Source: Turbatrix aceti (lineage: Eukaryota > Nematoda > Chromadorea > Rhabditida > Panagrolaimidae). From it: 64,000 bases of DNA. Below the pieces are notes generated by a model. It ran no database searches. It saw nothing but the letters and a program-made list of their open reading frames with translations, and was not told where the DNA came from. Within the stretch, counting starts at the first letter, position 1. Every line of letters starts with the position of its first letter. Location of the stretch: contig OZ017768.1 in the NCBI GenBank assembly GCA_963969345.1, forward strand, positions 8,890,718 to 8,954,717, read 5' to 3'. Positions 1-64,000 of the stretch are shown here, one piece after another. The translations under genes and the position numbers were made by a program.

Positions 1-647
1 GAATCATGGTAAGAATCATAAGTAAGTAAGGAATTCTAAAATTTTTGTTTAACATACATAGTATATTTTTTCATTAACACAACTTACTCGGCGAACATAA
101 TCTCACTTTTGAAAAACATTTCATTGTTGTGACCGTAAACAAGAACGGTGCAAACAAAACATTGTAAACCAAGCTGATAGAGAATGTTGCAGGCCATAAT
201 GAGCACCATAATGACAGCAAATGGTGATTCAAACAATTTAGAGAAGCATTTGAATTGCTAAAAAAACATAAATACATTGATTTGAATTAGTGTTCTGTAA
301 ATTCAAACCTTGCGAAAAGCATTGATGACTAATACTGAAAGAATCTGGCCGCCGAGAAGTAACAAAATAAACATTGCACACATGAAGATCCGAACCGCAA
401 ACGACATATGAGATAAGCCGAGAACATACGACTGATATCCAATGGGATAGCAATTAGTATCATTGAGCAAAAAATAGCAATCATGTAATGTTAGAGAGTC
501 GTTGACATCAATAGCAAAGGCGCTTTCGTAGTAAACTCCATAGTCCGATGGACTTTCGGAATTGTCTTCCAGATGGGGGCGGATTTCTTTTGCGTTGAAG
601 AGATCGTTTGTTTTATCACATTTTAACCATACAGAGCACGAAGCCAT
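1..647 (-). CDS. Seven-pass chemoreceptor-like protein, 3' truncated by window edge (exons 1-3)
   Basis: This is the copy of the receptor gene at 7086-8613, cut by the window edge. Exon 1 is 309-647, starting at the conserved MASC; exon 2 is 88-257; exon 3 begins at 35 and runs off the left end. Exon 1 encodes an acidic, Cys-containing N-terminal ectodomain with N-D-S and N-D-T glycosylation sites and the first membrane segment (FAVRIFMCAMFILLLLGGQ). Exon 2 encodes the second membrane segment. Introns are short and use GT/AG. The start was set at the second Met of the open frame because every paralogue begins at MASC or MAWC. The receptor class is inferred from hydropathy and from nematode gene-family style; the ligand is unknown. 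Confidence 0.7.
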
Positions 648-1079
648 TGAGATTTCTAACAACGTTTTTCGTTAGATTTTTTCTAAACAGTAATAATGTT
701 GCCAAATATGTACGACAATTCTTGAATTGCCAAGTTATCAGTCTTGTTTGCATCTGTCTGAATACAGTATGTCAAGAAAATTGGAAATTCGCTGACCAAA
801 AAGCAGTATTTGGAAATCATTTTTAAGAAAACGCAGTTAACACGTCAGTTTTTTATCAGTGATTGGTTTTTATTAGACCAGACGTTAGGATCTGATTTTA
901 AAAAAATGAGTTGTTTGCTAACACAAATAACAATGTCATATTAGCTAAATACATAAACGGTGTGTGTGTCATACATACTTCCGCGTATAATTTTAAATTC
1001 ATGCAGGTGCAATTCTATCATAGGGCAAAAGTTTGGCACTTATACTTATACTGTTCGCTAATAACCTCTGGTTGTCGGT
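648..1079. other. Intergenic region between divergent receptor genes
   Basis: AT-rich spacer between two divergently transcribed receptor genes, so it must hold both promoters. I see no further gene or recognisable motif in it. The same spacer recurs at 8614-9045. Confidence 0.6.
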
Positions 1080-2601
1080 ATGGCTTCATGCCGTGTATGG
1101 ATGCAATGCAGCGGCACGGATGAATTATTTGATGCAAGGATTCTTCATCCCTATCTGGAGAACGACACTCCGTTGGAATATGCTGATTACTACGAAAGCG
1201 CCTTTAACGTTGATTTCAATGATACCAAAACTTTTTACAATTGCTATTTTCTTCTCAATGATTCTTACTGTTATCCTATTGGATACCAGGCACACGTCCT
1301 CAGTCTGTCTCATTTTTCGTTCGCTGTTCGGATCTTCATGTGTTCAATATTTTTGTTATTGCTGTTGGGTGGCCAGGTTCTTTCAGTATTAGTCATCAAT
1401 GCTTTTCACAAAGTTTGAATGTAAAACACAAAATGCATATAACCCATTGAATATTTTTAGCAATGTCAAAGCGTGTCAAAACTGTTCGAATCGCCGTTTG
1501 CGGTCATCATGGTGTCTATCATGGCTGGCAATATTATTTATCAATTGGGTTTGCAATGCTTTACCACTCTTATTTACGGACATAACAATGAAATTTTTTT
1601 TAAAAATGAACAAATTTTTGTTGAGTAAGTCAGGATTTGAAAACATTCTTGCGTGCGAAGTGTCGGACAGACCAACATTCAGAATCCCTTATTTATTTAT
1701 GATTCAAACCATAGTTCTTACCGTTACATACGAAATCAACATTTTTTCGTCTTTTTTGATGGCACTCAACAGGTTTCTGATATTCTTTAACGGTCATCTG
1801 AACCGAACGACTTTTTCGCAGACCGGATTAATAATTTTCAATGTTACAATCTGGACAATAAGTATTGCGTGGGGAGTTATGTTTTACACAGTTATGATGT
1901 GCAGAATAAGTATTCGATACTTTACGTATTATATCGATCAACCAAGAAACATTCTACCTGGCAGTTTTGAAAAATGTAAAGCTGCAAGTATCGTAAGCTT
2001 TCAGAATTTTTGTTAATCATTTAGCTGTTTTTTAGTTTGTGTTTTTTTTTTCACATTGGCTTGATAACAGTTGAATCACTTCTTTATGTTTCAATATTTG
2101 TCAAGCTAAACTGGGAGAAAATTTTAAATTTTGCCAAACGTAACGACGAGGCAACGCAAGTGATGCAGTCGACCAGCCGTCGGCGAGACATCAATATCCT
2201 TTACCAATGTCTAATAATTTTCTTTGCACTGCTTTTTGAAAATGGAGCTACAAAGTTTAACGACTATCTTAATAGTAACACTTTGAACATTTTTCAATTT
2301 AACTCCTAATATTTATTTACTTTCAGGTACCATTATCTCGTTGGACGACTTTGACCCCTCTTTTAATTTGAATAATTTTCCAACGGTGGGAATTAACAAA
2401 AACCATGGTTTGTTGTTAGACGTTGCCAGCATTGCACTTCTTGTCATCCGAATTGGTCGTAGCATCATGCACGCTATTATGGTTTTGATATTCAACGCAG
2501 AGGTTCGTGCAATTATGCGCGGCTTCGTTCCTAAGATACCTACGATATCCTTCATAACCATCTCCACTGTTGGTCCCTCTTCCATGGTCAGAGTGTTGTA
2601 A
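1080..2601 (+). CDS. Seven-pass chemoreceptor-like protein, copy with a 1-nt homopolymer frameshift
   Basis: This is the copy of the gene at 9046-10566. Exons by comparison are 1080-1412, 1461-1624, 1683-1992, 2036-2274 and 2327-2601. Splice sites are identical to the other copy. Exon 4 starts TTTGTG followed by ten T here and nine T at 10008-10016; nine keeps the frame into the conserved CAC-ATT (His-Ile), ten breaks it. Since the rest is essentially identical, the extra T is most simply a sequencing or assembly error in a homopolymer, but a real null allele is possible. The product would be a receptor of about 439 residues with an extracellular N-terminus, seven membrane segments and a short C-tail. 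Confidence 0.65.
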
Positions 2602-2752
2602 ATAGTAACATTTTTTGATGTTAACGTGTGGTTTATATGTATGTATGCAAATAACTACCGATGTCGGCAAATGTCAATAACACTGTATGTATGCATTGAT
2701 AGCAATTTCAAAAAAAAAACAGAACGTGTCAATCGCTAATTCTTGTCATCAC

Positions 2753-2816
2753 GGTGGGATGGCCGAGTGGTCTAAGGCGCCAGACTCAAGAGTGTAGGAA
2801 GCTCTTCCGCACGTTG
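2753..2816 (+). tRNA. tRNA-Leu(CAA), truncated by the assembly gap
   Basis: The 5' half (acceptor strand GGTGGGA, D arm, anticodon loop with CAA, start of the intron) is identical to the complete gene at 10718-10841. The 3' half is lost in the run of N. Confidence 0.85.
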
Positions 2817-3016
2817 NNNNNNNNNNNNNNNNNNNNNNNNNNNNNNNNNNNNNNNNNNNNNNNNNNNNNNNNNNNNNNNNNNNNNNNNNNNNNNNNNNNN
2901 NNNNNNNNNNNNNNNNNNNNNNNNNNNNNNNNNNNNNNNNNNNNNNNNNNNNNNNNNNNNNNNNNNNNNNNNNNNNNNNNNNNNNNNNNNNNNNNNNNNN
3001 NNNNNNNNNNNNNNNN
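2817..3016. other. Assembly gap, 200 N
   Basis: Exactly 200 N, the same length as the gap at 43664-43863. A fixed length marks a scaffold join of unknown real size. Frames that read through it are not real. Confidence 0.99.
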
Positions 3017-4927
3017 GACGATGACAACAAAAATTTTTTTTTAACAGCCTGTTTTTTTAACGTTTTTCGAAAACTCAAAGTAGACATCACAGTAGCTCAT
3101 TTTTTACGTTTTTACAACAAAAAGCATCCGGAGTTAGGCCCAGAAGCCAAAACTTGCTATTACTGCTTTTTCTGAAAACACCACAGGAAAATTCTGCAAT
3201 GACTCTTTTAGTGTATTTTTCGTTCAAACTGCGATCAGCGTTTATAAATATAGTGATCAGGCGCAATATTTTTGATTTATAATAATTTTGTCAATTCATT
3301 GTACTGTGAAACTATTTTTACAATTTTTTTGCACATTGCGTCCATGATTTTTTTATGATGCGTTTTATTCTCAATCAACATAAAAACAATAACAAAAACA
3401 ACAACAAAGTAACGGAAAAAAGACGGTAGAGGAATAGGGGGATCACCCTGATGCAGTAACAAAACTTGGCTACTGCGCCACCCCGACGCAGTAGCAAAGT
3501 TTGGCCATTGCGTCAAAGAAGAAAGGGAAGCACAAGACGCAAAAGCACAGGCCCGCCGCAATAACGTAACTTGGCTATTGCGTCGAGATGGGGGTTGAAA
3601 AAATTTACAGGACGAATACAATTACAAAAAGTGATACTGTATCCGTTGAAGAGCATTGTCCAAGAAAAATGATGAAAAATATCCAGAAACAAATCAAAAA
3701 AGGATGAGATTAGAGAAACAATTACGGCGACGATGTTAGCTATTCTGGAGACGCTTTTGATTAACTTGGGTCGATTTCCACGAGCAGCGAAGAAGGTAGC
3801 CATCCGAGTAAGCCGAATCCTGAAAGATAACACGAAATAAACGCCATAAGAAGAAAACAGACAAAAAAACCGATCAGAAAAAACTCATGTAACTCTACGA
3901 AAAATTGGACAAACGAACAACGTTGTAGTGTGGATTGTTTGTCCGACTTTTCGTGGCAGGGCAATCAAAGATAACTGTTCTGACTTTCTTGATTACATGA
4001 GTTTTTTCTGATCGTTTTTTGAGTTCTTTTGTCTGTTTTCTTCTTCTGGCATTTATTTCGTGTTATTTTTCAGGATTCGGCTTACTCGGATGGCTACCTT
4101 CTTCGCTGCTCGTGGAAATCGACCCAAGTTAATCAAAAGCGTCTCCAAAATAGCTAACATCGTCGCCGTAATTGTTTCTCTAATCTCATCCTTTTTTGAT
4201 TTGTTTCTGGATATTTTTCATCATTTTTCTTGGACAATGCTCTTCAACGGATACAGTATCACTTTTTGTAATTGTATTCGTCGTGTAAATTTTTTCAACC
4301 CCCATCTCGACGCAATAGCCAAGTTACGTTATTGCGGCGGGCCTGTGCTTTTGCGTCTTGTGCTTCCCTTTCTTCTTTGACGCAATAGCCAAACTTTGCT
4401 ACTGCGTCGGCGTGGCGCAGTAGCCAAGTTTTGTTACTGCATCAGGGTGATCCCCCTATTCCTCTACCGTCTTTTTTCCGTTACTTTGTTGTTGTTTTTG
4501 TTATTGTTTTTATGTTGATTGAGAATAAAAAGCGTTTTCACGAAAAAAGTAATAAAAAAAGTAATAATGCGAAAAAACCGTTTATTTAAGTCAAACTGCC
4601 ACCGTGTACCAGATTGAATAAAAACGCAACATTTACGTTCATGTTTGGACTAGATGTTCAAAATTATCGAATAAAAAGAGAAGAAGCGTCGACAGGTCGT
4701 TCGCGACTCAGGTTATCAGAAAAAAAGAGATTTTAGGCAATTAAGCGTCTCGAACATGTCTGAAAAGTAAATTTGCCAGAATTACGCATCATGGAAAATG
4801 TATCCGAGTTTCGGGGCAACTTCGATGGAATATGCTTTTTTGAGGTATTTTACGGTGTAATAACGTAAACGCTGAAAATAAGCGCAAAAAAAAGGCTCAT
4901 AAAAAAAATTTTTGTTGTCATCGTCTT
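3017..4927. mobile_element. Foldback DNA transposon, family 1, copy A (left terminus lost in gap)
   Basis: The element is bounded by terminal inverted repeats of the form AAGACG-N8-AAAAATTTTTTT; the first two bases of the left end are missing at the gap. Outer arms (about 3040-3357 and 4537-4900) are unrelated to each other. Inner arms (about 3358-3893 and 3998-4536) form a near-perfect 540-bp inverted repeat around a roughly 100-bp spacer that has its own small hairpin. Each inner arm carries short self-complementary repeats built on GACGCAGTAGC and an open frame of 106 hydrophobic residues (3513-3833 minus, 4060-4380 plus). No transposase is visible, so it is non-autonomous. It lies in the opposite orientation to copy B at 58539-60515 and interrupts a receptor exon at 4928. 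Confidence 0.85.
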
Positions 4928-5304
4928 ACATAATAACTCGAACAGCGAACGAAATGTGCGACAGACCCATAACGTGTACCTGATTTGTATTTATAAAAAT
5001 TATTATACATGATTGATATTTATTTTGAGTCGGTCTGCGAACCGATTTGTTCAACGATTTATTGCTATATTTTTCTATTAGATAAACACTATACCTGATA
5101 TCCCAGTGGATAGCAATTAGAATCATTCAATAAAAAATAACAGTCGTGCAAAGTAAGCGTTTCGTTGACATCAATGTTGAAAGCGCTTTCGTAGTATTCT
5201 CCATAATCCTCTGGAGCGTCGCCTTCCAAATAAGGACGGTTAACCTGTGCGTCAAAAAGAGCATTTGTTTCTACACAACGCAGCCAGGCTTGGCACCATG
5301 CCAT
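4928..5304 (-). pseudogene. 5' fragment of a seven-pass receptor gene, cut by foldback element A
   Basis: Exon 1a (5095-5304, MAWCQAWLRC to YPLGYQ) matches the N-terminal exon of the receptor at 11111-12909. An intron (4980-5094, GT/AG) separates it from exon 1b, which begins at 4979 with VHVMGLSH and breaks off at 4928 in the codon after VIM, exactly where the foldback terminus starts. The remaining exons are not present to the left; only element A, the gap and another contig lie there. The gene is therefore disrupted in this assembly. It differs from the 12909 paralogue at several residues, so it is a paralogue and not a simple repeat copy. Confidence 0.8.
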
Positions 5305-5642
5305 TCTGATTGCCAAAGTGGAATCTGGAAAGCAACCACAATATTAAAAACTGTAAATGCATAAATTGTAGCTGTAGTTGAGCAGCGGAAGAAAAAAACG
5401 TGTATGTATTTATGTAGTTATCATTGAATAAATATAAAAAGCACATTTAAAAACTAACCAACAGGTGTTTTCTTATGTACTAGTGGCGGGTTGTGTTGAA
5501 AAAAAACAGTGATAATAAATAACTAATTTCCTCAAGCGACCGAAAACTACATGTCTTGTACACCAAAACATTTTATTTTAGGTTACAACACCAGTTATAG
5601 TATTTAGCAAGTTACAACAGACAAAAGCAAATCAATCCAAAA
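5305..5642. other. Intergenic spacer
   Basis: Between the receptor fragment's start and the cathepsin stop codon. It is AT-rich, presumably with the fragment's former promoter and the cathepsin 3' UTR. Nothing else is recognised. Confidence 0.5.
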
Positions 5643-6735
5643 TCACATTAAAGGAAAACTGGCATCCGTTGCAATGCCGCATTGGTTGTTTCGTTTGCGT
5701 GCCATACGGATATATCCGCCATCGCCCCAGCCAGATCCCCAGCTATTCTTGACGATCCAGTAATCATCTGAATCCCGACCATAGCCAACAACAAGCACAG
5801 CGTGGTTAATTCCTGTGGTCGTACAATCGTCATCGTAATAAATGCCACCGCCGTAGTTCTGAAAATTGTCGCTGACACTGATGCCGACAGCAACAGGACC
5901 TTGTGTTCCTACTGCCGCTTCGAGAGTACCTTCATCACCCGAAGGAATTACAGCAATACCTGTAACTGTCGCACCGATATTGTCGGCATTAAATCGGCAT
6001 TGATTGTCTACAGCCTCGTAGCCATAAGAATCTTCGGTGTCAATGCCACCGTATTGATATACAGAATAAAAGGCTTTGGGGATGTTTCCTCCGTTGCAAC
6101 CCAGATCATCATTATTGCAGTCAATTAAGTCCTGCTCGCTCAGGCTGATGAGATCGCCTGTGACTCGCTTGTGCTGACCTTCAATGGCTCCTGTTGATGC
6201 AAACGCCCAGCACGATCCACATACTTCTCCCTGATTTTTGACATCGGTCACAAATCCGTAATCTCGCCAGTCAATGGACGCAGGGGCATCGTCTTTGAGA
6301 GACGGGCGAAAGACAGTCGCATTTTCAGGTTTTTCAGCCGGACGATACCCGTTGAGCAGGGCAAATAAATGAGGTGGAAGATCGGTGAGAGGATTTTCTG
6401 CTTTGTACCATGCTACCTTGCCTTCCGCGTACAGTTTGTTGTGCTCGTCGATATCGATGCGGGCCTTGAGGTAAGTCAGCATGTGCTCGGATTCCGTGGT
6501 TTCGCTTTCGAATTTTTTCTCTGAAAAACATTTTGTGTTAAAATTCGCAAATTTGAAAGCGTTTACCGAATTTGGTTTTGAACTGCAGCCAGTAGCCGTA
6601 TCCTTCTTTGATGAGCGTTTTATCCTCCGGGGTATACTTGTCGTTTTGGAGTTGCTTTTGAAGAAAAACATCATTCGCAGCCAAAATGCCTACAACGATC
6701 AGCCCGAAGACCAGAAGCACGTCGAATCGAATCAT
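5643..6735 (-). CDS. Cathepsin L-like papain-family cysteine protease (peptidase C1A)
   Basis: Two exons, 6567-6735 and 5643-6520, with a 46-bp GT/AG intron, encode 348 residues. Residues 1-20 are a signal peptide. An I29-type inhibitory propeptide follows (about 21-130, with the ERFNIN-like stretch ending in IDIDEHNK near 78-85). The mature protease starts near 134 (ASIDWRDYG). The catalytic triad is present: Cys160 in CGSCWAF, His296 in GINHAV, Asn315 in KNSWGSGWG; the oxyanion Gln lies in NQGEVCGSC. The usual disulphide cysteines are there (CNGG near 198). Length and layout fit a secreted or lysosomal digestive endopeptidase. A TATA-like element (CTATAAAAT on the minus strand) lies just upstream near 6790. 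Family assignment is firm; tissue is inference. Confidence 0.93.
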
Positions 6736-7085
6736 CGTGAACAGTTTACAACACTTCTGTCGATGTTTTTGGTTTTCGAGAATCCCATTTTATAGATTTT
6801 CGCTATGATGTTTAAGGGGGTGTTGTCCAATATTGTATTTGTAAAAACATATCAATTATTGAATAAATAACATTTCCTTAAACAATTGATAACTTTTTTC
6901 TGATTTTTGAATATTTACCATGAAAACAAACAGAGCGCAACAAAGCAACCGTTATTGTTTATATAAAATGCTTACCAATGATTTATTACAAAATAATATG
7001 TTTGTGTTTTTTTGTTTTGTACATATAAAACATTTTCAAAAATTATTGCTTTCAAGCCGTTTTTTTGATTTCGTTGAAAGAATAG
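6736..7085. other. Spacer with cathepsin promoter
   Basis: Holds the cathepsin TATA-like element near 6785-6795 and AT-rich sequence out to the stop codon of the next receptor gene. No further gene is seen. Confidence 0.5.
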
Positions 7086-8613
7086 TTACTGTACTCTGAC
7101 CATGGAAGAAGGGCCAACTGCGGAAACCGTTATAAACGAAACTGAAGGTAATTTTGATACGAAGCCAGCCATGATTTCACGAATTTCTGCATTGAAGATC
7201 AAAACCATGACGGCGTGCATTATACTCCGGCTTATTCGAACCATGAGAAGAAAAATGCTGGTGACATCCAAAAGCAATCCGTAGTTATGGTCTACGGCAG
7301 CCGTAGCAAAGTTTCCAAAATGCAAATCCGTGTCATCATCAGAGATTTGAGTATCTGCAACTTCCATTTTTTTACTGTTTTTAAACATAACAAAAATCTA
7401 AATTGTGCTACCGAAAAGAAGTTCATTAAACCATGTGGCTCCATTTTCGAAAAGAAGGGTAAAAAATATAATCAAGCATTGATAGAGGATATTGATGTCT
7501 CGCCGACGGCTGGTCGCCTGCATCGTTTGCGGTATTTCCCGTTTACGTTTGATGAAGCTGAGAATCTTTTCCCAGTTTAGCTTGATAAATATGGCAGTGT
7601 AAAATAGTGATTCCGCAGTTATTAAGAAAATGTGGAAATAATGTATTCCCTAAAAATTTATTTCTGTACATTTTTCAACAAAAAAAATTACCAAATTCGA
7701 CCAATTGCATTTTGCAGCACTTATTTGGTCCAAATATACTGACTCTCTCATGTAGTATGAAAAATAAGTAATATTTATTTGGCATGTTAGAACGGTGTAA
7801 TAAATGATTCCCCCTACTATTCTTACTATCCAGATTACGGCGTTCAAAATTATCAATCTGGTGGGCGAGAAAACTGCTCTGTTCAAATGACCATTGAAGA
7901 ATATGAGAAGTCTGTTAAGTGACAGCAAGAATGAAGACAGAACGTTTATTTCATAAAAAGCCATAAGAATCATGGTAAGAATCATAAGTAAGTAAGGAAT
8001 TCTAAAATTTTTGTTTAACATACATAGTATATTTTTTCATTAACACAACTTACTCGGCGAACATAATCTCACTTTTGAAAAACATTTCATTGTTGTGACC
8101 GTAAACAAGAACGGTGCAAACAAAACATTGTAAACCAAGCTGATAGAGAATGTTGCAGGCCATAATGAGCACCATAATGACAGCAAATGGTGATTCAAAC
8201 AATTTAGAGAAGCATTTGAATTGCTAAAAAAACATAAATACATTGATTTGAATTAGTGTTCTGTAAATTCAAACCTTGCGAAAAGCATTGATGACTAATA
8301 CTGAAAGAATCTGGCCGCCGAGAAGTAACAAAATAAACATTGCACACATGAAGATCCGAACCGCAAACGACATATGAGATAAGCCGAGAACATACGACTG
8401 ATATCCAATGGGATAGCAATTAGTATCATTGAGCAAAAAATAGCAATCATGTAATGTTAGAGAGTCGTTGACATCAATAGCAAAGGCGCTTTCGTAGTAA
8501 ACTCCATAGTCCGATGGACTTTCGGAATTGTCTTCCAGATGGGGGCGGATTTCTTTTGCGTTGAAGAGATCGTTTGTTTTATCACATTTTAACCATACAG
8601 AGCACGAAGCCAT
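7086..8613 (-). CDS. Seven-pass chemoreceptor-like protein, complete five-exon gene
   Basis: Exons are 8275-8613, 8054-8223, 7692-8001, 7412-7649 and 7086-7354 (339, 170, 310, 238 and 269 bp), which sum to 441 codons plus stop with GT/AG at every junction. The protein has an N-terminal ectodomain with cysteines and N-glycosylation sites, then seven hydrophobic segments. After the third segment comes SLNRLLIFFNGHLNR, a position analogous to the DRY motif, and the last segment is followed by a short tail ending PSSMVRVQ. The same exon lengths recur in four other genes here. This looks like a nematode serpentine chemoreceptor; I cannot assign a named sr family with confidence. It is divergent from the receptor at 9046. 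Confidence 0.85.
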
Positions 8614-9045
8614 TGAGATTTCTAACAACGTTTTTCGTTAGATTTTTTCTAAACAGTAATAATGTTGCCAAATATGTACGACAATTCTTGAATTGCCAAG
8701 TTATCAGTCTTGTTTGCATCTGTCTGAATACAGTATGTCAAGAAAATTGGAAATTCGCTGACCAAAAAGCAGTATTTGGAAATCATTTTTAAGAAAACGC
8801 AGTTAACACGTCAGTTTTTTATCAGTGATTGGTTTTTATTAGACCAGACGTTAGGATCTGATTTTAAAAAAATGAGTTGTTTGCTAACACAAATAACAAT
8901 GTCATATTAGCTAAATACATAAACGGTGTGTGTGTCATACATACTTCCGCGTATAATTTTAAATTCATGCAGGTGCAATTCTATCATAGGGCAAAAGTTT
9001 GGCACTTATACTTATACTGTTCGCTAATAACCTCTGGTTGTCGGT
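8614..9045. other. Divergent promoter region between two receptor genes
   Basis: Same sequence as 648-1079. No ORF or known motif beyond AT-rich DNA. Confidence 0.5.
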
Positions 9046-10566
9046 ATGGCTTCATGCCGTGTATGGATGCAATGCAGCGGCACGGATGAATTATTTGATG
9101 CAAGGATTCTTCATCCCTATCTGGAGAACGACACTCCGTTGGAATATGCTGATTACTACGAAAGCGCCTTTAACGTTGATTTCAATGATACCAAAACTTT
9201 TTACAATTGCTATTTTCTTCTCAATGATTCTTACTGTTATCCTATTGGATACCAGGCACACGTCCTCAGTCTGTCTCATTTTTCGTTCGCTGTTCGGATC
9301 TTCATGTGTTCAATATTTTTGTTATTGCTGTTGGGTGGCCAGGTTCTTTCAGTATTAGTCATCAATGCTTTTCACAAAGTTTGAATGTAAAACACAAAAT
9401 GCATATAACCCATTGAATATTTTTAGCAATGTCAAAGCGTGTCAAAACTGTTCGAATCGCCGTTTGCGGTCATCATGGTGTCTATCATGGCTGGCAATAT
9501 TATTTATCAATTGGGTTTGCAATGCTTTACCACTCTTATTTACGGACATAACAATGAAATTTTTTTTAAAAATGAACAAATTTTTGTTGAGTAAGTCAGG
9601 ATTTGAAAACATTCTTGCGTGCGAAGTGTCGGACAGACCAACATTCAGAATCCCTTATTTATTTATGATTCAAACCATAGTTCTTACCGTTACATACGAA
9701 ATCAACATTTTTTCGTCTTTTTTGATGGCACTCAACAGGTTTCTGATATTCTTTAACGGTCATCTGAACCGAACGACTTTTTCGCAGACCGGATTAATAA
9801 TTTTCAATGTTACAATCTGGACAATAAGTATTGCGTGGGGAGTTATGTTTTACACAGTTATGATGTGCAGAATAAGTATTCGATACTTTACGTATTATAT
9901 CGATCAACCAAGAAACATTCTACCTGGCAGTTTTGAAAAATGTAAAGCTGCAAGTATCGTAAGCTTTCAGAATTTTTGTTAATCATTTAGCTGTTTTTTA
10001 GTTTGTGTTTTTTTTTCACATTGGCTTGATAACAGTTGAATCACTTCTTTATGTTTCAATATTTGTCAAGCTAAACTGGGAGAAAATTTTAAATTTTGCC
10101 AAACGTAACGACGAGGCAACGCAAGTGATGCAGTCGACCAGCCGTCGGCGAGACATCAATATCCTTTACCAATGTCTAATAATTTTCTTTGCACTGCTTT
10201 TTGAAAATGGAGCTACAAAGTTTAACGACTATCTTAATAGTAACACTTTGAACATTTTTCAATTTAACTCCTAATATTTATTTACTTTCAGGTACCATTA
10301 TCTCGTTGGACGACTTTGACCCCTCTTTTAATTTGAATAATTTTCCAACGGTGGGAATTAACAAAAACCATGGTTTGTTGTTAGACGTTGCCAGCATTGC
10401 ACTTCTTGTCATCCGAATTGGTCGTAGCATCATGCACGCTATTATGGTTTTGATATTCAACGCAGAGGTTCGTGCAATTATGCGCGGCTTCGTTCCTAAG
10501 ATACCTACGATATCCTTCATAACCATCTCCACTGTTGGTCCCTCTTCCATGGTCAGAGTGTTGTAA
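9046..10566 (+). CDS. Seven-pass chemoreceptor-like protein, complete five-exon gene
   Basis: Exons are 9046-9378, 9427-9590, 9649-9958, 10002-10239 and 10292-10566 (333, 164, 310, 238 and 275 bp), giving 439 codons plus stop. Starts MASCRVWMQC; the ectodomain carries N-D-T and N-D-S sites. The first membrane segment (FAVRIFMCSIFLLLLLGGQ) is in exon 1, segments 2 to 5 are in exons 2 to 4, and the last two are in exons 4 and 5. The motif ALNRFLIFFNGHLNR follows segment 3. Exon 4 begins at the poly-T run that is one base longer in the contig-1 copy. Paralogue of the genes at 7086, 11111 and 13798. Receptor class inferred; ligand unknown. Confidence 0.87.
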
Positions 10567-10717
10567 ATAGTAACATTTTTTGATGTTAACGTGTGGTTTA
10601 TATGTATGTATGCAAATAACTACCGATGTCGGCAAATGTCAATAACACTGTATGTATGCATTGATAGCAATTTCAAAAAAAATACAGAACGTGTCAATCG
10701 CTAATTCTTGTCATCAC

Positions 10718-10841
10718 GGTGGGATGGCCGAGTGGTCTAAGGCGCCAGACTCAAGAGTGTAGGAAGCTCTTCCGCACGTTGTACGGTTCTGGGGCTTCTG
10801 GTCCTCGTATGAGGGCGTGGGTTCGAATCCCACTTCCACCA
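10718..10841 (+). tRNA. tRNA-Leu(CAA) with intron
   Basis: Acceptor GGTGGGA pairs with TTCCACC (one G-U), discriminator A. The long variable arm typical of Leu is present, as are the T arm GTGGG/CCCAC and the anticodon CAA at 10752-10754. An intron of about 31 nt (10756-10786) sits after position 37. Removing it restores the CCAGA/TCTGG anticodon stem. It follows the receptor gene at 9046 on the same strand. Confidence 0.95.
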
Positions 10842-11110
10842 TAATTTTTAACACAAAGTTCTAAAACGCAGTTTAACAGGTTTTTTTAAGTGTTGACGAC
10901 AAAAATGGTCAAAATGTTGCCAAGTTGCAAAATAAGTAAATATGATTGAATGCATTTTTTAAATAAATATTAATCAGTATTTTACCAAATTGCACACTTA
11001 TGTTTGAAACGAAAAACAAGTGTATGTTTATGCACAAACAGTATTTGTTACAAGATTTAAAAATCTATTTATACGTAAAGCTGTTTTGATACAGGAATCA
11101 AAGTAGGCTT

Positions 11111-12909
11111 CTACAGCACGCGAACCACAGAAGAAGGGCCAACCGCGGTGACAGTTACAAAGGATACCGTCGGTATCTTGCGAACAATTATTTTACGCGT
11201 TATTTTACGAACTTCTGCGTTAAAAATCAGAACCATGATGGCGTGCATGATGCTACGGCATATTCGGATGACGAGAAGTAGAATGCTGGCAACATCTAAG
11301 AGTAATCCGTAGTTGTGATTCATGGCTGCCGTAAGAAAGTTTCCGAAATCCATGCTTATGTCAACATCCGAAATCATTGTGGCTGAAAACAGAATTTCAT
11401 TGATAAAATGAGCATTCGTTTAAAAATACTTATGGTTCTTTTTTTGAAAGTATGTATCTTTTTTTTCACTTTTGAAGTGCAAAACAATTAGTGTGACATA
11501 AAATTTTTTCAATTTAACTTTTAAATTTAAAATTACCAAATAGATAGTTGATAAACTGTGTTGCTCCATTTTCGAAAAGAAGTTCAAAAAAGATGATCAA
11601 GCATTGATAGAGAATATTTATGTCCTTCCGACGGATGGTTGACTGCATTGTCTGTGGTGTTACGCCAGTGCGTTTAACAAAGTTAATAATCTTTTCCCAT
11701 TTTAGCTTGATAAATATGGCAATGTAAAATAGTGATTCCACGGTTATCAAAGCGATGTGAAAATAACGCATGACCTAAATACGTATATTTGTGTGTTTTT
11801 CCAAAATGTATGTATATATGTTCGACAGAACAAAAAACTAACCAAATTCGACCATCTGCATTTTGCATGAACGCTTTTTTCAGAAATTCTTGGATTGTAC
11901 GTATAATACGCAAAATAAGTAATCATAATGTCGCAAAACATGATAGTATAAAGCACGACTCCCCACGCGATGCCTGCTGTCCAGATTACGACGTTAAAAA
12001 TTATCAATCCGGTTGACGAAAAAACCGTTCGGTTCAAATGGCCGTTAAAAAATATTAGAAGTCTGTTAAATGCAAGCAAGAAAGAAGACATGACGTTGAT
12101 TTCGTAAGAAGCCGTGAGAATCATGGTTTGGGCCATAAAAAGATAAGAGATTCTGAAGTATTTTAATGCATCTTTGATATAAACATCAAAATAGCACGTT
12201 GTATTTCTAATTGTGTTTACATTTGTTTTTACTGTAACTCACTCTGGAAAAATAAGTTCCGCTTTGTAGAACATTTCATTGTTGTGACCATAGGCAAGAA
12301 CTGTGTATACAAAGCATTGCAAACCAAACTGAAAAATAATGTTGCAGACCATAATGGACACCATGATGACAGCAAAAGGTGATTGAAACAATTTTGTAAA
12401 GCTCTTGCATTGCTGAAAATATAATAGAGCTTTTAGATCTATTGTATTCTCGGAGATCAAACCTTGCGAAAAGCATTTATGATCAGAATAGATAGAATCT
12501 GACCACAAACTAATATCAACAGGAAAGTAGTACACATTACAACTCGAACAGCAAATGAAAAATGAGACAAACCGATAACGTGTACCTAAATGGTGTATAT
12601 GGTTTATGTATGATTACATTCATGGTATCAAGAAATGTTTAAAAAATCCCCCAATCCACTGCTTCTACCCGTATCAGCAGTATCCAATAAATATTATACC
12701 TGATATCCCAGTGGATAGCAATTAGAATCATTCAATAAAAAATAACAGTCGTGCAAAGTAAGCGTTTCGTTCACATCAATTTTGAAAGCGCTTTCGTAGT
12801 ATTCTCCATAATCCTCTGGAACGTTGCCTTCCAAATAAGGACGGTTGACTCTGGCGTCGAAAAAATCTTCAGTTTCCCCACAACGTAGCCATACCTGGCA
12901 CGAGGCCAT
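11111..12909 (-). CDS. Seven-pass chemoreceptor-like protein, six-exon variant
   Basis: Exons are 12700-12909, 12463-12585, 12243-12412, 11843-12152, 11537-11774 and 11111-11382, totalling 440 codons plus stop. The first two exons (210 + 123 bp) together equal the single 333-bp first exon of the related genes. The extra intron falls after YPLGYQ, as in the fragment at 4928-5304, so these two form a subfamily. Start chosen at MASCQVW; an upstream open extension to 13116 lacks conservation and runs towards the tRNA. Seven hydrophobic segments are present, with AFNRLLIFFNGHLNR after the third, and the C-tail ends PSSVVRVL. Function as chemoreceptor is inference from family style. Confidence 0.85.
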
Positions 12910-13116
12910 TCTTATGATGGAGACGTGAAATTTATTGCGTAGAATGTAGTCAGGCAGTACATAGACTGGAAATAAAGCTTGGTGGTCAAGAAATAAGGTA
13001 CTAGTCTCATTACGTTGTGTCTTATGATTAAAAGAACAGATGAAAACACGCGTGTCGTGGAAATAAAACTCATACATAAAAAAATTCGTCGTTGTGTCAG
13101 GTGTAAGCATCGTCAC

Positions 13117-13232
13117 GGTGGAATGGCCGAGTGGTCTAAAGCGCCAGACTTAAGAGTTATTACACCATGTTGTGTGATTCTGAGGCTTCTGGTCCTCGTA
13201 TGAGGGCGTGGGTTCGAACCCCACTTCCACCA
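13117..13232 (+). tRNA. tRNA-Leu(TAA) with intron
   Basis: Acceptor GGTGGAA/TTCCACC pairs perfectly. Anticodon TAA is in the loop, followed by an intron of about 23 nt. The variable arm and T arm match the Leu(CAA) gene nearby, suggesting the two isoacceptors arose by local duplication. The outermost anticodon-stem pair is a C-A mismatch. Confidence 0.9.
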
Positions 13233-13329
13233 TAGTAGCTTTTTTGCCCAAATTTTGAACTTGGGCCGTTTTTAGATTCAACTCGATAATAAAAAAGTTA
13301 GAAATAAATTTACTCGCAGACTCTTTTTA

Positions 13330-13565
13330 AAACAAAAACTATTGTTTGTTGTTAGACGATGACAGCATTGTGCTTCTTCTGGTCGTAGCACTATGTGCAC
13401 GCTAAGTATTATGGTTTTGATATTTAACGCAGAGGTGGGCTTAATCAGGGGGGGCTTCGTTCCCAAGAAACCTCTCCCCGATATCCTTCATAACCGTATC
13501 CGCTGTTGGTCATTCTTCCGTGGTCAGTGTTGCCAATACAATAACATTTTTTGATGCTAACATTC
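13330..13565 (+). pseudogene. Degenerate receptor exon-5 remnant
   Basis: Aligns by eye with the last exon of the receptor at 9046 (10365-10590). It shares the start of TM7 coding, TTGTTGTTAGACG, then GCACGCTA..TATTATGG, GATATCCTTCATAACC and the 3' flank ACATTTTTTGATG. Several indels and stops break the frame. It lies just 3' of tRNA-Leu(TAA). No other exons of this copy are visible. Confidence 0.75.
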
Positions 13566-13797
13566 TTTTAGAATTCTGTACTTTCTGTTGTAAAAAATTG
13601 TTAACACTCTTATTAATTTTGTAGTAAGTTGTGTTATCCAACAAATTGTAACTTCCGACAAGCGTTTTTATCAATGCTTTTTGTACACATTGTATATAAT
13701 TATTACATATGTACATGGTGTAAACAGATTTTTATATTTATTTACCCAAAAGCGCACCTTTTTTAAAGCTTGAAATTGTGAAGCTCGCGTGTGGTCA
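13566..13797. other. Intergenic spacer
   Basis: AT-rich sequence between the exon remnant and the stop codon of the next receptor gene; nothing recognised. Confidence 0.4.
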
Positions 13798-16700
13798 CTA
13801 AGAATTGTTTGTTTGCACAATGGAAGCAGCACGATTTGTTGCAATGATCTTGAAAGATATTGTAGATACGAAGCTGCTCATTGTTTTACGAACATCCGTG
13901 TTAAACATTAGCATCATGACGGCGTGCATTAGGCTTCTGCTTATTCTGACAATAAGCAGCAGAATGCTGGCTACGTCTAACAACAAGCCGTAATTTTTAT
14001 TTACGGCTACCGTAGGAAAGTTACCAAAATCTAAAGCAGGGATATCGTCTGATAAAAACATGGTTTCTGAAAGAATAACCATTATTTTTGTCGTTGCCAT
14101 AACGCCACTAAAATCGTTACCGTATAAATAATAATTAAACTGCATAGTTGCATTTTCAAAAGCAAGTGCAAGAAAGATAATAAGACATTGGTAGAGAATA
14201 TTGACATCCTTCCGACGGCTTGTTGACAGTATCGTCTGCGCGGTTTCGTCATTGCTTTTGACAAAATTCAAAATTTTTATCCAATTCAGTTTTAAAAATA
14301 TGCAAACGTAAACAAATGATTCAACTATTATCAAGCCAATGTGGAAATAGTAAATAACCTGAAAAAATAGTTGACCATTATAAAAAAATAAATGACATAC
14401 TAAATTAGACCATGTGCACTTCAGATTACTGATATAAGACGCAGACCTTAAAAATTTTTTTCTACCTTGGTTTTTTTGAACGTTTTTTCAGTCACGAATT
14501 GTGACGTCACAGATTTCAGATTTTTGTGTTTTATGTCAAAATAACGTCTGAGTTTGGGCCTCGGCGTAAAACAACTCTTTTTTGGTGTTTTTTGAAAACA
14601 CTTGTTCAAATAACGATATCGAAGGAAAATTGGACAAAAAATAGATTATAACATCCATGCATACGTCATTTCATCGATTTGACGCAATTCGATATATTTT
14701 TGATGTATTTGTTATTCTGTACTGGCAGGTATGAATATTTGCTTTTTTCTTGTTCATAACTCCTATAAATATTCTTTATACGCAAAAATGAAGAAAACCG
14801 AACAAAAACAGTCATCACTGTTTTTGCCTGCATCACTGCATCACGAGCAAGGCGATTTAGCCAACTCCGCCAAATCGCCTTGCTCGGCCAAATCGCCTTG
14901 CTCGTGATGCAGTGATGCGATTTGGCCGATTTGGCGTATTTGGCCAAATCGCCCGCTGCGAGAGTACTCGACGCGCACGCAACCAGAAGTTGAGCGAGCT
15001 TTTTTTGCGTTTGTTTTTTGAAAGTGATATCTGTTCGTCGGCATTTTTCGTGTATTCATAGTTGTTTCTTCGTTTTGGCCTTTTTCAATGTTATTAAGCT
15101 CAGTCTGGCGAGTCCAAACCGTTGTTTATCTGAGTTGATTGCTTTACTGCAAAGCTCAGTACATCGCTTCAAAATCATCAAATTTTTTCTGGATCTAAAA
15201 GTGAACGTTTTTGAGTTTATACAACACTGCGACCTACTCTACACTCGGCGGGAAAACCAAAACAACCAAAAAACTCAAAAACGTTCACTTTTGGATCCAG
15301 AATGATTGAAAATGCATAAAAAAATTTGATGTTTTTGAAGCGATGTACTGAGCTTTGCAGTAAAGCAATCAACTCAGATAAACAACGGTTTGGACTCGCC
15401 AGACTGAGCTTAATAACATTGGAAAAGGCCAAAACGAAGAAACAACTATGAATACACGAAAAATGCCGACGAACAGATATCACTTTCAAAAAACAAACGC
15501 AAAAAAAGCTCGCTCAACTTCTGGTTGCGTGCGCGTCGAGTACTCTCGCAGCGGGCGATTTGGCCAAATACGCCAAATCGCATCACTGCATCACGAGCAA
15601 GGCGATTTGGCGGAGTTGGCCAAATCGCCTTGCTCGTGATGGCCAACTCCGCCAAATCGCCTTGCTCGTGATGCAGTGATGCAGGCAAAAACAGTGATGC
15701 CTGTATCACTGTTTTTGTTTCTTTTTGTGTTTTTTGTTCGTTGCAAAGAAGAAAATGAAAATAAAACGCAAGTAAATGAAATGAGCTCCCAGTGCATCAA
15801 CGAATTGTACAAAAATAACGTATTAACGTGGCGTTACAAACCATTGTTCGATTTTATCAGAATAAATGCGAATTAACTTCTTGCCCAAGTGTCGGCAGGA
15901 AAAACGTTGATTTTTCAGCATTTTACTTCTGTAAAATAGTTCAGAAGTTTTGTAGCCAAAATGACGCAAAAAGGTGAAGTGATTGAAATTTTTAAAGCCA
16001 TGTAAAAAAATGTCGTTTTTCATGCGTCAAACTTCTTCTAGAAGTAAAATTCTAAAAATATGCAGAAAAAACCAAGGTAGAAAAAAATTTTTAAGGTCTG
16101 CGTCTTATATGATCAAGATATCTCGGCTTAGTAGTATAGTATGCAAAATAAGTTATAGTTAGGCGGCACGTCATAACGCAGTAAAAAATAATTCCCCAAG
16201 CAACAGATGTTGTCCAAATTACAATTTTTAAAATTATCAATCCAATAGGTGAGAAGGCAGTTTTGTTTAGCTGCTCATTAAAAAATATCAGAAATCGATT
16301 TAATGCCAGCAAAAATGAAAAAATTATGTTTATTTCGTAGGAAGCCGTGAGAATTATTATTTGGATCGTTAGTAGGTGAGGTATACTAAAAGCATTGTGA
16401 TTGCTTATCATTAAAAAAATTTTTACTACAGCGACTGTTATTTTCTATCAACACACTACAAAACATTTTTGATCCTAACTTACATGGGTGAAGCAACCAA
16501 ATCCATGTATTCATTGTTGTGACCGAATAATAGGACGGTGCATACAAAACACTGCAAGCCCAGCTGATAAAAAACGTTACAGACCATAATGGAAATCATG
16601 ATAACTGCAAATGGTGTTTTCAACAAATTTGAAATGCTCTTGTGTTGCTAAAGATGTTCCCTTATTTATAAAACAAATTTTTTTTTGGAAATTAAACCTT

Positions 16701-17030
16701 GCGAAAAGCACTGATGACTAAAACAGAGAGAATCTGGCCTCCAAAAAGCAATAACAAAAATATTGAACACATGATGATCCGAACAGTAAACGAGAAATGA
16801 GATAGACTAAGGACGTGGTGCTGGTATCCAATTGGATAACAATCAGAATCATTAAGAAGAAAATAACAATCGTGGAAAGTTAGCGTGTCGTTGACATCAA
16901 TGTTAAAGGCGCTTTCGTAGTAATCTCCATAGTCTAACGGAGCATCGCCTTCCGTATAGGGGCGATTGATTCTTGCGTCGAAAAGTTCTTCAGTGTCATT
17001 ACAGGATAGCCATACACGACACGAAGCCAT
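13798..17030 (-). pseudogene. Seven-pass chemoreceptor-like gene split by a foldback element in exon 3
   Basis: Exons are 16698-17030, 16484-16647, exon 3 in two pieces (16107-16385 and 14401-14431), 14121-14358 and 13798-14066. Exon 3 is interrupted at ATAT by the foldback element 14436-16106. The two pieces sum to 310 bp, exactly the exon-3 length of all paralogues, once one copy of the 4-bp flank is removed; the whole gene then totals 437 codons plus stop. Apart from the insertion I see no disabling change: start MASCRVW, splice sites, seven hydrophobic segments and the stop are all intact. The insertion is therefore young, or absent from some chromosomes or cells. As assembled the coding sequence cannot be read through. 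Confidence 0.85.
14436..16106. mobile_element. Foldback DNA transposon, family 2
   Basis: Terminal inverted repeats of about 41 bp begin AAGACGCAGACCTT and continue AAAAATTTTTTT. The flanks are ATAT on both sides (4-bp target duplication, or 2-bp TA if the element is read as starting TAAGACG). Inner arms (about 14785-15230 and 15275-15725) are a long inverted repeat containing short alternating complementary units such as GGCGATTTGGC and CTTGCTCGTGATGCAGTGATG. Each arm holds a frame starting MKVISVRRHFSCIHSCFF (15018 plus, 15489 minus). No transposase is seen. It shares the outermost AAGACG and the AAAAATTTTTTT block, at the same spacing, with family 1. Confidence 0.88.
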
Positions 17031-17604
17031 TACAACTTATTGTGAAGTTTAAACAACTTCTGTTGTCAAAATTAAAATAGACATAGTACAACTTACATAA
17101 GTTTACATATAATTATGTCAGTTGCAATCAAAATGCGTGGTCAAAATTGCACCTTTTGAATGCCTGAAATAGTGAGCGCAAGTGACACAAATGTTTTTCA
17201 TTTTCATGTACATAATTACAAAAAAGTGTGGGTGTTTTCACTTTTGTTTGTAAAATTACTTGTGTTTTTGTCAAAAAAATTAATCTTACATGTAATTTCC
17301 ATAAATTCTGATCAGTACGTGATCAGTACAAAAGCTGGTCCTACATTCGCGATAAGGTTATAAAGGATATTGTACGGAACATAAATTGACGTAATTTTTT
17401 GGCAATCAAAAAATTAAATATAATTGCAATTAATGATTTCCGTTTCCCTTTTTGTTACCGTACAGCATTTACGGACAGCAACTTTTACTGCCCGATTATT
17501 TTTAAATACAATTTAAAAATCGCAGATTTTGAACATAAATTTATGTACAAAAATCACAAAATGTAGCACATGAACAGACACAAATCAACGTATTCCGTGT
17601 AATT
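17031..17604. other. Intergenic region
   Basis: Upstream of the receptor start at 17030 and downstream of the coiled-coil gene. AT-rich; the reading frame at 17160-17363 has no family features and is taken as chance. Confidence 0.5.
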
Positions 17605-18379
17605 CTACTTTTTGCGACGCATAGAAAACCATCTGCGGAAAAAACCGGGGGATTTCTCGGGTTTTTCTTCGGCAACCAACGGATGTAGCAACTCTACAGC
17701 CTCTTCTTCACGAAAAACTTCCGCACTCTTGTCAGCCCTTGCATCCATCAGTTCATCGGACAAATCAACTAGTCGGGATTCGAGAAGTTTGTTGTCCGAC
17801 TGCAAAATCGCGTTAGTGCACTTCATGATAGCCAACTTTTTCCGCAGTCTGTCGATTTCAACGTCCTTGCTTTTGATGATGTCCTCGATGTGCTGCGTTA
17901 CGTTTCGGAGACTCGATCGCACCCGGCTTGCAGTGAAAGGCACCTGGGATGAGTTTCTTGTGAGTGGCGATGCTTCTGCGTCTGAAAAATGTAAAATTGT
18001 ACACACATATTTTTGCAGAACAAAAGTTTTACAACTTACGGTTCAACGAAGCATCCAAATTATGATGACGGCTGTAATTTGACAAAATTGCAGGTGACAG
18101 GACTTCCGATTGCGGAACGTAGGATCTCAGACTGCCAACTTAAAAAGTTTAAGCGTAAGCTAAAAAATGGAAAAAAAACGACTTACGAGTATGGTTGCCT
18201 TCATCTGAGACAGAAGATGTCGAGTCGCTAGAAAGACTTGCATTTCGACGCCTACAGGCTTTCACACTTCGTCGCAGCACTCCGTTCTCGGTTAAAGACT
18301 TCTCAAGATCGCATTCTACGTACCTCGATCGTTCGATCTCCAAATCACGGTCCAAAGACAGAGGGGTTCTTTGGTACAT
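17605..18379 (-). CDS. Small coiled-coil protein, function unknown
   Basis: Three exons, 18187-18379, 18040-18138 and 17605-17981, with short GT/AG introns sum to 669 bp (222 residues). The start MYQRTPLSL is followed by a charged segment with many Arg and Ser residues. The middle exon encodes a stretch around PQSEVLSPAIL. The last exon holds a heptad-like coiled coil (about residues 120-185, from SSLRNVTQHIEDII through ELMDARADK). The C-terminus is basic and aromatic (GFFRRWFSMRRKK), which could bind membrane or another protein. No signal peptide or membrane segment. I do not recognise the family; a cytoskeletal or scaffold role would be a guess. Confidence 0.7.
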
Positions 18380-19002
18380 AATTATTGTGCAGATGAACCG
18401 AAAGTAACAAAACCGATCTCAAACGATGCAAAGCTCACAAAATGTTCACTCGCTGCAATTTGTACTCGTTGACTAAATTACGATCCTTGTGAACGCCACC
18501 TCCCAGGTAGGATCGCACTGTGCCAAGCATGAGACATTCCATCCGCAAAGTTTTTTTGGTTCAAAGCAAGCTTGTAAACTATTCTAGGTGTCCTCGTTCG
18601 GCGATTGATGGAGTGTGCCTGGAAGGATGCACCTTTGAGAAAAACATTGGTTGGGAAAACATTGCGTCGGAATTACTTTTTGTTTGCGCAGGTCGGCAAT
18701 TTTTCAAAGCTGTTTTGTAAGTAGTTTGATATTTACGGATTTGCAGGAGTTTTCGAATTTTTGTATGTTCAATTTGTTTCAAACCTTTTTTTGTATTTTT
18801 TTATTGCAACGTAGTCTATCTAAGTTTTAATTAGAAAATTTATGGTATAACATAAGTCGATTTTTTAGATTGGCTGGTCAGAAAAATTCTGCATGCACTT
18901 TTCGTATGTTTTTCAACGTCTCTTGCGCACCGATCTTTGCAATTCAGGTCAAGACCGCGTAGCAGAGGATTTTTAAACCCTAGATTTCTGTCAATATCCG
19001 TA
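18380..19002. other. Intergenic region before tRNA-Gly
   Basis: Contains an unassigned 66-codon frame (18520-18720) with no visible domain or splice context. I see no supportable gene here. Confidence 0.4.
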
Positions 19003-19073
19003 GCATCGGTGGTTCAGTGGTAGAATGCTCGCCTGCCACGCGGGCGGCCCGGGTTCGATTCCCGGCCGATGCA
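19003..19073 (+). tRNA. tRNA-Gly(GCC)
   Basis: 71 nt without intron; acceptor GCATCGG pairs with CCGATGC, discriminator A, anticodon GCC in CTGCCAC, T loop TTCGATT. All four arms fold. Confidence 0.97.
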
Positions 19074-19325
19074 ACCTCTTTTTGGCATTTTCATCGAGAA
19101 ATCATAATTTTTTTGTTTGGAATTATCTGTTTTTACAATTTTCGAACATTTTGTACAATTTGTTGTCTGTGGTGCAAACAATGTACACGACCAACGATTT
19201 TTCTTACCACTGCCAGCAGTTGGATACTCTGTGCGTTGCAACCAGCCACCTGCAGCTGGCAGGAAGGTACCCCTTCCGACGCACACGCGCTGACATTCAA
19301 AGGACCCCACCGTCCGTGTAAAACC

Positions 19326-19444
19326 GCTTGGGGTCATACCACCGTGAAAAGACGCCATCCCGTCCGATCTGGCAAGTCAAACACGGTCGGGCTCAGTTAG
19401 TACTTGGATCGGAGACGTCCTGGGAATCCTGGGTGCCCCAAGCT
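19326..19444 (+). rRNA. 5S ribosomal RNA
   Basis: The conserved core CGCCATCCCGTCCGATCTGG and the box C region TTGGATCGGAGACG are present. Helix I is GCTTGGGG/CCCCAAGC, and helix II ACCGTG/CACGGT is changed relative to C. elegans but kept paired, so compensatory change argues for a functional gene. A T-run follows the 3' end, as for RNA polymerase III transcripts. Only one copy is in the window. Confidence 0.95.
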
Positions 19445-19629
19445 TTTTCATTTATTATACAAAATTAAACTTTGTTTGCATATAAATTTGTCCGAGGCGA
19501 TAAATCAACAAAAAAATACAACATTTATGTTACTTTTTCTGAGTTTTTCGGTCGCCGACTTTTTTTGTTGCTCTGTTTTCAATGGATGCAAAAAAATTTT
19601 CGCGCTTGCTCCGCTATTTTGAGAGCAGA

Positions 19630-20630
19630 GTAAAATCCCACTGCATGCGCTTTCGCCTTATTTCTGCTCAATCGAGCGCGCGCGTGCATTTTTTTGAAGG
19701 TGTCGTGTTCAAAAAAAGGCCCTGAAGCCAGTAATAGAGTTTTTTGCTTACGGTCACTTGGGTAGGCTTAGGCATGTCCCAGAGATTGTTATAAGCCATC
19801 GGCGGTCATTGTCGGATTTTTTTGTGCAATGTTACAGACATTGGAAGAACATGAAATTTCCTGAGACTGTAACTCACCAGAACATCTGTGAATTTTTGAA
19901 AATCGAACGTAACTTTTTTCATTACGTCTATAAGAAGCAAATTACGTGAGATGTGCCGTAGCATTATAGTAGTATGCGAGATCGAACGCAAAATGATAAA
20001 AAATGCGCACGCGCGGTGAACAACAAGGGAGAATTTTGAAGAAAAGCAGAAAAAAAGCTCTATTCGATGTTCCTGCAGCGAATGAATTTTAGCCAAAAGT
20101 CGGAATCTAAGAGAGTGTATCTTTTCTTATCCATCTGATTTCTTTGGTTCTTTTTCATTTTTTATATTCATTTTGCTTTCTGATATGCAAGTACCAGCAG
20201 AAGGAACGCAATAATGAACGTTTTTTTCATATACGACAATAGGCGCGTGCGCATTATGAAGCACGTATTCTATTTTGGGTTCGATCTCGCATACTACTAT
20301 AATGCTACGGCACATCTCACGTAATTTGCTTCTTATAGACGTAATGAAAAAAGTTACGTTCGATTTTCAAAAATTCACAGATGTTCTGGTGAGTTACAGT
20401 CTCAGGAAATTTCATGTTCTTCCAATGTCTGTAACATTGCACAAAAAAATCCGACAATGACCGCCGATGGCTTAAAACAATCTTTGGGAAATGCCTAAGC
20501 CTACCCAAGTGACCGTAAGCAAAAAACTCTATTACTGGCTTCAGGGCCTTTTTTTGAACACGATTCATTCGACGCGCGCGCGCGCTCTTTTTCGTCCATT
20601 GAGGCAAAGGCGCATGCAGTGAAATCCTGT
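19630..20630. mobile_element. Inverted-repeat element of about 1 kb
   Basis: Left arm (about 19634-20020) and right arm (about 20215-20628) are near-perfect inverted copies, from CACTGCATGCGC at the outer end to the TTCGATCTCGCATACTACT block inside, around a spacer of about 200 bp. The arms include GC-rich alternating CGCG runs and a frame repeated on both strands (ISHTTIMLRHISRNLL). No transposase and no clear target duplication could be identified. Its termini differ from the two foldback families and the MITE, so it is a separate family. It could also be a segmental palindrome. Confidence 0.7.
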
Positions 20631-20712
20631 ATTTTTTGTATTAACAATCTACAAATTCTGACACAGAACAAATATTTTCTTTTTTATTTTTGTTTCACAA
20701 CAAAGATTACAG

Positions 20713-21905
20713 CTAACTTTTCTTTGTTGCCGTCAGTTGTGTCGTTGTCTTTTGCATCAGTGCCACAACGTATGACGTAAATCCCCAGCATTCAAAAAAA
20801 GCAGCTGCATAGTAAAAAATTAGATACACACTAGCAGGAATGGCCTTAAAGATACTTAGAATCTTTGAAAAAACTGCATTTGTTTCACGATTTGAAAATA
20901 TCGATATGTTGAATAACTTTTTTCTCCAAGTGTTCGAAACAATGAATGGGAGTACCAGTACTGTCATCCGAAGTTCCCGCATTATATCTGTGGACTTTTC
21001 GACCATTTCAATCTGATATAACGTCATTCGATTGCTAAAATAGTTGGATGCCACGTTGACCAACGCATACATTAGTGATAGTATCGAAAACACTGTTGTT
21101 TGAAGCAAAAGCTCATTTTCCGACTGTCTTTGTTCTTTGGACACTGCGACGTCTTGTACAGCGTTTCGGCGACAACGACAACGACTGTGCAGTCCGGCAA
21201 TCAGGCAGAAGGCGGTTGATACGACAGTTGTTACAATGTTGACAACGTTCGAAGTGTAAATTATGTAGTTGCGTGCCCCTTCAAATTTGGACAAAGGACA
21301 TTCTTCAAAATTAAAAAAACATGGCCAGTCGGTTAAAATCGGGAGAGGCACCAAAATTGGAAATACAAAACAGCAGACGATAAATGCAAGCGTCGTGTAT
21401 CTGTTGAAGATCTTGTTTACATTTCGGTGCTGAACGGCGGCTATAATTATCGTAGTTATAGAAATTTAAAGTCAAAGATCTTTAAAGGTAACTTACTCGC
21501 AAACTTATTATAAGACAGAATAAGATTTAAAACATCTGTCGACAAGTTTGTAGCAATATCACACATTCGGGCCATCCAAATATTGAACCTGAATGTGAAG
21601 ATGTCAACCATCAGTTGTGAGATGTCAAGCGTAGTTTTGTAAATACAACCAAACAAGAATATCACAAAAAATGGTTTACTGAAGGAGCTGTTTCCTAATA
21701 CCATACCTTTTACCATGAAAACAATGACCAATAAGAAGATGAAAACATTGTGAACCTTGATAAATGCTTCCACAAAGCCAAAGTAAAGAAAAACATAATA
21801 TTTATTATAATCTTCAAAGTATAGCTTGACCAAAAAACTGATATCCGATTCGTCTTCTGCGTCGTGAGTTTGATTAATAATTGGTAAAATAACCGAGTCG
21901 TTCAT
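20713..21905 (-). CDS. Seven-pass receptor-like protein, second family
   Basis: Two exons, 21497-21905 and 20713-21440 (409 + 728 bp), with a 57-bp GT/AG intron give 378 residues. The N-terminus MNDSVILPIINQTHD carries two N-glycosylation sites and no signal peptide. Hydrophobic segments 1 to 3 lie in exon 1, ending LNLILSYNKFAS, and 4 to 7 lie in exon 2. There is a basic intracellular loop (SRCRCRRNAVQD) between segments 5 and 6. The neighbouring gene at 22471-24070 is a paralogue with the same intron position. It resembles nematode serpentine receptors in layout but not the five-exon family to its left. Ligand and named family unknown. Confidence 0.82.
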
Positions 21906-22470
21906 TTTGTTGTTGTCGCGAAATATTGTGGTACCGAATATGACAAAATGTGAGTCTTTAAAGGCATATTCATATTGCCGAAAGTAGGGGTAATGGGACG
22001 GAGCATAATATTATGGCAGGTGTTTTGTTATCGTTACAACAACGCTTGACATTCTTTTTGGTAATTTTCCGAGAAATTTTCTATGCAGCTGACGCTTGGC
22101 GCGTTTTCCATTTTTTCAATCTTATGACAAATTTAAATTATTTACATATATAGATATATTTTTTTAATATTGTATGTTAAACAAATTTGCTGTTCATTAT
22201 TTTGAAGAAAACACAGTATATTTTTCAACTGCTGCTTATTGTCTTTTTTAACGGTACTAAGTCCGTCAAAGTATTATACAGAGCATTGACGTATGTGTGC
22301 TAACGTGATTCGTTTCAATGTTGCATTACTTGATTTTGTATTCCATATTTTATGATTTTCAAAATGTTTTTTATTGAGAACTTTTTTTGAACATGTGAAA
22401 CAAGCAGAAAACATTTTCGAAATTTCAGTAGAAAATACATACTACTAAATAAAGGTGCGCAACAGAGCAT
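21906..22470. other. Intergenic region between the two second-family receptors
   Basis: Upstream of the receptor start at 21905 and downstream of the next receptor's stop. AT-rich; no gene seen. Confidence 0.5.
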
Positions 22471-24070
22471 TTATGAATAATTGGGTTTCAAAAAGTAATG
22501 GTTTCTTATGATAAAATTGAGCCATTCCATGATGTATAAAGTGTACCACCAACATTCAAGAAAAGCTGCAGCATAGAAAGCTACTAAATATACGGTGACG
22601 GGAATTAGTCTCAGGACGAATATAATTTTTGAAAAAATTGGAAGTTTTTTCATTTTTGAAGAAACCGCTGATATCCAATGACATGTAAACAGTTTTTGTC
22701 TCCACGAGTCGCAGACAATAAATGGAAGCACGAGCACCAGCATTGGAATTTCCTTCATGACACTAATAATTTGGAAAATTATCATATACTGATTATAATT
22801 TATGTTGTCACTCAGGTGGTAATATACCATGTGGAGTATCGAATGTAAGAGCGAAAATACTGAAAACACGGTTGTCTGAAGAAGAAGTTTGTTTTCTGCT
22901 GCTCGCCTTTCAATGGAAACTTTAAAACTGAATACTGCGTTTCGATGGCACCGACTATACAGTCCAGCTGTTAAACATAGACATTAGGGTTCGAACCCCC
23001 CCCCGCCCCCGCGGGGATCCCCGCGGGGGTGAAGCCGGGGGTGGCCCCCCGACCCCCGCCCCCGACCATTTGTGACCCCCGTCGGGGAGTAAAACCCCCG
23101 CCCCCGACAGATTCTGCCCCCGACAATAAGCAAAATTTAGCGTTAAACGCGGAAAAACGTTCAAAAACAACACAAATAGGCAAAAAACAGAGCAAAATAC
23201 GAAAAATTTGTTCAAAATATGCCTCGGTTTTCGTTTTAGGATAAAATTGACACTTTTTTTTCTTCTTTTTCATAGGACTCGGGGGCAATTACCCCCGTCC
23301 CCGCCGACTTCTGCCCCCGTCGGGGGCAGAATTCCCCCGCCCCCGACACCTCTGCCCCCGACTACCCCCGTCCCCGACCCGATACGGGGGGGGGGGGGGT
23401 TCGAACCCTAATAGACATGTTGCGACTGTTGTCGTTACAATATTGATTATTTTGGGTACGTGCACCAGGTAAATTTGTGTATTTAATCCTTCACCCGAAT
23501 GGCAGTCTTTGTAATAAAAGTAACATGGCAAGTGATGGACAACCGGCAACGTTACCAGAATTGGAAGCATAATGCAAAAAATAATGCAAATAATTGTTGT
23601 GTATTTGTTGAAAATTTTGTTAAACAATCGCCATTGCACGATACCTGTAATATTTATTGTTTTTGTTTTGAAATTTAAATATTTCTTAAAATCAGTGTAC
23701 TTGCAAATTTGTTATAAGACAAAATAAGATTCAAAGCAGTCGTAGACAAGTCTGTAACCATGGTACACATCTGACTCATCAATGTTGCGTAGCTAAGTGT
23801 GATAGTGTGCACCAAAACTTGTGGAATATCCAGTATTGTTTTAAAAATGCAGCCAGATATAAAAATGTAGAAAAAAGGTGATCTGTACGGACTCTTTTTG
23901 GATATCATACTTTTCAGCATAAAAAAAATGACGAACAGGTAAACAATGACGTTGTGAACTTTGAAAAATGTTTCAATATACTCAAAATAAATATTGGCAA
24001 CAAAAAGGCGATGATTAGTAAAAAATAATTTTATGAATTCTATTTTGGCGTCGTTGTTCTCGAGGTTCAT
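22471..24070 (-). pseudogene. Seven-pass receptor-like gene of the second family, split by a hAT-like MITE
   Basis: Exon 1 is 23701-24070 (start MNLENNDAKIEF); exon 2 runs from 23644 to 22471 but is interrupted by the element 22985-23410. Taking exon 2 as 23411-23644 plus 22471-22976, i.e. removing the element and one 8-bp target duplication, gives 740 bp and a total of exactly 370 codons including stop. The restored region reads TTVAT..LTAGLYSRCHRNAV, which aligns with TTVVST..LIAGLHSRCRCRRNAV of the neighbour at 20713. An upstream Met extension to 24262 is open but not conserved, so the start aligned with the paralogue is preferred. Otherwise undamaged. Confidence 0.85.
22985..23410. mobile_element. 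hAT-like MITE, extremely G/C-skewed termini
   Basis: 426 bp with terminal inverted repeats starting TAGGGTTCGAACCCC and an 8-bp direct repeat ATAGACAT on both sides (22977-22984, 23411-23418). An 8-bp target duplication with TAGGG/CAGGG-type ends is characteristic of hAT elements. Long runs of C near both ends, and many CCCCGAC/GTCGGGG units, make the ends nearly pure G on one strand and C on the other. The centre is AT-rich. No coding capacity; the proline- or glycine-rich frames crossing it are by-products. Confidence 0.9.
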
Positions 24071-24871
24071 GCTTACGATTTCGTAGAAGTCGATTGTAGA
24101 AAAGTGTGTTACAAAACTGAAGAAAATACAAATGCATGTGTTTGTCAAAATGTTGTACAGGCACTGGAACGGTTTATGCCTTCTTTGCAGGTGTTCATAT
24201 AGCTGGACAACTACGGATATTAATATTAACTTTTTGTTGGTAACACAACAGCTGATTATCACCTAAACAGCAAGGCGCGTGTGCTTTACACGTTTTTGTA
24301 ATCATTGACGTCAGAAAAGGACTTGCGAATTTTCGTCAAAGGTATTGTTTTGTTTTTGACAATGCGAGTTATCGAACCAGACATGCGTCAACTCTATGTA
24401 GGTCCATTAACCTGCAATTCATTTATTTTGAGAGTTGACGAACATAAACAGACATCACTTTCAAAATGAGATTTTGTGAAAAAAACATGAAAAGCAAATG
24501 ATCTCATCCTGATCCGTGTGCAGCGTAGGGGATTACTATGTGCATTGTGCAGTAGGTGATCAAAAAGCGAGAGTAATTGTCATCTCTGAATTTAATAAAC
24601 AACGAGGTTCGATAACCCACTGGATATTAACAAGGTTCAAAGTAATTAATCTCAATGGTATTTCTGATTGACACCCCCGTTTTTTGCTTTTTCAATACCA
24701 CGTCATTTACGGAACTTTTTACCTAAATATGCTTCCCCCAAAACGAGGGGAGGAGAGATAATGCGAATTGTGTGTTGCTCCCCTGGCCATATTTAGTTGG
24801 CTTGTATTCTTGATTTTAGTCTATTTTTACTCTTTTTTTGTTGAAATATTCCTTCCCGCCGATTTGGTCCG
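24071..24871. other. Intergenic region, divergent promoters
   Basis: 800 bp between the receptor start (minus) and the transporter start (plus), so it should contain both promoters. AT-rich; no gene or clear element recognised. Confidence 0.5.
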
Positions 24872-26522
24872 ATGGGCACGGAATCTGATAAAAAGAGTAT
24901 TCTTCACAAAAAAAATGAAGGCGACAAAACAACAAATTGGCGCTCCATTTACGTCGCGGCAGCCCTTTCTTTCGTCGGATCAGTGCAGTTTAGTTTGTAC
25001 TTTTCTTCTCTGTGGCCATATCTCCAGATTGTAAGTTTGGGCGAAATTTTGCAGCAATTATGTTTTTTTTGCAGGTCGATACAGGTGCTACAGAAAACTT
25101 CTTTGGTGTCATTGTCGCAATCTACTCCGTGGGCCAAATAATCTCAGCACCAACTTTTGGTTTTTGGTCTAACAAGATTAAACAAATTCGGCTGCCTTTG
25201 TACGTGGGTCTTACACTGATGATCATCGGCAACGCCATTTACATAGCGCTAGAACCTATTTCTTTACCACGGAGATATCTCATGTTGATCGGACGTTTCA
25301 TCACCGGCGCGGGTTCTGGCAACGTTGTCCTGCTCCGAACGTACGCTTCCACCGGATCTACGTTCAAGGACAGACCCCGCGCCATTGCGTACGTCACCTG
25401 CGGGCAGGCCCTAGGCCTGACGTGTGGGCCAGTCTTCCAACTCATTTTCACACCTCTGCAGTATCCCGGATTTACTGTATTCAACATGTTTTCTTTGAAC
25501 ATGTACACTGCTCCTGCGTACTTTGCGTGTCTTATGAACATCGCAGGTATGCTGAGCATCAAGTTTCTCTTCAAGGAGACCTATGCAGGCATTGTGGAAA
25601 CCGTTACGGATTCTGATTCGGGCATGCCTGTCAAGTTGCCGCCATACGACTGGATCGCTGTATTTGTGTGTTATATTTCGCGTTTCACGCAGATGTTCAT
25701 TAACACGAATTTGGAAACACTTGGTAACCCTTTTTCCATGATGATGTTTGGCTTTGACGAGGAAAAGGCCGTCACGTACACGGCCGCTTCGCAGACAGTT
25801 GTCGGCGTTTTTACCTTTATCACGTACCTGGCCTACATTGCGCTTAATCTCGAGCGCTATATCAAATCCCGCATCGTGACTGTTGGATCTTTGATCGCGC
25901 TCGTCATTTTCCATTTGGTGACCTATTCTTGGTCTTTTCTGCCTGGAAATGTACCCCTGCACAACAATAATGTATCTGCCGTTGATGATAAGGTTGGCTG
26001 CAACTACGAGGTGTTCGAGTGGTGCATCGATCTCGCGCCTGTCAACGTTTGGCTCTACTACATTACCTACGTTCTGGTTATTGGGTTTGCCTTCCCAGCG
26101 CTCAACATTACAACCACCACTCTTTTTTCCAAGGTTCTTGGTCCTCGTAGACAAGGCACGCAGCAGGGTGTCTTTCAGGTGAGTAGATTTTCTAGAAAAC
26201 GCAAACAAGAAAAGTAAATGCAACAATCTATATTTTTTAGGTATGTGGCGGTGCGGCTCGTATGCTTGGGCCTCTTGCTATCAGCAACCTGTACACGTTG
26301 TACGGTCCTCGCATGGCATGGAACATGGAAATTGTAGTGATCTCGCTGACTCTGCTGGCATGGGTCGTCTTCTACCGCCGCATGGTGCCCTTAAAAATGC
26401 CCCTGATTCCGACATCTTTAGAAATGGAAAACGGAGAGACATCTTCTTCAACACCGCCCCGTACTTCGTACTCTTCTGTTCAACGGGTAACACCTGTCGA
26501 CAGGTCGGCATGCCAATGTTAA
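24872..26522 (+). CDS. MFSD8 (CLN7)-like major facilitator transporter
   Basis: Three exons, 24872-25030, 25075-26178 and 26241-26522, with introns of 44 and 62 bp encode 514 residues and about twelve membrane segments. The N-terminal block NWRSIYVAAALSFVGSVQFSLYFSSLWPYLQ and the following VAIYSVGQIISAPTFGFWSN are highly typical of the MFSD8 family, whose human member is a late-endosomal/lysosomal membrane protein. MFS motif A is represented by GFWSNKIKQIRLP between segments 2 and 3. The loop after LPGNVPLHNNN holds cysteines near C-N-Y-E. The C-tail is Ser/Thr-rich and cytosolic. Start chosen because MGTESDKK precedes the conserved block at normal distance. Assignment by motif recognition only. 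Confidence 0.88.
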
Positions 26523-27494
26523 CGAATCTGCTTTTGGTCGAGTTCTAAACTTTTTTTTTAATACGAGTACAGATGTTTTGCACGCACTCACTCTCTGTAC
26601 TCGTCACAGAGAAGGAACGCGTCGAGTAACTGTTTACTGTACATCTTGAATTACTTGTATCTAGTACATTGAAATAAAACAGAGTATTTTTTTGACGCGG
26701 CAAAGAAACGAATGACAGAAAACAGAATCAAGCAAAAAAGTATCAAGACTGTTTTTCTGTTTAAAAATAAATATATCGGATTTACTGCATATTATGAAAG
26801 ATACAATAACACATGTGTTGCTTGAGGTGTTTTGTATGCATTACTTATGGCCAAAACTTTTTTGAACATTTTTTGATCAATGCAGTACAATATGAAAAAA
26901 ACAACAAATGAGGTTTCATTAATCTCTGCAAACATTTTTTCCGATGCCACCATACGAAATTTATTAGTCCAAAAAAACGTAATGCTTGGCGGAGTGCAAA
27001 GTATCACAAAACTCCCTCCCACTCGTTTCCGATTTTTGCAACGATTGTACGAGCTGCACAAACTAGATTGATAAACGGCCTGTAGTTTGTTGATTATGAG
27101 AACTATCGTAATCCTTAGTCCAATCTCGTGTTGGGCGAGGTTTATGATTACAGAGACAATGAATGGAACCGACTGTTACAAAGAGGGGTACGTCATTTAA
27201 TTTTTCCGGGGGAGTTGTTTCCTTCCTGAAAAACACGTACAAACAAACATCAAAAATCACAGCAACTGACCTTATCATGCATTGTGATAACAACGCATGA
27301 CACAGCTTCCTGTGCTCCTTTGCAACGTCACAGTAAGATTCAACCTATTTACATTCATGGTTCTATAACCACATTTACATAGAAATGAAAGGGGTTTCAT
27401 AAATTAGAAAAAAATGGTAAGTGATAAACGTCACTGCGAAAAATAAAAAACGAATATAATGAAAAATTATAATATTATAATATTATTATAATAT
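26511..27494. repeat. Tandem duplication, unit 1 (984 bp), includes the transporter 3' end
   Basis: Starts at TGCCAATGTTAACG, the last codons of the transporter, and repeats from 27495. It ends in an AT-only imperfect palindrome (27466-27494). It contains 216 bp (26923-27138) absent from unit 2. Apart from the final codons of the transporter no gene is seen. Confidence 0.9.
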
Positions 27495-28248
27495 TGCCAA
27501 TGTTAACGAATCTGCTTTTGGTCGAGTTCTAAACTTTTTTTTTAATACGAGTACAGATGTTTTGCACGCACTCACTCTCTGTACTCGTCACAGAGAAGGA
27601 ACGCGTCGAGTAACTGTTTACTGTACATCTTGAATTACTTGTATCTAGTACATTGAAATAAAACAGAGTATTTTTTTGACGCGGCAAAGAAACGAATGAC
27701 AGAAAACAGAATCAAGCAAAAAAGTATCAAGACTGTTTTTCTGTTTAAAAATAAATATATCGGATTTACTGCATATTATGAAAGATACAATAACACATGT
27801 GTTGCTTGAGGTGTTTTGTATGCATTACTTATGGCCAAAACTTTTTTGAACATTTTTTGATCAATGCAGTACAATATGAAAAAAACAACAAATGAGGTTT
27901 CATTAAGGTTTATGATTACAGAGACAATGAATGGAACCGACTGTTACAAAGAGGGGTACGTCATTTAATTTTTCCGGGGGAGTTGTTTCCTTCCTGAAAA
28001 ACACGTACAAACAAACATCAAAAATCACAGCAACTGACCTTATCATGCATTGTGATAACAACGCATGACACAGCTTCCTGTGCTCCTTTGCAACGTCACA
28101 GTAAGATTCAACCTATTTACATTCATGGTTCTATAACCACATTTACATAGAAATGAAAGGGGTTTCATAAATTAGAAAAAAATGGTAAGTGATAAACGTC
28201 ACTGCGAAAAATAAAAAACGAATATAATGAAAAATTATAATATTATAA
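27495..28248. repeat. Tandem duplication, unit 2, with a 216-bp internal deletion
   Basis: Matches 26511-26922 and then 27139-27480 essentially base for base. The deletion joins two places that both read AGGTTT, suggesting deletion between short direct repeats. No gene is seen. Confidence 0.9.
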
Positions 28249-28306
28249 AAATTTCGTCCTAAGAATCGGAACATTCAAAACATTTGAAAAAAAATGTTGG
28301 AAAAAA

Positions 28307-28523
28307 ATGCTATTGAATTACCTGAAATTTGTGTACAAGTATATTTTCAAAGCGAATGATGAAAACTTATCTGTAATCGACGACACGGACGACGATGACT
28401 CTAATGTAGTGGATTCCGGTGAATACTCTGATTGCACTGATTATTCTAATATATTACATAGGTGACGTTTCTGCTGACGACGACAATGTATCCGATATTG
28501 AGGCACAGACAAATAAAGTTTGA
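28307..28523 (+). CDS. Small acidic protein, hypothetical (57 residues, two exons)
   Basis: An ATG at 28307 opens a frame reading MLLNYLKFVYKYIF followed by a run of acidic residues (SVIDDTDDDDS). A 43-bp GT/AG intron at 28419-28461, of the size normal for this genome, joins it in frame to 28462-28523 (DVSADDDNVSDIEAQ), also acidic, with AATAAA overlapping the end. Without splicing the frame stops at 28465 after 52 residues. Continuation of the acidic character across the intron is the only coding evidence. It could also be a degraded transposon fragment. No family recognised. Confidence 0.35.
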
Positions 28524-29420
28524 TTTTGGTTGCTTTTGAGAGACAATGACGGTTGCAAAGATGTGGTACGTATTCAAAAAATATTTTTTACAGAAAATAC
28601 AGAAAAAGCACAAAAACGTTAGCACGTTACAAAGAGAAAATGTCAAAAAAAGTTTTGAACGTGTATAGAATTGAACCGGGGTCTCAAAATGATAAAAAAG
28701 TGTGCGGAACGTGATTAATACACGTACTACACTATAGCAGCAACTTGTTTGTAGACCATTCTCGCTGAGCAATAAACTCTTTTTTACTGCAGTAGCGACT
28801 GACATTGGGCAGCCAGACCTTCCCTTTACTTTTTGCTGCCAAAACGCCAATTTAGTCCGCGTGGTAGTAATTTCCTATGTTCGCCGAAAATCAACTGCGC
28901 AAAGAGCTTTATTCTGTTAATGCTACCACCCTGCACGCGCCGCTGCTGCGGATTAACTTCCCAAAACGTCTTCCCTCCCTACATCGTGCGTGCAGGTTCG
29001 TTTTTTCTGCATCTCTTTGAAAAATGCAATATTAATGATGGCGCTTGGTGATACAAGCTTTTTGCGTAAACAAGTGGACAAAAGCATTTTTCTTCAATTT
29101 TTTTGAGTAGGCAGGTGGACTGCGAAAGCTTGAAAGCTTGGCGGTGCAAATTGATCAAAACGACATTTTTTGATACGTGTTCATTAAATTTTATTTTTTA
29201 AGGATTCTCCATAAAAAATTATGTCATACGGTAGTTTCATCGATCAAAATGTACATTTCATTCAGTTTTATTTGCAGATCATATTTATTCAAAATGTATT
29301 GTAACAAAATTCATTTTAGAAATCTAAAATGTTGTTAGAAAACTGTAAAGAAAAATTTGTCATTTTTTTTCTCATGTTAAGACAATACGTTTACACACAG
29401 GCAATCGCAGATTTCAAAAA
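28524..29420. other. Intergenic region
   Basis: AT-rich with a few chance frames (28833-29051 among them). No supportable gene; presumably includes the 3' flank of the lipase at 29421. Confidence 0.45.
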
Positions 29421-30173
29421 CTAAGCAGGTAGAGATGCCAAATCAAGTGTTCGATCGCACAATTCACACCTGTTGACAGCTCCATAGTAGTTCCCGTGGT
29501 TCACTGCGGTAGAATCTTCGAAAATGTCATTCGTCGAGTTGTAAAAATACGTGCAATTTCCAGGGTGATACAGTCCGGGACAAACCTGATAGGGATCGTA
29601 GACTGCCATCGTGTTGTTGTACCAAGTGTCGCCCTGGACATGCAGGTAAGCTATTTTATCAGTGCCGTTGAATGTCATGTCGATGGCCATTCGAGGAACC
29701 GGATCATTGGCATGGACCACCCGTTGGTTGTGTGGAACGAGCCTTGCGTAGTTTTTAGCAAATTCGGGGTCACCTACAACAATGGATCCAAAACTCGCAG
29801 CATGAATTCGAGAAGTTGTGATTTCAGGATAGTTTAGGCGGATGTAAGCAGCCGCAACCGTCGCCAATGCTCCACCTAACGAGTGCCCGGTGGCAAAAAT
29901 GGTGTAATCCGGGTAGCGCTTGATGGCTCCGTTGAAGACTCTTTGCAGGGTCTGGTTGACGAAGAGGAGCTTGAAGCCATTGACGTAGTAAAAGTTAACT
30001 TTGCCAATGGGAAGTAACGGATCAGAAACAGGTTCCCACAACGAAGAGACGTTAATGATGTATCCAATTTGATGCACGTCGTCCGATCCTTCAAAAGACA
30101 AAATGATAGCCTTGTAATCGTGAGCGACGACGATGGACCCTGTGCAGGGATCCTGGTCAAGATACTCCCCAAT

Positions 30174-30233
30174 TGTGGGAAACACTACCTTGGCCTTCGG
30201 TAATGCTCCCAGTGACCTTGTACCCCGTGAGTC
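30174..30233 (-). repeat. 3' LTR remnant (60 bp)
   Basis: Identical to the terminal 60 bp of the 350-bp LTR at 35902-35961. The match ends at GTGAGTC on the plus strand, after which sequence continues into polyprotein code. The SL1-containing part of this LTR is lost. Confidence 0.93.
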
Positions 30234-33200
30234 CCGTCGACGTCTTGACAACTGCAGCTCGGTTGACTCCGTCCTGGGATGCGATCAGCTGCTGGATGAG
30301 GCCGAGCCTCCAGAGGTGACGAGGACCGTCGTCGCGGATGACTACCGTCTCGCCGACAAGTGGTTCGTACTTATTGCGGATTCGGCCGGAGCGGTGGATC
30401 CACTGGGTGCGTTCCCGGAGATGATTCAGGTATGCCGTCATGAAGAGCTCGGCTGCCTGCGAGGAGTCTTCCTGCTGCTTTCTCCACAGCTGGGACAGCA
30501 CTTCGGGGCCCGGCGCCGCGACGGGAGGTTGAGAGGCCTGCATGCCCGGCAGAATGCGGTCCGTCGCAGGAAAGAAATCACAAGGTCTCAGCGTGACCGT
30601 TGTGTCGTCGTCGAGAGGTACGAGTGGTCGGCAATTGACAGCTGCTTCGATCGTGCCCAGATGATGGTCGATCTCACTCAGATATGGGAGCTTTCTGCCA
30701 AAAATTCGATGCATGCAATTCTTGACGATTCCGATGAGCCGTTCGTAGACTGCGCCTTGCCACGGAGCTCGCTCAATGGTGTGGCTCCACCTGACGCCGT
30801 GGAAGGCCGGATCCTGGGTGACGAATTCGGCGACCTTGCGGAAAGACAGTGCGTTGTCGCTGAGGACCGTCGATGGGAATCCGAATCTGGTTGAGTGACG
30901 GTAGAGAGTCTCGAGTACGTCGGGAGCACTCATCGTCGGCGTTCTCTGCAGTTGGATCGCCCGGGTGGTCAAACAGGTGATGATGAGAACAACCGTCGAC
31001 GTCTTGAGGCCGTCCTTGTCAATGACGCGAAGTGGACCGAAGAAGTCGACGCCGATGTGCGCGTACGGCCTGGTCAGTTCGGTGCGCTTGGACGGTAGCG
31101 GCGGAAACAGCGGCATCTCGTACGGCCCGGCATGCTGCTGGCGGCACCTGGTGCAGGTTTTCAAGATGCTGCGTACCGTGGCCCTGCCTCGTAGAATCCA
31201 GAAGTGCTCTCGGATGGCTGTGAGCGTCGTAGCCGTTCCGCAGTGGGCTAGCTGCTCGTGCACTTGACGTACGTAGAGGGTCGTCAGATGCGAGTGACGC
31301 GGGAGAACAGGGAGTCTTGGACCGTGCCGGATGCGGTCGTTGAAGTGGACGACACCGTCTGGTCCTTTGATGAGGGCATTGTCGCTGGTCGGGATGACGT
31401 CGTAGCGCTGTTGCTCCTGCCGAATGAGGAAGCGCTCTGCCTCGTGCCAAGCCTCGCCGTCCCCCAACACTGGGAATTTTAATTGGATTGTCCCCATTCT
31501 CGTGACCCATCGGCGACTGTTTTGGATTACCATTCTTGTAACCCGAATCAGCCGGCGATAATTACTAAAATTTTCGACCGAAATAAAGGGCTGCGCCTGA
31601 TTTTGCTGCTGCGCGATTGTACAAGCCAGCGTCATTGCGTGCACGATTTTGGGCGGCGCGACGTTGGAAAAAATTTTGGGACACTCGCCCGAACGCAACC
31701 ATGGGGGTCCGTGCCACCACAGTTCGAGCTTACCCAAACTACGCATGCTGGTACCACGTGTCGGAAGATCCGCCGGATTGTCTTCCGAAGCAACGTGACC
31801 GAACGAAAACGCGATCGGCATCGCCAGCAACTTTTTGACACGGTTTAGAACAAAAAGATCGTGCGATGGTTTCTTAACCCAATCCAGTGCGATGGTGCTA
31901 TCAGACCACAGACAGATTTCGCGAAATTTGGGCCCAGTTTGCTCAATCTCAAGAGCCAACTCCGCCGCCATAACAAGCGCCTGCAGCTCCGCTTTTGGAA
32001 TGGTCGTAGACCGCGCTTTGAATACGCTTTTGGACATGATAAGAGCCGGCGGCTCACCGGTGTCAGGTTTGAAGTACGCGGCCGCGGCAACAAATTCACC
32101 AGACGCGTCCGCAAAAACGTGTAACTCGCCGCCCCCCTTAGAAATAGCGTAACGTGGAACCGTGACTTCGCCATTGACCAGTTGCACGACGTCTTCCCAC
32201 GCCTTTGCCAACTCACTACCGAGCGGCACGCTACGCTCGTGACTGAAGATGCCATGCTGGCGCGCAAAACTTTTGAGCAACGCCGTGACTGGAGTAACGA
32301 AACCGATAGGATCAAAAACCGATAAAATTGCGCTGTGCACCTCCTTGGTGTTTTTGCACCGCTTAGCGTCGATAGCGATGTTTGTGCGAAAAACATCCGT
32401 CTTCGCGTCGTAACCTATGCCGAGAATCTTCAAACGCGCTTCGTCAGCCGTTTCCTTGATTCCTTCGAGCAAACTACCCTTGTTGCTAAAGAATTCACGA
32501 AGATGGAACTTGCCGTCCTCGAAATGCAACTGCACTCTACGCCGCCTTTGGTCGAGTAACTCAGGGTCATCGTCCAGAATGAACACGTTATCGACGTACG
32601 TGGTGACCATGACGATCTAGTCCGGATGGCCTCTCATATGGACGTGCAGCGTGATTCCTAGGAGCGCCGGACTACAATTCATGCCAAAAATGAGTTGTTT
32701 GAAACGATAAGCCTGAATATTCCGCCGGGTTGGTGGAAGATTTGGATCGCGCACCCACAAAAACCGTAAAGCGTCCCTGTCTTTTGGACTCACCGAGATC
32801 TGGTGAAACGCTTTTTCAATATCGCATGCCACGAAAAATTTGGCTCCCCGAATTTTGAGCAAAATACTGCGCAGCTTTGGCAATAAGTCCGGCCCTTGGT
32901 GAATCATGTCGTTGAGACAGTTTCCTTCTGGAGTCTTGGCCGCGCAGTTGAAGACGATCCTGACCTTTGTTGTGCTGCTGGACGCCTTTACCACCGGATG
33001 ATGCGGTAGGTAGTGCGTGATTTCGCCGCCTGAGTGCGGAGGTACCTTCTCAATGATGTTTGCGGCTTCTTGATTCTGGAAGATCTCGTGGTACTGCTGA
33101 AGAATGCCCGGGGACTTCTGCATTCGCCCGTGAGACGATCGGAGTTGTCCCGCTGCAGATCCGAAGTTTGGGTGAATCCTCGGATGCTCGCTCTTCCATG

Positions 33201-35385
33201 GAATCTTGACTTCGTACCGGCCGTCAGGAAGTCGAATGGGTTCCTCGAGTTTGACTGGTTGCGCGTCATTGCTCTTGTTGCCGAGATACGCTTGCTCCAG
33301 GATGTCGAGCTCGTTGACCGTACCCGTTGGACGAATGAGACAGAACATGTTGGTCTGAGTCGGGTCGAAGAAATTCGGATGTTCTGGGAGCGTGAACGTG
33401 CCGACCGACGTGTGCTGCGTCAATAACCCGTTCGCGTCCTTCTCGACTACGCCTTTCATGAGCTTGACCGTGTAGTGGACACTGAGAAGCACGTCGACTT
33501 CGACTGCCTTCTTGTAATGCGCGCTCTCCTTCTGAGTGACGATTACTGGACTTCCGGTCACTTCCTTGATCGACAACCCTTGGATGTCGATTTCGCCGTC
33601 GTCGGTGACAACCTTGAAATTTGCCTTCGACGAGTGGAACGAGACTGTTCCGCCTGCCAGTCCGGTGACGACGACTGACTGCGGTTCCTCCGACTTGATA
33701 TTGAGCTTGCGTAGGGCTGCCTTGGAGACGTACGTCATGCTTGATGCGGTATCTAGCATTGCTGTCAGCTGGACGACCTTGCCATTCGCGCCGTTCTTGC
33801 ACCTGATTGTGCCCACGAGGAAACAGTTGGGCTCGCTGCCGGTGGCGCTCTTCACGATGTGGGTCTGCTGCCGGTTGGCATTGCACATAGCTTCGTGATG
33901 CGGTCGCTGGCACTTCTTGCACAGGTAGTTGCAATAGGCCGCCACGTGGTTCTTCTTCAGACACCGGTAACAGAGTCTTTGCTGTTCCATGATCTGGCGA
34001 CGGTTCGCATGGCTAACCACGACTGTGCACTGATCTGGCGGATGCCCTTGCTCGCCGCAGAATGAGCACCTGACGGCTTGATTGTCGCCTTCTTGATTCT
34101 GGATCGGGACTGACGTGAACGGCTTATTGTAGGCTTGGTTATGGGTAAACCCTCGACTGGTACTGGAACTTGGGGGTCTCGACACCTTCGTTTCCTTCTC
34201 TGTCTCTTCTGACTCGGCTAAACCTCTGGCCATGACCAGAACCTTTTCGATGGCCGCCTCGATTGAGTATTGAGCGCCGCCGTGGTTCACGTGCCGTTCG
34301 TACGCCAGTTTGTCGACGATGATCTTGGGCCACTTCGTCTTAACGAGCGCCATCAAGTCGTGCGAATCCTGGTAGGACTTGTCGGCGCGGATGATCATCG
34401 AGACTAAGCTGTTGATACGATACGTAGTCTCTTCGATGGACTCTGCCTTGTCCGTTGCCTGCGGAATTGCCTTGAGTTTCCGCTTCATGCCCTCGACTAG
34501 AAGCTCTGGACGTCCGAATGCCTCTTGCAGCTTCTTCCAGGCTTCCTCGAAGACTTCGCCAATGGTGTCGTATTGGTCGAGGTAGAGAGCCGCTTTGCCT
34601 TTGACCGCTTTCTTCAACGCAGACATGCGCTCAAGATCGGTCCTTGTCTTGTCGTTCGCGTAGCCTTCCTTGAACGCTGAGTAGAACGACAGCCACTTCT
34701 CCGGGGTCCCGTCGAAGTCCGGAACGTGCACTCTCGCTTCCCGTTTGGCGATGACGATCTGGGGTCCCTGGTCTCGATGGGATCGTTGCGAACTGCGTGA
34801 GCTCTCCGGCGATGACGGAAGAACGTTGTCGAACTGCTCCCGGGCCCTCTTGTCGATGTCGATCAGCGAATCGACCGGAGTTGATGTCCGAACCTGCTGC
34901 CTGACTTGCTGAGGCTGGATCGAAAGGTTGCCGAGGCCTACGGGTACCTCCGCCGTAAAATAGTTCGTTGGAGGGACACCGGTGGCCATTTGCGTTTGAT
35001 AGCTGATTCCCGTGGCCATGACAGTATTCTGGCCCATGGCGGGAACGAACTGGTTCTGCCCGATTGCTGGGGGAATGTTCTGCGCCATCGTTGCGTCGAT
35101 AACACCCATGGCGTCGCCATAGAAAACGTCAAATCCTTGGGCTGCTCGGAGAAACGGCCCCTCGTCGACCACGTTCCCCGGATTTTTCTCAATCTTGCCT
35201 ACCAATTCGTCGAGCGCCTCCTGAAGCTCCGTTATCCTATGCCTTATGCGCTGCGCGCGATAGTAGAGCTGAGACGGCGATAGTGGATTTATGCCGTTTG
35301 CGTGCGCGCCAAGTTCCTGAAAGGTGCGCTCGACTTCCGCGATGCGGGCTAGCAACCGCGCGATGCGGTCAGCCCTGTTTACCAT
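30234..35385 (-). pseudogene. BEL/Pao gag-pol polyprotein, one nonsense codon and 3' truncation
   Basis: A single frame from the ATG at 35385 runs through a TAG at 32617-32619 and continues to the deletion junction near 30234. In order: N-terminal coiled segment (1-70), DUF1759-type gag core (about 215-385), two CX2CX4HX4C zinc knuckles (440-453, 472-485), DUF1758-type aspartic protease (LDTAS near 545) and reverse transcriptase (from about 780; CDIEKAFHQI and, after the stop, YVDN). Pao RNase H follows (FADAS, AELQAL, WSDST, ADLPTRG), then integrase with an H2C2 finger and D-D-E residues (GVDFFGP, LSDNA, YERLIG), and the DUF5641 tail (RHLWRLG). The stop sits eleven codons before the catalytic YVDN, so RT is inactive unless the stop is read through. 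Confidence 0.9.
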
Positions 35386-35901
35386 CGTGGCTGAAAAAAA
35401 ACGTAAAAAACTGACCCCGCCTGATGCGCTAGTCCAGAATTCACGTACCGTAATCGCGTCTCACAAGAACACGATGCCTAAAAACTAAAACCGTAACCCT
35501 GCACTATGCGAAGCGCTGTTACCCCAAACTGCGTGTTGATGCCGCCGCTCTCAAGCCTGCGTCTATCGAACTCGCGCCAAATGTACCCCGTGTCTCGTCA
35601 GACCACGGTTACCCAAAAAAAACCAAAACACCCGCGCTTGCTTCACAAAGCCCACGCTTGCTGGCCTAAAAACTCGACGCACAAAAGAAACGCCCCTTTT
35701 TTGGCCCCAATTTGCCTGTCCGATGGACCACGAGATAAAAACAACCCAATCAAAACCCAGAAAACTCACCGGGACGGGGCCTGGTTGTCGTCTTGCTCGC
35801 CTGCTTCCTGGACCGCCGACGGTGTCGCCGCCCTGTTCTGCTCTGCCACGCGTGGGGGGTGCCCGAGAGTATGGATCACTCGGCTCGATTGCACCAAAAA
35901 G
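35386..35901 (-). other. BEL/Pao 5' leader with candidate primer-binding site and splice acceptor
   Basis: Directly after the 5' LTR (sense strand) come five bases and then TGGTGCAATCGAGCCG (35881-35896 complement), a candidate tRNA primer-binding site; I could not name the tRNA. At the other end TTTTTTTTCAG (35391-35401 complement) lies 5 nt before the gag ATG, a strong nematode splice acceptor. Frames annotated in this stretch on either strand are not supported. Confidence 0.6.
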
Positions 35902-36251
35902 TGTGGGAAACACTACCTTGGCCTTCGGTAATGCTCCCAGTGACCTTGTACCCCGTGAGTCTCCGAGAGATAAGAGAGTGTTTATTCGAAGCCTCAAACT
36001 TGGGTAATTAAACCTATTGGTAAACCAATAGCGCGTTACGCGACAAATAAATAATCAACAAATAAATAAAGAATCATGGGGGCAAAATGGGAGACAAATA
36101 TGAGGACACAACCAAAAAGTAGGACGACCAAGAGGCAAGCAGCGAAGTTTCCTAGACTTTCGCTCCGAGAGTCGAAAGCGTGCGCACAGCCGTAACCGAT
36201 CTTTCGCGGCTGGAGAAACAGAACGCGCGCGTTCTCGCAACTTTTGCGACA
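35902..36251 (-). repeat. 5' LTR of the BEL/Pao element (350 bp)
   Basis: Sense-strand ends TG...CA. It contains, in sense order, a GC-rich U3 with the palindrome GAACGCGCGCGTTC, an AT-rich stretch with TTTATTTATTTG, the palindromes CGCGTAACGCG and CTATTGG-TTTA-CCAATAG, the SL1 sequence, AATAAA, then a U5-like tail. It recurs unchanged at 46229-46578. Confidence 0.92.
35993..36014 (-). other. Perfect SL1 spliced-leader sequence inside the LTR
   Basis: On the sense strand of the element this 22-mer is identical to the C. elegans SL1 leader (begins GGTTTAATTACCC, ends TTTGAG). It is followed by GCTTCG, not by the GT donor of an SL RNA gene, so it is not an SL RNA gene. AATAAA follows at 35981-35986. 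Confidence 0.95.
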
Positions 36252-36517
36252 CCAATACCGCATGAAACAGTATCGGTGATCAGCAGCTCGGAATCGTAGA
36301 AACAGCGGTTGAGACAAGTCTTGGCGTCAGTGGCGTTGTCGTAGGGAATCTCGCATAGAGGCCAGTAGAGATACCGGGCGAAGGCATCCGAGTAGTAAAG
36401 TGGCAGGTAACCCCTGAAGTTTTTCTCGTGATTGTCTGTCGGGAGCGGCTGCGTTTCATTGGCAGCCCATGCGACGGTCGCAAGGACAACAAACAGCAAA
36501 CAGGAACGGTGGATCAT

Positions 36518-37154
36518 TCTGGAAATGCTGTAAATCAGGTGTCATCCTCACGACTTTTATATCAAACTCGTTTATTCGTCGGTCAAAGATGTCACTGCTA
36601 TCAATCCCGGAAACTGTCAAAAAATGCTCAAAGAGCAAAAATCGACGCAAAATCAGAACTTAGCTGATGGGTTAAAAAGTAGATCGGTCTCGATATCACA
36701 GGTAAAAAACACGCAGTTGATTGACACAAGAACTTGCTTGTGTGTGATTTTCTGATCAGCTTGGAGCTGCTCGAATTAAATACCGCTGTTTTTCTGTAAA
36801 CTCAGCGTGTTTTATTGGGATCCATTGTTTGTTTGTCGATGAAAACAATGCCACGACCTTTTTTTGTTTTCCGTCGGACAAGAATTCTTCCTTACAAAAT
36901 ACAAACGTTTTGGTTCCGGATATAATCTTCATTTTTTTATTTCACAGAAGTTTCTAGAAAAGTGTAGAACTTCACTTGACCGTGCATTTTGAGATTTGAA
37001 AGAAAACATTCTTCCATGAGAGTTGCTTTCTGTAAGCAGTCGACATGCAACCAAGATTACCCGTTACATTAGTCTGTCATCACATTTTTCGGTCAGAAAC
37101 ATTTATTCATTAACTTATACGCAAGCCCAAATACAGTACCAGGCATTGTACAAA
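36518..37154. other. Lipase 1 promoter and lipase 2 downstream region
   Basis: Holds the TATA and GATA-like block of lipase 1 close to 36518 and otherwise AT-rich sequence. Chance frames at 36428-36667 overlap the promoter. No gene. Confidence 0.5.
36554..36625 (-). promoter_or_regulatory. Lipase 1 core promoter and shared upstream block
   Basis: TATAAAAG lies about 40 bp upstream of the ATG; further up the plus strand reads GTCACTGCTATCAATCCCGG and CTGTCAAAAAATGC. The minus-strand ATTGATAG fits a WGATAR GATA-factor site, 81 bp before the ATG. The block recurs before lipases 3, 4 and 5 at 80-92 bp. Confidence 0.55.
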
Positions 37155-38165
37155 CTAGGCGGGCAACGAAGATAAATCGAGCGTCCGGTTGCACAAAGAG
37201 CAACGATCGACGGCTCCGAAGTAGTTCAAATGAGTTTGAACGTTGCTCCCTGTAAAAACGTCCGACGAGTTGTAGAAATACGTGCAGTTTCCGTAATGAT
37301 AAAGTCCAGGGCAGACGATATACTCAGCAAAGACGGCCATTGTGTTGTTGTACCACGTGTCGCCTTGCACGTGCAGGTACGCGCGGTCATTCGTGCCGTT
37401 GATTAGGACATCGGTGGCAATCCGCGGAGCCGGATCGTCTGCGTGAACCACCCGTTGGTTGTGAGGAACCAGTTTTGAGAAGTTTTCGGCAAATTCAGCG
37501 TCTCCTACAATAAGTGCCCCAAAACTAGCCGCATGAATGCGCGAAGCCGTAATTTTAGGGTAGTTGAGTCGGATGTAAGCAGACGCAATCGTCGAAAACG
37601 CTCCGCCTAATGAGTGCCCGACGACAAAGACGTTGTAATCAGGGTAGCGTTTGATGGCTCCGTTGAAGACTCTTTCCAAGGTTTGGTTGACGAAGAGGAG
37701 TTTGAAGCCGTTGATGTAGTAAAAGTTCACCTTGCCAATGGGAAGTAGAGGATCAGCGATGGGTTCCCATAGGGAAGAAACGTCTATGATGTAGTCAACT
37801 TGATGCGCATCGTCTCCGCCTTCAAATGATATGATGATGGCTTTGTAATCGTGAGCCACGATGATAGATCCGGTGCAGGGGTCAAGGTCAAGATACTCTC
37901 CAATACCGCATGAAACAGTATTGGTGATCAGCAGCTCGGAATCGTAGAAACAGCGGTTGAGACAGGCCGCGGCATCAGTGGTGTTATCGTAGGGGACTTC
38001 ACACAGAGGCCAGTAGAGATACCGGGCGAAGGCATCAGAGTAGTAGAGTGGCAGATATCCTTTAAAGTTTTTTCCATGGTCGTCGGCTGGAAGCGACTGC
38101 GTTTCATTGGCAGCCCATGCGACAGTCGCAAGGATAACAATCAGCAAACAAGAGCGATGAATCAT
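37155..38165 (-). CDS. Secreted class 3 lipase 2
   Basis: Intronless, 336 residues. Signal peptide 1-18 (MIHRSCLLIVILATVAWA); alpha/beta-hydrolase lipase class 3 fold from about 35 to 320. Nucleophile Ser185 in GHSLGG (183-188), Asp244 in HADDPAPR, His312 in THLNYFG near the C-terminus. Conserved cysteines pair up the ectodomain (C55, C68, C72, C86, C97, C285, C294, C322, C325), and there are several N-glycosylation sites. The usual F-R-G of the family's oxyanion strand is F-E-G here (IISFEGGD). A TATA-like TATATAAG lies about 42 bp upstream of the ATG. Acts outside the cell, probably on dietary glycerolipids; substrate is inferred. Confidence 0.92.
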   Translation of the reverse strand: MIHRSCLLIVILATVAWAANETQSLPADDHGKNFKGYLPLYYSDAFARYLYWPLCEVPYDNTTDAAACLNRCFYDSELLITNTVSCGIGEYLDLDPCTGSIIVAHDYKAIIISFEGGDDAHQVDYIIDVSSLWEPIADPLLPIGKVNFYYINGFKLLFVNQTLERVFNGAIKRYPDYNVFVVGHSLGGAFSTIASAYIRLNYPKITASRIHAASFGALIVGDAEFAENFSKLVPHNQRVVHADDPAPRIATDVLINGTNDRAYLHVQGDTWYNNTMAVFAEYIVCPGLYHYGNCTYFYNSSDVFTGSNVQTHLNYFGAVDRCSLCNRTLDLSSLPA

Positions 38166-39307
38166 GTTGAAGCTGTAGATGTTGGGATTCTATGCTTGCA
38201 TGTCAGCTTATATATTGTCTGTCAACTCATCGAACAAGAAAGTCATTGCTATTAATGGTAAAACTGTCAAAAACTGCTGACATAATGAAAAAATAAATAA
38301 AATCAGATTGATCAAAAGTCAAATTAACCTTTTGAGAATACTGCGTTCAGGCTCGCAAAAAATATGAACTTTTGGTCAAGTATTGTAGTAATCTCGCAGA
38401 TTGAACTTTGATCTTAAACTTTATACATATGTGAATTGGAATGATTGTTTTTATTTTGCAAACAATAAGATTCCTAGTGCATCCGACGCTTTCTTGAACG
38501 TCGCCTCACAACCAATTCAAGATCAATTGACTCTTTACTCAAAAATTTGCCGTGCTGCGTATTTCAGAGATGTTTTATAAAAATTACGTTCTGTGATTTT
38601 CGGATTTTGGACCTATTTGATTTGTACGCAATTTTACATTTCGAGTTATTATACATACTTCTGTGAACCCGATCACTTTTTAGTAATATTTATTCTAAAG
38701 TTGAAAAACTGATGAGGTTATCAGCCGTTTCTTAAAAAACCAATTTCGTTCAACATCAATTTTTCGTAGTTTCTTATCACGTAACGACGCATGACGACGC
38801 GCGATAACGTACATAAACCGGGAGACAAACAAAATGGTAAACAAACGAATACACAAAACGGGAAAAATACAATAACCTGATAAAATGATGAACGCAAATT
38901 AGATACACAGTTGCATCAATTCAGTAAAACAAAGAATCGTTACAAGAAGATTCAAAACGAACTCTAGCAGACGTGTTTATTTGATGACCTTTTTATTTAA
39001 TACAAAAATTACATTTTTAATAATACGTGTTTGCTTCAGCTCGCCGAAGTTGATCAAATTTGTGACACATTTTTGATAAAAACATCTCCGATGTCGAATC
39101 TCCATAATGATTAGTTTATTTGCCTGATGTGAGTAAAATTTTGCCCATTTTTATGGTATAGCAAGCCAACATTTTTGCAACAACATGTGAATGCTTCTTT
39201 TTTGTATTTTTTTGCCTTTGATCAAAATAGTACTACAAACACAACCATGTATTTATTTTTTTAAATAATTTTACGTTACCACAACTACACATCAAACGTC
39301 CTAAGAA
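38166..39307. other. Intergenic region between lipases 2 and 3
   Basis: AT-rich spacer. It holds the lipase 2 promoter and is the stretch in which the two 10-kb copies differ most. No gene. Confidence 0.6.
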
Positions 39308-40297
39308 TTAAGCCGGCAACAATGCTAAATCAAGCGTCCGGTTGCACAAAGAACACCGTTCAATGGCACCGAAGTAGTTCAAATGGGCCTTTAAAGTTTG
39401 TGATGTCAATAACTGACTCGAATTGTATGTGTACGTGCAATATCCATAATGATACAATCCGGGGCAAACTTGGTATTTTGCAAAAACTTCCATTTCATTG
39501 TTATACCACGTGTCACCCTGTACGTGCAGGTACGCGCGATCACTTGTGCCGTTGATCAGCATATCGGTAGCAATTCGAGGGGCAAAGTCATCTGCATGAA
39601 CAACCCGCTGGTTGTGGGGAACAAGTTGTGAAAAGTTTGCAGCAAATTCGGCGTCTCCTACAATAAGTGCACCAAAAGTTGCCGCATGTAGGCGCGAAAC
39701 TGTGAATTCCTGGTAGTTGAGTCGGATGTTAGCAGACGCAATCGTCGCAAACGCTCCACCTAATGAGTGTCCGACAACAAGGACGTTGTAGGTGGGGTAA
39801 CCGGCGACGGCTGCGTTAAAAGCACGCTGTAGAGTTTGGTTGACAAAAAGTAATTTGAAGCCATTTATATAGTAGAAATTCATTTTGCCAATAGGAAGTG
39901 CAGGATCTGCAACGGGTTCCCACAGTGAAGAAACTTGCATGATGTACCCAGTTTGGTGCGTGGTATCCCCGCCTTCAAAGGATAAGATGATAACATTGTA
40001 ATCGTGAGCCACGATAACCGATCCGGTGCATGGATCCTGGTCCAGGTACTGTCCAATACCACAAGAAACGGTTGAAGTATTCACAAGCTGGGCATCGTCA
40101 AAGCATTGATTCAAACAGGCTTCAGCTTCAGTGTCATTGTCGTAGGGAATCTCGCAAAGAGGCCAGTAGAGGTACCGAGCAAAAGCATCAGAGTAGTAGA
40201 CAGGTAAAGAACCTCGAAAGGTTTGAGACTGCGTTTCATAAATAAAACAGATAGCAGTCACAATAACTACAAGTAGGAATCGGGAGCGGTAGATCAT
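39308..40297 (-). CDS. Secreted class 3 lipase 3
   Basis: Intronless, 329 residues. Signal peptide MIYRSRFLLVVIVTAICFIYETQS; then GSLPVYYSDAFARYLYWPLCEIPYDN, the block that defines this local family. Nucleophile elbow GHSLGG, Asp in HADDFAPR and His in AHLNYFG are kept. The oxyanion strand reads LSFEGGD. About two-thirds identical by eye to lipase 2. Shares the upstream GATA-like block (TTATCAAT at 40379-40386). Identical to the copy at 49617-50606. Confidence 0.92.
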   Translation of the reverse strand: MIYRSRFLLVVIVTAICFIYETQSQTFRGSLPVYYSDAFARYLYWPLCEIPYDNDTEAEACLNQCFDDAQLVNTSTVSCGIGQYLDQDPCTGSVIVAHDYNVIILSFEGGDTTHQTGYIMQVSSLWEPVADPALPIGKMNFYYINGFKLLFVNQTLQRAFNAAVAGYPTYNVLVVGHSLGGAFATIASANIRLNYQEFTVSRLHAATFGALIVGDAEFAANFSQLVPHNQRVVHADDFAPRIATDMLINGTSDRAYLHVQGDTWYNNEMEVFAKYQVCPGLYHYGYCTYTYNSSQLLTSQTLKAHLNYFGAIERCSLCNRTLDLALLPA

Positions 40298-40847
40298 GCC
40301 GAAAATTTTGGAGTTTAGATGTGGTCTTTTATTCGTATTTAAATACCAACCGTTTGTCGTACAAAAATGGTAAAGACGTTATCAATACATAAAAAATGCA
40401 AACATAAACAAAAAATTAATGTAAAGTAGATAAGTAAAACGAATCTTCAAAGAATATCGCGTTATCTTTCGCAAAAACGTGATTTTTTTAACAAACGGTT
40501 CATGCATGCTAAGCAGTTTTATTTTTACTTACTTTAGTCTTTATACGCATGACACAATTGGAGGCGTGACTAAAACCAGTAGGTTTTGCACGATATTGCA
40601 GTCTTCTACCGTACACTTGTAGAAAACGCCTCATTTATTAATTCAAAGCATATTTTGTACATGTTCGATTGATTTGTTAAGCAAGCCCTGTATCTACCTT
40701 TTTGATTTCTCATGTTTGTTTTTCCAACTTGATGGCTTATTTTCGTATGCCTTTGTCATTAAAATACAATAAACAAATGTATTTATTATTTTTGTTTTAC
40801 GTTATCACAAAGGTAATATTTTAATACGTTTAAAAACGTCCTAGGAA
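40298..40847. other. Intergenic region between lipases 3 and 4
   Basis: Lipase 3 promoter (TTTAAATA near 40337, TTATCAAT at 40379) and the 3' flank of lipase 4. No gene. Confidence 0.5.
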
Positions 40848-41840
40848 TTAAGCAGGCAACGTTGCTAAATTAAGCGTCCAGTTGCACAAAGAACACCGAT
40901 TTTCGGCATCAAAGTAGTTGTAATGACTTGCAACATTTTCCGGTGCAGTGATGTCACTAAAGTTGTATGCATACGTGCAATCTCCGTAATGATAAAGTCC
41001 GGGGCAGACTTCGTAATCGGCAAAAACTTCCATCGTGTTATTGTACCACGTGTCGCCTTGTACATGCAGATATGCGCTGTCGTTAGTGCCGTAGATTAGT
41101 AAATTGGTAGCAATTCGAGGAATAGGATCGTCTGCATGAACGATCCGCTGATTGTGAGGAACAAGTTGTGAAAAGTTTTCGGCAAATTCGGTATCTCCTA
41201 CAATAAGTGATCCAAACGTTGCCACATGAATTTGTGATGCCACGACTTGAGGGTAGTTAAGTCGGATGTAAGCGGATGCTATTGTTGATAACGCTCCGCC
41301 TAAGGAATCTCCGACAACAAGGATATTGTAAGCAGGGTAAGCCTTAATGACTGTCGCGAAGGATTTCTGTAGAGTCTGGTTGACAAAGAGTCGCTTGAAT
41401 GCATTCATGTAGTAATAATTGATTTTGCCGATAGGAAGTATAGGATCCGCAACGGGTTCCGTCAACGCGGATACATCTAATATGTATTCTAATTGATGCG
41501 GGGTACTCCATCCTTTAAATGATAAAATGATAACTTTGTAATCGGCAGACACGATGATAGACCCTGTGCAGGTATCCCGGTTCAGATACTCTCCAATACC
41601 ACAAAAAACTGTTGAAGTATTCACCAGAAAAGAGTAAAAAAAACATTGATTCAAACATGCTTGAGCTTCTGTGACATTGTCGTACGGAATCTCCGTTAAA
41701 GGCCAATAGAGGTACCTCGCAAAAGCATCGGAGTAGTATTTGGGTAAAGAGCCTCCAATGGTTAGTGACGACTGCGTTTCATTAACAACACATATGACAG
41801 TAACAAAAACTACAAGAAGTAGTTTTGAACGATTTGTCAT
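40848..41840 (-). CDS. Secreted class 3 lipase 4, variant nucleophile elbow
   Basis: Intronless, 330 residues from MTNRSKLLLVVFVTVICVVNETQSS. An ATG ten codons upstream (41870) lies only a few bases from the TATATAAG box at 41877-41884, so it would precede the start of transcription; 41840 is preferred and matches the paralogues' signal peptides. The nucleophile elbow is GDSLGG instead of GHSLGG; Ser, the Asp of HADDPIPR and the His of SHYNYFD remain. The oxyanion strand is SFKGW. These changes suggest altered substrate or weaker activity, but the triad is complete. Confidence 0.88.
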   Translation of the reverse strand: MTNRSKLLLVVFVTVICVVNETQSSLTIGGSLPKYYSDAFARYLYWPLTEIPYDNVTEAQACLNQCFFYSFLVNTSTVFCGIGEYLNRDTCTGSIIVSADYKVIILSFKGWSTPHQLEYILDVSALTEPVADPILPIGKINYYYMNAFKRLFVNQTLQKSFATVIKAYPAYNILVVGDSLGGALSTIASAYIRLNYPQVVASQIHVATFGSLIVGDTEFAENFSQLVPHNQRIVHADDPIPRIATNLLIYGTNDSAYLHVQGDTWYNNTMEVFADYEVCPGLYHYGDCTYAYNFSDITAPENVASHYNYFDAENRCSLCNWTLNLATLPA

Positions 41841-42598
41841 GTTGGAAATGTTGGAGTTATAGGCTTTCATCTGAACTTATATACATATATTTATATAACA
41901 CGTGTCCGCACATGGTACAAAAATGTCACGTTTATCAATTCAAAAAAACTGCTTACACAAACAAAAAATAATAAAAAGTCAAAAGTCAAACCAATCTTTG
42001 AAGAACATCGTGTTATCTCTTGCAAAAACGTAACAAGCGTTGCATGTATGCTAAGCAGTGTTATTTTTATTTATTTTTGATAAGCGTAAAACAGATTAGC
42101 GCGAAACTAAAATAAATACATACTACTTACATATACTTAAATTTTAGTGTCACATTTAAAAAAAAATATGGACTCATTATGGAATGCCGATGGTATCGAC
42201 GACGTTCTTGGAGGTGGCAAGCTCGCATGATGCGGTCCGCTCGCTTATAAACGGAAGCGCTCTCTGGCTTATACTCTGAAGCGTAATCGTGAGCTTTTCA
42301 TGACAGTAATTTTGTCAGCGATAAAATAGTGAAAATTGTTGATCAACTGATCAAGAAAAAACTGTACATACATACTGTAGTATTTCTCTATGCCTCTCGC
42401 GATAGATTACACAAACAAAAAATAATAATACAAAAGAGGATATGTATGTGTAAATAAACAGTAGAGCGAAGTTTATTATATGCAATTCACAGACATATTG
42501 CTTGTGGTCAGTGTTTTTTAAATAAACAATTATTAAAAAAAATTCTCATCACGCAAACACAAGAAAAGGTAACATTAACTTTAAAAAATGTTTACAAA
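41841..42598. other. Intergenic region between lipases 4 and 5
   Basis: Lipase 4 promoter (TATATAAG, TTATCAAT at 41932-41939). A more GC-rich patch at 42168-42310 holds a 20-codon frame MDSLWNADGIDDVLGGGKLA closed by TGA, after which the frame stays open for over 30 more codons; it may be an exon remnant. No supportable gene. Confidence 0.45.
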
Positions 42599-43609
42599 CT
42601 AGGCAGGCAACGAAGCCAAATCAAGCGTCCGGTTGCACAAAGTGCATCGGTCAACGGCATCAAAGTAATTCAAATGAGGTGTAAAAGAGCTTGCGTTACC
42701 CCAATTAAAGACGACTTCCATCGAGTTGTAGAAATAAGTGCAATTTCCATAATGATAAAGTCCGGGACAGACGTTATACTCAGAAAAGACGGTCATTGTG
42801 TTGTTGTACCACGTGTCGCCTTGGACGTGCAGATAGGCGCGGTCGTTCGTGCCGTTGATTAGCACATCGGTGGCCAGCCGCGGAGCTGGATCGTCTGCGT
42901 GAACAACCCGCTGGTTATGGGGAACAAGTTTTGCGAAGTTTTTGGCAAATTCAGCGTCTCCTACAATAAGTGCACCAAAACTTGCCGCATGAATGCGCGA
43001 AGCCGTAATTTTAGGGTAGTTGAGTCGGATGTAAGCAGACGCAATCGTCGAAAACGCTCCTCCTAATGAGTGCCCAACGACAAAAATGGTGTAATCAGGG
43101 TAGCGATTGATGGCTCCGTTGAAGACTCTTTCCAGGGTTTGGTTGACGAAAAGGAGTTTGAAGCCGTTGATGTAGTAGAAATTGACCTTGCCGATAGGAA
43201 GTAGAGGATCAGCGATGGGTTCCCACAACGCAGAGATATTTACGATGTAGGGGACTTGATGCGCGCCGTCTCCACCTTCAAATGATATGATGATGGCTTT
43301 GTAATCGTGAGCCACTATGATAGATCCGGTGCAGGGGTCAAGGTCAAGATACTCTCCAATTCCACAAGAAACAGTATCGGTGATCAGAAGTTCGGAATCG
43401 TAGAAACAGCGGTTGAGACAGGCCGCGGCATCAGTGGCGTTGTCGTAAGGAATCTCGCACAGAGGCCAGTAAAGATAACGTGCGAAGGCATCAGAGTAGT
43501 AGAGGGGCAAGTAACCTTTGAAGTTTTTCCTGTGGTCGTCTGTCGTTTCATTGGCAGCCCAGGCCGCACCCGCAAGGACAACAAGCAACAAACAAGAGCG
43601 ATGGAACAT
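42599..43609 (-). CDS. Secreted class 3 lipase 5
   Basis: Intronless, 336 residues starting MFHRSCLLLVVLAGAAWA; the signal peptide is followed directly by NETTDDHRKNFKGYLPLYYSDAF. GHSLGG, HADDPAPR and PHLNYFD carry the triad. Highly similar to lipase 2, with a short insertion near the C-terminus (EVVFNWGNASS). The open frame continues upstream through the run of N into retrotransposon code; that fusion is an artefact of the gap. Identical to the copy at 52908-53918. Confidence 0.92.
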   Translation of the reverse strand: MFHRSCLLLVVLAGAAWAANETTDDHRKNFKGYLPLYYSDAFARYLYWPLCEIPYDNATDAAACLNRCFYDSELLITDTVSCGIGEYLDLDPCTGSIIVAHDYKAIIISFEGGDGAHQVPYIVNISALWEPIADPLLPIGKVNFYYINGFKLLFVNQTLERVFNGAINRYPDYTIFVVGHSLGGAFSTIASAYIRLNYPKITASRIHAASFGALIVGDAEFAKNFAKLVPHNQRVVHADDPAPRLATDVLINGTNDRAYLHVQGDTWYNNTMTVFSEYNVCPGLYHYGNCTYFYNSMEVVFNWGNASSFTPHLNYFDAVDRCTLCNRTLDLASLPA

Positions 43610-43663
43610 TTGGAAAGTGCTGTAATTCAGTGTTCTCACCTGAACTTTTATATCAAGCTTGTT

Positions 43664-43863
43664 NNNNNNNNNNNNNNNNNNNNNNNNNNNNNNNNNNNNN
43701 NNNNNNNNNNNNNNNNNNNNNNNNNNNNNNNNNNNNNNNNNNNNNNNNNNNNNNNNNNNNNNNNNNNNNNNNNNNNNNNNNNNNNNNNNNNNNNNNNNNN
43801 NNNNNNNNNNNNNNNNNNNNNNNNNNNNNNNNNNNNNNNNNNNNNNNNNNNNNNNNNNNNNNN
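43664..43863. other. Assembly gap, 200 N
   Basis: Exactly 200 N, joining the promoter of lipase 5 to the middle of a BEL/Pao polyprotein frame. A join of unknown size between two contigs with the same content. Confidence 0.99.
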
Positions 43864-45712
43864 TGACGATTACTGGACTTCCGGTCACTTCCTTGATCGA
43901 CAACCCTTGGATGTCGATTTCGCCGTCGTCGGTGACAACCTTGAAATTTGCCTTCGACGAGTGGAACGAGACTGTTCCGCCTGCCAGTCCGGTGACGACG
44001 ACTGACTGCGGTTCCTCCGACTTGATATTGAGCTTGCGTAGGGCTGCCTTGGAGACGTACGTCATGCTTGATGCGGTATCTAGCATTGCTGTCAGCTGGA
44101 CGACCTTGCCATTCGCGCCGTTCTTGCACCTGATTGTGCCCACGAGGAAACAGTTGGGCTCGCTGCCGGTGGCGCTCTTCACGATGTGGGTCTGCTGCCG
44201 GTTGGCATTGCACATAGCTTCGTGATGCGGTCGCTGGCACTTCTTGCACAGGTAGTTGCAATAGGCCGCCACGTGGTTCTTCTTCAGACACCGGTAACAG
44301 AGTCTTTGCTGTTCCATGATCTGGCGACGGTTCGCATGGCTAACCACGACTGTGCACTGATCTGGCGGATGCCCTTGCTCGCCGCAGAATGAGCACCTGA
44401 CGGCTTGATTGTCGCCTTCTTGATTCTGGATCGGGACTGACGTGAACGGCTTCTTGTAGGCTTGGTTATGGGTAAACCCTCGACTGGTACTGGAACTTGG
44501 GGGTCTCGACACCTTCGTTTCCTTCTCTGTCTCTTCTGACTCGGCTAAACCTCTGGCCATGACCAGAACCTTTTCGATGGCCGCCTCGATTGAGTATTGA
44601 GCGCCGCCGTGGTTCACGTGCCGTTCGTACGCCAGTTTGTCGACGATGATCTTGGGCCACTTCGTCTTAACGAGCGCCATCAAGTCGTGCGAATCCTGGT
44701 AGGACTTGTCGGCGCGGATGATCATCGAGACTAAGCTGTTGATACGATACGTAGTCTCTTCGATGGACTCTGCCTTGTCCGTTGCCTGCGGAATTGCCTT
44801 GAGTTTCCGCTTCATGCCCTCGACTAGAAGCTCTGGACGTCCGAATGCCTCTTGCAGCTTCTTCCAGGCTTCCTCGAAGACTTCGCCAATGGTGTCGTAT
44901 TGGTCGAGGTAGAGAGCCGCTTTGCCTTTGACCGCTTTCTTCAACGCAGACATGCGCTCAAGATCGGTCCTTGTCTTGTCGTTCGCGTAGCCTTCCTTGA
45001 ACGCTGAGTAGAACGACAGCCACTTCTCCGGGGTCCCGTCGAAGTCCGGAACGTGCACTCTCGCTTCCCGTTTGGCGATGACGATCTGGGGTCCCTGGTC
45101 TCGATGGGATCGTTGCGAACTGCGTGAGCTCTCCGGCGATGACGGAAGAACGTTGTCGAACTGCTCCCGGGCCCTCTTGTCGATGTCGATCAGCGAATCG
45201 ACCGGAGTTGATGTCCGAACCTGCTGCCTGACTTGCTGAGGCTGGATCGAAAGGTTGCCGAGGCCTACGGGTACCTCCGCCGTAAAATAGTTCGTTGGAG
45301 GGACACCGGTGGCCATTTGCGTTTGATAGCTGATTCCCGTGGCCATGACAGTATTCTGGCCCATGGCGGGAACGAACTGGTTCTGCCCGATTGCTGGGGG
45401 AATGTTCTGCGCCATCGTTGCGTCGATAACACCCATGGCGTCGCCATAGAAAACGTCAAATCCTTGGGCTGCTCGGAGAAACGGCCCCTCGTCGACCACG
45501 TTCCCCGGATTTTTCTCAATCTTGCCTACCAATTCGTCGAGCGCCTCCTGAAGCTCCGTGATCCTATGCCTTATGCGCTGCGCGCGATAGTAGAGCTGAG
45601 ACGGCGATAGTGGATTTATGCCGTTTGCGTGCGCGCCAAGTTCCTGAAAGGTGCGCTCGACTTCCGCGATGCGGGCTAGCAACCGCGCGATGCGGTCAGC
45701 CCTGTTTACCAT
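43864..45712 (-). pseudogene. BEL/Pao gag-protease fragment
   Basis: The frame starts at the ATG at 45712 and contains the coiled N-terminus, gag core, two zinc knuckles and the start of the aspartic protease; it is cut by the gap. One of the two base changes relative to copy 1 alters a residue (Asn to Lys near residue 420); the other is synonymous. Confidence 0.88.
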
Positions 45713-46228
45713 CGTGGCTGAAAAAAAACGTAAAAAACTGACCCCGCCTGATGCGCTAGTCCAGAATTCACGTACCGTAATCGCGTCTCACAAGAACACG
45801 ATGCCTAAAAACTAAAACCGTAACCCTGCACTATGCGAAGCGCTGTTACCCCAAACTGCGTGTTGATGCCGCCGCTCTCAAGCCTGCGTCTATCGAACTC
45901 GCGCCAAATGTACCCCGTGTCTCGTCAGACCACGGTTACCCAAAAAAAACCAAAACACCCGCGCTTGCTTCACAAAGCCCACGCTTGCTGGCCTAAAAAC
46001 TCGACGCACAAAAGAAACGCCCCTTTTTTGGCCCCAATTTGCCTGTCCGATGGACCACGAGATAAAAACAACCCAATCAAAACCCAGAAAACTCACCGGG
46101 ACGGGGCCTGGTTGTCGTCTTGCTCGCCTGCTTCCTGGACCGCCGACGGTGTCGCCGCCCTGTTCTGCTCTGCCACGCGTGGGGGGTGCCCGAGAGTATG
46201 GATCACTCGGCTCGATTGCACCAAAAAG

Positions 46229-46578
46229 TGTGGGAAACACTACCTTGGCCTTCGGTAATGCTCCCAGTGACCTTGTACCCCGTGAGTCTCCGAGAGATAA
46301 GAGAGTGTTTATTCGAAGCCTCAAACTTGGGTAATTAAACCTATTGGTAAACCAATAGCGCGTTACGCGACAAATAAATAATCAACAAATAAATAAAGAA
46401 TCATGGGGGCAAAATGGGAGACAAATATGAGGACACAACCAAAAAGTAGGACGACCAAGAGGCAAGCAGCGAAGTTTCCTAGACTTTCGCTCCGAGAGTC
46501 GAAAGCGTGCGCACAGCCGTAACCGATCTTTCGCGGCTGGAGAAACAGAACGCGCGCGTTCTCGCAACTTTTGCGACA
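46229..46578 (-). repeat. BEL/Pao 5' LTR, second copy
   Basis: Same 350 bp as 35902-36251 with the palindromes, SL1 and AATAAA. Confidence 0.92.
46320..46341 (-). other. SL1 sequence in the LTR, second copy
   Basis: Identical to 35993-36014. Because the two copies may be the same locus assembled twice, this is not independent evidence. Confidence 0.93.
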
Positions 46579-46844
46579 CCAATACCGCATGAAACAGTAT
46601 CGGTGATCAGCAGCTCGGAATCGTAGAAACAGCGGTTGAGACAAGTCTTGGCGTCAGTGGCGTTGTCGTAGGGAATCTCGCATAGAGGCCAGTAGAGATA
46701 CCGGGCGAAGGCATCCGAGTAGTAAAGTGGCAGGTAACCCCTGAAGTTTTTCTCGTGATTGTCTGTCGGGAGCGGCTGCGTTTCATTGGCAGCCCATGCG
46801 ACGGTCGCAAGGACAACAAACAGCAAACAGGAACGGTGGATCAT
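46579..46844 (-). pseudogene. Lipase 1, 5' fragment, second copy
   Basis: Identical to 36252-36517: signal peptide through VSCGIG, then the retrotransposon. The 3' part of this copy is not in the assembly. Confidence 0.88.
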
Positions 46845-47481
46845 TCTGGAAATGCTGTAAATCAGGTGTCATCCTCACGACTTTTATATCAAACTCGTTT
46901 ATTCGTCGGTCAAAGATGTCACTGCTATCAATCCCGGAAACTGTCAAAAAATGCTCAAAGAGCAAAAATCGACGCAAAATCAGAACTTAGCTGATGGGTT
47001 AAAAAGTAGATCGGTCTCGATATCACAGGTAAAAAACACGCAGTTGATTGACACAAGAACTTGCTTGTGTGTGATTTTCTGATCAGCTTGGAGCTGCTCG
47101 AATTAAATACCGCTGTTTTTCTGTAAACTCAGCGTGTTTTATTGGGATCCATTGTTTGTTTGTCGATGAAAACAATGCCACGACCTTTTTTTGTTTTCCG
47201 TCGGACAAGAATTCTTCCTTACAAAATACAAACGTTTTGGTTCCGGATATAATCTTCATTTTTTTATTTCACAGAAGTTTCTAGAAAAGTGTAGAACTTC
47301 ACTTGACCGTGCATTTTGAGATTTGAAAGAAAACATTCTTCCATGAGAGTTGCTTTCTGTAAGCAGTCGACATGCAACCAAGATTACCCGTTACATTAGT
47401 CTGTCATCACATTTTTCGGTCAGAAACATTTATTCATTAACTTATACGCAAGCCCAAATACAGTACCAGGCATTGTACAAA
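46845..47481. other. Lipase 1 promoter region, second copy
   Basis: Repeats 36518-37154 including the TATA box and GATA-like block (46925-46932). No gene. Confidence 0.5.
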
Positions 47482-48492
47482 CTAGGCGGGCAACGAAGAT
47501 AAATCGAGCGTCCGGTTGCACAAAGAGCAACGATCGACGGCTCCGAAGTAGTTCAAATGAGTTTGAACGTTGCTCCCTGTAAAAACGTCCGACGAGTTGT
47601 AGAAATACGTGCAGTTTCCGTAATGATAAAGTCCAGGGCAGACGATATACTCAGCAAAGACGGCCATTGTGTTGTTGTACCACGTGTCGCCTTGCACGTG
47701 CAGGTACGCGCGGTCATTCGTGCCGTTGATTAGGACATCGGTGGCAATCCGCGGAGCCGGATCGTCTGCGTGAACCACCCGTTGGTTGTGAGGAACCAGT
47801 TTTGAGAAGTTTTCGGCAAATTCAGCGTCTCCTACAATAAGTGCCCCAAAACTAGCCGCATGAATGCGCGAAGCCGTAATTTTAGGGTAGTTGAGTCGGA
47901 TGTAAGCAGACGCAATCGTCGAAAACGCTCCGCCTAATGAGTGCCCGACGACAAAGACGTTGTAATCAGGGTAGCGTTTGATGGCTCCGTTGAAGACTCT
48001 TTCCAAGGTTTGGTTGACGAAGAGGAGTTTGAAGCCGTTGATGTAGTAAAAGTTCACCTTGCCAATGGGAAGTAGAGGATCAGCGATGGGTTCCCATAGG
48101 GAAGAAACGTCTATGATGTAGTCAACTTGATGCGCATCGTCTCCGCCTTCAAATGATATGATGATGGCTTTGTAATCGTGAGCCACGATGATAGATCCGG
48201 TGCAGGGGTCAAGGTCAAGATACTCTCCAATACCGCATGAAACAGTATTGGTGATCAGCAGCTCGGAATCGTAGAAACAGCGGTTGAGACAGGCCGCGGC
48301 ATCAGTGGTGTTATCGTAGGGGACTTCACACAGAGGCCAGTAGAGATACCGGGCGAAGGCATCAGAGTAGTAGAGTGGCAGATATCCTTTAAAGTTTTTT
48401 CCATGGTCGTCGGCTGGAAGCGACTGCGTTTCATTGGCAGCCCATGCGACAGTCGCAAGGATAACAATCAGCAAACAAGAGCGATGAATCAT
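47482..48492 (-). CDS. Secreted class 3 lipase 2, second copy
   Basis: The encoded 336-residue protein is identical to that of 37155-38165: same signal peptide, GHSLGG, HADDPAPR and THLNYFG. If the 10-kb repeat is an assembly duplicate this is the same gene. Confidence 0.9.
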   Translation of the reverse strand: MIHRSCLLIVILATVAWAANETQSLPADDHGKNFKGYLPLYYSDAFARYLYWPLCEVPYDNTTDAAACLNRCFYDSELLITNTVSCGIGEYLDLDPCTGSIIVAHDYKAIIISFEGGDDAHQVDYIIDVSSLWEPIADPLLPIGKVNFYYINGFKLLFVNQTLERVFNGAIKRYPDYNVFVVGHSLGGAFSTIASAYIRLNYPKITASRIHAASFGALIVGDAEFAENFSKLVPHNQRVVHADDPAPRIATDVLINGTNDRAYLHVQGDTWYNNTMAVFAEYIVCPGLYHYGNCTYFYNSSDVFTGSNVQTHLNYFGAVDRCSLCNRTLDLSSLPA

Positions 48493-49616
48493 GTTGAAGC
48501 TGTAGATGTTGGGATTCTATGCTTGCATGTCAGCTTATATATTGTCTGTCAACTCATCGAACAAGAAAGTCATTGCTATTAATGGTAAAACTGTCAAAAA
48601 CTGCTGACATAATGAAAAAATAAATAAAATCAGATTGATCAAAAGTCAAATTAACCTTTTGAGAATACTGCGTTCAGGCTCGCAAAAAATATGAACTTTT
48701 GGTCAAGTATTGTAGTAATCTTACAGATTGAACTTTGATCTTAAACTTTTATATGTGAATTGGAATGATTGTTTTTTTTGCAAACAATAAGATTCCTAGT
48801 GCATCCGACGCTTTCTTGAACGTCGCCTCACAACCAATTCAAGATCAAATGACTCTTTACTCAAAAATTTGCCGTGCTGCGTATTTCAGAGATGTTTTAT
48901 AAAAATTACGTTCTGTGATTTTTGGATTTTGGACCTATTTGATTTGTACGCAATTTTACATTTCGAGTTATTCTGTGAACCCGATTACTTTTTAGTAATA
49001 TTTATTCTAAAGTTGAAAAACTGATGAGGTTATCAGCCGTTTCTTAAAAAACCAATTTCATTCAACATCAATTTTTTGTAGTTTCTTATCACGTAACGAC
49101 GCATGACGACGCGCGATAACGTACATAAACCGGGAAACAAACAAAATGATAAACAAACGAATACACAAAACGGGAAAAATAAAATAACCTGATAAAAGGA
49201 TGAACGCAAATTAGATACATAATTGCATCAATTCAGTAAAACAAAGAATCGTTACAAGAAAATTCAAAACGAACTCTAGCAGACGTGTTTATTTGATGAC
49301 CTTTTAATTTAATACAAAAATTACATTTTTAATACGTGTTTGCTTCAGCTCGCCGAAGTTGATCAAATTTGTGACACATTTTTGATAAAAACATCTCCGA
49401 TGTTGAATCTCCATAATGATTAGTTTATTAGCCTGATGTGAGTAAAATTTTGCCCATTTTTATGGTATAGCAAGCCAACATTTTTGCAACAACATGTGAA
49501 TGCTTCTTTTTTGTATTTTTTTGCCTTTGATTAAAATAGTACTACAAACACAACCATGTATTTATTTTTTTAAATAATTTTACGTTACCACAACTACACA
49601 TCAAACGTCCTAAGAA
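48493..49616. other. Spacer between lipases 2 and 3, second copy
   Basis: Counterpart of 38166-39307, 18 bp shorter, with scattered substitutions and small indels; this is where the two copies can be told apart. No gene. Confidence 0.6.
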
Positions 49617-50606
49617 TTAAGCCGGCAACAATGCTAAATCAAGCGTCCGGTTGCACAAAGAACACCGTTCAATGGCACCGAAGTAGTTCAAATGGGCCTT
49701 TAAAGTTTGTGATGTCAATAACTGACTCGAATTGTATGTGTACGTGCAATATCCATAATGATACAATCCGGGGCAAACTTGGTATTTTGCAAAAACTTCC
49801 ATTTCATTGTTATACCACGTGTCACCCTGTACGTGCAGGTACGCGCGATCACTTGTGCCGTTGATCAGCATATCGGTAGCAATTCGAGGGGCAAAGTCAT
49901 CTGCATGAACAACCCGCTGGTTGTGGGGAACAAGTTGTGAAAAGTTTGCAGCAAATTCGGCGTCTCCTACAATAAGTGCACCAAAAGTTGCCGCATGTAG
50001 GCGCGAAACTGTGAATTCCTGGTAGTTGAGTCGGATGTTAGCAGACGCAATCGTCGCAAACGCTCCACCTAATGAGTGTCCGACAACAAGGACGTTGTAG
50101 GTGGGGTAACCGGCGACGGCTGCGTTAAAAGCACGCTGTAGAGTTTGGTTGACAAAAAGTAATTTGAAGCCATTTATATAGTAGAAATTCATTTTGCCAA
50201 TAGGAAGTGCAGGATCTGCAACGGGTTCCCACAGTGAAGAAACTTGCATGATGTACCCAGTTTGGTGCGTGGTATCCCCGCCTTCAAAGGATAAGATGAT
50301 AACATTGTAATCGTGAGCCACGATAACCGATCCGGTGCATGGATCCTGGTCCAGGTACTGTCCAATACCACAAGAAACGGTTGAAGTATTCACAAGCTGG
50401 GCATCGTCAAAGCATTGATTCAAACAGGCTTCAGCTTCAGTGTCATTGTCGTAGGGAATCTCGCAAAGAGGCCAGTAGAGGTACCGAGCAAAAGCATCAG
50501 AGTAGTAGACAGGTAAAGAACCTCGAAAGGTTTGAGACTGCGTTTCATAAATAAAACAGATAGCAGTCACAATAACTACAAGTAGGAATCGGGAGCGGTA
50601 GATCAT
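49617..50606 (-). CDS. Secreted class 3 lipase 3, second copy
   Basis: Protein identical to that of 39308-40297, with the same triad and signal peptide. The nucleotide variation of the upstream spacer stops before this gene. Confidence 0.9.
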   Translation of the reverse strand: MIYRSRFLLVVIVTAICFIYETQSQTFRGSLPVYYSDAFARYLYWPLCEIPYDNDTEAEACLNQCFDDAQLVNTSTVSCGIGQYLDQDPCTGSVIVAHDYNVIILSFEGGDTTHQTGYIMQVSSLWEPVADPALPIGKMNFYYINGFKLLFVNQTLQRAFNAAVAGYPTYNVLVVGHSLGGAFATIASANIRLNYQEFTVSRLHAATFGALIVGDAEFAANFSQLVPHNQRVVHADDFAPRIATDMLINGTSDRAYLHVQGDTWYNNEMEVFAKYQVCPGLYHYGYCTYTYNSSQLLTSQTLKAHLNYFGAIERCSLCNRTLDLALLPA

Positions 50607-51156
50607 GCCGAAAATTTTGGAGTTTAGATGTGGTCTTTTATTCGTATTTAAATACCAACCGTTTGTCGTACAAAAATGGTAAAGACGTTATCAATACATA
50701 AAAAATGCAAACATAAACAAAAAATTAATGTAAAGTAGATAAGTAAAACGAATCTTCAAAGAATATCGCGTTATCTTTCGCAAAAACGTGATTTTTTTAA
50801 CAAACGGTTCATGCATGCTAAGCAGTTTTATTTTTACTTACTTTAGTCTTTATACGCATGACACAATTGGAGGCGTGACTAAAACCAGTAGGTTTTGCAC
50901 GATATTGCAGTCTTCTACCGTACACTTGTAGAAAACGCCTCATTTATTAATTCAAAGCATATTTTGTACATGTTCGATTGATTTGTTAAGCAAGCCCTGT
51001 ATCTACCTTTTTGATTTCTCATGTTTGTTTTTCCAACTTGATGGCTTATTTTCGTATGCCTTTGTCATTAAAATACAATAAACAAATGTATTTATTATTT
51101 TTGTTTTACGTTATCACAAAGGTAATATTTTAATACGTTTAAAAACGTCCTAGGAA
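50607..51156. other. Spacer between lipases 3 and 4, second copy
   Basis: Repeats 40298-40847; promoter of lipase 3 copy; no gene. Confidence 0.5.
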
Positions 51157-52149
51157 TTAAGCAGGCAACGTTGCTAAATTAAGCGTCCAGTTGCACAAAG
51201 AACACCGATTTTCGGCATCAAAGTAGTTGTAATGACTTGCAACATTTTCCGGTGCAGTGATGTCACTAAAGTTGTATGCATACGTGCAATCTCCGTAATG
51301 ATAAAGTCCGGGGCAGACTTCGTAATCGGCAAAAACTTCCATCGTGTTATTGTACCACGTGTCGCCTTGTACATGCAGATATGCGCTGTCGTTAGTGCCG
51401 TAGATTAGTAAATTGGTAGCAATTCGAGGAATAGGATCGTCTGCATGAACGATCCGCTGATTGTGAGGAACAAGTTGTGAAAAGTTTTCGGCAAATTCGG
51501 TATCTCCTACAATAAGTGATCCAAACGTTGCCACATGAATTTGTGATGCCACGACTTGAGGGTAGTTAAGTCGGATGTAAGCGGATGCTATTGTTGATAA
51601 CGCTCCGCCTAAGGAATCTCCGACAACAAGGATATTGTAAGCAGGGTAAGCCTTAATGACTGTCGCGAAGGATTTCTGTAGAGTCTGGTTGACAAAGAGT
51701 CGCTTGAATGCATTCATGTAGTAATAATTGATTTTGCCGATAGGAAGTATAGGATCCGCAACGGGTTCCGTCAACGCGGATACATCTAATATGTATTCTA
51801 ATTGATGCGGGGTACTCCATCCTTTAAATGATAAAATGATAACTTTGTAATCGGCAGACACGATGATAGACCCTGTGCAGGTATCCCGGTTCAGATACTC
51901 TCCAATACCACAAAAAACTGTTGAAGTATTCACCAGAAAAGAGTAAAAAAAACATTGATTCAAACATGCTTGAGCTTCTGTGACATTGTCGTACGGAATC
52001 TCCGTTAAAGGCCAATAGAGGTACCTCGCAAAAGCATCGGAGTAGTATTTGGGTAAAGAGCCTCCAATGGTTAGTGACGACTGCGTTTCATTAACAACAC
52101 ATATGACAGTAACAAAAACTACAAGAAGTAGTTTTGAACGATTTGTCAT
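51157..52149 (-). CDS. Secreted class 3 lipase 4, second copy
   Basis: Protein identical to that of 40848-41840, including the GDSLGG elbow. Start at 52149 for the same TATA-distance reason. Confidence 0.87.
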   Translation of the reverse strand: MTNRSKLLLVVFVTVICVVNETQSSLTIGGSLPKYYSDAFARYLYWPLTEIPYDNVTEAQACLNQCFFYSFLVNTSTVFCGIGEYLNRDTCTGSIIVSADYKVIILSFKGWSTPHQLEYILDVSALTEPVADPILPIGKINYYYMNAFKRLFVNQTLQKSFATVIKAYPAYNILVVGDSLGGALSTIASAYIRLNYPQVVASQIHVATFGSLIVGDTEFAENFSQLVPHNQRIVHADDPIPRIATNLLIYGTNDSAYLHVQGDTWYNNTMEVFADYEVCPGLYHYGDCTYAYNFSDITAPENVASHYNYFDAENRCSLCNWTLNLATLPA

Positions 52150-52907
52150 GTTGGAAATGTTGGAGTTATAGGCTTTCATCTGAACTTATATACATATATT
52201 TATATAACACGTGTCCGCACATGGTACAAAAATGTCACGTTTATCAATTCAAAAAAACTGCTTACACAAACAAAAAATAATAAAAAGTCAAAAGTCAAAC
52301 CAATCTTTGAAGAACATCGTGTTATCTCTTGCAAAAACGTAACAAGCGTTGCATGTATGCTAAGCAGTGTTATTTTTATTTATTTTTGATAAGCGTAAAA
52401 CAGATTAGCGCGAAACTAAAATAAATACATACTACTTACATATACTTAAATTTTAGTGTCACATTTAAAAAAAAATATGGACTCATTATGGAATGCCGAT
52501 GGTATCGACGACGTTCTTGGAGGTGGCAAGCTCGCATGATGCGGTCCGCTCGCTTATAAACGGAAGCGCTCTCTGGCTTATACTCTGAAGCGTAATCGTG
52601 AGCTTTTCATGACAGTAATTTTGTCAGCGATAAAATAGTGAAAATTGTTGATCAACTGATCAAGAAAAAACTGTACATACATACTGTAGTATTTCTCTAT
52701 GCCTCTCGCGATAGATTACACAAACGAAAAATAATAATACAAAAGAGGATATGTATGTGTAAATAAACAGTAGAGCGAAGTTTATTATATGCAATTCACA
52801 GACATATTGCTTGTGGTCAGTGTTTTTTAAATAAACAATTATTAAAAAAAATTCTCATCACGCAAACACAAGAAAAGGTAACATTAACTTTAAAAAATGT
52901 TTACAAA
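52150..52907. other. Spacer between lipases 4 and 5, second copy
   Basis: Repeats 41841-42598, including the short GC-richer patch (52477-52539 for the 20-codon frame). No supportable gene. Confidence 0.45.
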
Positions 52908-53918
52908 CTAGGCAGGCAACGAAGCCAAATCAAGCGTCCGGTTGCACAAAGTGCATCGGTCAACGGCATCAAAGTAATTCAAATGAGGTGTAAAAGAGCT
53001 TGCGTTACCCCAATTAAAGACGACTTCCATCGAGTTGTAGAAATAAGTGCAATTTCCATAATGATAAAGTCCGGGACAGACGTTATACTCAGAAAAGACG
53101 GTCATTGTGTTGTTGTACCACGTGTCGCCTTGGACGTGCAGATAGGCGCGGTCGTTCGTGCCGTTGATTAGCACATCGGTGGCCAGCCGCGGAGCTGGAT
53201 CGTCTGCGTGAACAACCCGCTGGTTATGGGGAACAAGTTTTGCGAAGTTTTTGGCAAATTCAGCGTCTCCTACAATAAGTGCACCAAAACTTGCCGCATG
53301 AATGCGCGAAGCCGTAATTTTAGGGTAGTTGAGTCGGATGTAAGCAGACGCAATCGTCGAAAACGCTCCTCCTAATGAGTGCCCAACGACAAAAATGGTG
53401 TAATCAGGGTAGCGATTGATGGCTCCGTTGAAGACTCTTTCCAGGGTTTGGTTGACGAAAAGGAGTTTGAAGCCGTTGATGTAGTAGAAATTGACCTTGC
53501 CGATAGGAAGTAGAGGATCAGCGATGGGTTCCCACAACGCAGAGATATTTACGATGTAGGGGACTTGATGCGCGCCGTCTCCACCTTCAAATGATATGAT
53601 GATGGCTTTGTAATCGTGAGCCACTATGATAGATCCGGTGCAGGGGTCAAGGTCAAGATACTCTCCAATTCCACAAGAAACAGTATCGGTGATCAGAAGT
53701 TCGGAATCGTAGAAACAGCGGTTGAGACAGGCCGCGGCATCAGTGGCGTTGTCGTAAGGAATCTCGCACAGAGGCCAGTAAAGATAACGTGCGAAGGCAT
53801 CAGAGTAGTAGAGGGGCAAGTAACCTTTGAAGTTTTTCCTGTGGTCGTCTGTCGTTTCATTGGCAGCCCAGGCCGCACCCGCAAGGACAACAAGCAACAA
53901 ACAAGAGCGATGGAACAT
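52908..53918 (-). CDS. Secreted class 3 lipase 5, second copy (complete promoter)
   Basis: Protein identical to that of 42599-43609. Here the upstream region is continuous, so this copy shows the true promoter: TATAAAAG at about 53953-53961 and the shared block with TTATCAAT at 53998-54005. An open extension to 54032 overlaps that promoter and is not translated in the model; the start is MFHRSCLLL at 53918. Confidence 0.92.
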   Translation of the reverse strand: MFHRSCLLLVVLAGAAWAANETTDDHRKNFKGYLPLYYSDAFARYLYWPLCEIPYDNATDAAACLNRCFYDSELLITDTVSCGIGEYLDLDPCTGSIIVAHDYKAIIISFEGGDGAHQVPYIVNISALWEPIADPLLPIGKVNFYYINGFKLLFVNQTLERVFNGAINRYPDYTIFVVGHSLGGAFSTIASAYIRLNYPKITASRIHAASFGALIVGDAEFAKNFAKLVPHNQRVVHADDPAPRLATDVLINGTNDRAYLHVQGDTWYNNTMTVFSEYNVCPGLYHYGNCTYFYNSMEVVFNWGNASSFTPHLNYFDAVDRCTLCNRTLDLASLPA

Positions 53919-54361
53919 TTGGAAAGTGCTGTAATTCAGTGTTCTCACCTGAACTTTTATATCAAGCTTGTTTATTCGTAGGTCAAAGATGTCACAGTTA
54001 TCAATCCCGGGAACTGTCAAAAAATGCCTCATTCACAGATAAAATACACGCCTTTGATTGACACAACGAAGCGTTTGTGTGCAATTTTTTGATAATCGTG
54101 AGCAGATGAAAATAATCAAGGTCAGTTTTATTTTGAGTAAACAATATTTGGACAAACATAAAACACATAACACCTAAATATATTTTTTTTGAAAAACAAA
54201 ACAAAATGCCGGCGCAACTTATTTTGCGAATTATAAAATTAGTGCACGTGCAAATACGATAAATCAATTACGATACAAATCTTGCTCTCTTATTAGGGCG
54301 CGTGCACACATTTCTTCCTGATCATTCACAAAATCATGTCTGCTGTAATTTTGTAACCTCA
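53919..54361. other. Lipase 5 promoter and spacer
   Basis: Upstream of lipase 5 and upstream of the small membrane-protein frame; AT-rich; no other gene seen. Confidence 0.5.
53953..54030 (-). promoter_or_regulatory. Lipase 5 core promoter and shared GATA-like block
   Basis: TATAAAAG about 40 bp before the ATG and, on the plus strand, GTCACAGTTATCAATCCCGG followed by AACTGTCAAAAAATGC. Nearly the same as lipase 1 (36591-36625). The minus-strand reading ATTGATAA is a WGATAR site, the type bound by nematode intestinal GATA factors. Confidence 0.55.
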
Positions 54362-54598
54362 ATGCTGCGCTATTTTGGTCTGTATGATGGAAAATCAAAC
54401 CCGACACTGGAATCACTGCTGACGATCTACGTTTTTGGGTTGGCAATTTGTATTTGCGGCTTCCTAGTGCCATGGATTCTGTCATGTCGCATCGTGTGGA
54501 AACGGAATATTTCTGTCGTGTCATGCCGGACAGAATCATTGCTCACCACCAAAGCGTTTGATCCTGAAATCGCCAACATACTGTACATCGATGAATGA
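54362..54598 (+). CDS. Small single-pass membrane protein, hypothetical (78 residues)
   Basis: Starts at the first ATG of the frame (MLRYFGLYDG), has one strong hydrophobic segment at 18-41 (YVFGLAICICGFLVPWIL core) and a polar cytosolic tail ending DPEIANILYIDE. Intronless. No homology that I recognise and no clear promoter motif. It could be chance; the clean membrane segment with basic residues just after it (SCRIVWKR) is the only support. Confidence 0.35.
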   Translation: MLRYFGLYDGKSNPTLESLLTIYVFGLAICICGFLVPWILSCRIVWKRNISVVSCRTESLLTTKAFDPEIANILYIDE

Positions 54599-55607
54599 GC
54601 GTCGTTAGATTGCGTGCAACTGGTGGTGTGAATAATCATAAAACTGTCAATTTTTATTCACACACATAAACATACAATGACCGTAAACAAATCACGCCGC
54701 GCCAAGCGTTTTTGGAGAAAACACACTCAAAATGGTTACTGTAAAATTCATAACAATATTTTCGCAGATCTTGCCAAATTAAGTAAATAAAACAAGTAAA
54801 ATTATTGAAACTCACAATAACCTGCCAGCACGCAAAATCTTTGATCACATGCCGCCATTATCAGAAAGAAAACTGTAAGTCTGTCAAGCATTTGTTTGTT
54901 CAGAGCACTGATTTTGTGGTGTCTGAAAAGTGCAAGATGATAATGCACGTCCGTTTTTGAAGACACAATAACAAGTCTGCGATGAAAAAACATTCGACAT
55001 GACAACTGTGGCGACAATCAGTTGCTGTTTAGTTATCGCCACCGTTACCATAATTTTTTAGGCATAAATGTGCCAACAGATTTGCAAGCAGTACACCGAT
55101 GAAAAAGCAAAATACAGTACATCGATGAGTAAGCTTGCGTTGACAAAATAAATAATTATAAAACAAAAGTTTAAAAGCTATATGTAATGAAACCGTAAAC
55201 AAATGCCATTCAACTTGACTAAACAGCTCAACTTTGTTTCAGAAAATGTATATGCACCGTCACCGATTCAACAATAACACATCAATGCGCCATCACCATC
55301 TTTGGCCATTAGCCACCGGTATCAGACAGGAAGCTGTAAACCTGTCAATCATTTGATTGTTTGTGCACTGATTTTTTGGTGTCTGAAAAGTGCAAGCTGA
55401 TTGTACACATATTTTTCATCGACACTATTATGCGATAAAAAAATCATGTGCTAGACAGTGATGGTAACAAGGTGCCATCAGTGCGTCGTGTGGTGACTGT
55501 CTACTGTATTCAGACCGATAAGGCAATCCTTCAACCTCTGACCTGTTGCCTATAAAAGACGTTCCTCAACAGTATGAGTATTGTAGTAAACTTAAGTGTA
55601 CTCCAAT
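54599..55607. other. Intergenic region upstream of lipase 6
   Basis: Contains two diverged direct repeats: 54855-54945 and about 55320-55410 share blocks such as CTGTAA.CTGTCAA.CATTTG and GATTTT.TGGTGTCTGAAAAGTG. CCTATAAAAG near 55550 is the TATA box for lipase 6, with CCGATAAGG near 55518. No gene. Confidence 0.5.
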
Positions 55608-56615
55608 ATGAATACCCTGCTGTGGATTCTGCTTGCTGTTACCACAGCTGGCGTTCTGTCCCAGGATTATGGCAACGATCACCGGAAGCCTTCCAACTAC
55701 AAAGGTCGTCTTCCAAAGTATTACTCTGACGCGTATGCACGTCATCTTTACTGGCCGGTGTGCTCATTTGCGTATGGCAACACCAGCACTGTTGAATCGT
55801 GTCAAAGCACGTGCTTCTACAATTCTGAGCTGCTTACGTTCCAGTCGGTTCACTGCGGCATCGGTGAGGGAAACCTGGAACTTGATCCCTGCGTGGGTTC
55901 TGTCTCCGTGGCTCATGATTACAAGGCAGTCGTTCTCGTTTTCCGAGGCTCCGACACAGTGCACCAGCTTGGTTACATCATCAACACATCGTCACTCTGG
56001 GAACCTACAGAGAATGCGGAAATTCCAATCGGTAAGATGAACTTTTACTACACGAATGGCTTCAATCTGCTTTTCATCAACAACACGCTTCAAACCGTGT
56101 TTGATCAAGCTATCAACCGTTACCCCAACTACGATATTCTGATCGCCGGACATTCTCTCGGCGGCGCATTTTCCACCCTTGCCGCTGCTTACATCCGTCT
56201 CAACTACCCAAACGTCCCAGCCGAGCGCCTCATTGTCGCCACCTTTGGCCAAATTGTTGTCGGCGATGCTGAATTTGCGACAAACTTCCAAGAACTTGTA
56301 CCGTACAACTATCGCGTTGTGCATGCGTCAGACTTTGTCCCAAGGATGGCGAGCGAGATGACATTTAACGGAACCGACGAGCTAGCTTATCTCCAAGTTC
56401 ATGGCGACATCTGGTACGACAACGCAATGGACGACCTGGCTCCCTACAACGTGTGTCCCGGTCTGTATCACGAGGGATACTGTACGTATTACTACAACTC
56501 AACGACGGCTCCTCGGAACACAGAAAACGCTCTCGATCACGTCACTTACTTTGACCAACAATCGTACTGTCTGTTGTGCAACCGTACCTTAAACCTCGCG
56601 TTCTTGCCTTCTTAA
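55608..56615 (+). CDS. Secreted class 3 lipase 6
   Basis: Intronless, 335 residues from MNTLLWILLAVTTAGVLSQ (signal peptide). LPKYYSDAYARHLYWPVC marks the local family. Oxyanion strand LVFRGSD has the canonical F-R-G of lipase class 3, unlike lipases 1-5. Nucleophile in GHSLGG, Asp in HASDFVPR, His in DHVTYFD. Cysteine pattern as in lipase 2. TATAAAAG lies about 55 bp upstream of the ATG. It is on the opposite strand to lipases 1-5, head to head with lipase 5 across the spacer, and is the probable nearest relative of the ancestral type. Confidence 0.92.
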   Translation: MNTLLWILLAVTTAGVLSQDYGNDHRKPSNYKGRLPKYYSDAYARHLYWPVCSFAYGNTSTVESCQSTCFYNSELLTFQSVHCGIGEGNLELDPCVGSVSVAHDYKAVVLVFRGSDTVHQLGYIINTSSLWEPTENAEIPIGKMNFYYTNGFNLLFINNTLQTVFDQAINRYPNYDILIAGHSLGGAFSTLAAAYIRLNYPNVPAERLIVATFGQIVVGDAEFATNFQELVPYNYRVVHASDFVPRMASEMTFNGTDELAYLQVHGDIWYDNAMDDLAPYNVCPGLYHEGYCTYYYNSTTAPRNTENALDHVTYFDQQSYCLLCNRTLNLAFLPS

Positions 56616-56968
56616 AAGGCGTATACGTTATATAACTCGTGAATGCGTTTAACGCTGTGATAACGTGAAAATATTTGTGTTGAATAAACAAGCACTGATT
56701 TGTACAGGTTGAGCGCGTATCAGTTGGTGTCCGTTTCACAGGTGTGTTAACTCTTGAAAAACACGTAGTACACTTTTATTAAAAATGTACTAAATAATTT
56801 GTATGCTTAGTTTTGTGTTGATTAGTTTTCAAAATTCGTTTTGTTTAAAAACAAAATGATTTTTGCCTTAAAAGTTTTTTTAAGAGTAATTGAAGTGCGT
56901 AATTTAGTTGATTTATTGCGTATGCACGTGTATATTGATTTTTGCAAACCTGAAAATGCTTTCAGCTA
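56616..56968. other. Spacer between lipases 6 and 7
   Basis: Contains AATAAA for lipase 6 near 56685 and, at its end, TGCTTTCAG three bases before the lipase 7 ATG. AT-rich otherwise. Confidence 0.55.
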
Positions 56969-58060
56969 ATGGCCAAAATTTCCGATCCTCAGAAATCAGA
57001 GCCTGAACAAGCTGCATCATCTGACGCACTCCGTCAATCATCCAAACAGAAAACACAATCGATAACGCCCAGCCAAGTTCTTTGTGCGCTGCTGATTGTA
57101 ATTTTAGCACTCATTTTTTTTGTCCCCAAACAAGGTGATAACAACCGCAGACGCCTTTCAAGGCTCTATTCCGATGCTTTTGCCCGGTTTCTCTATTGGC
57201 CACTCTGCGAAATTCCGTATCTTCCAAAACCCAATGCCACGGCTTGCTTAAATCAGTGTCTCAATAGCTCAGAGCTTCTGATTACGCACACTGTTGGTTG
57301 CGCTATCGGCGATGACAAGAATCTCGACCCTTGTACCGGGTCCATCGTTTTGGCCCATGACTACCAGGCTATAGTGCTAATTCTTAGAGGTGCGAATTCT
57401 TCTCATCAGTTTTCCTATCTTCTGGATGTGGCACTGAAAAGCTTGCCACTGGACGACCAACTCATTCCCATCGGCAAACTCAACGAATATGTGACCAACG
57501 CTGTCAGAGTGCTTTTCGTTAACACTCCTCTCCAAGCCGCCTTCAATCAAACACTGGTACAGTACCCCGATTACGATATCCTGGTCACGGGTCATTCACT
57601 CGGCGGCGCATTGGCTATAACTTTTGGCGCGTACATCAGGCACTTTTACTCCGATGTCGTCCCTGCGTCCAGGATTTTGGTTACCAGTTTTGGATCCACA
57701 GTTGTCGGAGATTTGGAGTTTGCTAAAAACTATAAAAAACTGGTCCCTTACAATCATCGATTAGTGCATAATTACGATCCAATTCCAAGATTTGCCATCG
57801 ATATGAAAATTCCTGGCACCGATGAGCTGGCATATTCTCACGTTCATGGGGATATTTGGTACAACAATACCATGGATTCAGGAGCGTCCTTCCAGATTTG
57901 TCCCGGTCTCAAACATGAAGGCAAATGCACGTTCTTTTACAACTCGTCAATTGCTCACATGACTCCTCAAGGTTCCTTGAGCCACATGAGTTACTTTAAC
58001 GCAATCAATCGCTGTGAGTATTGTAATCGAGATTATCATTTAGATTTGCTTTCGTACTGA
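56969..58060 (+). CDS. Class 3 lipase 7, probable type II membrane-anchored
   Basis: Intronless, 363 residues. In place of a cleavable signal peptide it has a polar N-terminal tail of about 35 residues (many Gln, Ser, Lys) and then one membrane segment (36-53, QVLCALLIVILALIFFVP), followed by NNRRRLSRLYSDAFARFLYWPLC. This predicts a type II protein with the lipase domain lumenal or extracellular. Triad intact: GHSLGG, HNYDPIPR, SHMSYFN. Oxyanion strand LILRGAN. A TTTCAG acceptor lies 3 nt before the ATG, so the mRNA is probably SL trans-spliced. An N-terminal start further upstream is not available. Confidence 0.9.
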   Translation: MAKISDPQKSEPEQAASSDALRQSSKQKTQSITPSQVLCALLIVILALIFFVPKQGDNNRRRLSRLYSDAFARFLYWPLCEIPYLPKPNATACLNQCLNSSELLITHTVGCAIGDDKNLDPCTGSIVLAHDYQAIVLILRGANSSHQFSYLLDVALKSLPLDDQLIPIGKLNEYVTNAVRVLFVNTPLQAAFNQTLVQYPDYDILVTGHSLGGALAITFGAYIRHFYSDVVPASRILVTSFGSTVVGDLEFAKNYKKLVPYNHRLVHNYDPIPRFAIDMKIPGTDELAYSHVHGDIWYNNTMDSGASFQICPGLKHEGKCTFFYNSSIAHMTPQGSLSHMSYFNAINRCEYCNRDYHLDLLSY

Positions 58061-58538
58061 TAATGAAGAGTAGTATAACAAAGGTTGGAAAATGTTGTAT
58101 TATCATTTTTTAAAACCATTTATTTATTTATTTATTTCACCATTACTCAGTGGTTAGTTATCATTAGACCAGATGTTAGGAGGCAAACCATTTAATAAAA
58201 TGTATTTATTATCGTATTTAATCTGTCCAGCGGTGTTGTACCAGTTCATCATAGTTTCCCAAAGTTTGAATGGAGGAGTTTGTATTAATGCTTTTTGCCA
58301 AAGTTTTGTAATGGTAACATGAAAAGGAAGAATCATGTGAGTGTGTGATGAAAAAAATATGGGGCGTGGCCCTTAAATTTCCATTGAAATCATTCCGATT
58401 ATGTTTGAGTGAGTCAACAGTGATTTGTATATTAATACGCTTGTAGTGTTTTTTAATCACGAGAACCACGTTTATCAATTTTTAAAAATCAAAATCAGAC
58501 TGATCCAGACAGTGAGGGAGGATTACAAAGCATTATAT
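58061..58538. other. Intergenic region with TTTA microsatellite
   Basis: Contains a short (TTTA)n run near 58118-58136. No gene seen; the target duplication ATAT of foldback element B is at 58535-58538. Confidence 0.5.
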
Positions 58539-60515
58539 AAGACGATGACAACAAAAATTTTTTTATGAGCCTTTTTTTTGCGCTTATTTTCAGCGTTTAC
58601 GTTATTACACCGTAAAATACCTCAAAAAAGCATATTCCATCGAAGTTGCCCCGAAACTCGGATACATTTTCCATGATGCGTAATTCTGGCAAATTTACTT
58701 TTCAGACATGTTCGAGACGCTTAATTGCCTAAAATCTCTTTTTTTCTGATAACCTGAGTCGCGAACGACCTGTTGACGCTTCTTCTCTTTTTATTCGATA
58801 ATTTTGAACATCTAGTCCAAACATGAACGTAAATGTTGCGTTTTTATTCAATCTGATACACGGTGGCAGTTTGACTTAAATAAACGGTTTTTTCGCATTA
58901 TTACTTTTTTTATTACTTTTTTCGTGAAAACGCTTTTTATTCTCAATCAACATAAAAACAATAACAAAAACAACAACAAAGTAACGGAAAAAAGACGGTA
59001 GAGGAATAGGGGGAGCACCCTGACGCAGTAACAAAACTTGGCTACTGCGCCACCCCGACGCAGTAGCAAAGTTTGGTCATTGCGCCAGCCTAACGCAGTA
59101 GCAAAGTTTGGCCATTGCGTCAAAGAAGAAAGGGAAGCACAAGACGCAAAAGCACAGGCCCGCCGCAATAACGTAACTTGGCTATTGCGTCGAGATGAGG
59201 GTTCAAAAAATTTACACGACGAATACAATTACAAAAAGTGATACTGTATCCGTTGAAGAGCATTGTCCAAGAAAAATGATAAAGAATATCCAGAAACAAA
59301 ACAAAAAAGGATGAGATTAGAGAAACAATTACGACGACGATGTTAGCTATTTTAGAGGCGATTCTGATTAACTTGGGTCGATTTCCACGAGCAGCGAAGA
59401 AGGTAGCCATCCGAGTAAGCCGAATCCTGAAAGATAACACGAAATAAACGCCATAAGAAGAAAACAGACAAAAAAACTCAAAAAACGATCAGAAAAAACT
59501 CATGTAATCAAGAAAGTCAGAACAGTTATCTTTGATTGCCCTGCCACGAAAAGTCGGACAAACGATCCACACTACAACGTTGTTCGTTTGTCCGATTTTT
59601 CGTAGCGTTACATGAGTTTTTTCTGATCGGTTTTTTTGTCTGTTTTCTTCTTATGGCGTTTATTTCGTGTTATCTTTCAGGATTCGGCTTACTCGGATGG
59701 CTACCTTCTTCGCTGCTCGTGGAAATCGACCCAAGTTAATCAGAATCGCCTCTAAAATAGCTAACGTCGTCGTCGTAATTGTTTTTCTAATCTCATCCTT
59801 TTTTGATTTGTTTCTGGATATTCTTTGTCATTTTTCTTGGACAATGCTCTTCAACGGATACAGTATCACTTTTTGTAATTGTATTCGTCGTGTAAATTTA
59901 CCCCCATCTCGACGAAATAGCCAAGTTACGTTATTGCGGCGGGCCTGTGCTTTTGCGTCTTGTGCTTCCCTTTCTTCTTTGACGCAATGGCCAAACTTTG
60001 CTACTGCGTTAGGCTGGCGCAATGGCCAAACTTTGCTACTGCGTCGGGGTGGCGCAGTAGCCAAGTTTTGTTACTGCGTCAGGGTGATCCCCCTATTCCT
60101 CTACCGTCTTTTTTCCGTTACTTTGTTGTTGTTTTTGTTATTGTTTTTATGTTGATTGAGAATAAAACGCATCATAAAAAAATCATGGACGCAATGTGCA
60201 AAAAAAATTGTAAAAATAGTTTCACAGTACAATGAATTGACAAAATTATTATAAATCAAAAATATTGCGCCTGATCACTATATTTATAAACGCTGATCGC
60301 AGTTTGAACGAAAAATACACTAAAAGAGTCATTGCAGAATTTTCCTGTGGTGTTTTCAGAAAAAGCAGTAATAGCAAGTTTTGGCTTCTAGGCCTAACTC
60401 CGGATGCTTTTTGTTGTAAAAACGTAAAAAATGAGCTACTGTGATGTCTACTTTGAGTTTTCGAAAAACGTTAAAAAAACAGGCTGTTAAAAAAAATTTT
60501 TGTTGTCATCGTCTT
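58539..60515. mobile_element. Foldback DNA transposon, family 1, copy B (complete)
   Basis: 1977 bp, termini AAGACG-N8-AAAAATTTTTTT in inverted orientation, flanked by ATAT on both sides (58535-58538, 60516-60519). It is the reverse complement of copy A over its full length: the outer left arm here matches A's right arm and vice versa. Inner arms of about 570 bp (58928-59503 and 59608-60172) form the hairpin, again carrying GACGCAGTAGC-type repeats (one unit more than copy A) and the 106-residue hydrophobic frame (59120-59440 minus; from 59667 plus, extended there by an indel). No transposase. Confidence 0.92.
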
Positions 60516-60629
60516 ATATGCATAAACGGTAATCCATAAACGAAATGAGTGTTTTTTACTCTACGTTGCCCATAAACAGTCAGGTTATTTGTTGTCGGGT
60601 AGTTTTTGTTATTTATTTTCTGATTCACA

Positions 60630-63041
60630 ATGTCATCCAGCAATTTATCGACAACGTCTGAAAGCCATCAAAATACTGGTAAGGGGCACAACTTGTTTTT
60701 TATTGAAGTTTGGAAAATTTTGTAGATATTAAAATATTACCGATAAATTCTAAACCAAATAACAACGTCTCTGCGCATACGCCTGTCAAGTCTCCATGGA
60801 ATCTGACCGTTATTTTGATGGCATTTACAGTTTGCACATCCGCATTTTTCTGCGGTTACGACGGAGGAATGGGAAACATAGTCATGGTCTTTGCAACTGA
60901 GAATCCTGATCTTGGCATTACGCCTCTTTGGCAGGGTGCCATTGTATCCGCCATACCCGGAGCAGCAGGTTTTGGCGGGCTCGTAGCCGCACCTTTGTCT
61001 GACAAACTTGGCAGGAAACGAGTGATCAACATTTCAACTGGGATTTACACTATCGCTGGTCTTTTGGCCGCGCTTGCTACCAGCCGATACATGCTTCTTC
61101 TAGCTCGAATAATTGACGGCCTATTCATCGGCATCGCATGTGTATTGGTGCCAATCTACCTGAGCGAGTGTTCACCTGTATCGGTTAGAGGAACTATGGT
61201 TTCCATGTTCCAACTGACCATGAACATGGGTGGCATCATGGCAAACGTAATATCAGCTGCCGTTACCGGATTCGATACGGCAAATATTAGCTGGAGATTA
61301 CTGTACGTGTTTCCCTGTTTTGTTACCGTATTTCAAATGGTGGCATTTACTTTTCTGCCTGAATCGCCGAATTGGGTCTACGGACATGAAGGCAGGGATG
61401 AGACTATAAAGATTCTGAAAGACATTTATAACGACGATGAAAAGTCAGTTGCTGCAGCACTTGATGGAATTATTGTGGAACAAAAACAGGTCAACGAAAT
61501 TCAGGGGTACACTAAGATTTTCACAACGGATTACGTCTTCAAAGCGCTGATTTTGGGTGTATGCATTCAGTTTCTCAACGCTTTTTCGGGTTGCATTTCG
61601 GTTATGTAAGATTTTCTGTTTTTCTGACGATAATGCTTTTGCATTTTTCTTCAGGTATTTCATCGGCACAACAATAAAAGCCGTAGGCGTGACAGATCAG
61701 TTGTCCATAATTTGGTTTTCTTGTGCAGTCGCAGTTGTCTGTACGGTATTCAGCTTTGTGCCGCTACTTACGGTCAGTACAATACATTTTTTCACCATAG
61801 GGCTTTTCACCATAAATAGAAGCGCTCACCATATCGGGTGGTTATTAGAATTGAAAAAAAAAATATACTGTAGCTCAATATATGACATTCTGAAATTTGT
61901 TTGTAAAAAAAAATTGAGATTGAAGTACACCATCAGATAGTGCCGGCAAATTTCGGCAAAACGATGCAAACCCTTCTTTTATTTTCGGGCAGAAAACGGC
62001 GCTTTAGTATAGGTGGTAGCATTTATTTGCCACTAGTAAAAAATCAACTGATCAGAAAGGCGGTTTGGTGCGGCCAGTGTTGGCTGCCGCGACGCACGAA
62101 ACAGAGACTTTTTGTGCGTCGTGTTTTCGTGCGCGCTAAAGCAGACTATGACGTCAAAAACCCGCAATCCGTACTATTTTTTTAAAATTACAAAATTTGA
62201 AATGTGTCACTAAATCTTCAATTGGCTCTACAATCCACTTTTTGCCTAATTGTTGTCTTTGTTTTTCAGGTTGATCGCTACGGCAGACGTCCATTGATGC
62301 TATTCAGTCAAGTTGCCACTGGCGTAACTTTGCTTGCGGTCACCGCTGCTTTCTACCAAGCAGCAAACACGACAGGCGCTGTCGTGCCCCAGGCATCTGC
62401 AGATCTTTTTGTAGTCAATTGTCAGCAGTATGCAAGTTGTACATCGTGCATACAGGATGTACAATGCGGTTTTTGCGGGCCATCTGATCTGTATAGCTCA
62501 GCTTCGGGGTATTGTCTTCCACCAAAAGGCAACGCAACCTGCGAAGGACCCCTTGTCGACATTCATTGGTCATTCTATGAAGCATACTGTCCTACACCGT
62601 GGTCATGGGTGCCTCTTATTTGCATATTAATCTTCTTAGCAGTTTATCAGTCCGGATTTGGTGAATCGATTTGTAGTTCAATTTTGCAATTCTCATGTTT
62701 CAGCATCTTTGGCGTGGACCCTGAACGCTGAATTATACCCTCTGTGGGCCCGAAGCAACTGCGTGGCAATAGCCTCAACCGCTCTCATGTGGGCCAATTT
62801 GATCATTTCACTGTCATTTCTTTCAGTCGTCGAAGCGATCACGGTCTATGCAACTTACCTGATCTTTACCGTAACTACCTTTCTTGGTGCCGTTTTCGTT
62901 TATTTTGCGCTTCCAGAAACAAAAAATCGCACCAGTGAAGAAATTCAGAAAATGTTTATGTCGAAAAAACCGGTACGAACAAACAACGATATTAATCTCG
63001 AGGAGATTCCCGTAAACAGGCAATTTGGAAAAAAGCAGTGA
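60630..63041 (+). CDS. Proton/myo-inositol cotransporter-like (HMIT, SLC2A13 type) 1
   Basis: Five exons, 60630-60678, 60726-61605, 61655-61772, 62270-62660 and 62704-63041, encode 591 residues with GT/AG introns. Sugar-transporter signatures are in order: DKLGRKR after segment 2, YLSECSPVSVRG, LPESPNW, VDRYGRRPL, SGFASLAWTLNAELYPLWAR and LPETK. A cysteine-rich insert between segments 9 and 10 (NCQQYASCTSCIQDVQCGFCG) is the PSI-like extracellular loop characteristic of HMIT. The short first exon was chosen because it gives an ATG in phase; an internal Met at 60710 would lie in the intron. Intron 3 (497 bp) is ten times longer than the others. Confidence 0.9.
61773..62269. other. Unusually long intron of the transporter gene
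   Basis: 497 bp against 43-49 bp for the gene's other introns, with a GC-richer patch near 62040-62160. Possibly an old insertion; no termini or coding capacity recognised. Confidence 0.5.
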
Positions 63042-63330
63042 TTATTTTTTTCGCTTTTGCATAAAAAACGGATAACAGTGATCAATTTCCAGATACTAAT
63101 AAAACTGTTTTTGCTTTAAAAAACGAGTGTATTGCTTACCAGCATTTTGATGGCATGCTGATAAAGTGGTGGATGAAAAGTTATAACACTCATTTCGTTG
63201 AAATTCAATGGCATATACTGATTTCTTACAAATCTTCTTTTTTTATTTAGATACGTTAAAATAAATAATCTATGTTGTTATATCGCAATTTATTATACAT
63301 GCACATTAGAATTTTTGATTCCGGTCATAA

Positions 63331-64000
63331 TTATTCTTCCGCAGCATCCTTCTTGTTCAGATCAGTCAGATTCATATGAATACTGTGTGCCACCGACTTT
63401 TTAGGCATAAATTTGCGTTGAATTTCCTCAATAGGAAGACCCTTTGTTTCGGGTAGGACGTTGTAGACAAAAAATGCACCGAGAAAAGTGATCACCGCAA
63501 AGATCAGGTAAGTGCAATAAGGAGTGATTGCTTCCATGACCGAAAGGAATGTCAGTGAAATGAAAAGATTGGACCACCAGTTAGCAGCCGTTGCCATCGC
63601 GGCGCACTTGCTTCGGGCCCAGAGAGGGTAGAATTCTGCGTTTAGGACCCAGGGCAAAGATGCTGAAAGAATGAAAAATTTTGAAAAATTTTGTGAACAT
63701 TTTGACTTACAGAATCCGACTGAAAAAACGGCAAGAAAAACAAGCACGCATACGAGAGGCACCCAGGACCACGGCGTATGACAATGACCTTCGTAGAACG
63801 ACCAGCGTGCTCCAATAGTTGGTCCTTCGCAGGTTGCATTGTTGCCGACGGGAAGGCAGTAGCCAGGTGCCGAGGTGTAAAGATCAGGCGGTCCACAGAA
63901 TCCACATTCGGGATCTCGGATGCACGATGCGCAACTTGCGTGCTGAGAGCAGTGAATTACAGAAAGCGTCGAAGATGCTTGAGGCACGACTACGCCGGAC
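63331..64000 (-). CDS. Proton/myo-inositol cotransporter-like 2, 5' part beyond the window
   Basis: Last exon 63331-63662 and preceding exon 63712 to the window edge, intron 49 bp at the same place as in the neighbour. Encodes the PSI-like loop ([21 protein letters not shown]), then [51 protein letters not shown] and a charged tail. Clearly a paralogue of the gene at 60630, arranged tail to tail with it; the 289-bp spacer between them is AT-rich and holds both 3' ends. Confidence 0.9.
   Translation of the reverse strand, partial: [222 protein letters not shown]

Follow-up and report, generated by a model that had tools for sequence, protein, structure and literature searches.

A BEL/Pao element with SL1 in its LTR

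The window, i.e. the whole stretch of 64,000 nt of Turbatrix aceti DNA that was analysed, carries on its minus strand a BEL/Pao retrotransposon (copy 1) and the remnant of a second copy (copy 2). Their features are as follows.

35902..36251, minus: 5' LTR of copy 1, a member of family 4, 350 bp, TGTCGC...CCCACA (350/350 identity to other LTRs; ends and 5-bp target-site duplications seen in other copies)
36015..36251, minus: U3, 237 nt (family 4 LTR comparison)
35993..36014, minus: leader slot, holding SL1 in copy 1 (other copies of the family have other leaders)
35981..35986, minus: AATAAA poly(A) signal, 6 nt past the slot (read from the sequence)
35902..35992, minus: rest of R and U5, 91 nt (family 4 LTR comparison)
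35879..35896, minus: putative primer-binding site, TGGTGCAATCG... (TGGTGC directly after the 5' LTR)
32617..35460, minus: open frame with DUF1759, aspartyl protease and the start of reverse transcriptase (Pfam)
30157..32616, minus: open frame with Pao peptidase A17, integrase zinc-binding domain and DUF5641 (Pfam; PF05380 genome search)
30174..30233, minus: 3' LTR remnant, last 60 bp (LTR positions 291-350), the remainder, slot included, being lost (LTR and duplication comparison)
46229..46578, minus: LTR of copy 2, from the tandem duplication (LTR and duplication comparison)
46320..46341, minus: leader slot of copy 2, holding SL1 (exact match)
42599..45787, minus: remnant of copy 2 (5' part), a DUF1759 and protease frame continuing into a class-3 lipase (Pfam)

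The exact SL1 (22/22) at 35993-36014 has the same orientation as the element, its sense strand here being the minus strand. The second exact SL1 of the window, at 46320-46341 on the same strand, stems from a tandem duplication of about 10 kb (33537-43663 and 43864-53972, 99.6% identity). In 100 shuffles, no SL1 match with up to three mismatches arose. The SL1 of the window is followed by GCTTCGAATAAA, with no donor site. The domains found on the same strand are those of BEL/Pao (PF05380, 1.5e-21; DUF1759, 3.5e-8; DUF5641, 6.2e-8), in the Pfam order protease, reverse transcriptase, integrase; the RVT_1 match is partial (851-939; 25 bits against a curated cut-off of 29.6) and the integrase is matched by its zinc-binding domains only. 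Nine LTRs in the genome, including both LTRs of the window, are identical over 350/350 positions. The original prediction, which had described a full SL1 match on the sense strand of a BEL/Pao LTR, made of the leader alone and too long to be fortuitous, is borne out in these respects, and the chance reading was dropped.

The family also has the dimensions reported for BEL/Pao, i.e. LTRs of 0.2-1.2 kb and elements of 4.2-10 kb (PMC8742986): among the 11 two-LTR elements, the distance between the 350-bp LTRs is 6.46-6.73 kb in 10 and 1.8 kb in the other one. Target-site duplications of 5 bp flank 10 of these 11 elements, the remaining one lying at a contig end, where they are unreadable. The primer-binding site of Belpaoviridae corresponds to tRNA-Arg or tRNA-Gly (PMC8742986); the TGGTGC of family 4 was compared by eye with the tRNA-Gly of the window alone. 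The 5' LTR is followed by this TGGTGC in families 1, 2, 4 and 5, and likewise in two BEL families that served as controls (see below).

Other features of the window deserve mention. Between 29421 and 54032 there is a repeat in nine copies, tandemly duplicated along with the BEL remnant and identified by Pfam as class-3 lipase in the four frames scanned. Segments 3030-4912 and 58553-60501, about 54 kb apart, are large inverted repeats; they contain nested foldback arms and are 93-99% complementary. A 5S rRNA gene is present at 19326-19444, with no SL1 beside it, which is consistent with PMC8022731.

Leader slots in the genome and their contents

The genome (59.9 Mb) contains 145 exact copies of SL1, against none for the reversed control. 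Ninety-nine of them have GTA next (by subtraction; none has GT plus another base). Of these 99, 27 were read: all have an SL-gene-like flank, with an Sm-type site about 50 nt on in 26 and absent in one. The other 46 exact copies are not followed by GT (21 + 25), and every one of them sits in LTR-type sequence by its flanks, which is a warning for the annotation of SL RNA genes. They divide into family 4 (17), family 2 with its U3 variants (19), family 1 (7), family 3 (2) and one chimera. A cluster at C4:728148-753676 comprises 18 exact SL1 copies spaced by about 1.5 kb, one of which (L127) was read. In viral and in bacterial/archaeal contig collections SL1 had 0 matches each.

Pairs of LTRs were demonstrated for families 1, 2 and 4; the count for family 3 is of exact SL1 matches alone. 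Family 1 is BEL/Pao (Pfam DUF1759 and DUF5641) and family 2, of which types 2a and 2b were read, is Ty3/gypsy by Pfam. The U3 of family 3 is like that of family 2 (74% over a 118-nt stretch) and has TATAAA and CCTTTTATAT ahead of the slot. In families 1 to 4, SL1 is at the U3/R boundary and a poly(A) signal comes right after it. Family 5 was encountered as three slots (L094, L096 and L104) among matches to host-leader patterns, one of them holding a leader also present in gene L093; it is probably a BEL family, since two of the three loci are 2-4 kb from PF05380 matches and its LTR ends resemble those of family 4. A leader slot is found, then, in BEL/Pao families 1 and 4, in the probable BEL family 5 and in Ty3/gypsy family 2. 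SL-less BEL families speak against a slot in all LTR elements of this genome, a reading that was rejected: with up to four mismatches allowed, none of 14 leaders was present in eight pieces around four other BEL copies from different PF05380 score groups. Two of the four copies show whole LTRs, one a 103-bp repeat at the piece edge and one no repeat, which makes two firm control families.

A few oddities were noted in these families. In the family 5 LTR (L132, L133, L134), R' (the part of R after the leader) starts with GTAAAC straight after the leader, the same letters as after SL1 in the SL1 RNA genes; this may be a splice donor or a remnant of captured SL RNA. On C2, a family 5 BEL copy borders on a satellite whose period is about 155-165 bp (L135, 1149-3501, element sense). 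Two family 2 Ty3/gypsy frames match the Monjiviricetes fusion glycoprotein PF24664 (L136, residues 201-301, E 2.8e-8; L138, residues 723-823, E 1.6e-8), which in L138 follows gag-type domains and in L136 precedes the protease, a strange position for an envelope-like domain. Finally, a family 2 LTR (L035, about 1400-1522) has extra sequence just upstream of its slot, which ends in an inverted copy of the leader 3' end (CTCAAACTTGA, then the leader).

The search for family 4 LTRs returned 42 rows, of which 35 were read for the slot, the other seven not spanning it whole. We retained 26 of the 35, those with 0-1 differences from the reference copy in U3 (237 nt) and 0-1 in R-U5 (91 nt), and excluded nine as truncated, diverged or decayed (L049 and L063, with SL1; L079, with the TTTTATACC leader; L080-L085, with decayed or diverged slots). 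The 26 near-identical LTRs hold seven leaders of 21-24 nt, SL1 in 15 and six others in 11, distributed as follows.

SL1: 15
GGTTTAATAACCC..: 3
GGTTTAATTACCCAGA..: 2
GGTATAAATTACCTAAG..: 2
GGTTTTGTACC..: 2
GGTTTTATACC..: 1
GGTTTTTACCTGATC..: 1

Whole leaders are swapped with exact ends, and edits amount to 44/572 in the slot versus 19/8528 in the flanks (Fisher 5e-39, only a guide because the LTR rows are mostly paired and hence not independent). A conventional LTR inherits its R from the element; here the first 21-24 nt of the presumed R vary among near-identical copies, which rules out that SL1 is fixed in family 4. The original prediction had named copies lacking SL1 as evidence against itself. 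Such copies do occur (11 of the 26), and what they hold instead is other leaders, those of host genes in six cases. The TTTTATACC leader is also present in older diverged family 4 copies, exactly in L079 and with one change in L082. Among ten family 1 slots read, seven contain SL1, two GGTTTGATTACCC.. (L089 and L090) and one GGTTTAATAACCC... In family 2, SL1 fills 19 of 21 slots, so swapping there is rare or unseen.

By pattern searches, four of the six non-SL1 leaders of family 4 are exact leaders of host gene-like places with GTA next, and it is these four that six of the 11 non-SL1 LTRs carry. The first search gave 13 places, all read (10 gene-like, three family 5 slots); the second gave 14 rows, i.e. 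two C11 LTRs, one family 1 LTR (L091) and 11 gene-like places, eight of them read. In all, 20 host-leader places plus L131 were read. The GGTTTTATACCTTTGTTTTTGAG leader occurs at three gene-like places (L095, L102, L103), the GGTTTTTACCTGATCTATTTCAAG leader at two (L098, L099) and the GGTTTAATTACCCAGATTTGAG leader at five read of six found (L105-L108 and L131, L106 being incomplete); the GGTTTTGTACCTTTTTTTGAG leader has one probable gene, L100, with an imperfect Sm site and no Rfam match. At E 0.1, Rfam matched 10 of the 14 gene loci submitted, five as SL2 RNA (L088, L098, L099, L102, L103) and five as SL1 RNA (L101, L105, L107, L109, L111); only L088, a canonical SL2 gene whose leader is that of Oscheius tipulae, was above the gathering score. 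SL2 RNA is thus the Rfam assignment of two of the three read genes of the TTTTATACC leader and of both genes of the TTTTTACCTGATC leader, and SL1 RNA that of both submitted genes of the ..CCCAGA.. leader. L093, L095, L097 and L100 were without match at this threshold, as were the six LTR stretches. Run on the genome, the Rfam SL2 model retrieved one gene among 48 scored of 9794 candidates.

For two family 4 leaders, GGTTTAATAACCC.. and GGTATAAATTACC.. (in full GGTTTAATAACCCAAGTTTGAG and GGTATAAATTACCTAAGTTTGAG; 5 of the 26 LTRs), no host gene appeared under the patterns used. As GGTTTAATAACCCAAGTTTGAG recurs in the old family 1 LTR L091 and GGTATAAATTACCTAAGTTTGAG, one letter changed, in the old family 4 LTR L084, we take both to be leaders whose genes were missed or lost. 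More minor host leaders (e.g. GGTTTAATTACCTAAGTTTGAG, GGTTTAATTACCCAAATTTGAG and GGTTTTATCACCTTGCCAATTTCAAG) were seen at L092, L093, L097, L101, L109, L110 and L111, and the host seems to own a wide set of leaders.

The leader is the same in both LTRs for nine of the 11 two-LTR elements of family 4 (SL1 in five, others in four) and different for two. At C6:8209187-8216011, the TTTTATACC leader is in the 5' LTR and the ..AATAACCC.. leader in the 3' LTR, with the GGTAT duplication on both sides; at C2:2950894-2957970, SL1 is in the 5' LTR and the SL2-type TTTTTACCTGATC leader in the 3' LTR, between AGGAC duplications. Standard reverse transcription of a single RNA yields identical LTRs. Two leaders in one insertion therefore point to two RNA templates or to later exchange between copies. 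The two LTRs of C2:2950894-2957970 also differ at U3 position 195, and the C11 element, with one leader in both of its LTRs, has differences between them at U3 positions 171 and 195, which argues that copy-to-copy exchange also moves leaders. In family 2, the R-U5 is nearly constant (91-94% to 2a) behind the U3 types 2a, 2b and 2c. The 2b U3 matches that of 2a in patches; 2c has no match to 2a beyond the slot and R-U5, so its break falls at the slot. These U3 differences, like the locus L034 described next, point to a leader serving in strand transfer.

One locus, L034, associates an element end with a host gene. It consists of an LTR-like U3, SL1 and CCCAAAATGGCGGCTAACGG..., is intronless and codes for 132 residues of a WHEP-domain prolyl-tRNA synthetase. 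Its junction is U3-SL1-CCCAAAATGGCGG... where the host gene reads TTTTCAG|CCCAAAATGGCGG. That gene (C5:634867-635311) has TTTTCAG directly ahead of CCCAAAATGG and an intron within the copied stretch; because of this intron and of the TTTTCAG at the junction, the copy looks like an SL1-trans-spliced, cis-spliced mRNA. The locus ends in an inverted U3 piece and, by eye, GATAT flanks the whole on both sides, so it probably entered as one unit. Set against the host gene, L034 carries its leader precisely where, at the trans-splice acceptor, the RNA-derived 5' end begins; for the LTRs such a comparison is possible among element copies only. At this locus, what appears to be the end of an element meets a trans-spliced mRNA of the host at SL1, the outcome to be expected of a leader in strand transfer.

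Possible origin of the slot contents

From these data we consider it probable that the SL1 of the window is the present content of a refillable spliced-leader slot located at the U3/R junction. The way in which the slot is refilled would, in our opinion with good likelihood, be the following: a leader is spliced in trans onto the element RNA where the old leader ends, and on reverse transcription this new leader becomes part of the LTR, so that the 5' end is host-supplied and re-drawn. Pol II would start upstream in U3 and make an RNA with an AG-poor, U-rich outron as its 5' part. The host spliceosome would then join one of the host's leaders, in most cases SL1 but at times an SL2-type or minor one, onto the AG that ends the encoded leader (TTTGAG| or TTTCAAG|), the new leader replacing the old. 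The resulting RNA would start with leader-R'-U5 and end with U3-old leader-R'-poly(A); reverse transcriptase would copy the new 5' leader, strand transfer would proceed via R' and the GGT start shared by the leaders, and the new leader would then be written into the LTRs. We infer these RNA events from the slot itself, from the varied leaders in near-identical LTRs, from the identity of SL1 and four others with host leaders, from the insertions with two leaders and from the L034 junction. One of the two explanations in the original prediction, the copying of a trans-spliced 5' end into the LTR by reverse transcription, is in this way strongly supported, and the process is apparently recurrent.

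Replacement would be seamless because the old leader would provide the acceptor with its own end. A point against this is that TTTGAG, as an acceptor, is weaker than the TTTTCAG of nematodes. In L086 and L087 (family 2) and in L025 (family 3) the order is leader-TTTGAG-R', i.e. there is an extra TTTGAG, which is expected if the acceptor for the new leader was the AG inside SL1 (CCCAAG|TTTGAG); alternatively it may be a simple 6-bp duplication.

Six of the seven U3 types have a long AG-free stretch before the slot: 137 nt in family 4 (shuffle p 0.002), 173 nt in 2a (0.001), 131 nt in 2b (0.02), 191 nt in 2c (0.003), 84 nt in family 3 (0.05) and 68 nt in family 5 (0.02). The exception is family 1 (10 nt, 0.70), where a further AG is found 10 nt upstream. 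In the window, the final 137 nt of U3 (36015-36151) are without AG, and the terminal A forms an AG with the first G of the slot. The two SL-less BEL control families are AG-free over 47 nt (shuffle p 0.056) and 55 nt (0.043) ahead of AATAAA, so that a stretch is remarkable only when long. Families 2a and 3 have TATAAA 206 nt and 180 nt upstream of the slot, respectively, and the expected start therefore leaves an outron; in 2a, the AG-free stretch starts about where transcription should. No TATAAA was found in the U3 of families 2b, 4 and 5 (by eye for family 5). Family 1, with a TATATA only 51 nt upstream of the slot, counts against the mechanism; in both SL-less BEL families, a TATATAT is no more than about 80 nt away from AATAAA (by eye). 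Also unfavourable, besides the prevalence of SL1 in the family 2 slots, is the last base of U3, an A in six of the seven U3 types (families 1, 2a, 2c, 3, 4 and L132 of family 5), since splicing at the AG that it forms with the first G of the leader would retain the old leader behind the new one; no doubled leader occurs among the slots read. This A could be a start-site letter, an old acceptor or a matter of shared ancestry.

A terminal A of this kind is initiator-like, which is what would be anticipated if, as the original prediction proposed besides capture, transcription started at the first G of the encoded SL1 (or at the A before it) and the sequence were kept to imitate a trans-spliced host mRNA. 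The position of SL1 at the U3/R boundary with the poly(A) signal right after it in families 1-4, its being intact in 15 of the 26 young family 4 LTRs and an AT-rich stretch about 30 nt upstream in family 5 (by eye) go in the same direction. We nevertheless regard such a start as unlikely: near-identical LTRs exchange seven leaders as whole units, TATAAA is far upstream in families 2a and 3, and TTTGAG remnants exist. The first two of these facts led us to reject a start at the slot as a general rule, and of the two explanations originally put forward it is this one that is disfavoured. Mimicry may be a benefit of a captured leader. It is also quite improbable that the element RNA is not trans-spliced at all, reverse transcriptase jumping instead from R' to the 5' end of host trans-spliced mRNAs, or of SL RNA, via TTTGAG homology. 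Such a jump would account for L034, where an LTR-like U3 is joined to a host SL1 mRNA at SL1, and would exploit the TTTGAG common to most leaders; yet the leader ending in TTTCAAG (L078) has exact boundaries while sharing only AG with the old junction, a doubled TTTGAG is not predicted, and the AG-free upstream stretch is left without a role.

Two explanations at the DNA level fare worse. The SL sequence reportedly lies within the promoter of an Ascaris SL RNA gene, and the location of the slot just downstream of U3, together with an SL1 that is often intact, could suggest that the leader is kept as a promoter element; we find this very unlikely, as SL2-type leaders of other sequence replace SL1 in near-identical LTRs and no counterpart of the upstream element that SL RNA genes have is visible by eye in the LTRs. 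As for gene conversion of the slot by SL RNA genes, potential donors abound (about 100 SL1 gene-like places in the genome), but the leader boundaries are exact, without flanking SL-gene sequence in the slots read, and on these grounds we rejected it. In addition, SL2-type donors share with SL1 little beyond the GGT start and AG end, and slots are present in unrelated LTR superfamilies; conversion thus seems extremely unlikely.

Returning to trans-splicing followed by reverse transcription, a wider reading, to which we give about an even chance, is that these elements form a class of LTR retrotransposons, across BEL/Pao and Ty3/gypsy, whose repeat is partly a host property, the leader being drawn from the host pool and kept in the LTR. 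As a 5' end found on many host mRNAs and in several element families alike, it would be a common strand-transfer sequence for exchanging U3 promoters and picking up host mRNAs. The slots would then be a germline record of leader use and the two-leader insertions the product of two RNAs in one particle.

Comparison with known systems and significance

LTR retroelements are taught as having an identical, self-encoded R at both RNA ends. The present sequences suggest that elements pick up a host leader while copying themselves: the 5' end appears to be host-supplied by trans-splicing and inherited, and the element to tolerate or exploit a process that would otherwise destroy R homology. Cap-snatching RNA viruses, too, acquire the 5' end of their RNA from the host, but without inheritance of the host piece, whereas here it is written into the integrated copy.

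No description of a leader slot in an LTR was met with among titles and abstract starts of open-access PubMed Central papers, most subscription papers lying outside this scope. What comes nearest, in the parts of these papers that were available, is a remark on flatworms (PMC12582326) and the relics of dinoflagellates (PMC12014239). The flatworm text speaks of leader fragments adjoining LTR and LINE elements (PMC12582326); it differs in that its available part concerns partial leaders and one interpretive sentence, without LTR position, leader swapping or mixed LTRs. The dinoflagellate retrogenes (DinoRL), as described in PMC12014239, are alike in that a trans-spliced leader is reverse-transcribed into the genome and in that the next leader can be spliced to a point within the previous one, of which a shortened relic then remains; the extra TTTGAG of L086, L087 and L025 would arise in the same way. 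They are unlike the present case in being host retrogenes, whereas here the leader is part of an LTR, mostly without relic, of several types and in a replicating element.

Two nematode systems are closer in kind. Cer1 of C. elegans, a Ty3/gypsy LTR element, has a spliced 2.4-kb mRNA found with and without SL1, according to the available part of PMC3315495; the slot, in contrast, implies a leader on the RNA that serves as reverse-transcription template. Belpaoviridae such as Ascaris Tas are alike in gene content and LTR size, and perhaps in the type of primer site (PMC8742986 and PMC3118150). The short profile PMC8742986 differs in mentioning no spliced leader, and the main text of PMC3118150 has 0 occurrences of words beginning with splic- and leader.

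If the proposed mechanism is true, the slots would constitute a DNA-level record of the leaders that a germline uses and would naturally mark the pairing of RNAs in reverse transcription; they would also open a route for trans-spliced host mRNAs into the genome under an LTR promoter.
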